64,000 nucleotides of DNA from NCBI RefSeq assembly GCF_035083965.1, contig NC_089729.1:18401964-18465963 (forward strand), given 5' to 3'. This document shows positions 1 through 64,000 of the stretch, in pieces; within the stretch, counting starts at the first letter, position 1, and every line of letters starts with the position of its first letter. Origin of the DNA: Branchiostoma lanceolatum (lineage: Eukaryota > Chordata > Leptocardii > Amphioxiformes > Branchiostomatidae). Position numbers and translations under genes: made by a program. The notes under the pieces were generated by a model. It did no database searches, was not told the origin of the DNA, and worked only from the letters and a program-made list of their open reading frames with translations.

Positions 1-795
1 TTCGCACTGATTTTCAGGGAGGCCCTAGATACACATATACAAACATACAAACAATACACTGATATATACATAACATTTGTGCGTCATAACAAAATCATAT
101 CCGTACTCATAGTCCATATCGTGCCAGGTCGTAAGGATTGAAGGTCAGAGGTCACACAATTCTTTTGCACAGAGTTTTGAAAGATTGTGTGGATGAAGTG
201 TTTTTGACATATACCGGTAATGTATTCCAATTTTCTGCCCCCCTGTATGCAAATGTCCGTTTCCCCGATTCCAATTTAACCTTTGGCAGACGTAAGGTGA
301 GATTTGAACTGTGACGTGTTGTGTAAGTGTGAGACTCAGACGTTCTGCTAAAGGAGCTAAGGTACTCTGGTAGCAGATTATGCAATGACTTGTGCACAGT
401 TTGCAACAGGTGCATCCTACGACGCGAAGCTAGGTCTTTCCAACCAAGAGCGGAAATGTGTTCGCCGTCGACATGAGATCTAAATGACAGTCCAAGTATC
501 AATCTTACAACACGATTTTGGTACTTTTGTAGCTTATCGGACAAAACTTTCCCACAATTTCCCCACACCACATCACAATAATCAAGTTTTGGCAGAATTA
601 AACAGTTGTACAACATGGCCAGTGTATTTCGTGGCAAAATGGCGACAAGACGTCGGAGAACACCCATCCTTGCAGAGACGGCATTGGTCATTTTCTCCAC
701 GTGAAATTGCCATGTCAAGCATGCGTCTAGCCAGACACCCAGATACTTGAAAGAAGGTACAACTTCAATGTAGATTCCAGATAGATATGTAGTTA
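1..795 (-). mobile_element. LINE (CR1/jockey-like) 3' portion, truncated at window edge
   Basis: A minus-strand open frame from about 795 to 152 reads as the thumb and C-terminal part of a non-LTR reverse transcriptase. It has the F-KYLGVWLD block after the catalytic domain, then LP-LDYCDVVWGN, an L-YQNRVVRLILG helix, the LGW-DL-SRR motif and a terminal ENWNTLP. The catalytic YADD region is absent, so the copy is 5'-truncated. The stretch from 151 to 1 would be its 3' UTR; the GGGAGGCCC-type end at 10-25 resembles the tails of such elements. The upstream residues of the long frame (about 796-910) belong to the neighbouring CGGATAC repeat, not to the LINE. Confidence 0.8.
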
Positions 796-1167
796 CTGAC
801 GGATACTGACGAATCCAAGCTAACGGATCCGAAAATTTCCGCACCGGGATCGGGAATATTTCCGGACAATCCGAAAATGAGGTTTTTTCGACGGATATGG
901 AGCCGTACACTGTACGGAAATGCCAGAGATCCTGACGGATACGTACAGGAATTTTATTGTATTTTCTAAAAGAAAATTGCGGATACTTACGGATACAAGC
1001 GGACTGTGATCCGGAACCTCAGATCCGGAGGAATACAAAAAAAATTTCGACGGATATGGGGCCGTACATTGCACGAAATTGCCCAAGATCCTGACAGATA
1101 CGTACAGTATGTATTTGCCACGGATACAGACTGATCCAACATACAGACTTTCTACAATCTTTGACAT
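796..1167. repeat. CGGATAC-word repeat family, copy 1
   Basis: The segment is built from degenerate CGGATAC/GGATCCG words. It contains the family landmarks CCGTACACTGTACGGAAATG (near 903) and a TTGCACGAAATTGCC block near 1070, which also occur at 2158-2835, 4640-6937 and 51885-52022. Open frames here are by-products of the word repeat and not genes. Confidence 0.7.
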
Positions 1168-1410
1168 ATTGTGACTCTGAATATGTTTGTATTTGCCACG
1201 AATATGTACAAATCAAACACACAAAGTTTGATAGAATGGTTGATTATTCATAAATACGCGTGCATTCTTAATTTAACGATACCCAAAACATTATTATTCA
1301 ATGACAGGAAGTTTTGGGAAAGCCTGAAGGTAACGTTATTTCATATTTCAACATATATGCATTTCTAAGTTCAAAAACTATCAAATACAATACGGAAGCT
1401 CTATGTGGCT

Positions 1411-1930
1411 AAATTCGTTTAAGACAGGCCGAGGGACATCCACATACTCAAAGCACCTCTGCATATGCAGGTTAATGTCGGTAAATTGGGGTTGTGTAAG
1501 CACAATTGTTATAAAATGTATTACAATTAACAACCATCACATCATGGTGGTAATATTTACTGCTGTATAGTGCACTTGGACCAAATATTTCTACATGTTC
1601 TACATATTCTACTCAAGTAATGAAAGCCTCTGTGGCCAGCTCTTCGTCTAAAAGATATCAGATACAATTAATTTCAAATACAGAGATTGAAAATAGAAAC
1701 TTCAAAGTAACATTATACTGTCTGAAAAACTCCCATGATGACATGCCACATTTTACACGTAAGCAGTATATGCCGTGGAACTGCATGTGTATAATCGTCC
1801 TCTCCCCATTCTCTGACTACATCTGAGTTCACTTCTTCCATGCACTCTTGGTAAGGTACAGGCAAGGCTGATTTCTTCTGTATCTGCATGTTGGACTCAG
1901 CTTGGAGTTCATCTTGTGATGAACCAGTTC
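1411..1930 (-). pseudogene. Decayed duplicate of the terminal exons of the 2985-4414 gene
   Basis: The stretch 1255-2157 is a diverged copy of 2830-3697. Its 212-nt exon (1719-1930) is still open and keeps the flanking AG and GT, and codes for nearly the same residues as the intact copy (GSSQDELQAESNMQ, then VREWGEDDYTHAVP). The last exon (about 1411-1504) has lost the AG acceptor seen at 3102-3103 and its frame departs before the stop. The copy also lacks the 5' exons, because homology stops at the splice donor next to the CGGATAC repeat at 2158. It is therefore called a pseudogene. Which copy is ancestral cannot be told from the sequence. Confidence 0.65.
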
Positions 1931-2019
1931 CTATATGTTAAAACCAAATGATGAATAAATATCAATTCACATACTTAGTATTTAAGTAACATGTCACATG
2001 ATTTTGACATAACTGTGAT

Positions 2020-2052
2020 CAAGGAGGTTATATAGACTATATAACCTCCTTG
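2020..2052. repeat. Perfect 16-bp palindrome, mini-MITE
   Basis: CAAGGAGGTTATATAG, one spacer base, then its exact reverse complement. The palindrome is flanked on both sides by CTGTGAT, and both palindrome and flank are absent from the paralogous stretch near 3600. This fits insertion of a tiny hairpin element with a 7-bp target duplication. Confidence 0.65.
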
Positions 2053-2157
2053 CTGTGATGGGCTTCGTTTCATCACAGCAGCTAACAAAAAAGAAAGGGA
2101 CAATGGGTATCCATCATGCCTGTCTCAGCTAACATTGAAGTGTACCGATGATGGACT

Positions 2158-2835
2158 TACACTGCACGAAATGGCCTCGTTTCCCGGCGTATACGTACCG
2201 GGATTTTTCTGTATTTTTGTCGGATACTAACGGATACTGACGGATACATGCGGATTCGTGTAAGGTATCCGACTATTTCCGCACCGGTATATGGAATATA
2301 TCCTGAAGAATCCGAAAGTAAGGGATTTTCGACGAATACGGAGCCGTACACTGTACGGAAATGCCACCGATCCTGACGGATACGAACAGGAATTTTTCTG
2401 TATTTTTGGCGGATACTGACGGATACATGCGGATTCGTGTAACGTATCCGACTATTTCCGCACCGGTATATGGAATATTTCCTGAAGAATCCGAAAGTAA
2501 GGGATTTTCGACGAATACGGAGCCGTACACTGTACGGAAATGCCACCGATCCTGACGGATACGAACAGGAATTTTTCTGTATTTTTGGCGGATACTGACG
2601 GATACATGCGGATTCGTGTAACGTATCCGACTATTTCCGCACCGGTATATGGAATATTTCCTGAAGAATCCGAAAGTAAGGGATTTTCGACGAATACGGA
2701 GCCGTACACTGTACGGAAATGCCACAGATCCTGACGGATGCCTGCAGGGATTTTTCTGTATTTTGAAGAAAATGGTGAATACTGACGGATACAGGTGGAC
2801 CCAACAACGAATCCGAAACGGATCCGACTAAGTGC
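2158..2835. repeat. CGGATAC-family element with three 179-bp tandem units
   Basis: Three near-identical units lie at about 2182-2360, 2361-2539 and 2540-2718. Each runs from a CTGACGGATACGAACAGG-type block to CCGTACACTGTACGGAAATG. The left end reads CACTGCACGAAATGGCC, the inverse of the GGCCATTTCGTGCAGTG end at 6921-6937, so the family has terminal-inverted-repeat character. Overlapping open frames in both strands arise from the unit repeat and are not treated as genes. Confidence 0.75.
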
Positions 2836-2984
2836 TTGCATTCCTAATTTAACTATACCCAAAACATCATTTTGAATGACAGGAAGTTTGGGAAAGCCTG
2901 TATGTAACATATGTATCATTTCATATCTCAACATAATGTATTTCTAAGTTCAAAAACTATCAAATACAATACAATACGGAAGTA

Positions 2985-4414
2985 CTATGTGGCTAAATGA
3001 TCCATTTCATTTGAGACAGGCTGAGGGACATCCACATACTCAAAGCACCACTGCATATGCAGGTTAATGTCGGTAAATTGGGGTTGTGCAAGCACAATGT
3101 TCTGAAAAATTATGAAATGTATTACAATTAACACCATCACAACATTGTGGTAATATTTACTACTGTATAGTGCCCTTGGACCAAAATTATCTACATGTTC
3201 TAAATATTCCACTAAAGTAATAAAAGCCTTATTTGTGGCCAGCTCTTCGTCTAAAAGCCATCAGATACAAGTATTTCAAATACAGAGGTTGAAAATAGAA
3301 AGTAACATTATACTGTCTGAAGAACTCCCATGATGACACGCCACATTTTAAACGTTAGTAGCATATGCCGTGGAACTGCATGTGTATAATCGTCCTCTCC
3401 CCATTCTCTGACTACATCTGAGTTCACTTCTTCCATGCACTCTTGGTAAGGTGCAGGCAAGGCTGATTTCTTCTGTATCTGCATGTTGGACTCAGCTTGG
3501 AGTCCATCTTGTGATGAACCAGTTCCTATATGATAAAACCAAATGATGAATAGATATCAATTCACGTATTTAAGGAACATGTCACATGATTTTGACATGG
3601 GCTTCGTTTCATCACAGCAGCTACAAAAAACACGGAACAATGGATATCCATCATGCCTCTCTCAGCTAACATTGAAGTGTACCGATGATGGACTTACCAA
3701 AGGAGCCTGAGGTACTCAGCAGCTGAGCATCTGACAGTTGATTGCTTTGTTCCCAGCCAAGGTCCTCACAATATGTGCTGCATTTGTGAAGGAAGTATCT
3801 GCCGATGCTGTACTGGATATATATATATAAATGGAAACAATGACAAATATTAAACATATCACATACTCGCATGTGTAAAAAAAATGAATCTGGTCATCGT
3901 TGAATTGACTACGTAAAACTTACATCTATAACTTGAATATGATATTGATCAAACATGCACAGCTATAACTGAATGAAATAATCACTGAGGCACACTACTG
4001 CCTCCTTATAAGTTCTAGTTCACTATCCACAAACTGTGGGATCTTTGTGGGACAAATACTTATGACATTTTCTTCCCTTCCATATCTTTAATTATCTTTC
4101 CCTCCACTGCTTGCTATTTTGTATCTGAAACGTTAACCAGACACACATGTCTGCTGACCATTGGCAAGAATGAACAAATTGAAATTTTAAATTTCCTAGA
4201 TCCTAACGCCGTAAAAGGGCAGGTCGGCTGGAGAATTCTTATGGTCATGCGAATGCGATGATATTTCAAGCCACAATAGGAGGATAACTGACGTCAAAAC
4301 TAGTTAGAAACTGGAATTTTTCAATTTGTACTTACCAAAGGGCAGTCCCTCAAAATGATGAATCAACTCCCTACCAGCGTTTAAAAGGGGGGAGGGGGGC
4401 GACGAATATTGCAT
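2985..4414 (-). CDS. Unrecognised minus-strand gene, three coding exons
   Basis: I reconstruct three coding exons from splice signals and phase: 4414-4336 (starting MQYSSPPSPLLNAG, ending FEGLPF-G before GTAAGT), 3525-3314 (GSSQDGLQAESNMQ...MGVLQT, 212 nt) and 3101-2985 (NIVLAQPQFTDINLH...MDHLAT, stop TAG). Phases join without a break, giving about 135 residues. A TAA lies upstream in frame of the first ATG. I see no signal peptide, TM segment or known domain; the middle exon is acidic. The first exon lies head to head with a plus-strand first exon only 91 bp away, implying a shared promoter, and that exon pair is duplicated at 5608-5894. The 3' exons are also present as a decayed copy at 1411-1930. 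Product unknown. Confidence 0.5.
3698..3812 (-). other. Possible alternative or leftover exon
   Basis: On the minus strand an AG acceptor (after a TATATATATCCAG run) and a good donor (TTTG/GTAAGTCC) bound 115 nt. One frame is fully open (YSIGRYFLHKCSTYCEDLGW and on) and ends in phase 1, which joins onto the 3525-3314 exon. Its start phase does not fit the 4414-4336 exon, so it would need another upstream exon or is non-coding. It may belong to an alternative transcript. Confidence 0.35.
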
Positions 4415-4505
4415 GCACGAAGAAGACAACGTCGCAATTCCGTGCGTTTGAGTTTACACCGAATTCCCTTCGACTCTCAAGCCACTCAAAAATCACTGGT
4501 CGACC
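4415..4505. promoter_or_regulatory. Compact divergent promoter (second copy at 5687-5777)
   Basis: Two opposed start codons, minus-strand ATG at 4414-4412 and plus-strand ATG at 4506-4508, are separated by 91 bp that is rich in CpG (CGTCGC, CGTGCG, TCGAC). No TATA box is evident, and the CpG-rich head-to-head layout is typical of a bidirectional promoter. The same arrangement is repeated 1,272 bp downstream. The promoter role is inferred from layout only. Confidence 0.4.
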
Positions 4506-4622
4506 ATGGTAGACTCTGGCGATGCCATGTTAAGCACAGAAGGTGATGAAACGCCGTTCTTGTCTGTGCTGTTAACCGAAAGAAAACCGTTAACGTTTGT
4601 CGCGCCCAGAAGTGTCTTGTGG
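4506..4622 (+). CDS. First coding exon of an unrecognised plus-strand gene
   Basis: An ATG in good context (GACCATGG) opens 39 codons, MVDSGDAMLSTEGDETPF and on to PRSVLW, and ends at a donor GTAATT in phase 0. There is no known domain. It is divergent to the minus-strand gene. No downstream exon is certain; the open stretch at 7877-8121 starts after an AG in phase 0 and could be the next exon, but the link is speculative. An almost identical copy lies at 5778-5894. Confidence 0.4.
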
Positions 4623-4639
4623 GTAATTTGGATATCCGA

Positions 4640-6937
4640 CACGAATCCGTGTTCCGTACACGTCAGGATCCGAGACAGCTCATGACTTCTAACATATTGG
4701 CAAATCTGAACTTCTAACATATTGGCAAATACATAAAAAAAATGAAAGATCCGAGTAGATATCGTATCTGTACCCGAAACGTATCCAGACGTATACGGCA
4801 TCAGAATTGCTGGATCTGAGGTGTTCCTGGTATTTGTCCGAATTTGCTCGGAAACGTTCCGTATCTGTACCCGAAACATATGAAGGATCCAGACGAATAC
4901 GGCGCGGGAATTGTCGGATCTGAGGTGCATCGGATCCAATCGGAAACGTTCCGTATCTGCTATGATGCGCAATTCCGGATCTGTTGGATTCGTCAGGATC
5001 TGAGATCATGCCGCGTGCCGTGCAGTGTGTATTTGTTGGTCAGGATCCGAAGCAACTACCGACAAACAATCCGAACATCTCTGCCATATTGACGAATATC
5101 TAGAAACGAAGGATCCGCGCAAATATCCTTAGGTATCCGACGCGCATCACGGATCCAGACGTATACGGCGTCGGAATTGCCGGATCTGAGGTGTACCTGG
5201 TAATTGTCTGAATTTGCTCGGAAACGTTCCGTATCTGTACCCGAAACGTATGAAGGATCCAGACGTATACGGCGCCGGAATTGTCTGATCTGAGGTGCAT
5301 CGGATCCAATCGGAAACGTTCCGTATCTGCTATGATGCGCAATTCCGGATCTGCTGGATTCGTCAGGAAATGAGATCATGCCGTGCCGTGTGCCGTCTGA
5401 AACGTTAACCAGACACACATGTCTGCTGACCATTGGCAAGAATGAACAAATTGAAATTTTAAATTTCCTAGATCCTAACGCCGTAAAAGGGCAGGTCGGC
5501 TGGAGAATTCTTATGGTCATGCGAATGCGATGATATTTCAAGCCACAATAGGAGGATAACTGACGTCAAAACTAGTTAGAAACTGGAATTTTTCAATTTG
5601 TACTTACCAAAGGGCAGTCCCTCAAAATGATGAATCAACTCCCTACCAGCGTTTAAAAGGGGGGAGGGGGGCGACGAATATTGCATGCACGAAGAAGACA
5701 ACGTCGCAATTCCGTGCGTTTGAGTTTACACCGAATTCCCTTCGACTCTCAAGCCACTCAAAAATCACTGGTCGACCATGGTAGACTCTGGCGATGCCAT
5801 GTTAAGCACAGAAGGTGATGAAACGCCGTTCTTGTCTGTGCTGTTAACCGAAAGAAAACCGTTAACGTTTGTCGCGCCCAGAAGTGTCTTGTGGGTAATT
5901 TGGATATCCGACACGAATCCGTGTTCCGTACACGTCAGGATCCGAGACAGCTCATGACTTCTAACATATTGGCAAATCTGAACTTCTAACATATTGGCAA
6001 ATACATAAAAAAAATGAAAGATCCGAGTAGATATCGTATCTGTACCCGAAACGTATCCAGACGTATACGGCATCAGAATTGCTGGATCTGAGGTGTTCCT
6101 GGTATTTGTCCGAATTTGCTCGGAAACGTTCCGTATCTGTACCCGAAACATATGAAGGATCCAGACGAATACGGCGCGGGAATTGTCGGATCTGAGGTGC
6201 ATCGGATCCAATCGGAAACGTTCCGTATCTGCTATGATGCGCAATTCCGGATCTGTTGGATTCGTCAGGATCTGAGATCATGCCGCGTGCCGTGCAGTGT
6301 GTATTTGTTGGTCAGGATCCGAAGCAACTACCGACAAACAATCCGAACATCTCTGCCATATTGACAAATATCTAGAAACGAAGGATCCGCGCAAATATCC
6401 TTAGGTATCCGACGCGCATCACGGATCCAGACGTATACGGCGTCGGAATTGCCGGATCTGAGGTGTACCTGGTAATTGTCTGAATTTGCTCGGAAACGTT
6501 CCGTATCTGTACCCGAAACGTATGAAGGATCCAGACGTATACGGCGCCGGAATTGTCTGATCTGAGGTGCATCGGAATCAATCGGAAACGTTCCGTATCT
6601 GCTATGATGCGCAATTCCGGATCTGCTGGATTCGTCAGGAAATGAGATCATGCCGTGCCGTGTGTATTTATTCGTCAGGATCCGAAGCAACTACCGACAT
6701 ACAAACAATCCGAACATTCCAAATATCAAAAAAAGAGGGATCCGCGCAAATATCTTCAGGTATCCGAGGCGCATCACGAATCCAGAAGAATACGGCGTCG
6801 GAATTGGTCGGATCTGCGGGCACTTCAGTATCCGAGCAGTGAACTGGGATTTTTCCGGATTCGCTCGGAAACGCCATGAGGCCCGATTCCGGATACGTCG
6901 GATCCGTCAGGATACGTGGCCATTTCGTGCAGTGATT
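4640..6937. repeat. CGGATAC/GGATCC word arrays, copies 3 and 4
   Basis: About 4640-5395 and 5912-6937 carry degenerate tandem words such as GGAAACGTTCCGTATCTG, GGATCCAGACGTATACGG and GTCAGGATCCGA, the inverse orientation of the 2158-2835 element. The right end GGCCATTTCGTGCAGTG (6921-6937) is the inverse of the CACTGCACGAAATGGCC end at 2158. Apparent proteins rich in R-I-R-Q here are repeat translation. The unit containing 4640-5395 is part of the 1,272-bp duplication. Confidence 0.7.
5608..5894. other. Duplicate divergent first-exon pair
   Basis: Second copy of the exon pair: minus-strand exon 5686-5608 (MQYSSPPSPL...) with its GTAAGT donor and plus-strand exon 5778-5894 (MVDSGDAML...) with its GTAATT donor. 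Coding sequences, start contexts and donors match copy 1. The duplication gives each gene a potential second start site; for the minus-strand gene this one would be upstream of copy 1, and for the plus-strand gene downstream. Confidence 0.5.
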
Positions 6938-7067
6938 GTTAAAGCATTAAATGGATTTGTTCGTGGCCTGCTACATTTGATAGTGGTACAATTCCTACAG
7001 CTAAACGAAACGTCCGATAGCATTGATTGAAGAAAATCTTCCACGGTCATCCCTGAGTAGGAAATGG
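6938..7067. repeat. 130-bp direct repeat (partner at about 8188-8317)
   Basis: The stretch starting ATTGTTAAAGCATTAAATGG is repeated at 8188-8317 with one visible difference near the right edge, with about 1.1 kb between. On the minus strand the 8188 copy lies in an open frame (8356-8123) reading SYSGMTVEDFLQSMLSDV and SCRNCTTIKCSRPRTNPFN. This could be an exon fragment that was duplicated, or a repeat unit. I do not recognise the protein. Confidence 0.6.
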
Positions 7068-7300
7068 GTTGGGAGTGAAATGATTAAAGGATCCTCTTAC
7101 TCAAGCGTATGTCAGGAACTGGGTTGGGAAACTATTATAATTTACAAGATAGTACATGGCATGACACGGAAATATCTAGTTACTTACTACCCGGCCACTG
7201 AAACAACTAATACTGAATCCTACAACTTAAGAAACACATTCAATCTCAGGCATTCTACAAATGAATTCGGCAAACGTTTGTTCTACATTGTGTAAGCCAT
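7066..7300 (+). mobile_element. LINE (CR1/L2-like) 3' fragment
   Basis: An open frame contains the usual reverse-transcriptase tail: LGWE, then IIYKIVHGMTRKYL, YYPAT-TTNTESYNLRNT and NEFGKRLFY. The region before the LGWE motif is missing, so only the last part of the ORF is present. Confidence 0.75.
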
Positions 7301-7860
7301 TGAAACCAATTAGACGTAAGTGTACGTAGATTAAGATATTCGCTGTTTTGTAGTAATCTAATTAAGTTAGTACGCCCCGATTTGCCCCCCTGCACTTTTG
7401 TTCCGCATCCCAATACACATGTGCCCGTCTCGCTCGGTTACGGATTGGCCCATCTGATCTCAGTCCATCGTGTGCCTGCATGTGGCTGCCAATCTGAAAC
7501 TATCTTCTACTTTATATTTGTGTGGCTCATATCTACTTAGCACAGAGCTAACTTTCTTGACAATCGTGCAAGCGTTCTTAGTCATTTATTCAATTTCAAC
7601 ACTATCTCTGATATTCCTAAACTTGATATTGTTCTTATTTCCTGGAAGGGGAATAATAAATGAGTCTATAACTTTATTTTTCATCGTCCTGTCATAAACA
7701 GGGCAATCGTGCCCTTTCAACTTACAATACTGCAATGTAAAACCTTTGTTGCCCAAATAATATCACCATGTATTTTTATTACTAATCTTATGTCAAGTCT
7801 AGTTTAAAAATATCCAATTTATACTATCATATAATTTTAAAAGTATCTTGTTTACATTTG
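7301..7860. other. No gene recognised
   Basis: AT-rich sequence following the LINE fragment, possibly its 3' UTR up to about 7470. I see no coding or RNA gene here. Confidence 0.5.
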
Positions 7861-7876
7861 TTTTGTCTCAAACTTG

Positions 7877-8121
7877 CTTGAGAAACCAAGGCAAGGTGAC
7901 ATTTCCGTTGCCACGATTTTGAACTCCGCGGTGCATTCTCCCTCGAGTCTTGACAAAAAGGTTGCTGTGCAAAATCTACAAAACACAGTACCAGAATCTA
8001 CGAGACGGCTGTTGAGCTCGATGTTATGCCGATGGTCGCCGGGACTGGCTCACTCAGGCAGCCTCGAGCTCTTCTCACAACATTCTCACGGCGGGACAGA
8101 AATCATTCATTCCGGGCAAGG
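7877..8121 (+). CDS. Candidate internal exon, unknown product
   Basis: After a pyrimidine-rich stretch and TTGAG, an open frame reads KPRQGDISVATILNSAV and on through SSLDKKVAVQNLQNTVPE to HSGQGSDN, ending near CAG/GTACAT. It starts in phase 0, compatible with the 4506-4622 or 5778-5894 exon. There is no domain I can name. It lies immediately before the second copy of the 130-bp repeat. Could be non-coding. Confidence 0.25.
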
Positions 8122-8317
8122 TTCAGATAACAGGTACATCAGAATTGTAGTGACGCCACACAGCCAGAACTAAATGCTTATCCATTGTTAAAGCATTAAA
8201 TGGATTTGTTCGTGGCCTGCTACATTTGATAGTGGTACAATTCCTACAGCTAAACGAAACGTCCGATAGCATTGATTGAAGAAAATCTTCCACGGTCATC
8301 CCTGAGTAGGAGATGGG

Positions 8318-8668
8318 GAGTCTGAAGTGGTTCATAGTGTTTTTGCTATCAATCAAGAGATGCGATCGAACGCATATTAATCAACTACAGTGGCATTTTT
8401 AATGCGTTTCCATCATGTATGAGGTTTCTTTAGATATCACATTAAACTTGGTTAGGGATGATTAAGGAGGTTAAAATCAAATTTAATTTAAATCTCCTTG
8501 GGCTGATGATAATATTTGTTCTGCTAAAAGTCAGGCATCGCCTGCCTTTCTATACACCTGATCGCTCCATGGGTGAACATTGTAAACAATGGATGAACAT
8601 TGTAAACAATGGAGGTCATAGGTCGCCTTATTCCCATCAAATTGGCTATGCACTGCATTCTTGAGAAA
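8318..8668 (+). promoter_or_regulatory. Upstream region of the P450 gene
   Basis: Between the 130-bp repeat and the P450 start lies 350 bp with an imperfect AT-rich inverted repeat (AAGGAGGTT ... AAATCTCCTT, 8462-8499) and a 20-bp tandem repeat TGAACATTGTAAACAATGGA near 8573-8612. An upstream in-frame ATG at 8609 would add 20 residues. No TATA box stands out. Confidence 0.35.
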
Positions 8669-11600
8669 ATGGCCGGTGCTGTACAGTGGATAGCTGAGAC
8701 CGTCCCGGAGATTTTACAGATCTCTGGGCTAACTCTGCAGACGTTTCTTGTCCTCTGTGTGACTTACCTGCTGGCATGTGTCGTCTTCAAGCGTTCCCGA
8801 AACCTGCCTCCTTACCCGGCAGGACGTGTGCCTGTTCTCGGGCACCTCATCGCCTTGGGCCGAGCGCCTCATCTCAAGCTGACGGCGTGGAGGCGGCAGT
8901 ACGGGGACATCTTTACCATTAGAATGGGGATGGAAGATGTTGTGGTTCTGAACGGCTACACTGCCGTCAAGGCCGCGCTTGTGGACAAGCCCGAGTTCGC
9001 GTCTAAGCCCGAAACCTACCTATTTGATGCGATAGCTGATTCCGGAAAAGGTAAATTTGCATTGAAAATATGCTTTCTTGACAAAAGTCGTACGACAGAT
9101 ATACAACAGAAAACTAGTATAGATTTGGACGCGTTGTCAGATGTCCTGTGACGGAAAAAGGCGTTTTGTCGATCAGTCGCGTCTATCATAGCGTCGCTGA
9201 AAAGCGTACGTCGTGTGTAACTACATGTACAGTGTGATCTATTAGCCTCCGTTGCAGGCTTCCCTACGGCAATCTTTCAATTTATCGGGGTCAGATTCTT
9301 TGGCTGGATGGCCGTATCTGCTTAGAACTGTATCTGCAGGAGCCCCGTATCTGCTTGGGATTCTTTAACCGCCGTATCCCAAGCAGATACGGGGCCCAAG
9401 ACAAAGAATCTGGCCCCAATAGGTTGAACAATTACCGTAGGGAAGCCTGAAATGGAGGCTAGAGATCTATTCTGTCTCACTGAATAGCGTCAACGTGAGT
9501 CCTATTTTTGGGCAGTATGTCTTAATCTGGGAGACAGGCATGCCGCAGTACTTCTGGGGTGTCTTGAAAATACTTCTTAGTTTTATGTATGACTCTTGAT
9601 TTTTTTTTTTCTCCAAGTATCTTAAGTTTGTACAAGACGATAATGATGACTTCATTAAAAATTGCAGGGTCACGCTTTTTTTAAAAGTGGTTCACCCTCC
9701 GCAACGATGCACTGTACAACTCTTATATTTTAGTGAAAGATCCATAATAGTGATCTTGTTCAATACAGGAGAGCATTTTTCAAGTGTTTTTTTAAATTAC
9801 TTTTTGGTGAACTTTTTGAAATATTTAATAAGAACCACCTTCTGTGGTCCCTCTTACATTCTTAATGCATCAGAATGTGGGAAAATGACGCCAGATAACG
9901 AAAATAGAGCTATAACGTTGGGTAACATAAATTCGGGATTTTTCCGATAATGGTTGACTGAAATCAATCTAGCAGAACAATAAACCATCCTTTTTTTCTA
10001 TAATTCTGTCAGTATCATGTACTATCTTTGCACTAATCATATATATGGTAGATTTTGTCTCTAGTCGTGCTGACACCATAATATTTCAACTTGAAACTAC
10101 CGTCCGCCGCACGCACAATTACGGTGCTGTCGGACAGGGGGGCACATTAATTCGGGAGAGAAGATTCGTCTTGAATATCTTACCGCTAATCACATTTTAT
10201 ACAGCAGCTATTCGTTCCATCCTTGGCTTGAGGAGAGTGCTATGGATATAGACGTGTCCAAGTAAAAAAAATACACGAAAAAACGGCCGTACCGCACACA
10301 TCAGGCCAGTTCGGGTACAACCCGTGTGTTGAGTCGGTAGAACTTCACTCAAAGTCGGCCCATCGTCATCATCGGGCAACGTGTAACGTTACATTACTCA
10401 TGGAAAGTTAGCTGGATGCCGTAGCAATGGTAATACTACTATGTCCATGTGTTCCTTGTTGTGTTAGGAGCAAACTTTGAGGAAAATATCTTCCTCAGTC
10501 CACTATCACACGCAGCATTTAGACAAAAAAGTGTTCCTCACAAACCTTTGTCGTCTGCTTGACAACAGGATTCTGGTTAACAATATGGCGGCGGGAAAAT
10601 ACACGTGCCGTAGGTTGTAGCAACAGAGAGGAGTTTTGATGATTGATCACACTTAAAATCCAGTTGCAGGTTAGCAAAAGAGATTGTAATAAGTTGTCTT
10701 GTAAATAATTGTGTTGAGCAGGAATCGGATGTGACATTTTTCTTATAAACCAGCCGACAATCATGTTGTTTAAGTCTCCCACAAAGTCCTCAGACTGTTC
10801 CGATAAGGGACGGAGAGTTTTTGACCTCGTCGAAGCTTTTCAGACAGTGTTCTGAATACGTAAGTCTGGCAGGTTTGCATTTCTAGCGGTATTACTTATG
10901 TTGCATCTAGCACATATCCCTAAATACCCCGTTTTCGAAAAGTCCCGAATTTAAGTACCCTGCGAATTTAGGTTACCCAACGTTATATATCTAACAAATC
11001 AGATGGTTACTTTTTTCTAATCTTTTGTTTGTTTAAATATTGCAGCGGCAAGCCTGTCTCCCACCATAGTCATATTGAATTGCATGTTAAAGACACGTTC
11101 TTCGTTCCTGTAGACATTGTTGCAGCACGCTGGGGTACAGAGTTCAGACAGAGGAGGAGGTTTGCCGCCGCCACCCTGAAGAACCCGGGCATGAAAGTGG
11201 GACGTGGGAGCATTGAAGAGAAAATCCGAGAGGAAGCGAGCTATATCCGCAACAGGGTAAGATAAAACAAAAGCAATATCAATCAAATAAAATCAAGGAT
11301 GAATAATGTAGAACCTAAGTTTTCCAGCCTGAATATCTGATAAATAATTTATTGTCATAAATTTGTGTGATAGTATCATGATCAATATGTCGATAAGTTT
11401 GATGATCAATCATATGTTTTTCCCTCCGGGACGTTATATCTTGATGTATTGTTGGATGTAAATTATGCAGTTTGGGATGATATTTTCTACAATGTTTTCA
11501 TAACTCCTTGCATGGATTGGATGTAGGGTGATGATATGTTTGACAAAAACCTTTTAGGACTGGTTCCGTCTGGACAAACTCATCATTTTGTCTAAAAAAC

Positions 11601-14547
11601 ATTCTATTCAGGTTGCAGAAAACAACGGACAGCCCTTTGACATCACCCATGACGTCAACGTGGTGGTTGCAAACGTCATCTGCTCCATGACGTTCGGGAA
11701 GCGGTACGAATACGAGGATGAAACGTTCCGAGAGCTCTCTGAGGCGTCTGCCTCAATAATAGTTGAACTCGGAGCTGGGCAAATCATCAGCGTTTTCCCC
11801 TTGCTACGTTTTGTTCCTGTTGGTAGGTGGAATTGTTCCACTTTTTTTACAGTTCCATGAGTAGATCTGTGGTCGTAGGAAGATGAGGCTATGGTACTAT
11901 GATAACAACCTTTCTGAAATTTATCTGGCCGACGTTTCAGTATCTTCTCAGCTACCTATATGAGGAACTGACCCATTTATGGAATAATATCCTTGTCGCA
12001 AAGGCACCACGCGGCAAGGATTACTAGAGTCCATTCAGGTGATGAGGGAGGTTGCGAGTAGGTACCGAAACGTCTATAGCCATCTTTAACCCTCAAACAC
12101 CCGAACCTATTTTTGCGACCAAAATGACTGAACGGGATAAAAAATGACCCCAAAATGTTTTGCTCAATAAAATCTCCCTTTTTACTTTTTTTCGCTGATT
12201 GTTATCCGTACATAGCTTCATCAATGTAAGAGGAATCTTTTTGCATGTTTAGGTGTGAATAATTCCCGTTCATTATCATAATTTATGCAAAAAGATTAGA
12301 AGGATGACGTCTTGAACTATTCCTATTTAGACCGGGAGGGGATTTTTGAAGCCCACGGCAAATTTCATGTTGCATAACTAATGAACGGCTTACGCGAGAG
12401 CCACCGAACCTGGTGACTTTTCAAATAATGTCTTTAACAAAAATTTAAAAGTAATAAAGTTAGTTCATCATTTTTCGTGTTGCCATGGCAACGGGTTTTG
12501 ACAGGCATATTTTAAAAAATCTGCTAATTTCAGTTCAAACAATGTCGTTTTGAGGCTTTATTGGTACGCCAAATGTATTTTCTTACATTGCTATCATATC
12601 ATGTAATCCAATGTAACTTTTATGATTTAGCATTGATATTTTATGCTGATTTGATGACGTCATCGGTCAAAATCCAAGATGGCGGATAGAATCACATAAC
12701 ATTGTGTTATAATGAAATCATATTACGTCAGTATGACATAACATTTGTTATGGTAATATCGATTTACATGTGCATCATCAAAATTTGGTGGTCATACAAT
12801 AAGTAGTTTAGGAGCTACAGATGGCAGGTCAAAAAAACAGCACATTATTTTTGCTGGGGTCAAAAATGACCCCAGCAGACTCAACACAGACTTTCCCATA
12901 TAATGTCAACAGTATTGTGACGATCTCCCTAGAAAATAAGGAAAGGTTAGAAAAGATGTCTACTGACAAAGTCACTGAAGGAATTTTTTTCAGATCAAAC
13001 ATGTTCAAATACCACGTCAAAATCCAAACCTGGGGCCATAAATGAACCCGTTCTGATGTTTGATGTTAGATAATCAAAAGAAAACAAATTTTTCATTCAT
13101 TCTTATCATTTCCACGCATACTTTTCAGTGAATAGATCTGGCATCAAGGCGTTGGAAGCGGCCTTCAGGGTTCGCGCTGTCTTAAGGGAGGAGATATCTC
13201 GCCATCGGGAACACCTGGATCGCGAGAACCCGCGAGACTTCCTCGACTTCTGCCTGCTGGAGCTAGAACAGCAGGGAAAGGTGGACGGTCTGACAGAGGA
13301 ACATATCCTGTGCATAACCGGGGATCGTTTCATCGCTGGAACGGGGACAACCGCCAGCACACTGCTGTGGAGTCTACTCTACATGGCTTTGAACCCCGAC
13401 GTCCAAAATAAGGTACTTTTGAACCATTTGGCTTCTTCAAATATTTCAGTGTTTGACTCTATCCCTCAGACTCTGGAGGATGGGCAGATTAATGATCACA
13501 AGATATTCTGCACTTTTCCTGTGATTTAAAGAAAGCCTGAAGACATCTTTAGTTTCTAAACAGGTGAATTTTCCTCCAAACAGGTACATGAGGAGCTTGA
13601 TGTTGTTGTTGGCGAGGGTCTGCCAACCCTGTCCCACCGTTCCCAGCTGCCGTACGTGAATGCCTGTCTGCTGGAGGTCATGAGGATCCGCAGTCTTAAC
13701 CCTGTCACGCGTCGGGCCACCACACAGGATACCAAATTGCGGGGATATGATATTCCTAAAGGAACCCAGGTATGATGAGTTTCATATCAACAAGAATTGG
13801 ATTATAAGGCTGCAGAAATGATTCATTTACAGGTACGCACATCCCGAGTGTAAATTGTTTGATCATGTGACCTATATGGAAGTCGAAATGATGATCTCCT
13901 TGAAATAAAGCTATCCATACAAAGAGTGAATGTTTTCTTTTTTTTCTATTCCGAGAAATCATGTTTGTGACCTCCTTTTCTCTTTAAATGACCCAGGTGC
14001 TGATGAACCTGTACTCTGTCCACATGGACCCCGCCTACTGGTCTGATCCGGACCGGTTTGACCCCGAAAGGTTTCTGGACGCGGAAGGGAACGTCATGAA
14101 CAAGCATGAGTCGTTCCTGCCTTTTGGAGGAGGTAGTTATCAGGCTTACATGTTATCTCACATATTTCACCACAGTAATGATTACATACTTTCTATACTA
14201 TTCTATTCTATTCTATTCTATTTTATGTTTTTATTTTATTCTAGTCTGTCTTCTGTCTAGTCTATTCTAGTCTATTCTATTGTATTGTATTCTGTTTTAT
14301 TTTATTGTACTCTATTCTACATGTGTCTGATCTTACCACTTGACATTCTTTTTTATTTCCAGGCCGCCGCGTGTGTCTTGGGGAGCAGCTGGCCAGGATG
14401 GAACTTTTCCTGTTCTTCTCGACCCTGCTGCAGTCGTTCATCTTCAAGGTGCCAGAGGGCGCTCCTCCTCCAAACACTGACGGCGTCTATGGTATATTGT
14501 TGCCCCACACCCGTTCAAGCTTTGTGCGATACCGCGTTAACTTATGA
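8669..14547 (+). CDS. Cytochrome P450, CYP2-clan, complete, seven exons
   Basis: Haem-thiolate monooxygenase of the ER membrane that would oxidise lipophilic substrates with electrons from P450 reductase. Exons: 8669-9050, 11114-11256, 11612-11822, 13129-13412, 13584-13769, 13997-14132, 14363-14547. All junctions are in phase and give 508 aa, the normal size. Seen in order: an N-terminal anchor ([16 protein letters not shown]), the hinge [15 protein letters not shown]-helix [10 protein letters not shown] (usual W is F), I-helix [10 protein letters not shown], ExxR (EVMR), FDPERF, and the haem signature [11 protein letters not shown] with its ligand Cys. The usual acidic residue of the I-helix AGx(D/E)T(T/S) is Gly. 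Start 8669 was chosen because it gives a normal anchor; ATG 8609 is possible. The family is CYP2-like; substrate unknown. Confidence 0.93.
9243..9461. mobile_element. Mutator-like fold-back MITE, member 1
   Basis: In P450 intron 1. Ends are TAGCCTCCGTTGCAGGCTTC and GAAGCCTGAAATGGAGGCTA, and the interior is a long imperfect hairpin around CCGTATCTGCTTGGGAT. It is flanked by 9-bp direct repeats, GTGATCTAT (9234-9242) and GAGATCTAT (9462-9470), 8 of 9 matching. 9-bp duplications are typical of Mutator-like elements. Related members lie at 42537-42838 and 60245-61008. Confidence 0.85.
12086..13069. mobile_element. piggyBac-type (TTAA) MITE in P450 intron 3
   Basis: Begins TTAACCCTCAAACACCCGAA and ends with an imperfect inverse (GAACCCGTTCTGATGTTTGATG), so about 984 bp with degraded inverted ends. 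Internal blocks such as GTTGCCATGGCAACGGGTTT and CCAAGATGGCGGA are shared with 48321-49116 and 62755-63672. It has no transposase and would depend on one in trans. Confidence 0.65.
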
Positions 14548-14562
14548 TGGATAATTATCTCC

Positions 14563-14568
14563 ATTAAA
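14563..14568 (+). promoter_or_regulatory. Poly(A) signal of the P450 gene (ATTAAA)
   Basis: ATTAAA 16 nt after the P450 stop, followed by a GT-rich stretch (GTGTGTGTTTGCGTGTATG) of the kind that favours cleavage. Confidence 0.45.
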
Positions 14569-15960
14569 ATAGCGTGTGTGTTTGCGTGTATGTTTGCGTG
14601 TGTGTATGTTTGTGTCAACGATGCGTAAAGTCAGCATAACTGTAGAACGTATGGATGGATTGTAATGAGATTTGGTATGTGGGTAGGTGTCGGAAGGAGA
14701 AAGGTCAATGTCGATTTTGGGCCCCCTGGTATGTGTCACTGGAACTGCAATGGCGTATTTGTAAAAATCTTCTAAGGAGAATAACTGAAGAAAGGAACGA
14801 CAGATTTTTATGTTATTTGGTACGCAGGTAGGTTAGACAGAGATGTACACACTGAAGTTCAGATTATGCAAATTCAGTGTATTTGCGTGTGTATTTGCGT
14901 GTATGTTTGCGTGTGTGTATGTTTGTGTCAACGATGCGTAAAGTCAGCATAACTATAAAACGCGTAGATGGATTGTAATGATATTTGGTATGTGGGTAGG
15001 TGTCGGAAGGAGAAAGGTCAAGGTCGATTTTGGGCCCCCTGGTATGTGTAACTGGAACTGCAATGACGTATTTGTAAAAATCTTTCAAGGAGAATAACTG
15101 AAGAAAGGAGCGACAGGTTTTCATGTTATTTACTATGCAGGTAGCTTAGACAGACATCTATACAATAAACTGCAAATTATGCAAATTGAATTGCATAAGT
15201 TAATAACTTAATTTGCATAAGTAATGAGGAAAATCTATATTTTCAGTGTTGCCCATTGCATATTGTGGCACATCTGTTAGTAGCTATTCATAGCGAAAGT
15301 GGGTCACTTCTCCTAGGCCCGACAGGTGGGGGTCATACCATTGAGCGATATAGAATGAGGGGAACTGGTTTAGTAAAAAACGAAGTTTCATGGAGATTTT
15401 GGGTCCTAAGACTCTTGTTAGGACTAGGAGTTACTTATGAATAAAAAAAAACCTTCCGTGTTCAATTGTCACACAAGGCACAATCATTTAGTACAAAGAA
15501 TTTTTGCCATTGCCGACAAGGCTATATTTTCGGTTACGCCAGCTGTGGGCTGGTTCCGTATGTATGTCAAGAGCATTACTCAAGAAACCTTTAATGGATC
15601 TTCGTGATTTTTTGTAGATATGTAGAGGTTTTGAGAACGCAGGTTATATTTGAAAACGGTTGACCTGGCGTTTTCCTACAGTACTGCAGCGGAATTTGCA
15701 TGTTTGTGTGTTTGTACGTAGGCAAAAAAAAACTGACGGATCTTCATGATTTTTGGTAGGTGAGAGGCGATTGTGAGAACGGAAGTCAAGTTCGAAAGTG
15801 GTTCATCTGGCGCTTTCCTACCGTACTGCAGGAGGCTGTGTATGTATGCCTATGTGTATGTAGACAAGATAAATCGAGGAGCTGTGGATGGTTGTGCATA
15901 ATATTTACTCGGTGGGTAGTGGTCTTGAAGAGGGTGGTTAAGTTCTATGATGGAATCTAG
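14569..15960. repeat. Dispersed repeat family, with a 313-bp tandem pair
   Basis: Two tandem copies, offset 313 bp, carry GTGTCAACGATGCGTAAAG (14612 and 14925), GGTATGTGGGTAGGTGTCGG and TCGATTTTGGGCCCCCTGG. Further related pieces follow to about 15960 (CTTCATGATTTTTGGTAGG). The same family recurs at 32090-32345, 34440-35190, 39870-40320, 44690-45020 and 58440-60244. Class unknown; no coding capacity. Confidence 0.6.
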
Positions 15961-18224
15961 GTCAAAAGGTCAACAGCTGGCATTACTACTAGTAATTACA
16001 AACAGGACTCTGGTTTCAACTGTTTTTTTTGTTGTAAAAAGATAGCTAAATTTTAATAGTGAATCTGGTGAATGGTACAGGGAGATGCTTATTATGTCAA
16101 ACAGAAGCTAATTTACATAATTGATGACCTTTTTAAATACCGCTGCGTTCAATGAAAGCACTTTAGAAAATATGGCATCTATCACTGAGAAAGAGAGGAA
16201 TATCGATAAATATCATTGATTCAAATGATTTCATTTATATGATAGATTAAATCATACTATGATAATAATACTATACTGGTAAATGCCAGAATTTTTAAAA
16301 AGGTATGTCTGGTACCTTAAGTGAATCTGATGATTGACATAGTGGGATGCTAATCATGTAAAACAGGAACTAATATGTATTACTTAATATATAATAAAAT
16401 AATACAAATTTACTGCGTTTCCAAAATCTATCCAGTTACATGAGCAAACATTTCATTGCGTATCTTATTGGCTTGATGCCTAACCGTCATCGACATTTCA
16501 TGAGAGGACTTCCATACATGTGGCCGATGTCACTAGGAAAGAGGGGAATATCCATAAATAGCATTTTAGCAAAGGAAGACTCAATCTGAATGATTAAGGA
16601 GAAAATGCAATATAATACTTTATTGGTAAATAGCGGGACTTTGCTTTATTCGGTAAGTTTAAAATTATATGGTGAATGTATGAGGTCATGGAAATCTATT
16701 TCTACATTAATACGCCAAATAACAGTTACTCAAGCAACTGGATATGATTTTGGAATGACATTAATAACTATTTTTTCAGAGCAAGTATTGCTATATATAG
16801 CCTTTTATTGTAGCGTTGGTCTCGATTTGCGAATCAGTTAAATCTTTTAAAACTAGAAAATAGGTGGATACAAGAGTTTGGTATAATAATTGTGTGAAAA
16901 AATGTCTGTCTTCTTCTATACTATGATTTATCTCAATTGATAAGAGCACCAATTATTATATCAAAAGGTGATTATCGCTGCATTGTAGATATAGTACCGT
17001 ACATAAGAAAGTTAGACCTGTCCAAAGAACTTGGGTCAAATAGCTGATGAAGACCGAGTGATTTACTTGAAATGCCGATAATTTTTTTTTTTAGTTGAAC
17101 AACAGTTTATTTCTCCCTTAGAAAATTATATGTTAGATACTAAATGTTAGATATTAAATGTCAGATATTCCATAATCCGCGCGTTTTCAGAAAGGAGCTC
17201 AAAATAAAATCGTTTCAGTAGTTTCTTTCAAGATCCTTTGTTATTAAAGAGTCTTAGGTTAATCTGTCATGTTGGTGTTTCAGAGCACATGCAATGTACA
17301 TTGCATCTCATAAAGGTTTCTTGGTACGTGCAATGTGCACAGGGGATGCATTCCGCATTCTTTCATTCCTGCCCCCCTCCCCACCAACTTCATGAAATAG
17401 AAGCCACTTGTAAGCAAATATTATCCCTTGTCAAGCTGCTAGTGTTTCTGGTAAGTACATGCTCAATGTTCAGGGGGTGTCCAGATCCTTTTAAAATGAA
17501 AAGGGGGGATTCTAATTACTATCTTTATCTTCTTACTCCTATTTAGGGGGGTCTTTTCCATCAAATAACCATATAATGTTATACATCTAAAGAAAGCTGA
17601 GAGCCTCTACAGTTTCAAACTTTAGCCTTTTATTAGTAGTAATGAATTGTTAGGGCAATAATGCAACACAATGTTTTTCATACCCTTTTTGTATTATATT
17701 ATCTTAACCATATAATATAAAGAGTATGGGTATCAAACAAACAGAATTCCTGACAAAAGCAGGATTACATAAATATTTCATGAGAAGAAAAAAGTAAAAA
17801 AAGGTGTACCTGTCGGTGAGATGATGACTATATATTTACCTGGGTGATGAACTGACTATTATTCAGCTGAATAGGTGATTCTTCACAACATATTACACTA
17901 CACATTCTACCTAATATATAATAATATTAATATGGTGTTTAGTATACACTTGTTGTATATCAAGTGAAATTTAAGCTTAGAACCCATACTTTCTTCAAGA
18001 ATGTATAACACTTGACAATTTAATCTATAAAAGTAACAAACAGGTAAAAAAGTAATAAAAGATACATTTTTCCACATTGTTTTCATACCATCCACTCTAT
18101 TGTACCCATAGAACCACTTACAACTTGACCATACATTTCTTGAGATGTCCTTACATTACAACATGAGGATTACATATAACTTAACATAAGTAAAATAAAG
18201 GCACAATACAGGTATCATTATTGT
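15961..18224. other. No gene recognised
   Basis: AT-rich non-coding sequence with scattered short frames and a poly-T run near 17078. I see no splice-bounded coding stretch, RNA gene or transposon ends that I can support. Confidence 0.5.
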
Positions 18225-18450
18225 GTCCCTAGAGTCACATACTTTAGGAGCATCCTCACTAGGTAGCTTTAAACAACACTTTAATTTATATGTGGAAAGG
18301 CTAGGGGTGACAGATCATCCAGTGTAATACATGTATACTGTAACCAGTATTAACTGTTGCTGTGCAATGTGCCGACAAAGCTTGCTGTAAAGGGTGGTTG
18401 TACCGGCTACTAGTATATCTACAAATGTATACGGATACAGATTGATGCAG
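18225..18450. mobile_element. LINE 3'-UTR remnant
   Basis: CATCCTCACTAGGTAGCTTTAA, AGGGTGGTTGTACC and GGCTACTAGTATAT match in order the blocks after the LINE frame at 25780-25960 and again near 43980-44095. It is a 3' end without coding sequence, just downstream of the piggyBac gene stop. Confidence 0.5.
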
Positions 18451-18490
18451 ATACACTAGAGGTGAGTATACAACAAGATATTGAAAGAAA

Positions 18491-19541
18491 TCATTCATTT
18501 GGGTGCTGTAGCTTTATCCATGCCTGCTGATAGTCCTCCTCTGTATGATACAGCTCCATGCATGGTGTGATACACAAGGTCACCTGACACTGGTCACACT
18601 GGTAGGCAGACTCATGTCCAGATCTCTTCGCGACCAGAAATCCGTGTTCTCTGCGATACTTCCTCTCCGCAGGACAGCAGACCTTGCAGGTTCGAATTCT
18701 ATTCTTGCCTCCCTCCGTTTGACCAATCTTCTCTAGGAAATGTCGCCCGGTCAGGCGCAACAGGCTGCTGGCACTAGGACCGCTTCTTCCCTCCTGTCCG
18801 ACCCTCTCGTATCCCGAAGTGGAGATAAGCTCCTTGACTACTTCCTTCTGAAAATCCTTGTGTTCCAACAGAGCTTTCTTCCCGCGGGCGGACATGTACT
18901 CCTTTTGCAAGAGGTGGGCATTCACAATTGCAAGGCTTAACATGTGGAAAAGGGCCTTTTTCCACCACTTTAACCTGTACATGTTTGACCTGAAGCAAAG
19001 GTTGGAGTTGTCGAGAGCACACATGTACTGATTGTACTCTTGTTGACTCTCTGGCTTGGTGATTTCTTTCTCTGAGTGATGACGTTTGCCTGTAGAGGCA
19101 GACTTCTGAGTTCTAGACTTGCGGTTGCGCCGAGTTCCACGAGCCTTTGTCCCGGCATCACGGAGGTTGTGCCACAACTGTGGAGAAGTGTAGCAGTTGT
19201 TGTAGTGCAAAGTGTGGCCTTCCTGTAGGTACGGCTCCACGAGCTTTGACACTATGTCATGTCTCATACCTTTGGCTGAAAGTTCCTTTGTCTTCCCGCC
19301 ATACAACTTGAACTGGCAACAGTACCCGTTTGTCGCGTCGCAAAGTTGATACGCCTTGAGTCCATCACCGTACTTGTCAGGCTTGTCTTTACAAAAGTTG
19401 GGGTGGCCGCGGAAGGGAACCACGCCCTCATCTACGCCAATCTGCTGTCCCGGGTTCCACATAGTCTTGAATCTCTCCACTAGGGTCTCGTATATTGTTC
19501 CCAGCTTGTGCATGGGGTTGTACTGGGGATGGCCACGGGGA
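18491..19541 (-). CDS. piggyBac-type transposase, C-terminal block
   Basis: A 350-codon block on the minus strand with the DDE_Tnp_1_7-type catalytic region: a VDEGVVPFRGHPNFCKDKP motif carrying a catalytic Asp, then DKYGDGLKAYQLCDATNGYC, and HTLHYNNCYTSPQL, where families such as PGBD4 have a second Asp (VVMDNFYTS-type); here Asn stands in that position. The C-terminus has a Cys-rich zinc-binding tail (CKVCCPAERKYRRE, then CDQCQVTLCITPCMELYH). It continues the 25166-24800 exon of the same strand but is separated from it by the 5.26-kb insert. Removing the insert and one GA flank joins ...NYTYH to PRGHPQYNP in frame. Confidence 0.85.
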
Positions 19542-20084
19542 CTCAGGTCAATTACGGCATGTGACACCCTGTAATTACCGGTATTTTACATATATGGTTA
19601 TAATTATTGTTTGCATGGTCATAACGCCGAGATATTTGACACACTGTTAGCGCTTCTTGGTCTGAATAAAATGAATATACAAAAGTTTTCATGTGACGGA
19701 TTCTTGGGGTAAGAAATGGATATTTTGGTTAAAAAATGACATGCTCACTTTATGTGCCTGAGCCCAGGTGGGGAAAGCAGTTTGAGTCTTGGTATTTTAC
19801 AGGGTGTAAGGTGAAGCCTTACAGATTAAATTTGTCCGCGGCCTTTTCGACCCTTTTGAAGGTATCGCATGTATTTTGGGGCAAAAACGTAAAAAACTGG
19901 GATTTTTTTCGTATTTTCTGTGAACTATTGAATCTGTAAGCATTATCTTGATGATTACGAAAAAAAGCCTCGGATAGTTTGAAAGAGAAAGATGTGTCAA
20001 GTATTGATATAGTCCTTGTTTAAACAGTTTTGTTAATTTGAGCTGGGCTTGAGCCCGTAAAGTTGACTATGCGATTCGTCTAAA

Positions 20085-20176
20085 GCGCCGTGTCAAACAT
20101 GGCGCAATGGGGGTACGGCCCACTCAGCATTGACCAATCAGAGAACGTTACCATTGGTTACAAAATGGCGGACGCC
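20085..20176. promoter_or_regulatory. Promoter-like stretch with CCAAT boxes and a YY1-like site
   Basis: Inside the insert, CpG-containing sequence carries GACCAATCAG (CCAAT, near 20130), CCATTGGTTA (inverse CCAAT, near 20150) and CAAAATGGCGG (YY1-like, about 20160). These are typical of TATA-less promoters. It might drive the short open frames that follow. Confidence 0.35.
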
Positions 20177-20856
20177 GGCAGAAATTTTGTACATCGTCGT
20201 TTTTCATTTCTTTTAAAGCCTCTTCCTGTGTTCCTGCAGTCAGGAAATCAACAGAAACAACGTTTTCGGATAGCTTATGCTTGACACATATGTATTTCAC
20301 TTGATAGTCGTACAAAACTGTAAATACAGAGTTTAAGTAGACATTCAGCGTCTCGTTCAGAGCCTCTCGTGCCAAAGTTTCGGATGCTAACGCACATCGC
20401 AACTGAAGGAAACGAGAGCTGAAAAGCAAAGGGTGAAAAGGATGCTCTTAGCAAATGTGCATAAGGCACAGAGGCGCAATGGGCGAGAACAGACGTGGCA
20501 AACTTTTTGTCTACGGAAGGTTACAAGAAACGACAAGAGCGGCACATGGGCCAGTATTTCGAATCGCGTGAAAAGGCACAATGTCTTTTTTTCAGAGATG
20601 TAGTGCAAAAGAAGTGCAAGATAAAGTAGGGCTGAGGGAGCCTAAACAACATGCACCATACTGGATGCACCTTTTGTTTGATCGAGATGAATTGTTGGAC
20701 CATATGAAGTCATTGCCAAGTGGTAGTAAGGTAATTAGATACCGATCCCTGCAGTATCTGTTCCTACGAAAGGGTAGCTGCAGGTTGCAGTGGGATGATT
20801 CAGCAGTCACGTGTTACCTAGTTTTATACTGGTTACAATGCTCCTGTTTGCAGTGA
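20164..20856 (+). other. Short open frames after the promoter-like stretch, no assignment
   Basis: MADAGRNFVHRRFSFLLKPL opens at 20165 in good context and runs 39 codons. Further on, 20581-20856 is open (EVQDKVGLREPKQHAPYWMH, then LLFDRDELLDHMKSLPSGSK) with a possible donor GTAATT near 20731. Frames do not join convincingly. This could be a captured host gene fragment or chance. Confidence 0.2.
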
Positions 20857-22481
20857 TTTACACTATTGATGTTTGGTTACCACAATAAAAGTTCATTTTA
20901 CAAAGCAGTTATTCTGTATGTGCTCATTCACAATGTTGTGATTAAAAATGTAATATTGGATCATCAAGTGCAAAACAAACCTCCACAGTATCTAACAGAG
21001 GTGTATCATTATTCAACATGTCCCATGCATACAAAATACACCTCATGTATTCAACATGGTTGAATGAGTGAGTCCCTAATTGTTAGTGCAGACTGAATCA
21101 CTCCGCCCATCCACAATTCAAGGAACTAAAAACACATTAAACAGGCTAAGTATAGGTTGTTGCTATGCTATTTCACAGAGTAGAATATCATAAAACATGA
21201 TGGGAAGATCTAAGAATATCAAACTGTACACAAGTAAATTGACATGGATATATTAATTCTCTTCTTTATTTAAACACTGTAACATCATGTAAATAAAATC
21301 ACATAATCTTATCTGACTACATATAATGAATGTAATCTTTCAGGATAATGCTTTGAAATTCAGCTTTAAAGGTGAACTTTAAAATGGCAAAAATGTAAAA
21401 CAACATAACTTGTTAATATTTTGCTTTCCAACAAGCAATTTCAGCTCCATATATAGTATATACCATTTATTCTGACCTTAGCAAAATTAAGGCATAACTG
21501 AATAACATCAATGTATTTCATGTCATTGAATAAATGTTTGTGAATCAGAACATGTAAGGTCACATGGTATCAGAAATAACATGATTAAAGCTGTCCATCA
21601 AAGTATGCATGTATTTCCATTGGGAGTGGTGACATTCTGACTTATCACAGGTCCTTGGCTACAGCCTGAAGAGCTTTACTGTCCTTTCTGCAGAAGTACT
21701 TAGATAAGCAGAGTCCTCAGTGCTGTGTTGACATCCTTGAGCAAAGTCCTACATCAAAAGAAAATATTTTGAAAACCTGAGGTTATATGACAACTATCAA
21801 ATCATAGGATTCAATACTTGAGATTGCACAATAGCAATCACTGCATTAACAGGGTGGAAAGAAGATACTAGTAGATACACATTTATTGTTTAACCAAATA
21901 CATAAACCTGTATTGTACCACATAATATACACTGTAAAGTAATTGTCATTGTGAATTTGTAGAATAAATGAAGTGTCTTTAACATGTGCTTCTTTCATTT
22001 CCTCCAAGCATGCAGATACTCTGATTTAAGGATAGATTATGGTGACTGACAGAATTGTCAAATGTCACATAAATGTTCCCAGAATGAAGATTTGCTATTC
22101 AAGGAGTCATCCAGCTACAATGTATAAGATATACTTAAACTTGGTGGCACGGTGGACTTGTGTTTAGGGTTGTTGAAGCTAGAAGTGTTGTCTTGGAATC
22201 CCTGACAGAACCCCAGGATACACCATTGTTAAAGGCACTTTCACCTATTTCCTCACTGGACTCAGGTGAAAAATGGAAACCTAACTTTGGCTAGAGATGT
22301 TCTTTGGGTAGGCTGATAGAAGGAAGTCCCATGCATGTTTGAGGAGAGACAAACCTTGAACCCTTTATTGAGAAGAATGGGGGACCAACCCAGTGAGAGT
22401 GGAATAAATCAGTCCAGAAATGTAGCTTGTGCTGCAGTTTACCCACAGTATACAAACCTATCTCTAACCTTAATATGTAGT
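20857..22481. other. No gene recognised
   Basis: AT-rich interior of the 5.26-kb insert. Only short chance frames are seen. Confidence 0.5.
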
Positions 22482-22508
22482 ACACATACACACACACACA
22501 CACACACA

Positions 22509-22549
<41 letters not shown>

Positions 22550-22560
22550 ACACACACACA
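22482..22560. repeat. (CA)n microsatellite
   Basis: About 80 bp of CA dinucleotides interrupted by ATT, GA and similar single changes. Open frames reading T-H-T-H are repeat translation. Confidence 0.95.
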
Positions 22561-23593
22561 ACATTTTGTATATGCCATTGACTGAAATTGCAAGTGCTAC
22601 AATATAGTATTACATAACCTACAGTCCCCCTCTATGTAATGAACTCCTAAGACATAAGAAAATGGAGTGTGTCATCTTTATCTACTTCCTAAGCTAAGAT
22701 ATAGTTAGTCCCTATCTCATAGCTTGCACAGCTACTCCCTAACTGGCTTTCTGTTCAGACTGTCTACTATTTTTAAAACTATGAGGCCATAGCAAATCAT
22801 TACAAAATACCCCATCACAGCAGGTACTTCAATTCCTAATAGGAATTCACAATGAATACAACTTCATTCCTTAATGAATATAAAGCTAAACCCTCCATGA
22901 TAAATGACAGGAGGTAATGTATGGTATTATACATATGAGAAATAAACAAATATGCCAAATGTATACTGCATGCATGGTTGTAATATACAGTACATGCATG
23001 TAGTTTGCAACAGCAACAAGTTACAGAAATGTTCAAAACATTTGCTCAACATCCATCCCATTTCCTGTCAGCTAGCTTGTGATACTACTAATTTTATATG
23101 TGCAGTGAGAGCAAATAATAGTAATAACAACATGAACATTGACTTTGACAAGCAGGTGTTGTTCATAAAGTGGTTGCTGGTTGAGTTAGACTGTTGTTTA
23201 CCTGTGAAAAATGGATGTTTTGACTGCACACACATGTAACTTCATGTCATTTAAGTATGGGGCATGTTTTTGACTTATCTTATTTGTTCCAAGGGCATAC
23301 ATACTTAATTTAAGTTCTAGGCTATAGACTATATAGCCAGTCAGTCTATAAAAACTATAATAAGCATTCAAAAAGATGCATCCAATACATTCTTTTGGAG
23401 TTTGTCAAATCTGTCCAGCTAGGGAGAATTGCAAGTATACATTTCTTGTCAAAGACCATATATGCATGTAGTATCAATATCTAGGAACATGACTACTGTT
23501 CCACCTTAGGACAGTATGACTCCTTGCAAGGCATATGCCTTTTTGCTTTATCCATTCCCATTTCATAGATACAGACTTTGTCATTGATAAGGC

Positions 23594-23847
23594 ACATTGG
23601 CTGAGAGTTATGTGTACAGTACAGTTATGTGGACAGTTATGTGTAAAGTACTACAGTACAGAAATAGACGTCAAACAAGGACAACAACAACAACAGTGCT
23701 ACAGAGCTTGAGCCCCAGTCTCTACTGCTTTCTGTAGGCTCTGTAGCACTGTTGTTGTTCTCCTTATTTAACGTCTATTTCTGTACTGTAGTACACATAA
23801 CTGTCCACATAACTGTACTGTGTACTGTACACATAACTCCCAGCCAA
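23594..23847. mobile_element. Long fold-back (hairpin) element
   Basis: Arms of roughly 110 bp: the left starts ATTGGCTGAGAGTTATGTGT and the right ends ACACATAACTCCCAGCCAAT. They enclose a short loop near 23712-23740 and share the internal block AGAAATAGACGTCAAA. Sequence just beyond the right arm (GCCAATGTTTCAAACTAAAT) has a diverged relative near 53453. No TIR-type family is identified. Confidence 0.75.
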
Positions 23848-24799
23848 TGTTTCAAACTAAATTGCAAGCCAGAGTTGTTACATGCTGAACCGATAAATAA
23901 GCATTATAATTGCTACTCACCATTTCAAAGCCGCCCTATTGAGAGTGTTGGAAAACATTGTTTACACTGTCCTGGTGGTGGGTTCCTTGTCTGCATGCAT
24001 TCCGTCAAGATGCCGTTCAAGAATCACCCGGGCCCGTATCCGAGCCGTGTACGTGAATAAATATTTACCTTCAAGATTGCATTCAGCTCAATATTACCCA
24101 CATTACACTGCTCCCCTGGAGCCATATCCCACAGTTCACTTCTCCTATGTACTGCACTGATAATGATTACGTCTTTAGTGATGTCCCGAAATATAGTGCA
24201 ATAAATGTTAAAATGTCGATGGGAGAAAGTACTTGAGGAATCATGTGCACTTTCTATAACATATGTTGGGATATTCAAGTTGCAATTTGCATGTGTGAGT
24301 CGGCCGGGACCCAGACAAGCCCACACACAATTTATCAAATTAGACACTTATGAACAACTTCCTTCGGATAGAAAAGCCTGTCTCTTTGCGATCCGTAATC
24401 AGTGACTTGAAGATGTTAGATTCATTACAAATGTTTGACTTCATTGACCAAATAAAAATGATCGGCTCGATCCCCCGGCCACATGGCCGGAATAAAACAC
24501 AGTGGAAAGCCACCATGCTGCACGTACAGCTGTAACCTTTGCCCTCGCTGCGACTGAACCACGTTCGTGGTTATGACGTACCAGTTGGTATTAGTATTAC
24601 GCTTAGATGATAACAAAGCCAATAGAAGACGTATAAAAACGTATTAAATAGTTTTTCAAGTGCCAAAAATGACGTGAAGTTCTTTTATTACTGAAATACA
24701 TAATATTCGATGTACCCCTCCAAAACCGTTTCGTAATGGAACGGTCCGAACTGTGTTCCAGCGTTTCGTTCGAGTGTCACAAGCCGTAATTGACCTGAG

Positions 24800-25166
24800 G
24801 ATGGTAGGTGTAATTATCACTGAGATGGAAGAACTTCAAGATGAGGAGGAACCTGTCCCGTCTCATGATGGATGGGAAGAAGGGTGTCTCCATCACTTCA
24901 TCCCTGCTCCAGTAGTCCTGGATGTCCTCTTGATACACAAGTCCCATCTCTATATTCAGCGCCAGGAAAGTCCTCATCTCCGCCTCGGAGATACCTTCAT
25001 CAGGCCAACCGTGCACCCTGGAATAACCCTTATGGTCGGCTTTGGGGTTGGCCGCAAGGTAATCTCTGGCATACTTATTGGTTTGCTCTGTGCAGGTCTT
25101 GTAAACAGAGTCAGGCACCATGAGAGTCAGGAATTCCAGAGGTTTTGGGTCATCTGACAGTCTGAC
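24800..25166 (-). CDS. piggyBac-type transposase, N-terminal domain exon
   Basis: After an AG acceptor (TTTTGCCTTCATAG) the frame reads VRLSDDPKPLEFLTLMVPD, a TN-YA motif (EQTNKYARDYLAANP), the W..E...F.A..I.MGL block and DYWSRDEVMETPFFPSIM, then RRDRFLLILKFFHLSDN. This is the usual piggyBac N-terminal order. It begins in phase 0, fitting the 26405-26127 exon. It is cut at its 3' end by the 5.26-kb insert. Confidence 0.8.
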
Positions 25167-25403
25167 CTATGAAGGCAAAAGAAAAGAGAGCATGCAGTCA
25201 GTTTAGGATAAAAAGATATCAGAAACAACTATCTTATTCAAGAAACAAACCTTAACATCAGTTTTTCAAAAGGACAACATTGAACAGTATTGTCGATCAC
25301 AGTAAGAAATAGAAAGCAGATTGAAGTTTATGATATAGAAATATTATCTATTATTGTCGTCGTATTTGTAGCAATATAGCCTTACAACTCTGGAGATTTA
25401 ACC

Positions 25404-25530
25404 ATAACCCTAATCCAACCCTAACCCTAACATTAAGCCTCACTCTAAACATAACCTTATTAACTATATCCCTTGCCTCCTTGCATCCACACCCCACATC
25501 CTCTCAACACAACCCCCCCCCCCCCACCCC
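25404..25530. repeat. Telomere-like CCCTAA words and a poly-C run
   Basis: TAACCCTAATCCAACCCTAA plus neighbours (25404-25435) form a short degenerate (CCCTAA)n tract, followed by C-rich sequence with a run of about 14 C near 25509-25523. It is an interstitial low-complexity stretch inside the piggyBac intron. Confidence 0.6.
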
Positions 25531-25599
25531 ACACAACTTGGAACAATCAACAAACAAAAAACATCCCAGCAGCACTGCACTACTATAGCAGATTCATAC

Positions 25600-25990
25600 C
25601 CGAAGAAGAAGAAGACTATATACATGTATTATATAAGTATCTAATGCCAGCTCAGAAGAGGACTAAAAATAGTCATGCTTTCAAGTACCAGAGTTATCAG
25701 CCAAAGATTGATGTGTACAAAAATTTGTGTCTTTCGAGAACCATAGTAGAATTCAAATGGAACTCGTTGTCATCAAGTACTGTAGAAGCTTCCTCACTAA
25801 GTAGCTTTAAGAACGGTTCCAGTCAGATATGCAAAGACTATGTGTAGCAGGCCGTTCGGTGTAATATAGTAACCAGCTGCTGCCACGCCGCGTGCCTGCG
25901 AAGCTGGTGTGTTACGCCTAATGGTGGTTGTACCAGCTACTCAGTATATATATATATACAGATACAGAAGATTACACACAGTGGCCCTAG
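25600..25990 (+). mobile_element. LINE 3' fragment with UTR
   Basis: An open frame ends VEFKWNSLSSSTVEASSL, then SSFKNGSSQICKDYV and a stop at about 25847, the common tail of CR1-like reverse transcriptases (VWNSLP..VV.A.S...FK..LD). The UTR follows with GCTGCTGCCACGCCGCGTGC and GTGGTTGTACCAGCTACTC and ends in TATATA. It lies in the first intron of the piggyBac gene. Similar UTR pieces are at 18225-18450 and 43960-44107. Confidence 0.7.
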
Positions 25991-26126
25991 CTCATCTTGG
26001 CAACAATTTGGAAAGGCCCTTTTTTGGCACGACACTGGAAGCTGTCATAATCCCAATTGCAAGATGGCGGCGCCCATTTGATTCGGACGAATGTGAATTA
26101 TCGCGAAACTGTAAAAATGAAATCAC

Positions 26127-26405
26127 CTGGTCACTGAATCCACCGTGTTCACTGAAACCCTGCGGTACGCCGTCGCTATCTAGACTCGGCCAGTCTCCAC
26201 CCTCCAAGCGGGGCTCATTTGAAGCTGTTGGCGTGGCAGTAACTCGAGTTTCTCCCCGTCTGCGAATTCGATGACCATCGTCTTCCTCGCTGTCGCTCTC
26301 ACTCTCCGCACTTTCAGCTGAGTCCTCGCCCCAGTAAGGGAATTCGTTCCCGGAATCAATAGTAGCAATCCCCTCCAGCTCTTCTACGACTTCAGCTATC
26401 GACAT
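26127..26405 (-). CDS. piggyBac-type transposase, acidic N-terminal exon
   Basis: MSIAEVVEELEGIATIDSG opens 93 codons, with an acidic run (ESESDSEEDDG), followed by basic HRIRRRGETR and ending EHGGFSDQ before a CAG/GTGATT donor in phase 0. Acidic N-termini are usual in piggyBac/PGBD proteins, and joining to VRLSDDPKPLEF matches the family pattern. With the other two blocks the full protein would be about 564 aa. The intron-containing structure and CpG promoter hint at a resident gene, not a recent element. Confidence 0.6.
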
Positions 26406-26439
26406 TTCCGCATATATACTCCGAATTCACCACCGAAAA

Positions 26440-26520
26440 CCACAGGGTCTCAAATAAACTGGGAAGACACCAAAAGGCTGGCAAGGCCAAAGGTCACTGA
26501 ACTGAAGTTACGCATGCGCT
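26440..26520 (-). promoter_or_regulatory. Probable promoter of the piggyBac gene
   Basis: Just upstream of the acidic exon lies ACGCATGCGCTT (26510-26521), an NRF1-like palindrome, within moderately CpG-containing sequence. No TATA box. Confidence 0.35.
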
Positions 26521-26521
26521 T

Positions 26522-27735
26522 ATCTTCCACTATTTAAGACTTGAATAACGCCTTTTCTCGGAAAATATAGTGATAATCTTAGATTGATGAGAATTTTAGA
26601 TTTCAGACCTTCAGATTTGGTATAAAAACAAGATTTGGGACGATTTTTTAGTGACTTGGGGACCCCTAGTTTGAAATGGTCAGTTCCATAATCCTGACGT
26701 CACAGCTTCAAAACAAGAGTTCGTAGAGGCCGAACCTCCGAGAAATTAATAATGGAGTTTAAAAGATGAAATTCAATATACTGTATATAATTTCCATGGA
26801 ATTTGGTTCAATTTCAAGTTTGATCTCTAATGTTAATCTCCACCTTACCTGCAAATGTCTTGATAAACAAAACCCACCATCAAAGCAGAAGTCATGCAAA
26901 TGAGCCCTCATTTGCATAACTTATATCTATCGAAGAGGTTTCCACAACTACAGATGCAGAAAACAGTGGATTATGATGATTGATGTGCAATTTTACTTCT
27001 CATTAGATCATGGCAAAGGACATCGTGTACTCATTTCTTAACTCTAATGCATCCTGAATTAATTACGTAAACTTTTGTATAACAGCTTTATCTTGATCTG
27101 ACAATCCTAGAAATGACTACTTGAAAAAAGAATTCATTAACAACACATTCATTTTTTCTCAGGTACTATATATATTAACTTTTGTTTCTTTCATAACTTG
27201 TTTGATACTACATAATTAATACACTGTACACTACAAGGTGTACAATGCATATACAAGAATATCCAGAAAATAAAGTTTGCTAGTTTCTCGACGATGCATT
27301 CAAAGCAGTGCCCGGCGGGACGGGCGGGTTCTTTGAAGGGAAAGACACAGTGACTCTTCACTTGAAAGTTCATCTGTGTTGGTAGAACATAATGGACTTA
27401 CCCACATTTTTGAATGATCAGCTCCAGTCTTTGTCAAGGAATAAGCGATCCGCTGCTTCTATGACATTACGCTACTGGATGAAGCACAGTGATTGGCTAG
27501 TTATGGGAAACTATGCTATAGACTGTATAATGACACACGTGTACGCTTATATGCCTACGTAAGCATTATAGACTGGATTATGTGTGTACGGCATTTTCCT
27601 ATTATTGCCCACAATTTGTGAAAGTGTGCAGTAGGTGATCATGTGAGTTTCGAAAGCCGCAGTATCTTTTGCTAAAAGCCGTCATTTTAGCGTATTGTCC
27701 ATAAGAATGTACTTACTATACAGATGTCAAACTTT
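26522..27735. other. No gene recognised
   Basis: AT-rich sequence with short chance frames. A CpG-rich patch near 27305-27335 (CCCGGCGGGACGGGCGGG) is isolated. Confidence 0.5.
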
Positions 27736-28138
27736 TTCTTTTTTTTAACATGTCCCACGTACATTGAAGAAAGACAGACACGCATGAATGTTATCACGAG
27801 CAATGCAAACATAACCTTACCATCTAAGACAAGCCCAGAAACGTTTAATTTACTTATGTCATGTCCTGACACAATTTCCTTGTACATAGGCCAATACATA
27901 TCTACCTCTATTCTAAAAAGAAATCGATTAATCTCTGACGAAAACAATTGATGTTTCCTGTGTATCATGTCATATACTTCCATATATGTATTCTCTATCA
28001 TTCTTGTTGGATACCGTAGCGCTTAGATTTAAGTTTTGTAGAATCAATTAGTATTGTCTATACATTTTGTACTACTTACGAACTTGCCATACCCGTTACA
28101 TTTGTTGTGCAATAAACTTTGATTGATTGATTGATTGA
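27736..28138 (+). mobile_element. LINE 3' end with GATT tail
   Basis: A frame reading CPTYIEERQTRMNVI, FNLLMSCPDTISLYIGQYI and KRNRLISDEN looks like the C..Y...R tail of LINE proteins. It is followed by a UTR ending in AATAAACTTTGATTGATTGA repeats, a typical CR1/L2 tail. 5'-truncated. Confidence 0.7.
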
Positions 28139-28528
28139 AGTTTCTATATCTGCTTTGATCTTGTGAGTCATTGAAGAACAAATTTCACCTCAATCGTTTG
28201 AACACCTGCGATTAGCGTAGTTTATTTCACCACCGTTGCTGGGATACCGTGATTCTGACACCGCTCACACTGAACAGGTGCCATGGCTATGGAGAAGCGC
28301 CACCCCATACCTATCGACTTTGTGAGAAACTGCAGCAATTAATGTCGGTAAACCGGTCAGACGGCAAGGTATACGTATGAACCAGTGCGAGTTGACTCAG
28401 AACGATCCTTCGCGAGTTTTCCTGCAGCAAAACTCGGAAAATTTTGGGATTGAAGTTTGGAAGTCTAACTGTACAACGTCTAGGAGTCACTGTAAAACGC
28501 ACAGATTGTTTTTCTCGTTTTTTTTTAG

Positions 28529-30581
28529 GGGAAGACAATAAGAAGTTGTTGCTGAAAGTTTTGGCAGCGTTCGTTCTACTCGTGACGGCATATGCATACG
28601 CAAGTGAGTTGTGCGACCATTTGCTAGTCCTTGTGGACCCCCCCCCCCCCCCCTCAGGCTATGCTTTGTGAATCCTGTCTTGTCTTAAGAGAGACACTAA
28701 AAGAAAAAAAAAAATGTGATCCAAGATGCCAGAATATTTTCGTACCTCGCCTTCAATCTGTGCAGATGTGATTGTATTTGTACAAAGCGTGGTAATACAC
28801 GTAAAAAGGCGACGACCGTTAACGTATCAGTGGCATTTCTTTATCTCTGGTCCACACAGTGATGTGAAATTACTACAGCAGTAAAGCTAGTCCACTACAA
28901 AAACATTTTTCTGCGTATGCATTGACCAAGCCGCACAGAGATGTGGAAGTTAGCACTGTAATTTAATCTGTTAGGCCCCATTTCCACAAATGTATGCCAG
29001 AATGTTTCTATAGGACCTACAGTGGTCAGAATTTAATGTTTAACCTTCATGACCACGTAGATTTCATAATGAATTAAAGCACCTTTTTTTGCCAAATCTT
29101 TTTTATTCGCACGCTCGCATCAGTTTTTGGGTTCCGAGAGGATGTCATCCATACAATCAAATCAACATGGCTTAAGATGTCCACAGACATGTTGTCACAT
29201 GAAAAATTATCAAATCACACAAAAATCACAAGAAAACATTTTGGCAAAATGAGAAAAAGATTCTTCTACAAACTAAAATACTACTTCAAAATGACTAAAT
29301 GAATTGACTACTTCCAATTTTATACAGCAAAATTGTCAAATATTTGTCCGACATTTTGACTTGAATAAAGGTTGATTGATTTACTGATTCGAATGGGTTT
29401 TTCTTGTATGTAAGGGAGCATATAAAAACACAGACATCATCTCTCTCCCCATGTGAAAATAGCCTCTTCCAAATCAACCCTTTGCATGAATGGGCAATGG
29501 GCTATTCCTGAATCACCAAACATTTCGAAAGTTCCCCTTTGCCAAATTTCAGATCATTCAGCTGTCACTGAGCAATGGCACTGAGACCCTAAATATACAG
29601 GGGGAGAAACGCTGCGACATTCAATGAAACCGAATGTCCAGGCGACTCTAAGTGTATGTGTTTAGAAACTTCAGAAGAGGTTGTGCTCGGACGTTTGTGT
29701 TTCTAAGCACATACACTTAGAGTCGCCTGGACATTCGGTTTCATTGGACAAGGTTAAGATCCTGGACACAGAATCAGAATTTTTTGCAAGAGGGATTAAG
29801 GAGTCCATCTACATCCGTGCATTACAACCATCCCTCAACAGAGACGGAGGGCGCCATAGACTTTCTGCAACGTATGATCCACTGCTCTCCGAGTCACGTG
29901 TCTCATCTGCATAACGTGACGTCACAGAAGCAGTGGATTGCTCACTCCTTGAAAAAGACTGTAGCTGTTCAGTCGAAAATTTGGGTAAGTCCAATTTATT
30001 GTGTTGGCGTTTACAGTTTAAACTCCATTCAGAACTGAGTAAGTTTTGTAAATGGTCACATTTTAGATAGCATCCACTATCTTTGGTCAGTGACTAACTT
30101 TTTATACTAAAATACACAAAATATTCAGACATCCCCTACCATTATTCCCTGTCTGCCTCGAATCATGCAGATATCAAAACATTTTGAACTAGGGTGTAAG
30201 GTTAAGGGTGACGTGGAAAGACTGTCGCTAGCTCACGACGGACAGGTAACATTCTGCTACAACGGGACTCGTGTGGTGTACGTGGAAAAAACGGAGGAGG
30301 TTCGAATCCGAAAAAATATGGTCTTATCTGGACACAAGGTGAGCGTGGCAGTAGGGAAAGTGGGAGACCCCAGCAAGCCCGACATGTTCGATGCGAACAG
30401 AAATCCGGAATTACCGTCTGCCATTACAGCACCGGTGGAAGAAAACGGAGAAATCTCCAACGGATCTCACTTCGGAGATTCCGGAATCCAGACGCCAGAT
30501 TCCGGATTTCAAACTCCAGAGATGAGATCAGAGCAACATCTGCAGCTCCCAGTTACTTTGGAAGAGAACACTGCATTCTAA
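28529..30581 (+). CDS. Candidate unknown membrane protein, two exons seen
   Basis: Exon 28529-28603 follows a strong acceptor (poly-T then AG) and reads EDNKKLLLKVLAAFVLLVTA, a single hydrophobic membrane segment, before GTGAGT in phase 1. The last exon, either 30193-30581 after a weak AG in the matching phase or from 30174, reads CKVKGDVERLSLAHDGQVTF, RVVYVEKTEEVRIRKNMV and a Ser/Pro/Glu-rich tail (FGDSGIQTPDSGFQTPEM) ending LEENTAF. The start exon was not found; a MAMEKRHPIPIDF stretch at 28283 does not fit the phase. The intron holds a Penelope-like remnant. No family recognised. Confidence 0.4.
29623..29745. repeat. 47-bp inverted repeat at the edge of a Penelope-like remnant
   Basis: 29623-29669 (AATGAAACCGAATGTCCAGG...) and 29699-29745 are near-perfect inverse copies with a 29-bp spacer. 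The right arm reads straight into the Penelope-like frame. Confidence 0.85.
29670..30000 (+). mobile_element. Penelope-like element 3' remnant (GIY-YIG region)
   Basis: The frame includes FFARGIKESIYIRALQPSLN, RDGGRHRLSATYDPLL, which matches the C-terminal end of the GIY-YIG endonuclease region of Penelope-like retroelements (R-GVKEAIYIR...PSLN-DGG). It is followed by GACGTCACAGAAGCAG and GTCGAAAATTTGGGTAAG-type 3' sequence common to these elements. It is a broken, 5'-truncated copy. Confidence 0.7.
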
Positions 30582-32089
30582 AATCTAAAAACACGGAATT
30601 TGTCCCAATTATTTCTTTTCTTCACCATTCAGTTGAGTACCTAATACTACGTAGTACCTATGCCAACAACAAGCCTCCGTTCACTGAATGTACTTCTCCT
30701 GTGTTACACTTTACAGTTCCAATATTTACGTAGTCCATTCAGCTGTAGGGAAGACACATCTGTAAAACATATCGCTGATATCAAGCATTTCTTCAGATAG
30801 GGATAATTTGACACTTCTTCATTTTCATTTCATTTGCAGTGAAATATCTGGGGAAATTACTCTTAGGCCATACGAATTGTTGTTGATATGACTTGACTGC
30901 AATCTGACCTATCATTTAATCTTCTCCTTGCTGACATAACCTTTTGGCAGCAGATTTATATTGGTTACAGAGTTAGGCTGCAGGGAGAAGGTTAAACAAA
31001 GGGAATGTATTTTGTATGATCATAGTATTTATTTAAGGTAAAAGGCAATTGGGTTTTACTCATGATATATATGTCTCATGATATATATGTTTATATGTAA
31101 TATAAGAGGGAGGGGGCTTTGATAAATGTTCATGTATTATACAGAAAGACAAAATGTTCGTAATTATCATCTGATGGTACATCATCGATATACTAAGGGT
31201 GCCAATGTGTTTTAGGGGGTATAGGGCTTGTGAAGATGAGTTTATCGGTTGTAACTTTTTGTGCGTGGGTGTAAAGAAACAAACTAATGATACGCCACCT
31301 GTTTAAATAGACAGACAAAGAGGATGAAAAAATACACTAGTCACTAAATCAAATGAAGAAATTGTATTGATACACCTCGGTGAAGGAATAAATATAGGTC
31401 ACGGCTTGGTAACTAGGTGCTATTATTATCTATCAATAGATAACGTTAGCTAGGTATGCGTTGTACCATCGTCACCCCCCTCCCCGCTATTTGGCAATAC
31501 CAGTGATGTAGTTACATAGGGATCTTCATCAGTTATTGGTCAAGTTAAGTTTGCCTCTCATACAATTGGTTAACATACACTGTCTCAGACTCCTATCCAA
31601 GTTTGTATGAAATGTTCAAGTCTCCATCAGTCAACAGCAAAACGCAGCTTTGTAGTGACGTCAGTGCTCAATGCACATAGTCGCCACTACATAGTCTACA
31701 TAGAAACGGAATGTTTACCATTGTACAAAGACGGAACAGCAAGGGCCGTTTGGGATCGAGGAAAACGTAATAAAGGTCCCTTTGTAACTATGTGTACTGT
31801 GATTTGCTTAAGGAAAATACAATGTGCTATAGTTATTATGTGTTATGTGGCATCTCGTGTAGTCTAATAATAGACAGGATAGTGGATGTGCCTTCTGTGT
31901 TTATTGACTTCTCCTTTTTGGACGGTCCCACTGGACCAATAGCCTGGGGGTCATCCTATTCAGCTACATTAATACCGGGGCTCCCATACTATGGAATCTC
32001 AGGTAACATAACAATAAGAAGATTTCAGAAAGCCCGACGGCGGGTCCCTGTTAAATGTTGTTTAATATGTACGACGTACGCTATATAGG
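30582..32089. other. Probable 3' UTR, then no gene recognised
   Basis: 30582 to about 31100 may be 3' UTR of the preceding exon; AATAAA occurs at 31388. 31930-31995 (ACCGGGGCTCCCATACT) has an inverse match near 32635-32655, possibly the ends of a short unidentified element. Confidence 0.4.
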
Positions 32090-32345
32090 GCAACAGGTTA
32101 TATTGGACCCAGATCTAGTGCGATTGAAACAAGCTATCTGCCACCAAAAAAATCAAGACCAAATTAGCACGTCCAGGTCAAAAGATACAAAAACGGATGT
32201 TCTGCTGCAGTACCAAGGTCACATACCAGGGGGTCCAAAATCGACCTTAAATTACGGCTTCCCAACACCCGCCCCCATACCAAATATCATCGTAATCCAT
32301 CAAGAGGTTCATGAGTTATGCTGATTACAATGATCCGGAAACACA
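32090..32345. repeat. Dispersed repeat family copy (inverse orientation)
   Basis: GTCCAGGTCAAAAGATACAA, CTGCTGCAGTACCAAGGTCA and CCAAATATCATCGTAATCCA are near copies of 44945-45005 and the inverse of the 14569-15240 blocks. Confidence 0.6.
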
Positions 32346-32977
32346 AACACACAGACACACACACCCCCAAAACTATATGTCCATTTTTCATGGAGATAAT
32401 CAATGTGAGCCAGCAATCTCCAAACAGACTTGTGTTATCGACAAAACGTACGACTTAACTAGAGATTGATGAGCCCATACCTCACCCTTGCCCGACACTT
32501 GTCACCCCCTCCCCCAACAGTTCACCCCTCTCCCAGGTAGCTCATGCTAGTCTACATTAATGTAAAGCTGACTATGTCAATAGGCATCCAATCCACATCA
32601 CCGCACTGCAAACTCCATGGTTTGAGAGGGAGCGAGTATGGGAGCCCCGGTAAACTGATTGGAATGACATCCATGTTACTGGCTATTACTGTACCCGCCA
32701 AAAGCCTGTATTGAACAGCCTTGTCATTTGTTGACCTTAGGAATGCCTATTTTTTGATGATCTATTTTTTCCTCTGTCGTATGAACCCACATCATGCATA
32801 ACCCCAAAACAACCCTTGCATAGCTAGTCTCCTAAGGTGGGATAGAAATGTGAAACTGTGTTGTAGACTTGCAGCAGTTTAGAACAAACTCGCACGAAAT
32901 AAACGATGAGTACCTGAGCAAAATAACTGCACAACCGAGCGATAGATCTCAATTTCAATCAACCGTCGAATTACATA

Positions 32978-33097
32978 TTCTTCAAGCAGAGGTTTCGATG
33001 GGGGGGGGGGGGGGTGGCCTGGGTTTTAACGCCTCCTTCACTCCTTCCAAAAATCCCGGCCACTACTAACCCCCGATCGAAACCTCTGCTTGGAGAA
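32978..33097. mobile_element. TA-flanked fold-back MITE, member 1
   Basis: Ends TTCTTCAAGCAGAGGTTTCG and CGAAACCTCTGCTTGGAGAA with TA on both sides, a G-run in one arm and a C-run in the other. Related to 34194-34363 and 40537-40712. The TA duplication suggests Tc1/mariner mobilisation. Confidence 0.75.
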
Positions 33098-33119
33098 TAT
33101 GAATCACCGACCCTCGCCC

Positions 33120-33255
33120 GCCCGAGTCCACAGCGTCACTCCGCATGCGCACACAAATACTGGGTCAAGCTGGTAGCTTGTTGACATCGGGAAACGTTTC
33201 GAGCGTAAAGCAGGTCATCAGTTTTCCCTTCCTAACAACTTGCCCGACCAGACAG
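33120..33255 (+). promoter_or_regulatory. Probable promoter and 5' non-coding exon of the MFSD2-like gene
   Basis: CGCATGCGCA (33142-33151) is an NRF1-type palindrome in CpG-containing sequence, followed by a good donor (GACAG/GTATGT, exon end 33255). The first coding exon at 35445 is preceded by TTTTTCAG at 35416, which would accept it. Inferred, not proven. Confidence 0.35.
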
Positions 33256-34193
33256 GTATGTGCTGTAAGTTATTCTCCTTTTTACTATTTAGTGTTCAAA
33301 GTACACTGTACATAAGTTTTAAAGAGCACAATTTAACAGTAAGTCAGTCTTTAGACATTAGTATGGACACATTAAACATGCCCTACCGTAGGTGGACATA
33401 CAGTAACATCAATATCAAATATGTAAATAATGGACATATTCTTATGTAGATAGACTCAGAGAGCACTGATATAATAAGTTCAGCTTGGTTTAGATAGTTT
33501 CCTTAAAAACAGCAACAGTCATTAAATATTTTATATATACTACTTGGACTTAGAACTTTGAACTTAATTCACCTTTGAAGCGGCGGTACATCGGCAGCGC
33601 CGAGTGCTAAAAGTACACAATTAACGCAGATTGAGATTACAAAGGCAACCAATATTTAAAATCTAGGAGTGATAGATAAAAGAAACAGTATTAGCTTGTG
33701 CGTGGGAACCAATGAAGTTCATAGAAGTAATATTATAGCATGAAATAAATAAAAGATAAAATGATAGCAGATAAATAGTAAACCTTAACTAACGTTACCA
33801 TACCTAACTGAACAGGAAACAATGGAATTTATATAAACTATATGAGATGAAAACAAACGAAATTGATATAAATAGTAATGCATTAATAGGGGAGTATGAT
33901 AAAGTGTCAGCTGGGTAGCAAGTGGATTACTTATTATCACCATAGTTGTTTGAGGGGGCCAGGTGAAAATGCTATAAATAATAACAGTGGAGTCTTGGCA
34001 GTAGTCTGGGTGGTAGTGAGAAGAGCTTTAACGTGTGTGTGTGTGGGGGGGGGGGTTACATGTGTGATGATGAAATGGTACAGTCAATATATATGAATAG
34101 AATAAATCTTTATTCCATATCCTACACATTGTGAAAGGCACAGTACATGTGACTTTTCCGTACCTAGCAGTGGTGCAGTTTTGAAGAAGAGTA
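33256..34193 (+). other. Intronic, no gene recognised
   Basis: AT-rich with a G-run near 34045. No coding exon seen. Confidence 0.4.
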
Positions 34194-34363
34194 CTCTCCA
34201 AGCAGAGGAGTGGGTCCGGCTGGTTTTTGACGTGTTTTTATGTTCTTTTTGTCAGGCTTTCCGTTTTGTCTCCTTTTCGTTATGTCGCCAACCGTGTGTT
34301 GGACAAAAATGCCTAAACTGAACACGTTCAAACCCCGCAGGACCCACGCCTCTGCTTTGAGAG
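34194..34363. mobile_element. TA-flanked fold-back MITE, member 2
   Basis: CTCTCCAAGCAGAGGAGTGG ... CCTCTGCTTTGAGAG with TA at 34192-34193 and 34364-34365. Arms pair over GTGGGTCC/GGACCCAC. Confidence 0.75.
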
Positions 34364-34439
34364 TAGTGAGCGCCCCATCTGTTTATTTACATGACCTAAC
34401 AATAACTTTTAGGCAGGGCCCTCTGTTTATGTGACCTGT

Positions 34440-35190
34440 TTTCGGGGACACAGTCAAATGTCCCATTATGAAGTGCTGTGGATTTACAAAATTTCCTTAC
34501 TAATGATGCAAATTAACTCCTAATTTGCATAATAAGTCATTGATTATGTAGAGCACCATCTGAGCTCTCTACATACTAAACATCAGGACGAACTGTAACC
34601 CCCTTCTCAAGTTATTTATGTCCGAAGGTCAAAACAAAAACAGCAACTGCAGTTCTAAACAAGCCGCTAGGGGGCCCAAACTTACACAACTTACTTCCTG
34701 TGGCATGAAATATCTACCACACTTTCAGAAAATTCGCCCCCTAATTTTGAAGCTCCGCTGCAGTACCTTAGGTACCCACCAGAAGGCCCATTATCGAACT
34801 TGACCCTCCTTTCCTGTAAACCCTACACATCCACTAGATATCATACAGAACCATCAACAGCTTCTCGAGCTATGATGGCGACCTACAAATACACATCCAC
34901 ACAAAGCCCACTACAGTACCGACGGAAAATGCCAGGGGAACCATTTTTGAACTTGACCTCCGTTCCACAACATCTACACACCTACAAAAAAATCAGGAAG
35001 ATCAATCAACCTTTCCGTCACTTTTTTGCTTACATACCAATACACAAAAATGCAAAGCCCGCTGCAGTACTGTTGAAAAACGCAAGGTGAACCATTTTCG
35101 GACTTGACCTTCCTTTGCACAAGCACTACACACCACCTTTTTTCATTTTGGTGTTACTACTGCCATGACCTACTTTCTGTTTGATGACCT
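34440..35190. repeat. Dispersed repeat family, tandem pieces
   Basis: Repeated blocks AGCTCCGCTGCAGTACC, CATTATCGAACTTGACC, CCATTTTTGAACTTGACC and the AATTTGCATAATAAGTCATT start belong to the family seen at 44690-45020 and 58440-60244. Two to three degenerate tandem units. Confidence 0.55.
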
Positions 35191-35444
35191 TTAACCCATG
35201 CAACACGTAAGTAGTGCGGCGTACCTGAACGTAACATCAGGCACAGGTACCGGTAAAGAGGTTAAGGTACAGGTGCCTGTATGTGTACCTTTACCTGTAC
35301 CTGAACTATTTGACAAAGTAACATGTGGTCTTCAATGATGCCAAAAACATGAATGTTTATTTCTGACTTCAGGTATCTTATAGTATTAAAAAAAGTATTG
35401 AACTTGCATTTTTCAGTGTTCTCAGTTCCAAGAACAGCCGGACC

Positions 35445-38400
35445 ATGACCGAGATAGCCAAGACAACGAAAACCATGTCTGTCGTGGAGAAGTTGTGTTA
35501 CGCTTTCGGGGGTGTTGGAATTGAGGTCATATGGACAGTATTCGGGGCGTACACTAGCATATTCCTGGTGGACGTGGCACAGGTAAACAGATTCAGTATT
35601 AGGCCATGTTGATTTGAGTATATGGATGACACTCTGACAAATGAAATCTGGGAACAACATAACGGATGCGAGCGTGCGAATAAAAAATGTTTGGCAAAAA
35701 AATGTTGCATTCATTATGTGGTCAGGAAGGTTGAACAAATGAATAAAAGCACAGAGTGTGGTCTACCGAACAGTAGATTCTTCTTTTCTTTCACATTTTC
35801 TTCTTTGCCATTGGTATACTACGACTTTAATAGCATTTTTTCCCGAAATATTCTTTTTGCAGTTCCTTTTGTAATAGCATTTGGCCAGTTGAGTAGCCCT
35901 GACGGTATGTCTTTATACTGCCTAATAAATCTAATCAAATCAAATGAAACCAAATGTGTGTAGTTTAAGACTTTGTCGTTTACTTTTTGCCTATGCTAAA
36001 CTAAAATCTCGTTTCTTAAATCGAACAGGCTTGCTGAAGGTTTTCATGTGTATTCATTTGTTATATTTCAGATGCCACCTTTATTTGCAACGTCGATCAT
36101 TTTCGGCAGTAGGGTAGTGGACATCTTATGCAATGTCGTCATGGGTCCGTTGATTGACAGGACAAACACACGATGGGGGAAGACAAAACCATGGTAACGT
36201 ACAAATGAGATTTTACATCGACCTGCAGTACTAGTTTCTATAATTTCTGCGATGACTGAAGGTGAACCTCCTTCGCGGAGATAACAAAGAACACGCACAT
36301 GTACATGCAGTAAAACACCGGTACCTAATTGTTTCTTGATACTAAATGTGCATGTTGTTACTTCTAATGAATTTCCCATGGGACGAAGACAGGGTTCTGT
36401 ACAACTCAAAACGTTTCTGCCTTATTTTGCAGGATTGTAGTATCGACTCTACTTCTCACTGTAGTGTACGCATTGATCTGGTATGTCCCGGATGTTGGAA
36501 CGAATGAAAAACTGGTGTGGTACATCGTACTGTACATTCTGATGGTGCTCGCCATATCGGTAAGTCACTAGGCTCATTCATGTCATAGCTGGACCGTCCG
36601 ATACGGGTGTTCCGGACCGGGCAATAATTTACAATGCATTTCGAGTGCGCCGGTTGCGCCGCTGTCAAAAATTCGAATATCGAATTCGCAGGTTGGAATC
36701 GATGTTGTCACAACTTTTTGTTCGAGGACACAAAATCATCTTAACTTCTGGTGCATTTTGCATTGAAATGTTTTTTTTCGGGTGGGTCCAGAGTGCCTTC
36801 GGCCGTCGGGCGATCGTCCCGAGTCGGAACCGCTCCGGAGACATGTCCCAAGAAGATTATCTGGCGATTTACGAACATTTATCGGTTTATTTCAGGCTTT
36901 TTGCATTGCCTACCGCACTTTTCTGATGTTTCTAAGCGATGATAGCTCCGAGAGAGACTCAGCCACCCTGTACAGTAAGTACCATCATACTACTGAATGT
37001 TACTATCAATAGATTTGTTACTGTCAATAGATTGTCTTTGGCACTGTGGACATAATGTTCCTGCCATGAAAATTTTCTTTTCGGTTCCGTGGCCTAGTAA
37101 TGAGTAGTTTGAACCATATCAACCGTGCTTGTTTAGTTATAAAATCTTTTTCTCTGGCTGCCAGTATTCTATTAACCTTTCTGACGTATAAAACAAAAAA
37201 ATCAACAAAACCGAAAGAGATGTTTTTTTTTAATCGAGGAATGGCGGTGTAGCCTGCCTAATGTATACTTTTATGTATCAAAACACTGAACGTCGTCAAA
37301 AATAATCTTAAGTCCATCGGAAATATGAAATTTATGGCGTTTCTTGGCTCATAGCTTTTCTTTTTCTATTGGTTTCCACAAGGAGGTCTTTGATTTCCCT
37401 TCTGATAAAGGTGGATAGGATCGAAATATCCGGAGTACTATGATCAACATGCACGTGCCCCCCTCCCTTTTATCAGGGTCCATTTTCATTGCTGGAGGGA
37501 CTGTTGCGGGAATAGCAATGCACGGGCAGATCCTGGCATCGTACAGACGCTCCGAGTACGATCCCTGTGACAACGTCACTTACACCGCTAACAGCACCAA
37601 TAGTTCTGAGGACGGGCCATCTGTGGAGATGACGGTAGGTTCGTGTAGACTTCTACTCGTTTAGAATGTAGACTCAAAGACATCTTACCAATCTCAATTA
37701 CCATAATAACTCTGTTTGTAATTCCAATTTTTTTCAAGAGCACTTGTTTCTATGTTACATTTCATCAGCGAACCGGCTACATGATCTCTTCAGCAACTCT
37801 GTGCTGTTTATTGCTGTTAAGTTTGACAGCGGTCGCCTTTGGGACGACTGAGAGAAAAGGTAAGGACGGTTTTACTAGGGTGAACTCATCAATGATTCAC
37901 TCATCATGAAACATTATTATCGCTATGAGAGAGTTTATCAGCACAGCTTATCGAATCGAGACATTTTGTAATGTCTGAAATAATAACCATTATGTTCTTT
38001 TCGGAAAAGCACATTACATTTGTTGCATAAAGATAAGATACAACGATGAACACTTTCTATACAACGTTAATTTGAAATTTGGTTGCTACATAAACAATTT
38101 GACGAAGAATATCAAAGCACCACATGGATTAATCTAAGAGATGGATTGTCTTAAAACCCCAATCAAAAGTAGTAACATCGTTTTTTTAATACATTTAATT
38201 GCTTGTCAGGGCCAAGTACTATACTCCCTTCTCTATGATTGACCACCTTTCCGACGAATATGCTTAGGAATTTTCTTTGTTGTTTCAGATATTTCAGTGA
38301 CATCCGGAGGACAACGTCGCCAGAACCTAATCAAGACGATAAAGACCGTGCTAACATTTCGCCCCAACATCTATTTTCTCCTGGCATATTTCTTTATTAC

Positions 38401-41400
38401 AGTGTCTGCTTCTGTGAGTACCATATTGATGAAGTAATTAACCAGTCCTTGAATTGCGCGTCTTTGCGTTGCGCAGTAGAATCTACCGAACATTTCCCCC
38501 GGGAACATTGTCCTCAAGGAGGTCTTACTAGTTTTCTGATAAGGAGGACAAAAGAATATGTATTTGTCATATTTTACCAAATTTGTGACTTTTCCATATT
38601 TCGTCCAGAAATTGACAACCAATAAATGCTTTCTCATTGGCTAGATAGTACAGGGGATGACATTCTTGTCTCATTTCGATTTTCTGGCTAAAGCACTTTG
38701 AAATTCTGAAGTTGATCTACCACTTTCTTTGAAACCAAACAAGCCGGACAAAATCCAGCTTTGCAATTGGGGTAAAAACTGGAGGTTTGAAATGTTGCTA
38801 AATGAGTTTTGAGTGGATTGTTTTTCACCATGTGTTGCAGTGGAAAATTCAGTAACTCCACCCTACTACTAGGAATTAAAATCTCTATTCTTGTGTTCTT
38901 GAATGTGTAGATGTATTTTCCTAAAAGCTTTTCATATCAAGTTAAGAGTAAAAACGTCCAATCGATTAATCCTCTACTATGTAATGTGAATCTGGATACG
39001 AGAAAGAAAGAAACAGTTAATACCATACTACAGACCCAACTCCCGAGTAGTTGCCAGAAAGTATATCTGTCGCTGTGGTTCACTATTCTTGACGTTTTAT
39101 TTTCAGATCGGACATGGCTCAATCGCCCTCTATGTACAGTACAGTCTGGACCTGGAAGACCAGATAGAGAACGTCCTCCTTGTTTTCATGGTAAGAAACA
39201 AAACTTCCAAACAATTTGTGTGACAAGCATATTAATGCACACCCATGACTTTAAAGTCTTTCGACCTCTATTTGTTTCAATCTTTTTTTCTGTAAACATT
39301 CTCGTTTCCAAGCAGTAAAGGCTCTCTCTCAAGGTATTCACTGCTGAATCTAAAAGTAATCTATATCATATTCAAAATTCATCTGTGTTGTGGTAGAATC
39401 GTTCTATAACGAGATTAAACTGTATTTTCCAACACTCACTCACTATTCCAACACCATAGGAGACAATGGATAAAAGTTGCAAAAACCTTATAACGTCCCC
39501 TGGCTCTGCACAGTTTGGTCTTGTTGCATATATTCTGTCACATTTTGTCGATTTTGCAAAGAATTCTGTGCTTTAATGACACTGATCAGATATTACTTTT
39601 CTTCTCAAGGCTTCATCGGTGTTAGCCTTGCCTGGAACTGCTTGGGTCGTCTCCAAACTCGGGAAGAGGATTTCTTACATATGCTTTGAGCTGGTAAGGC
39701 CTTCAGCCTGTGTTTACACAGTCTCTCGCTGGCGGAGATTAATGACACCCTACTCCTTCTATATCGGGCGGTAACTGTCGGGCCATCCGCTAGGAGCGCG
39801 ATTTAGTCAGGATAGTAAGGCCCAGAGACACATCAGTATATGTTCACAGCTACGTATACCTTGCTGGTTGCTTAAACTATATGTGATTCATTTGCTAACA
39901 AGCACTTCCTGAAATCAGACGTCAAACTTTGAAGTGCCGCTGAGGTACCATAAGAAGTCGCCAGAAGACCCATTCCCGACCATAACATTTGTCTTCCCAA
40001 CACCTAACCACCTACAAAATATTATGAACATCAATCCACAGCAATTATTATAGATAGAGTGATTATATCACATTAGGTAAATGAAATAGTTATTTACCTA
40101 ATTAGCATAATCAATAACATTAGTGATAAATGATACAATAGCCTTCTTTGCTGATATAAAACTTCTATATTTTGAACAACTAGTGTCATTTGAATAGAGA
40201 AGATGACCAACTGATATGATTTATGCAAATGAGGAAATCATTTGTAGAATCACTGAGAAAGATTTATAATACGTCACTTGAAAAGGTTAAAGTCATATGT
40301 CGAAGGTATGCGGTCGTTGAACTCTAGTTGTCGTTATATATCTTCATTGTAGGCTGCAATCCCGGTGTGCATCGTATTTCAGTTTATACCAAACGGAAGC
40401 TCCGCTGTTTATGCTGTTGCCGTCGGCGTTGGCTTTACGATGCTGCCTGCACATATGTTTATACCATGGTAGGTGGTCGCAATTTTGTACCGAAAACATT
40501 AACGAAAACGTCATGGTTCGGTAAGAGTTTAGAGTAGTCTCCAAGCAGACCCAACGGTTGCAAAGACCTTATCCAACAGGCAGAAGGAGCTCAGAGCAGA
40601 CCCAACGGTTGCAAAGACCGTATCCAACTGGCAGAAGGAGTTTATATTGCAAAAACGACTTCTTTCTGCCAGTTGGATACGACCTTCGCAACCCATAGAT
40701 ATGCTTGGAGATTAACTTTCGAGTACACTTGTGTACAAAGCAATCATTAAAGCTGAAATGTGCAAAACCCCATCCATGAATAATTTCGAATAAGATCTTC
40801 GTCCTATAGATATGATTAAGCTTTTACATGAATGTGAACATAATCAAAACACGCTTATATCATATACCAAGAAATTAAAGACCCACTATGTAGTTTTAGG
40901 CCAATACAGAAAGTAGATTTTCCTACTGTTTCTTTGCATAGCAAGCTTTATCAACTCTATAGAATTGCTTACCGATATTCAGGAAGGGAGGTTACAACAT
41001 TACTGCACCATACAAACAACTTTAAAAAACTGTTATCCTCCATCCAAAACAACACACAGTGTGAAACTAACACATGGCCACACATGGCTTCTGTACTTCT
41101 TATCAGGCTGATCGCCCAGTGGGGTGCCTGTTTACAGTTCACCAGTTTCTGTAAAAATCATCCTTACCAGAGTTCTTGCAGTTTTGAAGGGAAAATAACC
41201 ACACTTTATTGATACCCTTCAAAGTAGACTCTCTAGAATAAGTTAATAGTTGTATTCTACCCTCTTGGAAAAAGATATGAGTGTTTCCAAAGAAGAAGAG
41301 CTTCATGACATCTGGCAGTCTAAAGTGTGCCTAAGTGATTAGACCACCATGGGGGTCCTCCAGTGCACTAGGATGTTGTTGTTTATCTACTATTGTACAC

Positions 41401-43473
41401 ACTTTTAGATGTTAACGTATTAGCAGGGTCAGTGACAATCATATACACCAGATTTGAAGAGACTGGATGCTGCAGACAGCTTTGAATATACTTTTAGATG
41501 CAGCAACCCCCACAAGGCAAAAAATAGGTAAATATATATAATACTGCTTTGTCATTAGGAAAAATACCAACACTCATGATTAGCCCCACTCGATTGTAAC
41601 ACTATATATATCAAAGAATTACGCTAACCCTTATTGTAGCAGGAATTAGGATGTTTTCATTCTATACCTCTATTTCAAAAAGTGGAATTACTTTTGTAGT
41701 TTTGCGACATGAATATCGTTTTCCTATATTTTTTAAGGCAAATTCGCGGCATATATTTTTTATCATTTTGCAGCTGCAAATTTGATGATTTACAGTATGG
41801 GGGAAAACTTTTTTTATATTTCATCCTTACTACAGTATGAATATAATACATTTTTTCCCAATTCCCTCATGTGTCTTCTTCTTCTTCTCCTGTCAAATCT
41901 TCAAATTGATTTATCTCTGTCATTTTCTGGCCAAATGACTTGAAATTTGGCACGAGGGTAGAGTGGGCAAATACCCTCGGACTTTTGTCTTTTTTTATAT
42001 GGGGCTTTAAAAAAAACTGTCCAAACTGTCTAAATCGGAGGCTACAAAGTAGGACGCTGTACTGCGTCCGCGCATTCCAAATCGTGAACAGTCTTATTAC
42101 ATTTCATGTGTGTTTGCTCTTCAGAATCGGAGGCTACAAAGTAGGACCTTTTACTGCTCCCGCGCAGTTCAAACCGTGAACCGTCTTACTACATTTCCTC
42201 TGTTTTTTCGCTGTAGAATCGGAGGCTACAACCTAGGAACTGGTACTCAGCCTGACACGGTAGGAAGCGCCATGCGGATTCTGATGTCAGCGTTTATGTC
42301 CGCCTTAACCTTCGTGGGTGTTGTGTTTGCGTGGATATATCCCATCACAGAGGACAGGCAGAAGGAGATTACTGAGGCCATCAACAAACGGTTAGCTTCC
42401 GTTTTTTGTTTAATCTATTTTGCTGCTTCAACTGACTCAATCTCTGCTGTTTATTGCAACATTCAACTCAATGACCTATTATGAAACAAATTATAACTGA
42501 GGAGTGATTATCCAACATCCAAAGCAGCTTAAATCGTAACCTCCGTTGCAGTCCTTTTCCCCGCAGCGCTTTTTCTTTTCAATTTTTTTTGTGGGGGGGG
42601 GGGGGGGGGGGCGCCGCGTATCTGCTTGGGATCCCGTATCCGCCATGCCTCTGTGTCCGCTATAGACCCTGTGTCTGCTGCGGGGGAACCAGCAGACACA
42701 GGGTCTATAGCGGACACAGAGGCACGGCGGATACGGGATCCCAAGCAGATACGCGGCGCCCCCCCCCCCAAAAAAAGGAGAAAAAAAATATTGAAAAAGA
42801 AAAAAACGCTGCGGGGAAAAGGACTGCAACGGAGGTTACTTAAATCGTATTACCAAGCTCCGTCTTGCTGTTCCAAATCTTCAACCCCTCTGTCATGCTA
42901 TCCCGAGATATACGGAAAACAACACCGTACTGTCCTAAGTATGTTCATTTTGCTGTCATGTTAATTCTGTCGTAGCTTAATCATAAACGGTTCATGCGCT
43001 GGGATTTTAACTGTTCGATTTTTTTAACGTCATGTCATTGGGAAAGGTACTTAACAGGACTTACTCACTCCACCCAGATGTAAATGTACGTTACTTCGGT
43101 TGGGGAGGTAAAACTTAGGTGGAAGGGGCTCCCATTAGTATTACCATGTCCTAATCCACAGTGGATTAACATTACCTACTGCCCCTATACGGCCTCAAAA
43201 GGACCATGGGACCTTTCCATATTGTGGGTTTCTGACCTGTGTGCTGTTGAGATGAGCAAACGTTAATCTAATATAAAATGTTGCCCTTTTGCTTTCTACA
43301 GAAAACTTTCAACGAGCTCCCAACCTGACGACATCCACAGAAACGAAAGCCTGTCCAACATGAACGGAAAGGCTCTTTTACCTGAGGAGACTTCAAGACC
43401 AGAAGAACTGCAGGAGGACAAACTTTTGTCTTCAAAACTTGACTTGTCTGTATTTTTAGAATCAGAGGTATGA
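35445..43473 (+). CDS. MFSD2-like major facilitator transporter, eleven to twelve exons, one apparently missing
   Basis: Polytopic carrier of the GPH/MFSD2 family; the vertebrate MFSD2A member imports lysophosphatidylcholine with Na+. Exons: 35445-35582, 36072-36193, 36433-36559, 36896-36974, 37477-37634, 37769-37859, 38289-38413, 39107-39190, 39610-39693, 40353-40468, 42217-42390, 43302-43473. Landmarks: EKLCYAFGG and FLVDVAQ at TM1, LIWYVPD, SSERDSATLYR, an N-glycosylated loop (NVTYTANSTNSS), WIYPITEDRQ after the last TM, then a polar tail ending LESEV. All joins are in phase except 40468 to 42217, which would create a stop and lacks the TM10 segment (LPD.IDD...FF.KFASG in MFSD2A). I could not find that exon in 40469-42216. 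The TM2 site aligned to MFSD2A D97 is Asn. Confidence 0.8.
39870..40320. repeat. Dispersed repeat family copy in MFSD2-like intron
   Basis: AAGTGCCGCTGAGGTACC, TAATTAGCATAATCAATAAC and CAACTGATATGATTTATGC are shared with 58440-59930. Confidence 0.55.
40537..40712. mobile_element. TA-flanked fold-back MITE, member 3
   Basis: TCTCCAAGCAGACCC at the left and TGCTTGGAGAT at the right, with TA at 40535-40536 and 40713-40714. The left arm carries two tandem copies of CCCAACGGTTGCAAAGACC; the right arm has the inverse once. Confidence 0.7.
42033..42308 (+). repeat. 92-bp tandem repeat across an exon boundary
   Basis: Three units start AATCGGAGGCTACAA at 42033, 42125 and 42217. The third is the real start of the exon coding for GGYNLGTGTQPD; the first two are diverged copies of the exon edge with its upstream intron. 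Units 2 and 3 are each preceded by an AG, giving a decoy acceptor at 42125. Confidence 0.8.
42537..42838. mobile_element. Mutator-like fold-back MITE, member 2
   Basis: TAACCTCCGTTGCAGTCC ... GGACTGCAACGGAGGTTA with perfect 9-bp duplications CTTAAATCG at 42528-42536 and 42839-42847. Arms of about 145 bp form an almost perfect hairpin with a loop of about 9 nt at CGGGGGAAC; the arms carry G/C runs and GTATCTGCTTGGGATCCCG. It lies in the last intron of the MFSD2-like gene. Confidence 0.92.
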
Positions 43474-43808
43474 TGCATGGTATTTGGGGAAATACAATAT
43501 GAAACATAGACATTTTGTGATTGTAATTGAATTTAGGTATGTGACGTTATCAGAATATCATAATGTTTGATAAAAGGGCAGGTCCTTGATAAGAATATAA
43601 CACAGAAGTTTGAATTGTTGGAGGGATCAAAGAATAGACAGTGATTGCCATTTTGGGGCTACGAATAACAATTCAGTTTTTGTGTTTTTTTCTACACATT
43701 CACGTACACTTACATTTCTCCCCTTCACTGACAAGGAAGCCACAATCATTAAGATTCAACATGTATAACACGTGAACCTTCAGAGAAAATAGGGAACAGT
43801 CTCCTTGC

Positions 43809-43814
43809 AATAAA
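43809..43814 (+). promoter_or_regulatory. Possible poly(A) signal (AATAAA) of the MFSD2-like gene
   Basis: AATAAA 336 nt after the stop at 43473, the first canonical signal I see downstream on the plus strand. Confidence 0.35.
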
Positions 43815-43959
43815 TTTATATCAAGCCCGTAAAACCACCCCCGAGCACGCATATCTGCCTCGGCGGGCGGGCATCACACCTAGCACTGTAGGGATATGGG
43901 GAAGCTCCCGATGGCATGGTTAGCAGGCTAGTTTTCCCCTAGAACTAACGTAGAATATC

Positions 43960-44107
43960 GTTGACACCAACTGACCAAGCACAGTAGGGGCATCCTCATT
44001 AGATATTATATCTTTCAACAACGTCTGCAGCAAGATGTTCAAAGGTTAGGCATGACTTCGAAGCTGGGGTGTTGTTTATACGCCGAAGGGCGGTTATTAC
44101 ATACAAT
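43960..44107. mobile_element. LINE 3'-UTR remnant, interrupted
   Basis: AGGGGCATCCTCATTAGAT, TGACTTCGAAGCTGGGGTG, ACGCCGAAGGGCGG match blocks of the LINE UTR at 25780-25960. It is cut by the 44108-44552 element. Confidence 0.5.
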
Positions 44108-44552
44108 CATCCTCGTCCACCAGGACCTTTCCGCTCTAGGTTACATCGCTCGCGGAAAAGGCCCTGGTAACACGGGGTGGCATCCATGGTTATTGCAGGT
44201 CGAGCCTCCAAAACAGCTTCAGCCAATCAGAGGGGTTAAAACCCATTTGCTTCCACTCATCGGAAGCAAACGCACAAAGAACGCTGGGAAGCTATCAACC
44301 AATCAGGTTACGTGTTACGGCTAGCTCATTAATTATTCATGAGCTACAACTGCCGTTTGTGCAAAATAAGGGCTAGCTCATTAACTATTCATGAGGTACA
44401 ACTGCCGTTTGTGCCAAATAAGGGTTAGCTCATTAATTATTCATGAGCAAGTCTCGTCGACCTGCAATAACCATGGATGCCACCCCGTGTTACCAGGGCC
44501 TTTTCCGCGAGCGATGTAACGTAGAGCGGAAAGGTCCTGGTGGACGAGGATG
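44108..44552. mobile_element. Inverted-repeat element with 8-bp target duplication
   Basis: CATCCTCGTCCACCAGGACC at the left and its inverse at the right, arms about 98 bp (left 44108-44205, right 44455-44552). Flanked by direct CATACAAT copies at 44100-44107 and 44553-44560. An 8-bp duplication suggests hAT- or P-like mobilisation. The centre carries a short tandem repeat. Confidence 0.85.
44321..44450. repeat. 52-bp tandem repeat, 2.5 copies
   Basis: Unit GCTAGCTCATTAATTATTCA then GAGCTACAACTGCCGTTTGTG repeated near 44321, 44371 and 44425; each unit contains a near-palindrome CTCATTAATTATTCATGAG. It lies in the centre of the 44108-44552 element. Confidence 0.85.
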
Positions 44553-44689
44553 CATACAATCGGCTGAACAGATATTGGCCACAACATACCTCAGTACAAA
44601 GTCCGTGATTTGGCACCGGTATGGCTATTCCCTTCAAAAAAATGACTTACACATTTACATAATATATGCTTTGAAAACACCGGAAACAT

Positions 44690-45020
44690 TGATTTTCCTC
44701 ATTAGTTATGCAAAATAAGTCCCAATTAGCATAATGTGAACACCATTGTGTACATCTCTGCCTAAGCTACCAGTATACTAAATATCATAGAAATCTGTCG
44801 TTCCTTTGTTCCGTTATTCTCCTTAGAAGATTTTCACAATAACGCTTCTGCAGTTCCAGAGAAAGCTGCAAGGGGGCCCAAACCTACATTACTTTTATTA
44901 CATCATAAGCTATCAGCCACCCAAAAATCAAGACCATAACACGTCCAGGTCAAAAGATACAAAAACGTAAGTTCTGCTGCAGTACCAAGGTCACATACCA
45001 GGGGGGCAAAATCGACCTTG
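44690..45020. repeat. Dispersed repeat family copy
   Basis: TATCATAGAAATCTGTCGTT, GCAAGGGGGCCCAAACCTAC and CGTCCAGGTCAAAAGATACA match 32090-32345 and the inverse of 14640-14860. Confidence 0.6.
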
Positions 45021-45147
45021 AACTTTAAAGTCAGATATAAGCTTTAGCCACTATACCGTATTCAAATGAAATACAATTATCGACTGGAATGTTAGAATTT
45101 GGAATATATCAAAGACATATGTACTATCCCCGTGTCATTTTCAACAG

Positions 45148-45583
45148 TGTCTTGCACAGACGGTTATGTGGAATTCCGCGGGATCTGCTACAATGTGTTC
45201 ACAAAGCTACAAAGCTTCAGCGAAGAGGCCGCGACATGTCGTGCAAACGGTTGTACCTCGCCATGCCCCGCGACGCCCAGATCAACGACTTCCTCATCTC
45301 CTTGTATCGTAAGTCACGCAATATCTCAAACTTGCTGATTGGCCTGAACGACCGGCGTGAAGAAGGAAAGTTTGAGTGGGTGGATGGTTTTCCGATTGCG
45401 GAGTACAACTCATGGGCGATAACTCAACCAACCAAGGGGCGACCTGGTGGCATTAAAGATTGCGTTCATTATAATAACTATTGTCCTTGGGATCACACGG
45501 ACTGTGATAGATGGTCCGACGCGTCGTGTACCGTCCCGAAGTTCTTCATCTGCCAAGTCATTCAAGGTGACGAAACGGCTTGA
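45148..45583 (+). pseudogene. C-type lectin domain exon, frameshifted paralogue
   Basis: CTLD: starts VSCTDGYVEFRGICYNVF after an AG, then ..AQINDFLISLYR, EGKFEWVDGFPIAEYNSW, KDCVHYN, DRWSDASCTVPKFFICQV and a stop. Compared with the 61794-62230 exon one C is missing near 45258 (ACCTCGCC against ACCCTCGCT), so the first and second halves lie in different frames. The flanking intron is also homologous. No other exon of a gene was found nearby; LINEs follow at 46.2 kb. The likely carbohydrate-binding loop reads WAITQPTKG, without an EPN or QPD triplet. The frameshift could be a sequencing error. Confidence 0.7.
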
Positions 45584-46159
45584 TTATTCCAGGAATGTAC
45601 CTTGCCATATACTTTTGATATCGTGATGTAGAAATCACTATAAATGTGTACAATTCTGACGGACAATTTATTTTAGCTTCCATAAGTACCAGCTATTATT
45701 GGTTGGCAATGACGCAGCAATACCTCTCTTGAGCGGGTACCGGTCATTCATGTATGATATCTAACCTTTCTATGATTTGTGAAGTATCAGTACTAATTCT
45801 GTATCAAAGGTTGTACTTCTCAAGTGATCTTACTACTTTTCGACATAATATTGTACCTCAGTACTAGGTACAATGTTTAATCAAGCTTGTTGAGCGTTGG
45901 TAACATATTACATAACATATGTAAAACCTACCACTGTTTGACATTTGGCGTTCGCTGCATTTTTAGTACTACTGGGAATGGTTTTTGAAAGAACATGCCT
46001 GTAATCGTATTGGTCTACTGGTCTGTCTGACTACGTTTTGACGTGGTAGTTTATTTTCACAGGCACGTACATAGCTTTGTTGGTCATGATTAATCAAAAT
46101 TGTGGAGTCCGAGCGCTACATATGTAAAACCAAGCTCTGTCTGCGTCTGGCAATGCAGA

Positions 46160-48320
46160 TTCTGCTGTATTGAGGTAAGTATTGAGAACACTAGCTGGCG
46201 ATGATCGCATTTTAGCCGCCAGACTTACTCTTGGTGATAATCAAATGCTCCTCTTTTGTATTTATATACCAACTGACTGTGTTTCCCATGTTGAATTTTT
46301 TATGGAAAAGCTGGGTGAGATTGAAGCATTGATTAATGACTTAGGTATCTCAAATCTTAGGTGATTTTAGCACCAGTCCTGACGGGGGGGGGGGGGGGGA
46401 GTTCGCTCCCATGGTTTATAGCTTTTGTGAAGAAAATAAGCTTCATTTCAGTGATGTTGTTCTGCTTCCCAGTGATACCTTTACTTACCTTAGTGAAGCT
46501 CATGGAACAACTTCTTGGCTGGACCATTGCGTTTGTTCCGAATCCATGCACAGCAATATCACTGATGACATGCAGGCGTCAATGAATTTCTGTCTTCCGA
46601 TGATTTCCCCTTACGAGTTACATTTGAATGGGAGTCATTGTTTACAAACACAGCTGAGGGTGACATTCCACCTGTTAATGCCGTTAATTGGTAGCGTGCG
46701 ACTCCAGCCGACTTAAACCGCTACTACACCTCACTCACTTCTGTCTAATTTATCCATACCTGATGATATTCTCTACTGTAATGACCCTAACTGTGATAAG
46801 AATGCTCATAGGAATGCCATTCTCTTCCTATCTAACCAGATAATGAACTCTATCCAAACATCCGCTTCCGCCTCACTTCCCAATGGTAAACGTTCCTCTC
46901 CCCATTCCATACCTGGCTGGAACGCCGTTGTGAAGGAGGCCCACTGCGCCGCCCGGGACGACTTCTCTCCCTGGTGCACCGGTGGCATATGGGCCGGCCT
47001 AGACATGGAGCAATTTGGGACCTTATGAGAAAATCAAGGGCAAAATTCAAGCTTCTACTCAGGAGGTGCCGCTGGTCTGAGGCCCAGTCTAGGGCGGACG
47101 CACTGGCAATGCACCTGCATCAGGGGGGCGGCAAGAGCTTTTGGAAAGCCTTGCGATCCCTGAATCGCTCCAAGTCTAGCCTTCCCCATACAGTCGATTG
47201 CCACACATCGCTTCTGACATCGCTCATATGTGGGAGGGCCACTACAGTTTACTGCTGAACTCTGTTAAGTTCACACAACACAAACAGCCTGTCACCAATT
47301 CAATTCAATCAGGTATCGATGCCGATATCTCGGTAACTGTAAAAGAAGTATGTGATACAATTAACAGCCTATCCAATGGGAAGGCTAGCGATGACTAGGG
47401 CATTGCAGCTGAGCATCTTAGGCATGCTGGGGCTCGGTTACTCGTTTTACTTATGTAACGGACTGCCACAAGGCATCCTCTTATCACCGATTTTGTTTAA
47501 TGTATATGTATCTGAAATGGGTGTTATCGAGGTCTGGGGTGGGTTGCTCTTTTAATTCAACTGTTATTAATCACTTCATGTACGCGGACGACATTTATCT
47601 CATTTGTCCCTCCGCAAGAGCACTACAAAAGTTAATCCACATATGTGAGGTCGCGGGAGCAGCCATCGATATGTTGTTAACCATGTATGTTCTTCCAATG
47701 TTCTCGCTTCCGGTTACACAACCCACCCACACAGGTGAAGCTATACGACTCCATGTTAGAATATGCCCTTCTGCCAGTTACCTTGGTTATTTTTTTACAC
47801 CCGACTTGTCTGATAATTCAGCCAAAGAAGGTAATATGACAGGGCTTTACTCCAGAGCGAATTCACTTAATACGTAAATTCCGTTTTGGTCCGCGGAGGT
47901 TAAGAGGATTCTGTGTGAAAGCTACTTTTCCGTTATGTACTTCGCACACATATGGTCTGACTATAGCGTGTGGGTTATCTCCAAACTTCGTGTGGCTTTT
48001 AACAGCGCTCTAAAATTACTGCTCGCTGTGAACAGGCAGTCAAGCACAAGTTGGTTATTTGCAAACAACAGTATCGATTCTTTTAATGGCCGACTTCGAA
48101 AACTATCACACACTTTTGTCTCCCGTTTGCTTTGTTCTGAGAATATTATAATACAGACAATCGTTCATTCTGAGTTATTTTATTACAGCACATTTTAGAG
48201 TCATTATGTCAACAGCGTATCAGTTAGTTATATTGTATTGTATTTTTTAATGTAGTCTGTCTTCTTCGTATGTTGTATTATATGGGCCAGGTCCCTGAAT
48301 TAAAGTTAAAATGAAAGAAT
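46160..48320 (+). mobile_element. LINE (CR1/jockey-like), long degraded copy
   Basis: In order: endonuclease-type LLFCIYIPTDCVSHVEFFME and GDFSTSPDG (46180-46390); SWLDHCVCSESMHSNI (46.5 kb); IPGWNAVVKEAHCAARDDF (46.9 kb); RT blocks GLPQGILLSPILFNVYV and HFMYADDIYLICPS (47.46-47.63 kb), and the thumb to 48198. A tail ATGGGCCAGGTCCCTGAATT ends near 48320. Frames change several times and stops occur, so it is inactive. Same family as 49930-51045. Confidence 0.8.
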
Positions 48321-49116
48321 GAAATGTTCAGTAAAATCTTCCTTTTCACTTTTTTCGCTGATCGTTATCCGTACGTTGCTTCATCAATGTAAGAGGAATG
48401 TTTTGGCATGTTTAGGTATAAATAATTCCATTTCATTGTCATAATTTATGCAAAACATTATGAGGACCACGTTTTGAACTATCCCTATGTAGACCGGGAG
48501 GGGACTTTTTAGGCCAACGCCAAATTTCATGTTACATAACTCCTGAACGGTCTACGCTAGAGCCGCCAAATTTGGTGATGTGTTATAAAATGTCATTGAC
48601 AAATTGATAAAGTAAGTTCATCGTTTTTCGTGTTGCAATGCATGGCAACGGGTTTTTGACAAGCATATTTCACAAAATCTAAAGATTTCAGTTCAAACAA
48701 AGACGTTTGTTTTCTTACATAATCATCTTATGTAATCCAATGTAACTTTCCTGATGTTATAACATTAATATTTTTTGCTGATTTGATGACGTAATCGGTC
48801 AATATCCAAGATGACTGATAATATCACATAAAATTACGTCAACATTACGTCATATTACGTCATAATGACACAAAGTTTGTTATGTAAACATCAATTTACA
48901 TGTGCATCATCCTCTAAAAATTTTATGGTCATACAAGAAGTAGTTTAGGAGTTACAGGGGGCAGGTCTCAAAAACAGCACATTATTTTTGCTGGGGTCAA
49001 ACAGAACCCCATGCAGTGGAATCACTCCAGACTGTCTTCTGTAATGTCATCAGTATTGTACAAATCTCCCTAGAAAATAAGGAGAGGTTAGAAAAGATGT
49101 CTACTGACGAAGTCAC
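48321..49116. mobile_element. piggyBac-type MITE fragment
   Basis: Diverged copy of 12160-12980, with CGCTGATCGTTATCCGTACG, CATGGCAACGGGTTTTTGAC, and GGTTAGAAAAGATGTCTACT. Both TTAA ends are missing. It abuts the LINE tail at 48320, so the two may have arrived in either order. Confidence 0.65.
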
Positions 49117-49855
49117 GAAGACGAACCCGGAGACGATAGAGAAATGTTCCGGGAAGGCCGGCTTCATCACTTCCAGTATTGCTTGTAAGTCGAAGTTCAT
49201 TAGAATCTTGTCTTGTGCAATTTTAGTTACATGTAAAACTGTTGCAAGGTGCTCGCTTTTGTGCTTCTATTATGTCTTGTATAACATCCAATTTTACATC
49301 CTTTTTACCTATCCATTTTTATAACACATTGACAGATATCGCAATCAATTTGTGTTGCACAGTAACGGTCCAGGAAGAGGCTGAAGAAGAGCCACAGATG
49401 GGCACAGACATCTAGACATGAGCCAAGGACTTGCATGTTTGGGTGTGGCGTCGCTGAGCTAACCATCTGCAACACCTTCGGGATGTGCATCGAGCGTCGG
49501 ATAGACAAACTACGAAAATATACATGTGTTTAGACGTTTAGATGGTGATATGCGCTTGATTTTGTTGCATAGAAGAGGCTATATATTTCAAAAGCTAAAG
49601 AAGTTTAGGGAAAAGCTGAAACAGTTACTGAATACGATAATTAGTATCAAAGACATCAATCTTGAAACGCTAGTGTATGGACTTTCACGGAACTTTCAAC
49701 GAGAAAACGCAGCCAGCAATACAATAGTTATAGCGCAGTATTCAATATTCAAAAGCTGGTGGAAAAATAAGGATAAAAACTGTCATAAAGAGATCGATGC
49801 GTTTTCTGTTGTCTTGAATGACTTCACCTACATCCTTAGAACTGAGAAAATATGA
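49117..49855 (+). other. Unassigned open stretches, possibly LINE
   Basis: Near 49117-49184 an open frame reads KTNPETIEKCSGKAGFITSS and meets a strong donor (T/GTAAGT). 49526-49855 is open for 109 codons (RRGYIFQKLKKFREKLKQ..., QYSIFKSWWKNKDKNCH), which resembles the K-YIYK tail of some LINE proteins. Neither is a confident gene. Confidence 0.3.
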
Positions 49856-49929
49856 CAAAATATATCATACAAAAAATCAATCACAAAATCGTGTGATCTT
49901 CTAAGTTCATGACATGTGTGTATTTACTT

Positions 49930-51045
49930 TAAAACAGGCAATTGAGTACTACCGGGGTCTCGGCTCTCCAGTTTTTGCTTGTTTTTAGACGCCTCCAAGG
50001 CTTTCGATAGGGTCAACCATTGGACCCTATTTAAAAAAACTCCTTGACAGAAAGGTCCCGGTGTATTTGGTGAGGTTTCTGGTTTATTGGTACCAGAACC
50101 AAACAATGTGTATTAGATGGAACAATGTTTTGTCTCCCTGCTTTTATGTATCAAATGGGGTAAGGCAATGGAGTCTGCTATCCCCGCTACTATTCAATGC
50201 ATATATAGATGATTTAAGCTCGAGACTCAGTTGTACTAAAGTAGGTTGCCATATAGGAGGCTGTCTTGTAAACCATCTTTTTTACGCTGACGACATGTGT
50301 TTGTTATGTCCTAGCCTTAAGTCTCTGTAAAAACTTGTAAGTACTTGTGAGGACTTTGGTTTAGAAAATGATGTATTATTCAATGTAAACAAGACATGCT
50401 GCATGTACTTCCTGAGTGCTAGTTTGCCACTTTTACATCCGCTCCCGTCGATCAAACTGTATGGAGAGTGTCTGAGATTTGTGACATCATTTGTATATCT
50501 TGGAATTGCTATTAATGACAGACTGAGTGATGATGACTGTATCCTTGCCCAACTAAGGGGCCTGTATTGTCGAGCAAATACTATAATTCGAAAATTTTGT
50601 CTTTGTTCACCTACTATTAAGAAAACACTATTCACGTCTCACTGCTCCCAACTCTTTGGGGCGCAGTTATGGAATTTTTTTCGCTCGAGTGTTCTGTCGA
50701 AATGTCGAATTGCCTACAACAATTGTTTCCGTATAATTATGAGTTTCCCAAGATCTTGCAGCGCAAGTGAAATGTTCGTGTGCAATCATACCGATACCTT
50801 CGACGCCAGATGGCGTAAACAGTGCCACTCCTTTGTACATAGGATTTTCAATTCTAATACCATTATACAGTCCGTACTTAGGTCCGACTCTTTTTACAAG
50901 AACTCATTTTTCACCAACCTATGGAGCCGCCTCTACACATAGCCATAATATTGTTAATTTGTCTCAAAATGTTGTATATAATCTTTGTTTTTCATGTTTG
51001 TCCCTATGTCATATGGGCCAGTGAGAGCCTGAAATAAAGAAATAA
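49930..51045 (+). mobile_element. LINE (same family as 46160-48320), 5'-truncated
   Basis: FLDASKAFDRVNHWT at 49984, VSNGVRQWSLLSPLLFNAYI at about 50147, NHLFYADDMCLLCPS at 50271, thumb to 50942 (FVYLGIAINDRLSDDDC, SPTIKKTLF), and tail ATATGGGCCAGTGAGAGCC then AATAAAG near 51034. In-frame breaks mark it as inactive. Confidence 0.85.
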
Positions 51046-51884
51046 TAATAGTTTGTCAGATAGTAACTAATATTGTACATATTGTAAATATGTACTTTGT
51101 AACATGTAAATAAAACTGTACATATTTTTAAAAAAGGCGATATATATTACTGTTAATACAAGGCTTGCCTATGATATAACTTACATCTGTTTTGAACCGA
51201 CGTTCATATGTTAATATGCGAAGGGTTCTGTTGTATAAAGGGACGAATTATGTTACTGTTTATACATGGACTGCCTTTGATATAATTTAAATCTGTTGTG
51301 ACCAGAACGGATATTGAAATTTGAAAAACGCTGTATGTTGATCTGAAAATAACGGGACTTCATTAAAAAAAAACATCTTCGCGAAAGACTGCAGCCAGTC
51401 AGCCCCAGACAGCTGCTGAATGCAGAGAACAATGCAGAAGAAGAGGACAGCAACAGCGATGATGATGATGAGGGCACACTAATCATATGACAAGCTATCA
51501 GGAAAGACCAAACAATACATATAAAAGAGCGCCATCTGAATGTATATGGACTTAAAAAATGTGGTCGTATACAAGACAACAAAATGTGAATAAGTATTGA
51601 ATTTAATCATGCTGATGAGTAATGCGTGTTGGGCTTATAATATTGCTGTAGCAAAGTGTCCCTAGGATGGAGGAATGAAGTGACAAGAAACCAAAAGCTA
51701 ACTTTCTGGACATACGTCCACGGTGCGAGGGTGAACCACCATCTCAAATTTTAAACACTCAACGCCTAGACAAACACATACAAATATTTATGTTTCCCCA
51801 GAGGAATGTCCTGTGGCAATTCCGCGCAGTGTACCGCCCTGCATCTGTCGAAAATCTTCTTCTTTTTTTCGAATTTCTTAATAT
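51046..51884. other. Largely non-coding, one acidic C-terminal frame
   Basis: 51374-51490 is open and reads HLRERLQPVSPRQLLNAE, then a run of acidic residues (EEEDSNSDDDDEG) and a stop. It resembles the tail of a coding sequence but has no identifiable partner. The rest is AT-rich. Confidence 0.3.
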
Positions 51885-52022
51885 CTTAGGGTTCCGGAAA
51901 ACGTTTCTCGTCATCCAGATCTGTTACAGATTCGTTGTTGGATCCACCTAGCGCCTGTATCAGACAAAAATACAGAAATCGGCTGTACGCATTTGTCGGG
52001 ATCCGAAGCCATTTCGTGCAGT
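51885..52022. repeat. CGGATAC-family fragment, copy 5
   Basis: TTCGTTGTTGGATCCACCT is the inverse of 2793-2811, and the right end GCCATTTCGTGCAGTG equals the 6922-6937 end. Confidence 0.65.
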
Positions 52023-53972
52023 GTAGTCGTATGAAGACGTAATATACAGACTAGATGTATGTTAAAGACTGACGTATGTAACGGTAGGTGTATTAGGTAT
52101 TTCTTTTGCATCAAGTAATGTAATTTGTCTGGAATCTCTTAAAGTAAAGGTGAAAGGTTGTATTTAGTCTAAGACTGTGTTCAGACCAGCCATTCCTTGC
52201 CAGGTGTAGGACGTGATTTTTTTTTGTCCGGGAACCTGAAAAGTGGCAGCATGCTTGAAGGGCAGCAGCAGTTCCAGACTGGGTGCACCGGAGGTAACTT
52301 GTGATTTCGCATGATCCATGAGACGTATTCTACTTTGTTTCTTTTTAATACCCAAGAGCATTGTGCCTGTTGCTGTTTACGAGTTTACTGCAGTTGTGGG
52401 TTATTGTTATTGTTTTGTACGGTGTTTGATGTTTTAATTCACAGGTATTGTGGGGCAGTTGCTTCTTAGATATCATAAGAACGAAGTTCGTTCGTCCAAA
52501 TTCGCCGATACCCTTGTTGTTCCTATAGACACATAAAGCAGCAAGTTTCCTTGCTGTTCCAGTACAGTAGCAGAGTATTTCTTTTACAAAGAGGGGTTGC
52601 TAGTCCTTCCCTTAAACATGCTCTAGGCACCTTCTCAAAAGCCGAACCCCCATTTTGCGCGCCTACCGATTGATGTAGTAAGCTTACTAGTATATTCTTC
52701 GCAAGCAAAAAATTAGCACGAGTAGTTATTTTCCACTTCTCTAATTTATTTATATATTAGTACATAAAATAAAAAGACAACGGTTAAGTTAACCATCTAA
52801 AATATACATTGAAAAGAAAATGCACCGAAAGGCAACGTTAAACAAAAAAGAGAGAATTTGACAATGTTTTTTATTGAACTCGCGCGTCTGTGTCAAATAT
52901 ATTTTATGGTTAAAGAGAATAAATCTTAGCCTGGGCAAGTAAGAAATGGAGTGTGCGAGCTGCTTAGCAGTTTGTGGGGGTGAATTGACCCCATAACCAC
53001 ATGAATTCGTAAAAGGATTAGATCGTCTGCCAGCCTAGAACAATAGTAGAGACCATAATAACTGTCAGAGAATTCAAAATTTTGTCTGCACTGGTTTTCC
53101 TAGGAACATTATCAAACCATGCAGAATGACGCAGATGTCTATTGAAAAGTCACATAATCCAAGGAAGTTTCAATCAAATAGATCTATTTGATAATAAAAT
53201 CAAGACAATACTATCTACAACTTTCAGTTTAAGGGAGGTCAACTTTGTTCAAATTTTCAAACTTTCAAATCAACCCTGTCAACATTGTGTCAGAGAATCT
53301 AAAATGTAATGTAGATTTCCTATGTCTTCCCTACATTAGCCATCAAGTTGGTAGTTGTGTGTCTAAAAATATGTTTTCAGGGATTTTTTCGTTTACTTGT
53401 TGTAGTAATCAGCAATCAGACGGGGGCTCTGTAAAACAGTACATATACCTGCTAGCCAGTGTCTCACACTAAATCGCAAGTCAGTGTTGTCATTGCTAAA
53501 TGTCCTTCAAGCTACCTTCTTTACGTGTAACCATACTTCAATTTCTTTTCTATATGTACATGTTGTCTCTAGATTTAAAACTTGACTTAAAGAGTGACTT
53601 CCTGTACATCTTAATCTTTCTCAGTCAGGCCTCGACTGATGTGCTCTGTACGGCTGCCAGACGCATATTGAAGCCTATAGTTTACAATATCCCGTATTTA
53701 TATAGTTTTACTGGGGGTCTTTAGTTAAATTTTCTGTCCAAGCTCCACAACCTAATGTGAGAAGTTTGAATATTGTAAATGCTAACTGTGGTACAATGTC
53801 AGTGTAGCGTCAACTAAATCTGGTCTGTTTAATACATTACATGCTCTTAGTTTGGCCCGACAAGCCTGTACTTTTTGTCCACATCATGAAATATAAACTT
53901 TAATGCTGCATATTGCAGCATATTCGACAAATTCCATTGACTTGATGCTTGTTTTCTTGAACTTTCCTCCAG
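52023..53972. other. No gene recognised
   Basis: AT-rich with short frames. 53450-53510 resembles the outer flank of the 23594-23847 hairpin. The missing 5' exons of the lectin gene could lie here or further upstream. Confidence 0.45.
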
Positions 53973-56900
53973 GCACCAGGCCCACACAGCAAGCTCAGAC
54001 TGATTGGATGTCACTCGCAGACGCCGCTGCGAACATACCCAACCCTATGTACGGCTCGACAGCAGGTAAAGTATTGTTTCATCCCGCGTTACAAAATACT
54101 GGTACTGGTACTATTAATGTTTATATGAATCAATTTCTGTGTGAATATATATTTTACCCATGCTATCTATATATGCTGCGCCGATTTTTGAATGGTCGAC
54201 GTCAAGAAATGTTAGTCTATAGACAAATACAACGCGACTACCTTTATATGGATTAATCATTCATTTAATATTGTTAATTTTACTACTTGCCGACACGTCC
54301 TCTGAATTGTCTACGTTGTTTTAAAGCTTTGGCGAAAAGAGTTATCAAATCCTGACATGCCAAGCACACAGTTCACAGTGCAGAAGGACAATCTCTGTTA
54401 GAAGGCCTAGGAAACATGTTGTATGTCCGATTACCCGGCCAACCCGAGCAAAACCTGCAGATCCTAGTCTTTATTTGGTCAGCCCCTGACAAGGTTCACA
54501 AGGTTTAAGTTCAGATATCTCAGTGATGAATTTGAATAGGGCTTTGAAGCTTAAACAGTTGGTGAAAGAATGTTAAGTAATTTAACATTTTACTTGTTCA
54601 TATTATTCATATACTTGTGCAAGTACAACATTTATGATGTTAAGAATATCTGTGCCTTATGCACCTTAGTTTTACACTAGATCCTAAAGACAGCATTTAT
54701 TTGATCACTTAACTTTTTTCAAACTTTCCCCTAGACTTCACGCATTCTTAGCTCTTGAATTTTGTAATCATATTTCCCTCCCTATACCCTGTATAGGGTA
54801 TGTGGGGAAATACAATGTTTTGCTGGCGTGTTCTTCTTTTTTTCTGCCAAAAGCCAAGTAGATATGGGGTGGTAGTTCTATGAATGTACAAACTGTGTAA
54901 TAAAGGAGGTGTAGGTAGCTTTAGAATGTGTGTTATCCTTATTAAGACCTAATTTGCATAATGTAGGAAGAAGCTTACATTTTCCTTACAGTAAATGACA
55001 GATGTCATATTGGAAGTGTAGGTAGCTTTATGAAAGATGAATACAACGGAATATAGTTTATGCTAATGAGAACCTCATTTGAGGTTTCATCCTTTATTAA
55101 TGGAAGGGAATATCCTGCATTTTCTCAAAAATTTTGCCTTCCTAGTATGTCGTGAATTTCCAGACATGTGTTTTTTTTTCCAGGTAAGGGTAGACCTATG
55201 GGACTTGATGCTCCCAACATGACGGGGGCCATTTTGCCAGAAATCACCGGGTCTGCCGAACCTCCTGGACCCGCAAGGTCACCTGGCCATTCAGGAGAAA
55301 ATGGATCAATGGAACCGGCCGCAGCCATGCGACAGGATGGCCAGACTGGAGTCCATGTGTCTGCCGGGCCTCCTGGGCTCCTAGAAGAAAATGGATCCAT
55401 GTTGCCTGTCGGACCCCCGGGAACAAAGGGACCTATGAGACCACCTGGACCCATTGCCATGGGACGGAACGGAACGGATGGAAAGGCTCTTCGGCACCTG
55501 ACAGAAACTGACCCCATGATGGAACCGAGTGGCAAGACTTGAGTTCCTGGATCCCCGGGGAAAAGGAGGCCCGTCGGGCCACCTGAGCTTCCAGGAAGGC
55601 CAAATTCTCCAAACCTTACCGGACATCGTGAACGTCACCAGATACCTATTCGAGGCAAGCAAAACCCTACGTATTCAACAAACACTGGAGATCCAGACTG
55701 GTCGGCGACGATTTCAAGGACCGAAGAATTTAGTGTCCTGTACACCAGAAACAACCCAGCCTCCGGCATAGACTCTCCAAGTGTCCCACAGGATGAAATG
55801 CACGACAACCCTACATATTCAGCAAACAATGGAGATCAAAACCGGTCCGGGGTCATTTTAAGGACCGATAAATTAAGTGCCCTGTACACTGGAAACAACC
55901 CAGCCTCCGGCACAGACTTTTCGAGAATCCTACAGGATGAGATGCCCTCGTTTGGAACAAAGGAAGAGTCTGTGCCTCACATTGATTCAGATCGTCAAGA
56001 CATGGACACAGAACAACAATCCCAAGTCAGGCCACATTACACCACTTTAAACGCGAACGCCAAGAGAACCACTGATACATATGAACGACTTCTTAAAGAT
56101 AACAGCCATGTTGACGTCTCTGACAACATTGAACCATACGCTGTTACACACATTTGTGGGGATGAAACAAATCGTGGTGGAACATCTTCAGCAGTGCCTG
56201 GAACTCCTCAGAGTACAATAACCGAACCAGACATATCTGACAACCCCTTGGCGGGGTCACCAGGCAATACGTTTGTTGGAAATTGTACTTCAGATGGCAC
56301 TAGCGACAACGGCCCCGGGATTTCCCAAAACAGACGTAAGGGCAACGCTCATTTGCGCAATCTTCGGAAGTCTCCGGACAATCTTTTTTTAAATCCCTTG
56401 TACGTTACAAGCGGTGATCACAATGCAACAAATGGTACGTTGACCCCAGCAATCATTCTGTACTGTTCTGTGCTGTTCTCACGGTGACGATTCTCTTACC
56501 TTTTCAGTTCTGATTAACCTCTATTGCTATCACTTGTAATTATTACTATAACATTCTTTATATGGTCTTGCATGTTTATTATTTTCTCTTAAACTGTTGA
56601 CCTCTGGTGAATGTAGATGTTTAGAACTAATATCTTGGTTGTGAGTCCTTTTGCTAGTTTTACAGCATTTGATGGATTTTCGTAACTCATATAGACGAGG
56701 AATCTTTAACATCTAGACACTCATTAGTCTGATTTACTCATTGATTTCAACTACAACGAGTTAACCATTAGTTTTAAAGAAACAGCCTAATTTACATTTC
56801 ATGTAAGGCCATACCAATTTAATATTCTAGTTAACGGAATTTAAAGATGCTAGATTGGAAAATCACAAAACAGAATCTTAGAGGAAAGTTTGTACTTTGG

Positions 56901-59900
56901 TGCGCACAGTTTCAGAGAGTGAAAGGGGTCAGGTGCATGTTTTTACCCTAGCTTTAAAATGATGCCCTCGTGCTTATTTAAAAAAAAAAATCAGTTAACC
57001 AAGAAATTAAATTTGTGTGGCCTTAACTACTGTGTGCCGTATTTCTGCTAACAAGGAAAAAACAAGTTTTAGATTTGCGTACAAATACTGCAAGAAGGCA
57101 CGGCTATCAAATTAGCTGTTTAACTTTTTACTGCACCACAAAGGAGTTAAGTAGTAGATTTAACATACCCATGTGTGTGCATCTGTGTGCGTGTGTTTCT
57201 GCGAGTTTCTGTGACTGGGAGTTTTGTAAAGCATAGTTGGTTGGGTTAGGTTACAGTCTTTTTTTTATTCGGTTGATGGTTTTTTTAACCCGCTCATTGA
57301 CTTTGGTCCGGTTGAATTACACAGACTCTTGCTTTATCGGGCGGTGTTTCTGTCTCATCGCTACTGTTGTCCTGGTAGGATCCGGGGTGACCATTGTGAC
57401 AATCCTCATTATGATGTTCCACAACACACAGGAGCACGACATCCAAACGGTAAAGTGTGATTCGTAAATTCAATCATTTTCCAATACAAGTCATTTAAAT
57501 ACATAACCACAACTGTCATTGTTACTTGACAGCATCTATTCATATGATACACTTCTTTACGTTTGAGACTGCATTAACTGTCTCTATGCATTTCTTAATA
57601 CTAAATACGTTTGGGATCACATCTGTAAGAAGCGATGGCTATAGCTGCAGTACATAGTAAACCAGTCAGAACTCCTATGAGGAAGGTGTCATACTGTCAC
57701 CGAAACGTTGGCTTAATAATAATAACAATAATATCGTTTATTGCATATTCCTGCCCAGACGGGCTAAATGCACAAATGACCACATGCGGTCTATAAGTAT
57801 AATGCAACACATGAATTGAAAAGCTACATTCTAACATTAGAAAAACAACACTAAAAACAGACTGTGGACTATTGCTGAACTAATGTTGATCACCTAATAG
57901 TTTCTTCTCTCTTTCTGAAACATTTGGAAACATGACTACATACTTTGTCTATTATATGTTCGTTCTTACATAGCATCAGGTATATAAAATTGCCCGGCTT
58001 TGACATTTTCTTTACATGTGTTGTCTTATTCTATTGTCTTAAACAGAGATTGGCGCTCATCTTTATGTAAAGAACAATCGAGTAAAAAGTGGGTTTCATT
58101 TTTAATAAAAGACTTTGTCTTTTTATTCACAGGGACATGTAACCTGATGAAAATATACACGGATGTATGTGCTAGTCAGGTTGTATTGATATCAACTGCT
58201 CACACTAGTCACGAACAGAGACATGGGAAGGGATTAAAAACTCAGTCATGTTTGGAACCACATTCTTCTTTAATGCTGGAACCTAATGTTGCTCTCACAC
58301 TCCAGCCCAATCCTACCCAAGCCTCCAGACACTGGATCCGGACTACATTTGACGTTACAGAATCTGCCGTCATCGCCAGCTCTGTTAGCACCAATCCACC
58401 CATTCTCCACAGCACTAATAGTTTGTACATTTACCTCCATTACCTTCGCCGAGAAGGTTATGCAGAGGGTAGCGTTTGTGTGTGTGTTTGTAACGTACAG
58501 CATAACTCGAGAAGGCTTGGATGGATTGTCTTGATATTTGGTAGGTGGGTAGGTCTTGATGAGACTTGATCGGACTCGTCAGCCACCAGAGGGCATGTAC
58601 CAGTGGACCCAACCCCTGAAATCTTCGTCAGCGAAGCCAAGCCAACACATAACAACAGGTCTTGATGAGACTTGGAAATGATTAGATTTTGGGTCCCCTA
58701 GCGGCTATAACGGTACTGCAGCGGAACTTCCTGTTTTGATATCACGTGTTCTGGACATGCTATGGTCCTGATTTTTTTGTGGTAGATAGCTCTTTGGGCA
58801 GTGAGTTAGTGGTCTATGTTTAGACCCCCTAGCGGATTTTTTGGAACTTCAGGAGCAGGTTTTGCTTCAGACTTTGAAATGGAATAACTCAAGAAGGGCC
58901 TGATGGATGGTCATGATTTTTTATAAGTAGATAGCTTGAGTGATGATGTACATGATTAGATACTTATTATGCAAATGAGTATCTAATTTGAATAATTAAT
59001 GAGGAAAGTTTATACATTCGCCAAATTCTATAATCGGCCTCTCAAACTTGTGACATATGTAACTGAGAGAAATATCAATAGATATCAACTATGCAAATTA
59101 TGACCTCATTTGCATAATTAATAAGAACATACTATAACTCAAGATGGGCTTGATGGATGGTTTTGATTTTTGGTAAGAGTGCTTGAGTGATGACGTACAT
59201 GATTAGGTACTTATTATGCAAATTAGTATCTAATTTGCATGATTAATGAGGAAAGTTTATACATCCGCCAAATTCTATGATAGGACTCTCAATCACGTGA
59301 CATATGTAACCGAGGAGGAGAGAAATATTAGTATATATCAACTATGCAGATGAACACCTCATTTGCATAATTAATGAGAACATACTATAACTCAAGATGG
59401 GCTTAATGGATACTCTTGATGTTTGGTATGTAGATAGCTTACGTGATGCTTTGTATGATTAGATATAATCATGCAAATCTGATTTTCTAATTTGCATAAC
59501 TAATGAGACAATTTCAAAAGCCCGCTGTGTTTCAAGATATGACTATTCAAATTTGTGACACTTGTAACTGAGGAAGAGAAGAATGTCGATAGATAGAAAC
59601 AGTTGTTGGCGTAATTTGCATAATTAATAAGAAACTACTATAATTACATACAGGTTAATGATGGCAATTTCATACTTGTGGCATTTGGAAGTTATGGGAA
59701 TGTGAACATCGTTGAATGAAATCATGCTAATAAGGACCTAATTTGCATAATTGATGATAAATGTTAGCATAACCTTCTTTGATAAGCTCATACTTTGGAC
59801 AACTTCTGTTATTTGGCTGAAGACGATCAACTGGTATGATCTATGATTGATGAGAAGCACTCCTAAATGCGTCAGTCATAATGGTTAAAATCATTTGGCG

Positions 59901-62230
59901 AAGGTATGAGGTCGTGAACTCTAGTTAGAAATTGTTTTTGGCTTGCACGTGTATCCGTTTGTGTGTGTAGGTGTGTCTGCCTGTCTGGCTGTGTGTTTGC
60001 GCTTGTCTTTCCGATATTTGTTGTCATCATAACTTAACATATGAATGGATAGTTATGATACTTTATATATGAATAGGTCTTGCGAAGACGTGCCAGGTTC
60101 AATTAAGGGCTTCCTGGTAGTTTTCTTAGCACTGCAGCAGAATTTTGAGTGTTTTTCTTTTCTTTTGTCTTGGAGATGCTATGTCTTTAATTTTTTTTTA
60201 ATAGAATTTTTTCTATGTCGGGATGAATCGATGTGGGTTCTGGTTAGCCTCCGTTGCAGACTCTGAAGCGGCTTTTTGGGGGGCTAAATAATACACTTTT
60301 TGCAGCCACCCCGTAACTATCAGCCATCCTGTAACCATCAGCCGCCTAGAGTCTGCGTTATTACGGCATGTCAAAGCGAAATTAAAATCACGTTAGGGCG
60401 ATTAACGCAGAGGTGCGAATTTCCTGCCTATGGTAGACCGCACAATAAGAACAGTATACACGCACCTCCCCTAGTCAGTGTGCTGTCACGCTTGTGGCAA
60501 AATAGTTTGCTATTTCTACTGTTCGATTTATCTACGGTACATACGGATAATTTTCACGGAAAAATATTCGAAGAAATATATATTGTGTCGAATACGGCCA
60601 GAAATTAAGGCGAACCGCGGCAAATCACGACGTAGAGGCTGAAATGCACGGGCGAAATTCTTGTTTTGTTTACGTTTTTCCTTGTTTTCTTCGATGACTT
60701 TCTTCGATTGAGTCTTAAAAAACGGGTTTTTAATGAGAAATGGCAAACTATTTTGCCACAAGCGTGACAGCACACTGACTGGGGGAGGTGCGTGTATACT
60801 GTTCTTATTGTGCGGTCTACCATAGGCAGGAAATTCGCACTTCTGCGTTAATCGCCCTAACGTGATTTTAATTTCGCTTTGACATGCCGTAATAACGCAG
60901 ACTCTAGGCGGCTGATGGTTACAGGATGGCTGATAGTTACGGGGTGGCTGCAAAAAGTGTATTATTTAGCCCCCCAAAAAGCCGCTTCAGAGTCTGCAAC
61001 GGAGGCTAGGTTCTGGTCCCCTAGCAGCTTGTTCTAGAACTGCAGGAGCGTTTTGTTAAAATTTTTCAAAGAGGATAAATAAACACAGGAACGACAGTTT
61101 TCCATGATGCAGGTTTGTATTTTGTAATGTTTCGTGAAATTCCAGACATGTGCGTGTCACCTGTCTCTCTTAGGTAAGGTGAGACCCGTTGGACCTAACC
61201 CTACCAACATGACTGAGCCTTCGAGGAAGACTAGGCCCATCTTGCCAGGAGAAGCCGGGTCTAACGGGACTCTTGGACCGTCGGGCCCTCCTGGACACTT
61301 AGAAGAAATGCGACCCATGGGCAAGGATGGGCAGCCAGGAGTCCCTCTCTCTGCAGGGCCAACCTATCCAAACCCTGTCGAACAACTTGAGCGCCCTCAG
61401 ACAAACAGCCGGGGCAAGTCGGGTAAAGTTGATGCTACCACCTTTTCTGTGTTCAGATATTACAATATATGATTTTACATACATTCAAAGCTAACCAGCA
61501 TTTTTGTCGTTGTCTTCTACTTTTAATGTTATATCACATACACTGGGGTTAAACCTTTTTACAGTTTTTGTCTTTGTTAACAGATGAGTCTATTGTAATG
61601 CACACAAATATGCATCTGTGTTTTTTTTTTTAATAAAAAAATCAGATTAGGCTTTAGCCACTATACCATATTCAAATGAAATACAATTATCGACTGGAAT
61701 GCTTGAATTTGGATCATAACAAAAACATATGTACTATCCCCGTGTCTTTACATTTTCCACCGTACAATCCCCGTGTCTTTACATTTTCCACAGTGTCTTG
61801 CAGAGGCGGTTTTGCGGGATTCCGCGGGATCTGCTACAAGGTGTTCAGGGTGAAACAAAGTTTCAGCGAAGCGGCCGCGACCTGTGGTGAAAACGGTGGT
61901 ACCCTCGCTATGCCCCGCGACGCCCAGATCAACGACTTCCTCATCTCCTTGTATCGTTATCCAGGGCATGGCATGGGTTTCAAATTGTGGTTCGGCCTAC
62001 AGGACCGGCGTAAAGAAGGAAAGTTTGAGTGGGTGGATGGTTCTCCACTTGCGGAGTACAACTCATGGGCGAGAGCTCGACCAAGCAGGGGGCCAAGTGG
62101 TAGCTTTCGAGATTGCGTTCTTTACACTTGGTGTTGGCATCAGACTTGTGTAAATAGATGGTCTGACGCCCCATGCGCCTTCCGGGTCTTCTTCATCTGC
62201 CAAGTCTTTCCAGGTGACGAGACGGCTTGA
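53973..62230 (+). CDS. Type II membrane C-type lectin with NPxY-rich tail and collagen-like stalk
   Basis: Six phase-consistent exons (5' end not found): 53973-54065 (TDWMSLADAAANIPNPMYG), 55595-56434 (tail), 57325-57449 (TM: CLIATVVLVGSGVTIVTILI), 58180-58420 (Ser/Thr/Pro stalk), 61174-61422 (degenerate Gly-X-Y: GPSGPPGHLEEM, GKDGQPGV), 61794-62230 (CTLD). The cytoplasmic tail has a 48-residue tandem repeat with NPTY in each unit, plus NPMY, NPLY, HYTTL, TYERLL and EPYAVT. NPxY and YxxL/LL motifs act as endocytic or PTB/SH2 docking sites in known receptors. The CTLD has FRGICYKVF, GKFEWVDGSPLAEYNSW, RWSDAPC and FFICQV; it lacks EPN/QPD (WARARPSRG). The stalk acceptor is weak; TTTTTATTCACAG at 58119-58132 is an alternative that does not fit the phase. 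Probably an innate pattern-recognition or uptake receptor (inference). Confidence 0.65.
55184..55542 (+). pseudogene. Decayed duplicate collagen-like exon
   Basis: After an AG (TTTTTTTTTCCAG) the frame reads GKGRPMGLDAPNMTGAILPE, then HSGENGSMEP, AGPPGLLEENGSM and VGPPGTKGPM, and stops at TGA 55540-55542. The intron just upstream (TCGTGAATTTCCAGACATGT) and exon start resemble 61128-61200, so this is a duplicated collagen exon. It lies in the intron before the tail exon. Splicing to 55595 bypasses the stop; inclusion would end the protein before the TM. Confidence 0.55.
56435..57324 (+). other. Lectin intron, nothing else recognised
   Basis: AT-rich, with a GT-rich patch near 57172-57200. Confidence 0.5.
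57715..58128 (-). mobile_element. LINE 3' fragment in lectin intron
   Basis: On the minus strand KSFIKNETHFLLDCSLHKDE then RQSLFKTIE and a stop is the usual LINE C..Y/H...R tail; the UTR ends AATAAACGATATTATTG and ATT-rich repeats at 57738-57712. 5'-truncated, lying just before the stalk exon. Confidence 0.65.
58440..60244. repeat. Dispersed repeat family, several tandem units
   Basis: Units carrying ATAACTCAAGATGGGCTTGA, TGATTAGGTACTTATTATGC and ATTTGCATAATTAATGAG recur four or more times (near 58880, 59140, 59390, 59640). They start with a GTGTGTGTTTG-type stretch. Non-coding; class unknown. It is interrupted by a short retroposed insert at 58569 and a fold-back MITE at 60245. Confidence 0.6.
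58569..58656. mobile_element. 88-bp insert with 18-bp target duplication
   Basis: Flanked by perfect direct repeats AGGTCTTGATGAGACTTG at 58551-58568 and 58657-58674. Insert reads ATCGGACTCGTCAGCCACCA to GCCAACACATAACAAC. An 18-bp duplication is typical of LINE-driven insertion, so it could be a short SINE. Confidence 0.7.
60245..61008. mobile_element. Mutator-like fold-back MITE, member 3 (long arms)
   Basis: TAGCCTCCGTTGCAGACTCT ... inverse end, with perfect 9-bp duplications GGTTCTGGT at 60236-60244 and 61009-61017. Arms of about 280 bp are near identical inverse copies; the centre (about 60530-60730) is unique. Large frames on both strands mirror each other because of the hairpin. Confidence 0.92.
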
Positions 62231-62372
62231 TCATTCAAGGAATAACCATTGCCTTTTGAGCGAAACACATATGAAAGGAGATTTAACTGGCCATGGCATT
62301 CTATTGATTATAACTTCGTTTACGGTAACATGGTTCTACAGCGTTCTATAGTCGTGAGACGTAGTAAATGAA

Positions 62373-62378
62373 AATAAA
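62373..62378 (+). promoter_or_regulatory. Poly(A) signal of the lectin gene (AATAAA)
   Basis: AATAAA 143 nt after the CTLD stop at 62230. Confidence 0.5.
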
Positions 62379-62399
62379 AACTGAAATTGATAAAGCCCC

Positions 62400-63893
62400 A
62401 GAAGAAAATAGTGTGGTGAATGTTAAGGCAGGTTAGTTAATACCTCTAAAGCTTTCTGTAGATGCATCAAATCTCGCCTAAGCACAAAAATCAAGATTGG
62501 CAGCTTGGCCAAGCCAAATGGTATAACAGCGTTGACTATGATAAAGCTAAAGCGCTAAGCAATTTCTTTGGAAGTGTCTTAACTGATGAAAATACTGCTA
62601 ACATTCCATTAGCGCAAGACTAGCTATCACAGTTCTGCGACACATAAACACTAAGCAAGAAAGTGGTAAGGGACAAATTTTTATCTAACTAAATCTGCCT
62701 GGCCTGATGATTTGCATCCAATGATCCAGTGGGCAGCATATATATGGACTTTAACCCTATCCAGACTGGGGGGGGGGGGCTAAAAGTGCCCGCGCCAACT
62801 TTGACATCGTATTACTGCCGAACGATGTATGCTAGGACAACCAAACTTGGTGACTTTTCCTAAAATTTTGTTGGCAACAATTTTATTATAATGGTTTAAG
62901 TTTATCATTTTTTCATGTTGCCATGGCAACGGGTTTCTGACTGGCATTTTATGCAAAAATCATTAATATTTTGAAAACAATGATGTTTCTCGGGTTTTCT
63001 TGCACAACTTCACTAGTTTTCCTTCATGTATAACATAACATGTAATTAGATGTAACTTTGCTGATTTAATATTCATAATTTATGCTAACTTGATGACGTA
63101 ATCAGCTAAAATCCAAGATGGCGGACTATATCACTATTTCAGGTATCAGCAGGCTTTTTCGCCCTTAAAATCGTCAATAACTGACATTTTCTTTATCAGA
63201 AACATTTAAATTAACGTTTTTAGTCTATTTTCAGCGTCCTTTGGGGTCATAAGTGGAAAAACAGGATTTTTAAAAATTTCAAAATGGCCGATCCAAGATG
63301 GCGGATCCCAAGGGATCGCTAACAACACATGACGCCATTCTATGACGTCATTTTGACGTCAACGTACCTACCATTGACGTTGTATGTCTTTGCATACCTT
63401 AAAATGAATATTACATACCATTTTGTTTAATTCCTTTAGATATTACGGGAATTCCCTATTTAGCCAATAAAATCACATCGATGACGTCATAATTACGTCA
63501 TATTACGTCATAACGTCACCAAAATTACAGGAATTATAAAACTTGACCTGAATATCACTCCCTACAAATTTGGTGATGATACATCATACCGTTCGGAAAT
63601 TATGAGGGGGGGGCCGAATCAGCCCCCCCCCCCCAGTCCCAGATATACCAAAAAAGCCCAGTCTGGATAGGGTTAAAAAGGCTTTTGATTCTGTCCCTCA
63701 TCAAAGGTTGTTAGTGAACCTGAACCTTATGCGGTGTCAGGGTACCCATTAAAGTGGTTCTTAGGATCTTCTCCACAACAAAATGCAGAGTGTGGTAATA
63801 AACGGTTCGAAATTGCCATTGTGTGAGGTCACAAGTAGAATTCCACAGGAAGGTGATTTGGGCCAAGCTTTGGATGTTGCTTTCATAAATGAC
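62400..63893 (+). mobile_element. LINE (Rex/jockey-like), interrupted by a MITE
   Basis: 62430-62750 reads KAKALSNFFGSVLTDENT and further LINE pre-RT sequence. After the insert, 63677-63893 reads KAFDSVPHQRLLVNLNLM, NKMQSVVINGSKLPLCEVTS and ends at FINDL. These are RT blocks. Rejoining across the MITE gives the usual MDF-KKAFDS motif at the TTAA target. Frame breaks make it inactive. Confidence 0.75.
62755..63672. mobile_element. piggyBac-type MITE, intact ends
   Basis: CCCTATCCAGACTGGG at the left, CCCAGTCTGGATAGGG at the right, TTAA at 62751-62754 and 63673-63676. 918 bp, no transposase. Interior has GTTGCCATGGCAACGGGTTT and CCAAGATGGCGGA as in 12086-13069. Inserted in a LINE. Confidence 0.93.
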
Positions 63894-64000
63894 TTAACCC
63901 TATCCAGACTGGGCTTTTTGCGGCTAGAGTGCTCATTCGCCCCCCTCCCTCATAACTTCTGAACGGTATGATGTATCATTCCAAAATTTGAAGGGAGTGA
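63894..64000. mobile_element. Second piggyBac-type MITE, opposite orientation, cut by window end
   Basis: TTAA then CCCTATCCAGACTGGGCTTT, and on to ATGATGTATCATTCC, the inverse of the 63560-63672 end of its neighbour. Inserted into the same LINE. Confidence 0.85.

Follow-up and report, generated by a model that had tools for sequence, protein, structure and literature searches.

A probable non-autonomous transposon copy in an exon of a piggyBac-derived gene of Branchiostoma lanceolatum

Introduction

A reading frame related to piggyBac transposases in Branchiostoma lanceolatum is divided by 5,258 bp of DNA that begins and ends in inverted repeats. The locus raises the question of what this DNA is: a transposon copy that has broken a gene, an intron in the making, a segment that is removed from the DNA itself, or an error of assembly. 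We analysed the whole 64,000-nucleotide stretch that contains it (the window), and all positions below are counted from its first letter. In motifs, a slash marks a splice or target site.

Boundaries of the insert

The insert is recognized by its ends, by its GA flanks and by the frame that it splits. The features that define it are as follows.

19542..24799, no strand assigned: inserted element of 5,258 bp, bearing terminal inverted repeats (TIRs) and probably non-autonomous
19542..19567, plus strand: left TIR, 26 bp, complementary to the right arm at 25/26 positions
24774..24799, minus strand: right TIR, 26 bp, with a candidate CAG/GTCAAT splice donor (first intron base 24794, minus strand)
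19540..19541, no strand assigned: GA, left copy of a presumed 2-bp target duplication
24800..24801, no strand assigned: GA, right copy of the presumed target duplication

The initial annotation, made from the sequence alone, had placed the insert at exactly these coordinates with 26-bp TIRs matching at 25/26, and both proved exact. In 40 dinucleotide-preserving shuffles of the region 17000-27000, with inverted repeats seeded by a 12-base exact match, the best 26-bp inverted repeat reached 22/26, and the real pair thus stands above every shuffle. In the unshuffled 10 kb, matches of at least 23/26 were confined to the TIR pair (25) and an internal palindrome at about 23591-23853 (up to 26). The first 17 bases of the TIR, with up to 3 mismatches allowed, occur at two sites in the window, namely the two ends (0.10 expected). 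The GA described at both edges is also present, but a 2-bp match alone has a chance of 1/16 and is therefore weak evidence for a target duplication.

No second full copy of the insert was found by blastn within the window; the sole other likeness to it is a 55-bp stretch resembling the edge of the insert's palindrome region. The first 17 bases of the TIR are matched exactly in two viral contigs, with 401 bases inspected around each. These were rejected as further copies and taken as chance matches, because a blastn comparison of the insert with the two stored loci gave no shared stretch of more than 18 bases. A text search of the literature yielded no known family name for the terminal repeat.

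The piggyBac-derived host gene

The interrupted gene lies on the minus strand and is predicted to have two exons, the second of which contains the insert.

26127..26405, minus strand: predicted exon 1, 93 codons, with a CAG/GTGATT donor in phase 0; proposed from the open frame and splice scores, with no Pfam match
25167..26126, minus strand: predicted ordinary GT-AG intron (donor score 4.4, acceptor score 6.6)
24800..25166, minus strand: exon 2, 5' part; PF13843 positions 2-95 (E 1.7e-16) and piggyBat 9c0f (E 3.9e-09)
18491..19541, minus strand: exon 2, 3' part with the stop codon, a replaced catalytic Asp and a C-terminal Cys-rich region; PF13843 positions 100-244 (E 7.4e-29), with alignments to 9c0f and 6x67

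Both flanks of the insert map to adjoining parts of a single profile, PF13843 (DDE_Tnp_1_7), which assigns the gene to the piggyBac superfamily. When they are joined with one GA, an open frame of 471 sense codons and a stop is restored; the 472 continuous codons previously reported for the joined frame hold only if the stop is included. If translation continues into the insert, a stop follows after 7 codons, and the gene in the present allele is thus most likely broken.

Alignment to T. ni piggyBac (6x67) and piggyBat (9c0f) gives D, N, D, and S or N at the positions of the host protein that we take to be equivalent to the T. ni catalytic aspartates D268, D346, D447 and D450. The host protein has NN where its relatives show DN (the second catalytic Asp, T. 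ni 346), and the residue at 450 is not D. Four catalytic aspartates are conserved in piggyBac, and the motif is not conserved in PGBD5, according to the available part of PMC3902484. TTAA-flanked terminal repeats were not found within about 3 kb on each side, where the best of 26 x 21 TTAA pairs (15500-18490 against 26400-29500) agreed at 9/13 bases, and blastn of one flank against the other returned only inverted matches of 16 bases (E 0.25) and 12 bases (E 0.90). Because two of the four conserved aspartates are replaced and TTAA-flanked repeats were not found, the host gene looks, from its sequence, domesticated or dying and not mobile.

Searches for relatives of the 3' piggyBac part confirmed none of 2 pattern-matching stretches in the viral contigs and none of 25 stretches in the genome contigs. 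The window also encodes P450 and C-type lectin domains, which together with the piggyBac domain and the predicted spliceosomal intron fit an animal genome; no tRNA was found in it, and no Rfam family reached its gathering score.

Coding content of the insert

A Pfam search of the insert in all six frames, run to E 1 for five of them and to E 0.1 for the sixth, matched no family. The suggestion that the insert has no transposase of its own therefore holds with respect to described families, as no Pfam transposase domain was found in any of the six frames. Scans of smaller pieces gave weak matches to PF21709 (E 0.19), PF04275 phosphomevalonate kinase (E 0.082) and PF00304 gamma-thionin (E 0.046), all of which we treated as chance. 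The Pfam scans covered 42 proteins overall, partly from outside the insert, where PF13392 (E 0.057) and PF05966 (E 0.018) were matched weakly. The phosphomevalonate-like stretch had four weak matches in the PDB at E up to 10, none of them to that enzyme.

Signals resembling those of genes do occur in the ends of the insert, namely splice donors at 20731 (plus strand), 24068 and 23920 (both minus strand), and an acceptor at 21748 (minus strand). Three interior features are listed here.

20350..20730, plus strand: gene-like stretch

23921..24160, minus strand: gene-like stretch, with donors at 24068 (AAG/GTAAAT) and 23920 (ATG/GTGAGT); no Pfam match in the parts scanned
23594..23850, no strand assigned: imperfect palindrome within the insert

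The gene-like open reading frame at 24027-24347 (minus strand) had a single match (E 1.5), while the one at 20572-20853 (plus strand) and a short predicted peptide from the insert each had zero matches. None of the gene-like stretches of the insert that we searched has a credible homologue.

CpG composition

The insert is divided into three parts of very different CpG content.

19542..20810, no strand assigned: CpG-rich left end, 49 CpGs
20811..23668, no strand assigned: CpG desert, 2 CpGs in 2,858 bp
23669..24799, no strand assigned: CpG-rich right end, 42 CpGs

The lowest count among 1061 segments of 2,850 bp lying wholly outside the insert (step 50 bases) was 35 CpGs, and the median for segments of this length over the whole window, insert included, was 87. 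TpG and CpA together reach 1.5 times expectation over 20860-23750, an excess that fits the decay of methylated CpG. Each terminal repeat retains a CpG (19555 and 24785). In invertebrates, methylation is concentrated in the bodies of transcribed genes and, in some species, in transposons, as stated in the accessible portion of PMC11292947.

The CpG-free middle is probably old methylated cargo inside a younger insertion. The surroundings of the host gene are also CpG-poor, with observed/expected ratios of 0.32 and 0.45 at 17-19 kb and 0.40 at 25-26 kb; for this reason part of the CpG loss may have taken place in situ, if the ends stayed unmethylated as promoters.

Origin of the insert

We consider it likely that the insert is a DNA transposon of the cut-and-paste type, with TIRs but non-autonomous, one copy of which landed recently in an exon of the piggyBac-derived gene. 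The ends, the GA at both edges and the clean split of the frame are observed directly. A transposase encoded elsewhere would have bound the 26-bp ends, mobilised the element in trans and moved it by cut and paste, and integration would have taken place in exon 2, across a 2-bp stagger at GA, which is TC on the coding strand. At that time the element probably already carried old methylated DNA, which may be a piece of a host gene. The site before insertion, if GA was duplicated, would have read CATCCCCGT on the coding strand, which does not contain CTNAG.

The insertion event probably postdates the cargo that it brought, since the ends are alike at 25/26 and have kept CpG and the host frame is without lesion, while the middle is CpG-depleted. 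Under neutral decay, assuming one indel per eight substitutions, a host frame would remain intact with a probability of about 0.6 for a per-site change of 0.2% and of 0.0065 for one of 2%; unless selection acts on the frame, these values favour a recent insertion. The initial annotation had offered either an inactivating insertion or intervening DNA that is precisely removed; the anatomy fits a transposon-like insertion, and removal at the DNA level found no support.

The alternative that survives best, though we think it unlikely, is that the transposon has been turned into an intron. The spliceosome would then remove nearly the whole insert, from the CAG/GTCAAT donor in the right TIR to an exonic acceptor, CCCCAG/TAC, at 19522. 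This would keep the reading frame and cost the protein 4 residues, HPQYN replacing HPRGHPQYN. Combining 14 donors with 18 acceptors close to the edges gives 252 GT-AG pairs, of which 38 leave the frame open, and this pair ranks first among them. It also gives a spacing of 12 aligned positions from DN to K, as in piggyBat, where the joined frame has 16 (manual count), and the intact host frame would be expected if the insert were spliced out. Introners that bring splice sites, some of which alter protein length, including by added residues, are described in the portion of PMC9860276 available.

The splice scores themselves are weak, however, at 0.8 for the donor and 1.0 for the acceptor against 4.4 and 6.6 in the gene's own predicted intron, on a scoring that uses general and not fitted site frequencies. 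Paired as RNA, the 26-nt ends have an energy of -44.6 kcal/mol, and such a duplex would make the donor inaccessible; the product would also lose the residues PRGH. Splicing at the very termini had been described as adding 7 nt, which is correct, and the AG at the element's extreme end scores -7.5 as an acceptor; the in-frame combination of this donor with the exonic acceptor had been overlooked. If splicing at that in-frame pair does occur, the locus would capture an intron gain with its donor, its acceptor and its cost of 4 residues all readable.

More doubtful than splicing is a NuwaII-type (PHIS) element whose true ends are GGTCAATTACGG..., with CTNAG as the target and the outer CTCAG and CTGAG as flank. 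NuwaII elements use the target C/TNA/G and have TIRs that mostly begin with GG, and an amphioxus is one of the 12 species tabulated, as far as the consulted part of PMC4482050 describes them. By eye, the flanks fit this pattern, reading CTCAG/GG...CC/CTGAG, and with the outer CTCAG assigned to the flank the TIR does start with GG. NuwaII requires identical TNA duplications, however, and here TCA faces TGA, such that one copy must have mutated exactly at the N position. The empty allele implied by NuwaII ends would be CATCCTNAGTCCCCGT on the coding strand; it retains 7 extra bases and shifts the frame, so that the gene must have been frame-shifted beforehand, and both the GA at each edge and the restored frame become accidents. 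The six-frame Pfam search showed no DDE or Myb/SANT domain, which a non-autonomous member would also lack. The 26-bp ends flanked by GA are more likely than the NuwaII ends.

Other families were considered and set aside. In the sections of PMC4482050 seen, ISL2EU (PHIS) duplicates AT inside A/AT/T, as against GA here, NuwaI has TIRs that usually begin with GGG and a CWG duplication, and no PHIS group as described matches a GA duplication. CACTA/CMC was a further family considered.

We give little credence to the fullest version of the story, in which a TIR transposon that belongs to an undescribed family and carries a gene, with long-methylated cargo between CpG-rich, promoter-like ends, came to be tolerated as a new intron in a domesticated piggyBac exon by means of its TIR donor and a ready exonic acceptor. 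An artefact of assembly or of haplotype merging is very improbable: the window does hold a 1,269-bp tandem duplication of 99.8% identity elsewhere, but a mis-join is not expected to leave matching TIRs together with duplicated flanking bases at each edge. The idea, raised earlier by analogy with ciliates, that the piggyBac protein excises the insert from DNA in a programmed or self-directed manner is scarcely credible, as its appeal lies in the analogy and in the precise restoration of the frame, which any TIR insertion with a target duplication would show if removed with one copy, and as replacement of the second catalytic Asp by N, loss of the fourth conserved Asp, a junction of GA in place of TTAA, and the failure to find TTAA-flanked repeats tell against it.

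Returning to the non-autonomous transposon copy, the event is an ordinary kind of gene interruption, to which an unusual CpG-free cargo and a possible use as an intron are added. If it is a plain transposon copy, it matters little, as one further disrupted gene, of use in naming a family of transposons that duplicate GA. With a CpG-free middle set between ends rich in CpG, it would also be an example of an animal DNA transposon with long-methylated cargo.

Comparison with known systems

Like NuwaII elements as described in part of PMC4482050, the insert has CTNAG adjoining GG at each end, but it differs from them in its unequal duplications, in that DDE and Myb/SANT domains were not found, and in that the frame is not restored with those ends. 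It shares with introners TIRs, a splice-donor-like site in one end and insertion into an exon. The introner families in the excerpt of PMC9860276 have median lengths of 30-654 nt, whereas the insert measures 5.26 kb, was seen in one copy and has weak candidate in-frame splice sites.

The host gene, for its part, resembles PGBD5 and other domesticated piggyBac genes, as partially described in PMC3902484, in having an intron and non-conserved catalytic aspartates, and in that mobile ends were not found here. Likened by description, it has two predicted exons against the seven annotated in lancelet PGBD5.

The closest likeness of the insert is to non-autonomous TIR DNA transposons, with which it has in common the TIRs, a presumed flanking duplication, a clean split of the frame and a transposase domain not found. 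It differs from these in its large size (5.26 kb), its presumed 2-bp GA duplication and its CpG-free middle.

Surroundings of the piggyBac-derived gene

Immediately downstream of the minus-strand, piggyBac-derived host gene lies a second CpG-poor stretch (17354-18373), the first being the middle of the insert that splits this gene; the single CpG inside 17354-18373 is at 17814. Two short direct matches, of 38 nt at 84% and 22 nt at 91%, occur in a shared order in 18235-18411 and 25773-25941, the former set lying 3' of the gene and the latter in its predicted intron.

Within the insert, a stretch of the plus strand (20351-20630) gave a weak match to phosphomevalonate kinase (PF04275, E 0.082) in a frame that contains stops, and a PDB search lent this match no support. 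The insert also contains the following feature:

23594-23850, imperfect palindrome

At the right edge of this palindrome, 55 bp (23824-23878) resemble 53436-53490, with an 80% match.

Other repeats in the window

Four further repeat features were found elsewhere in the window:

2231-2764, tandem repeat, three copies of a 179-bp unit, 97% matches
4124-6664, tandem duplication, 1,269 bp, 99.8% identity
44108-44552, foldback element, 445 bp, inverted arms of 96 bp each, 99% alike
60245-61008, element with inverted arms, 764 bp, arms of 273 bp, 98.9% alike

The tandem duplication is either very recent or an assembly effect. The foldback element is flanked on both sides by an 8-bp duplication, CATACAAT. 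The 764-bp element has a 9-bp duplication, GGTTCTGGT, at either flank, and we take it to be Mutator-like.
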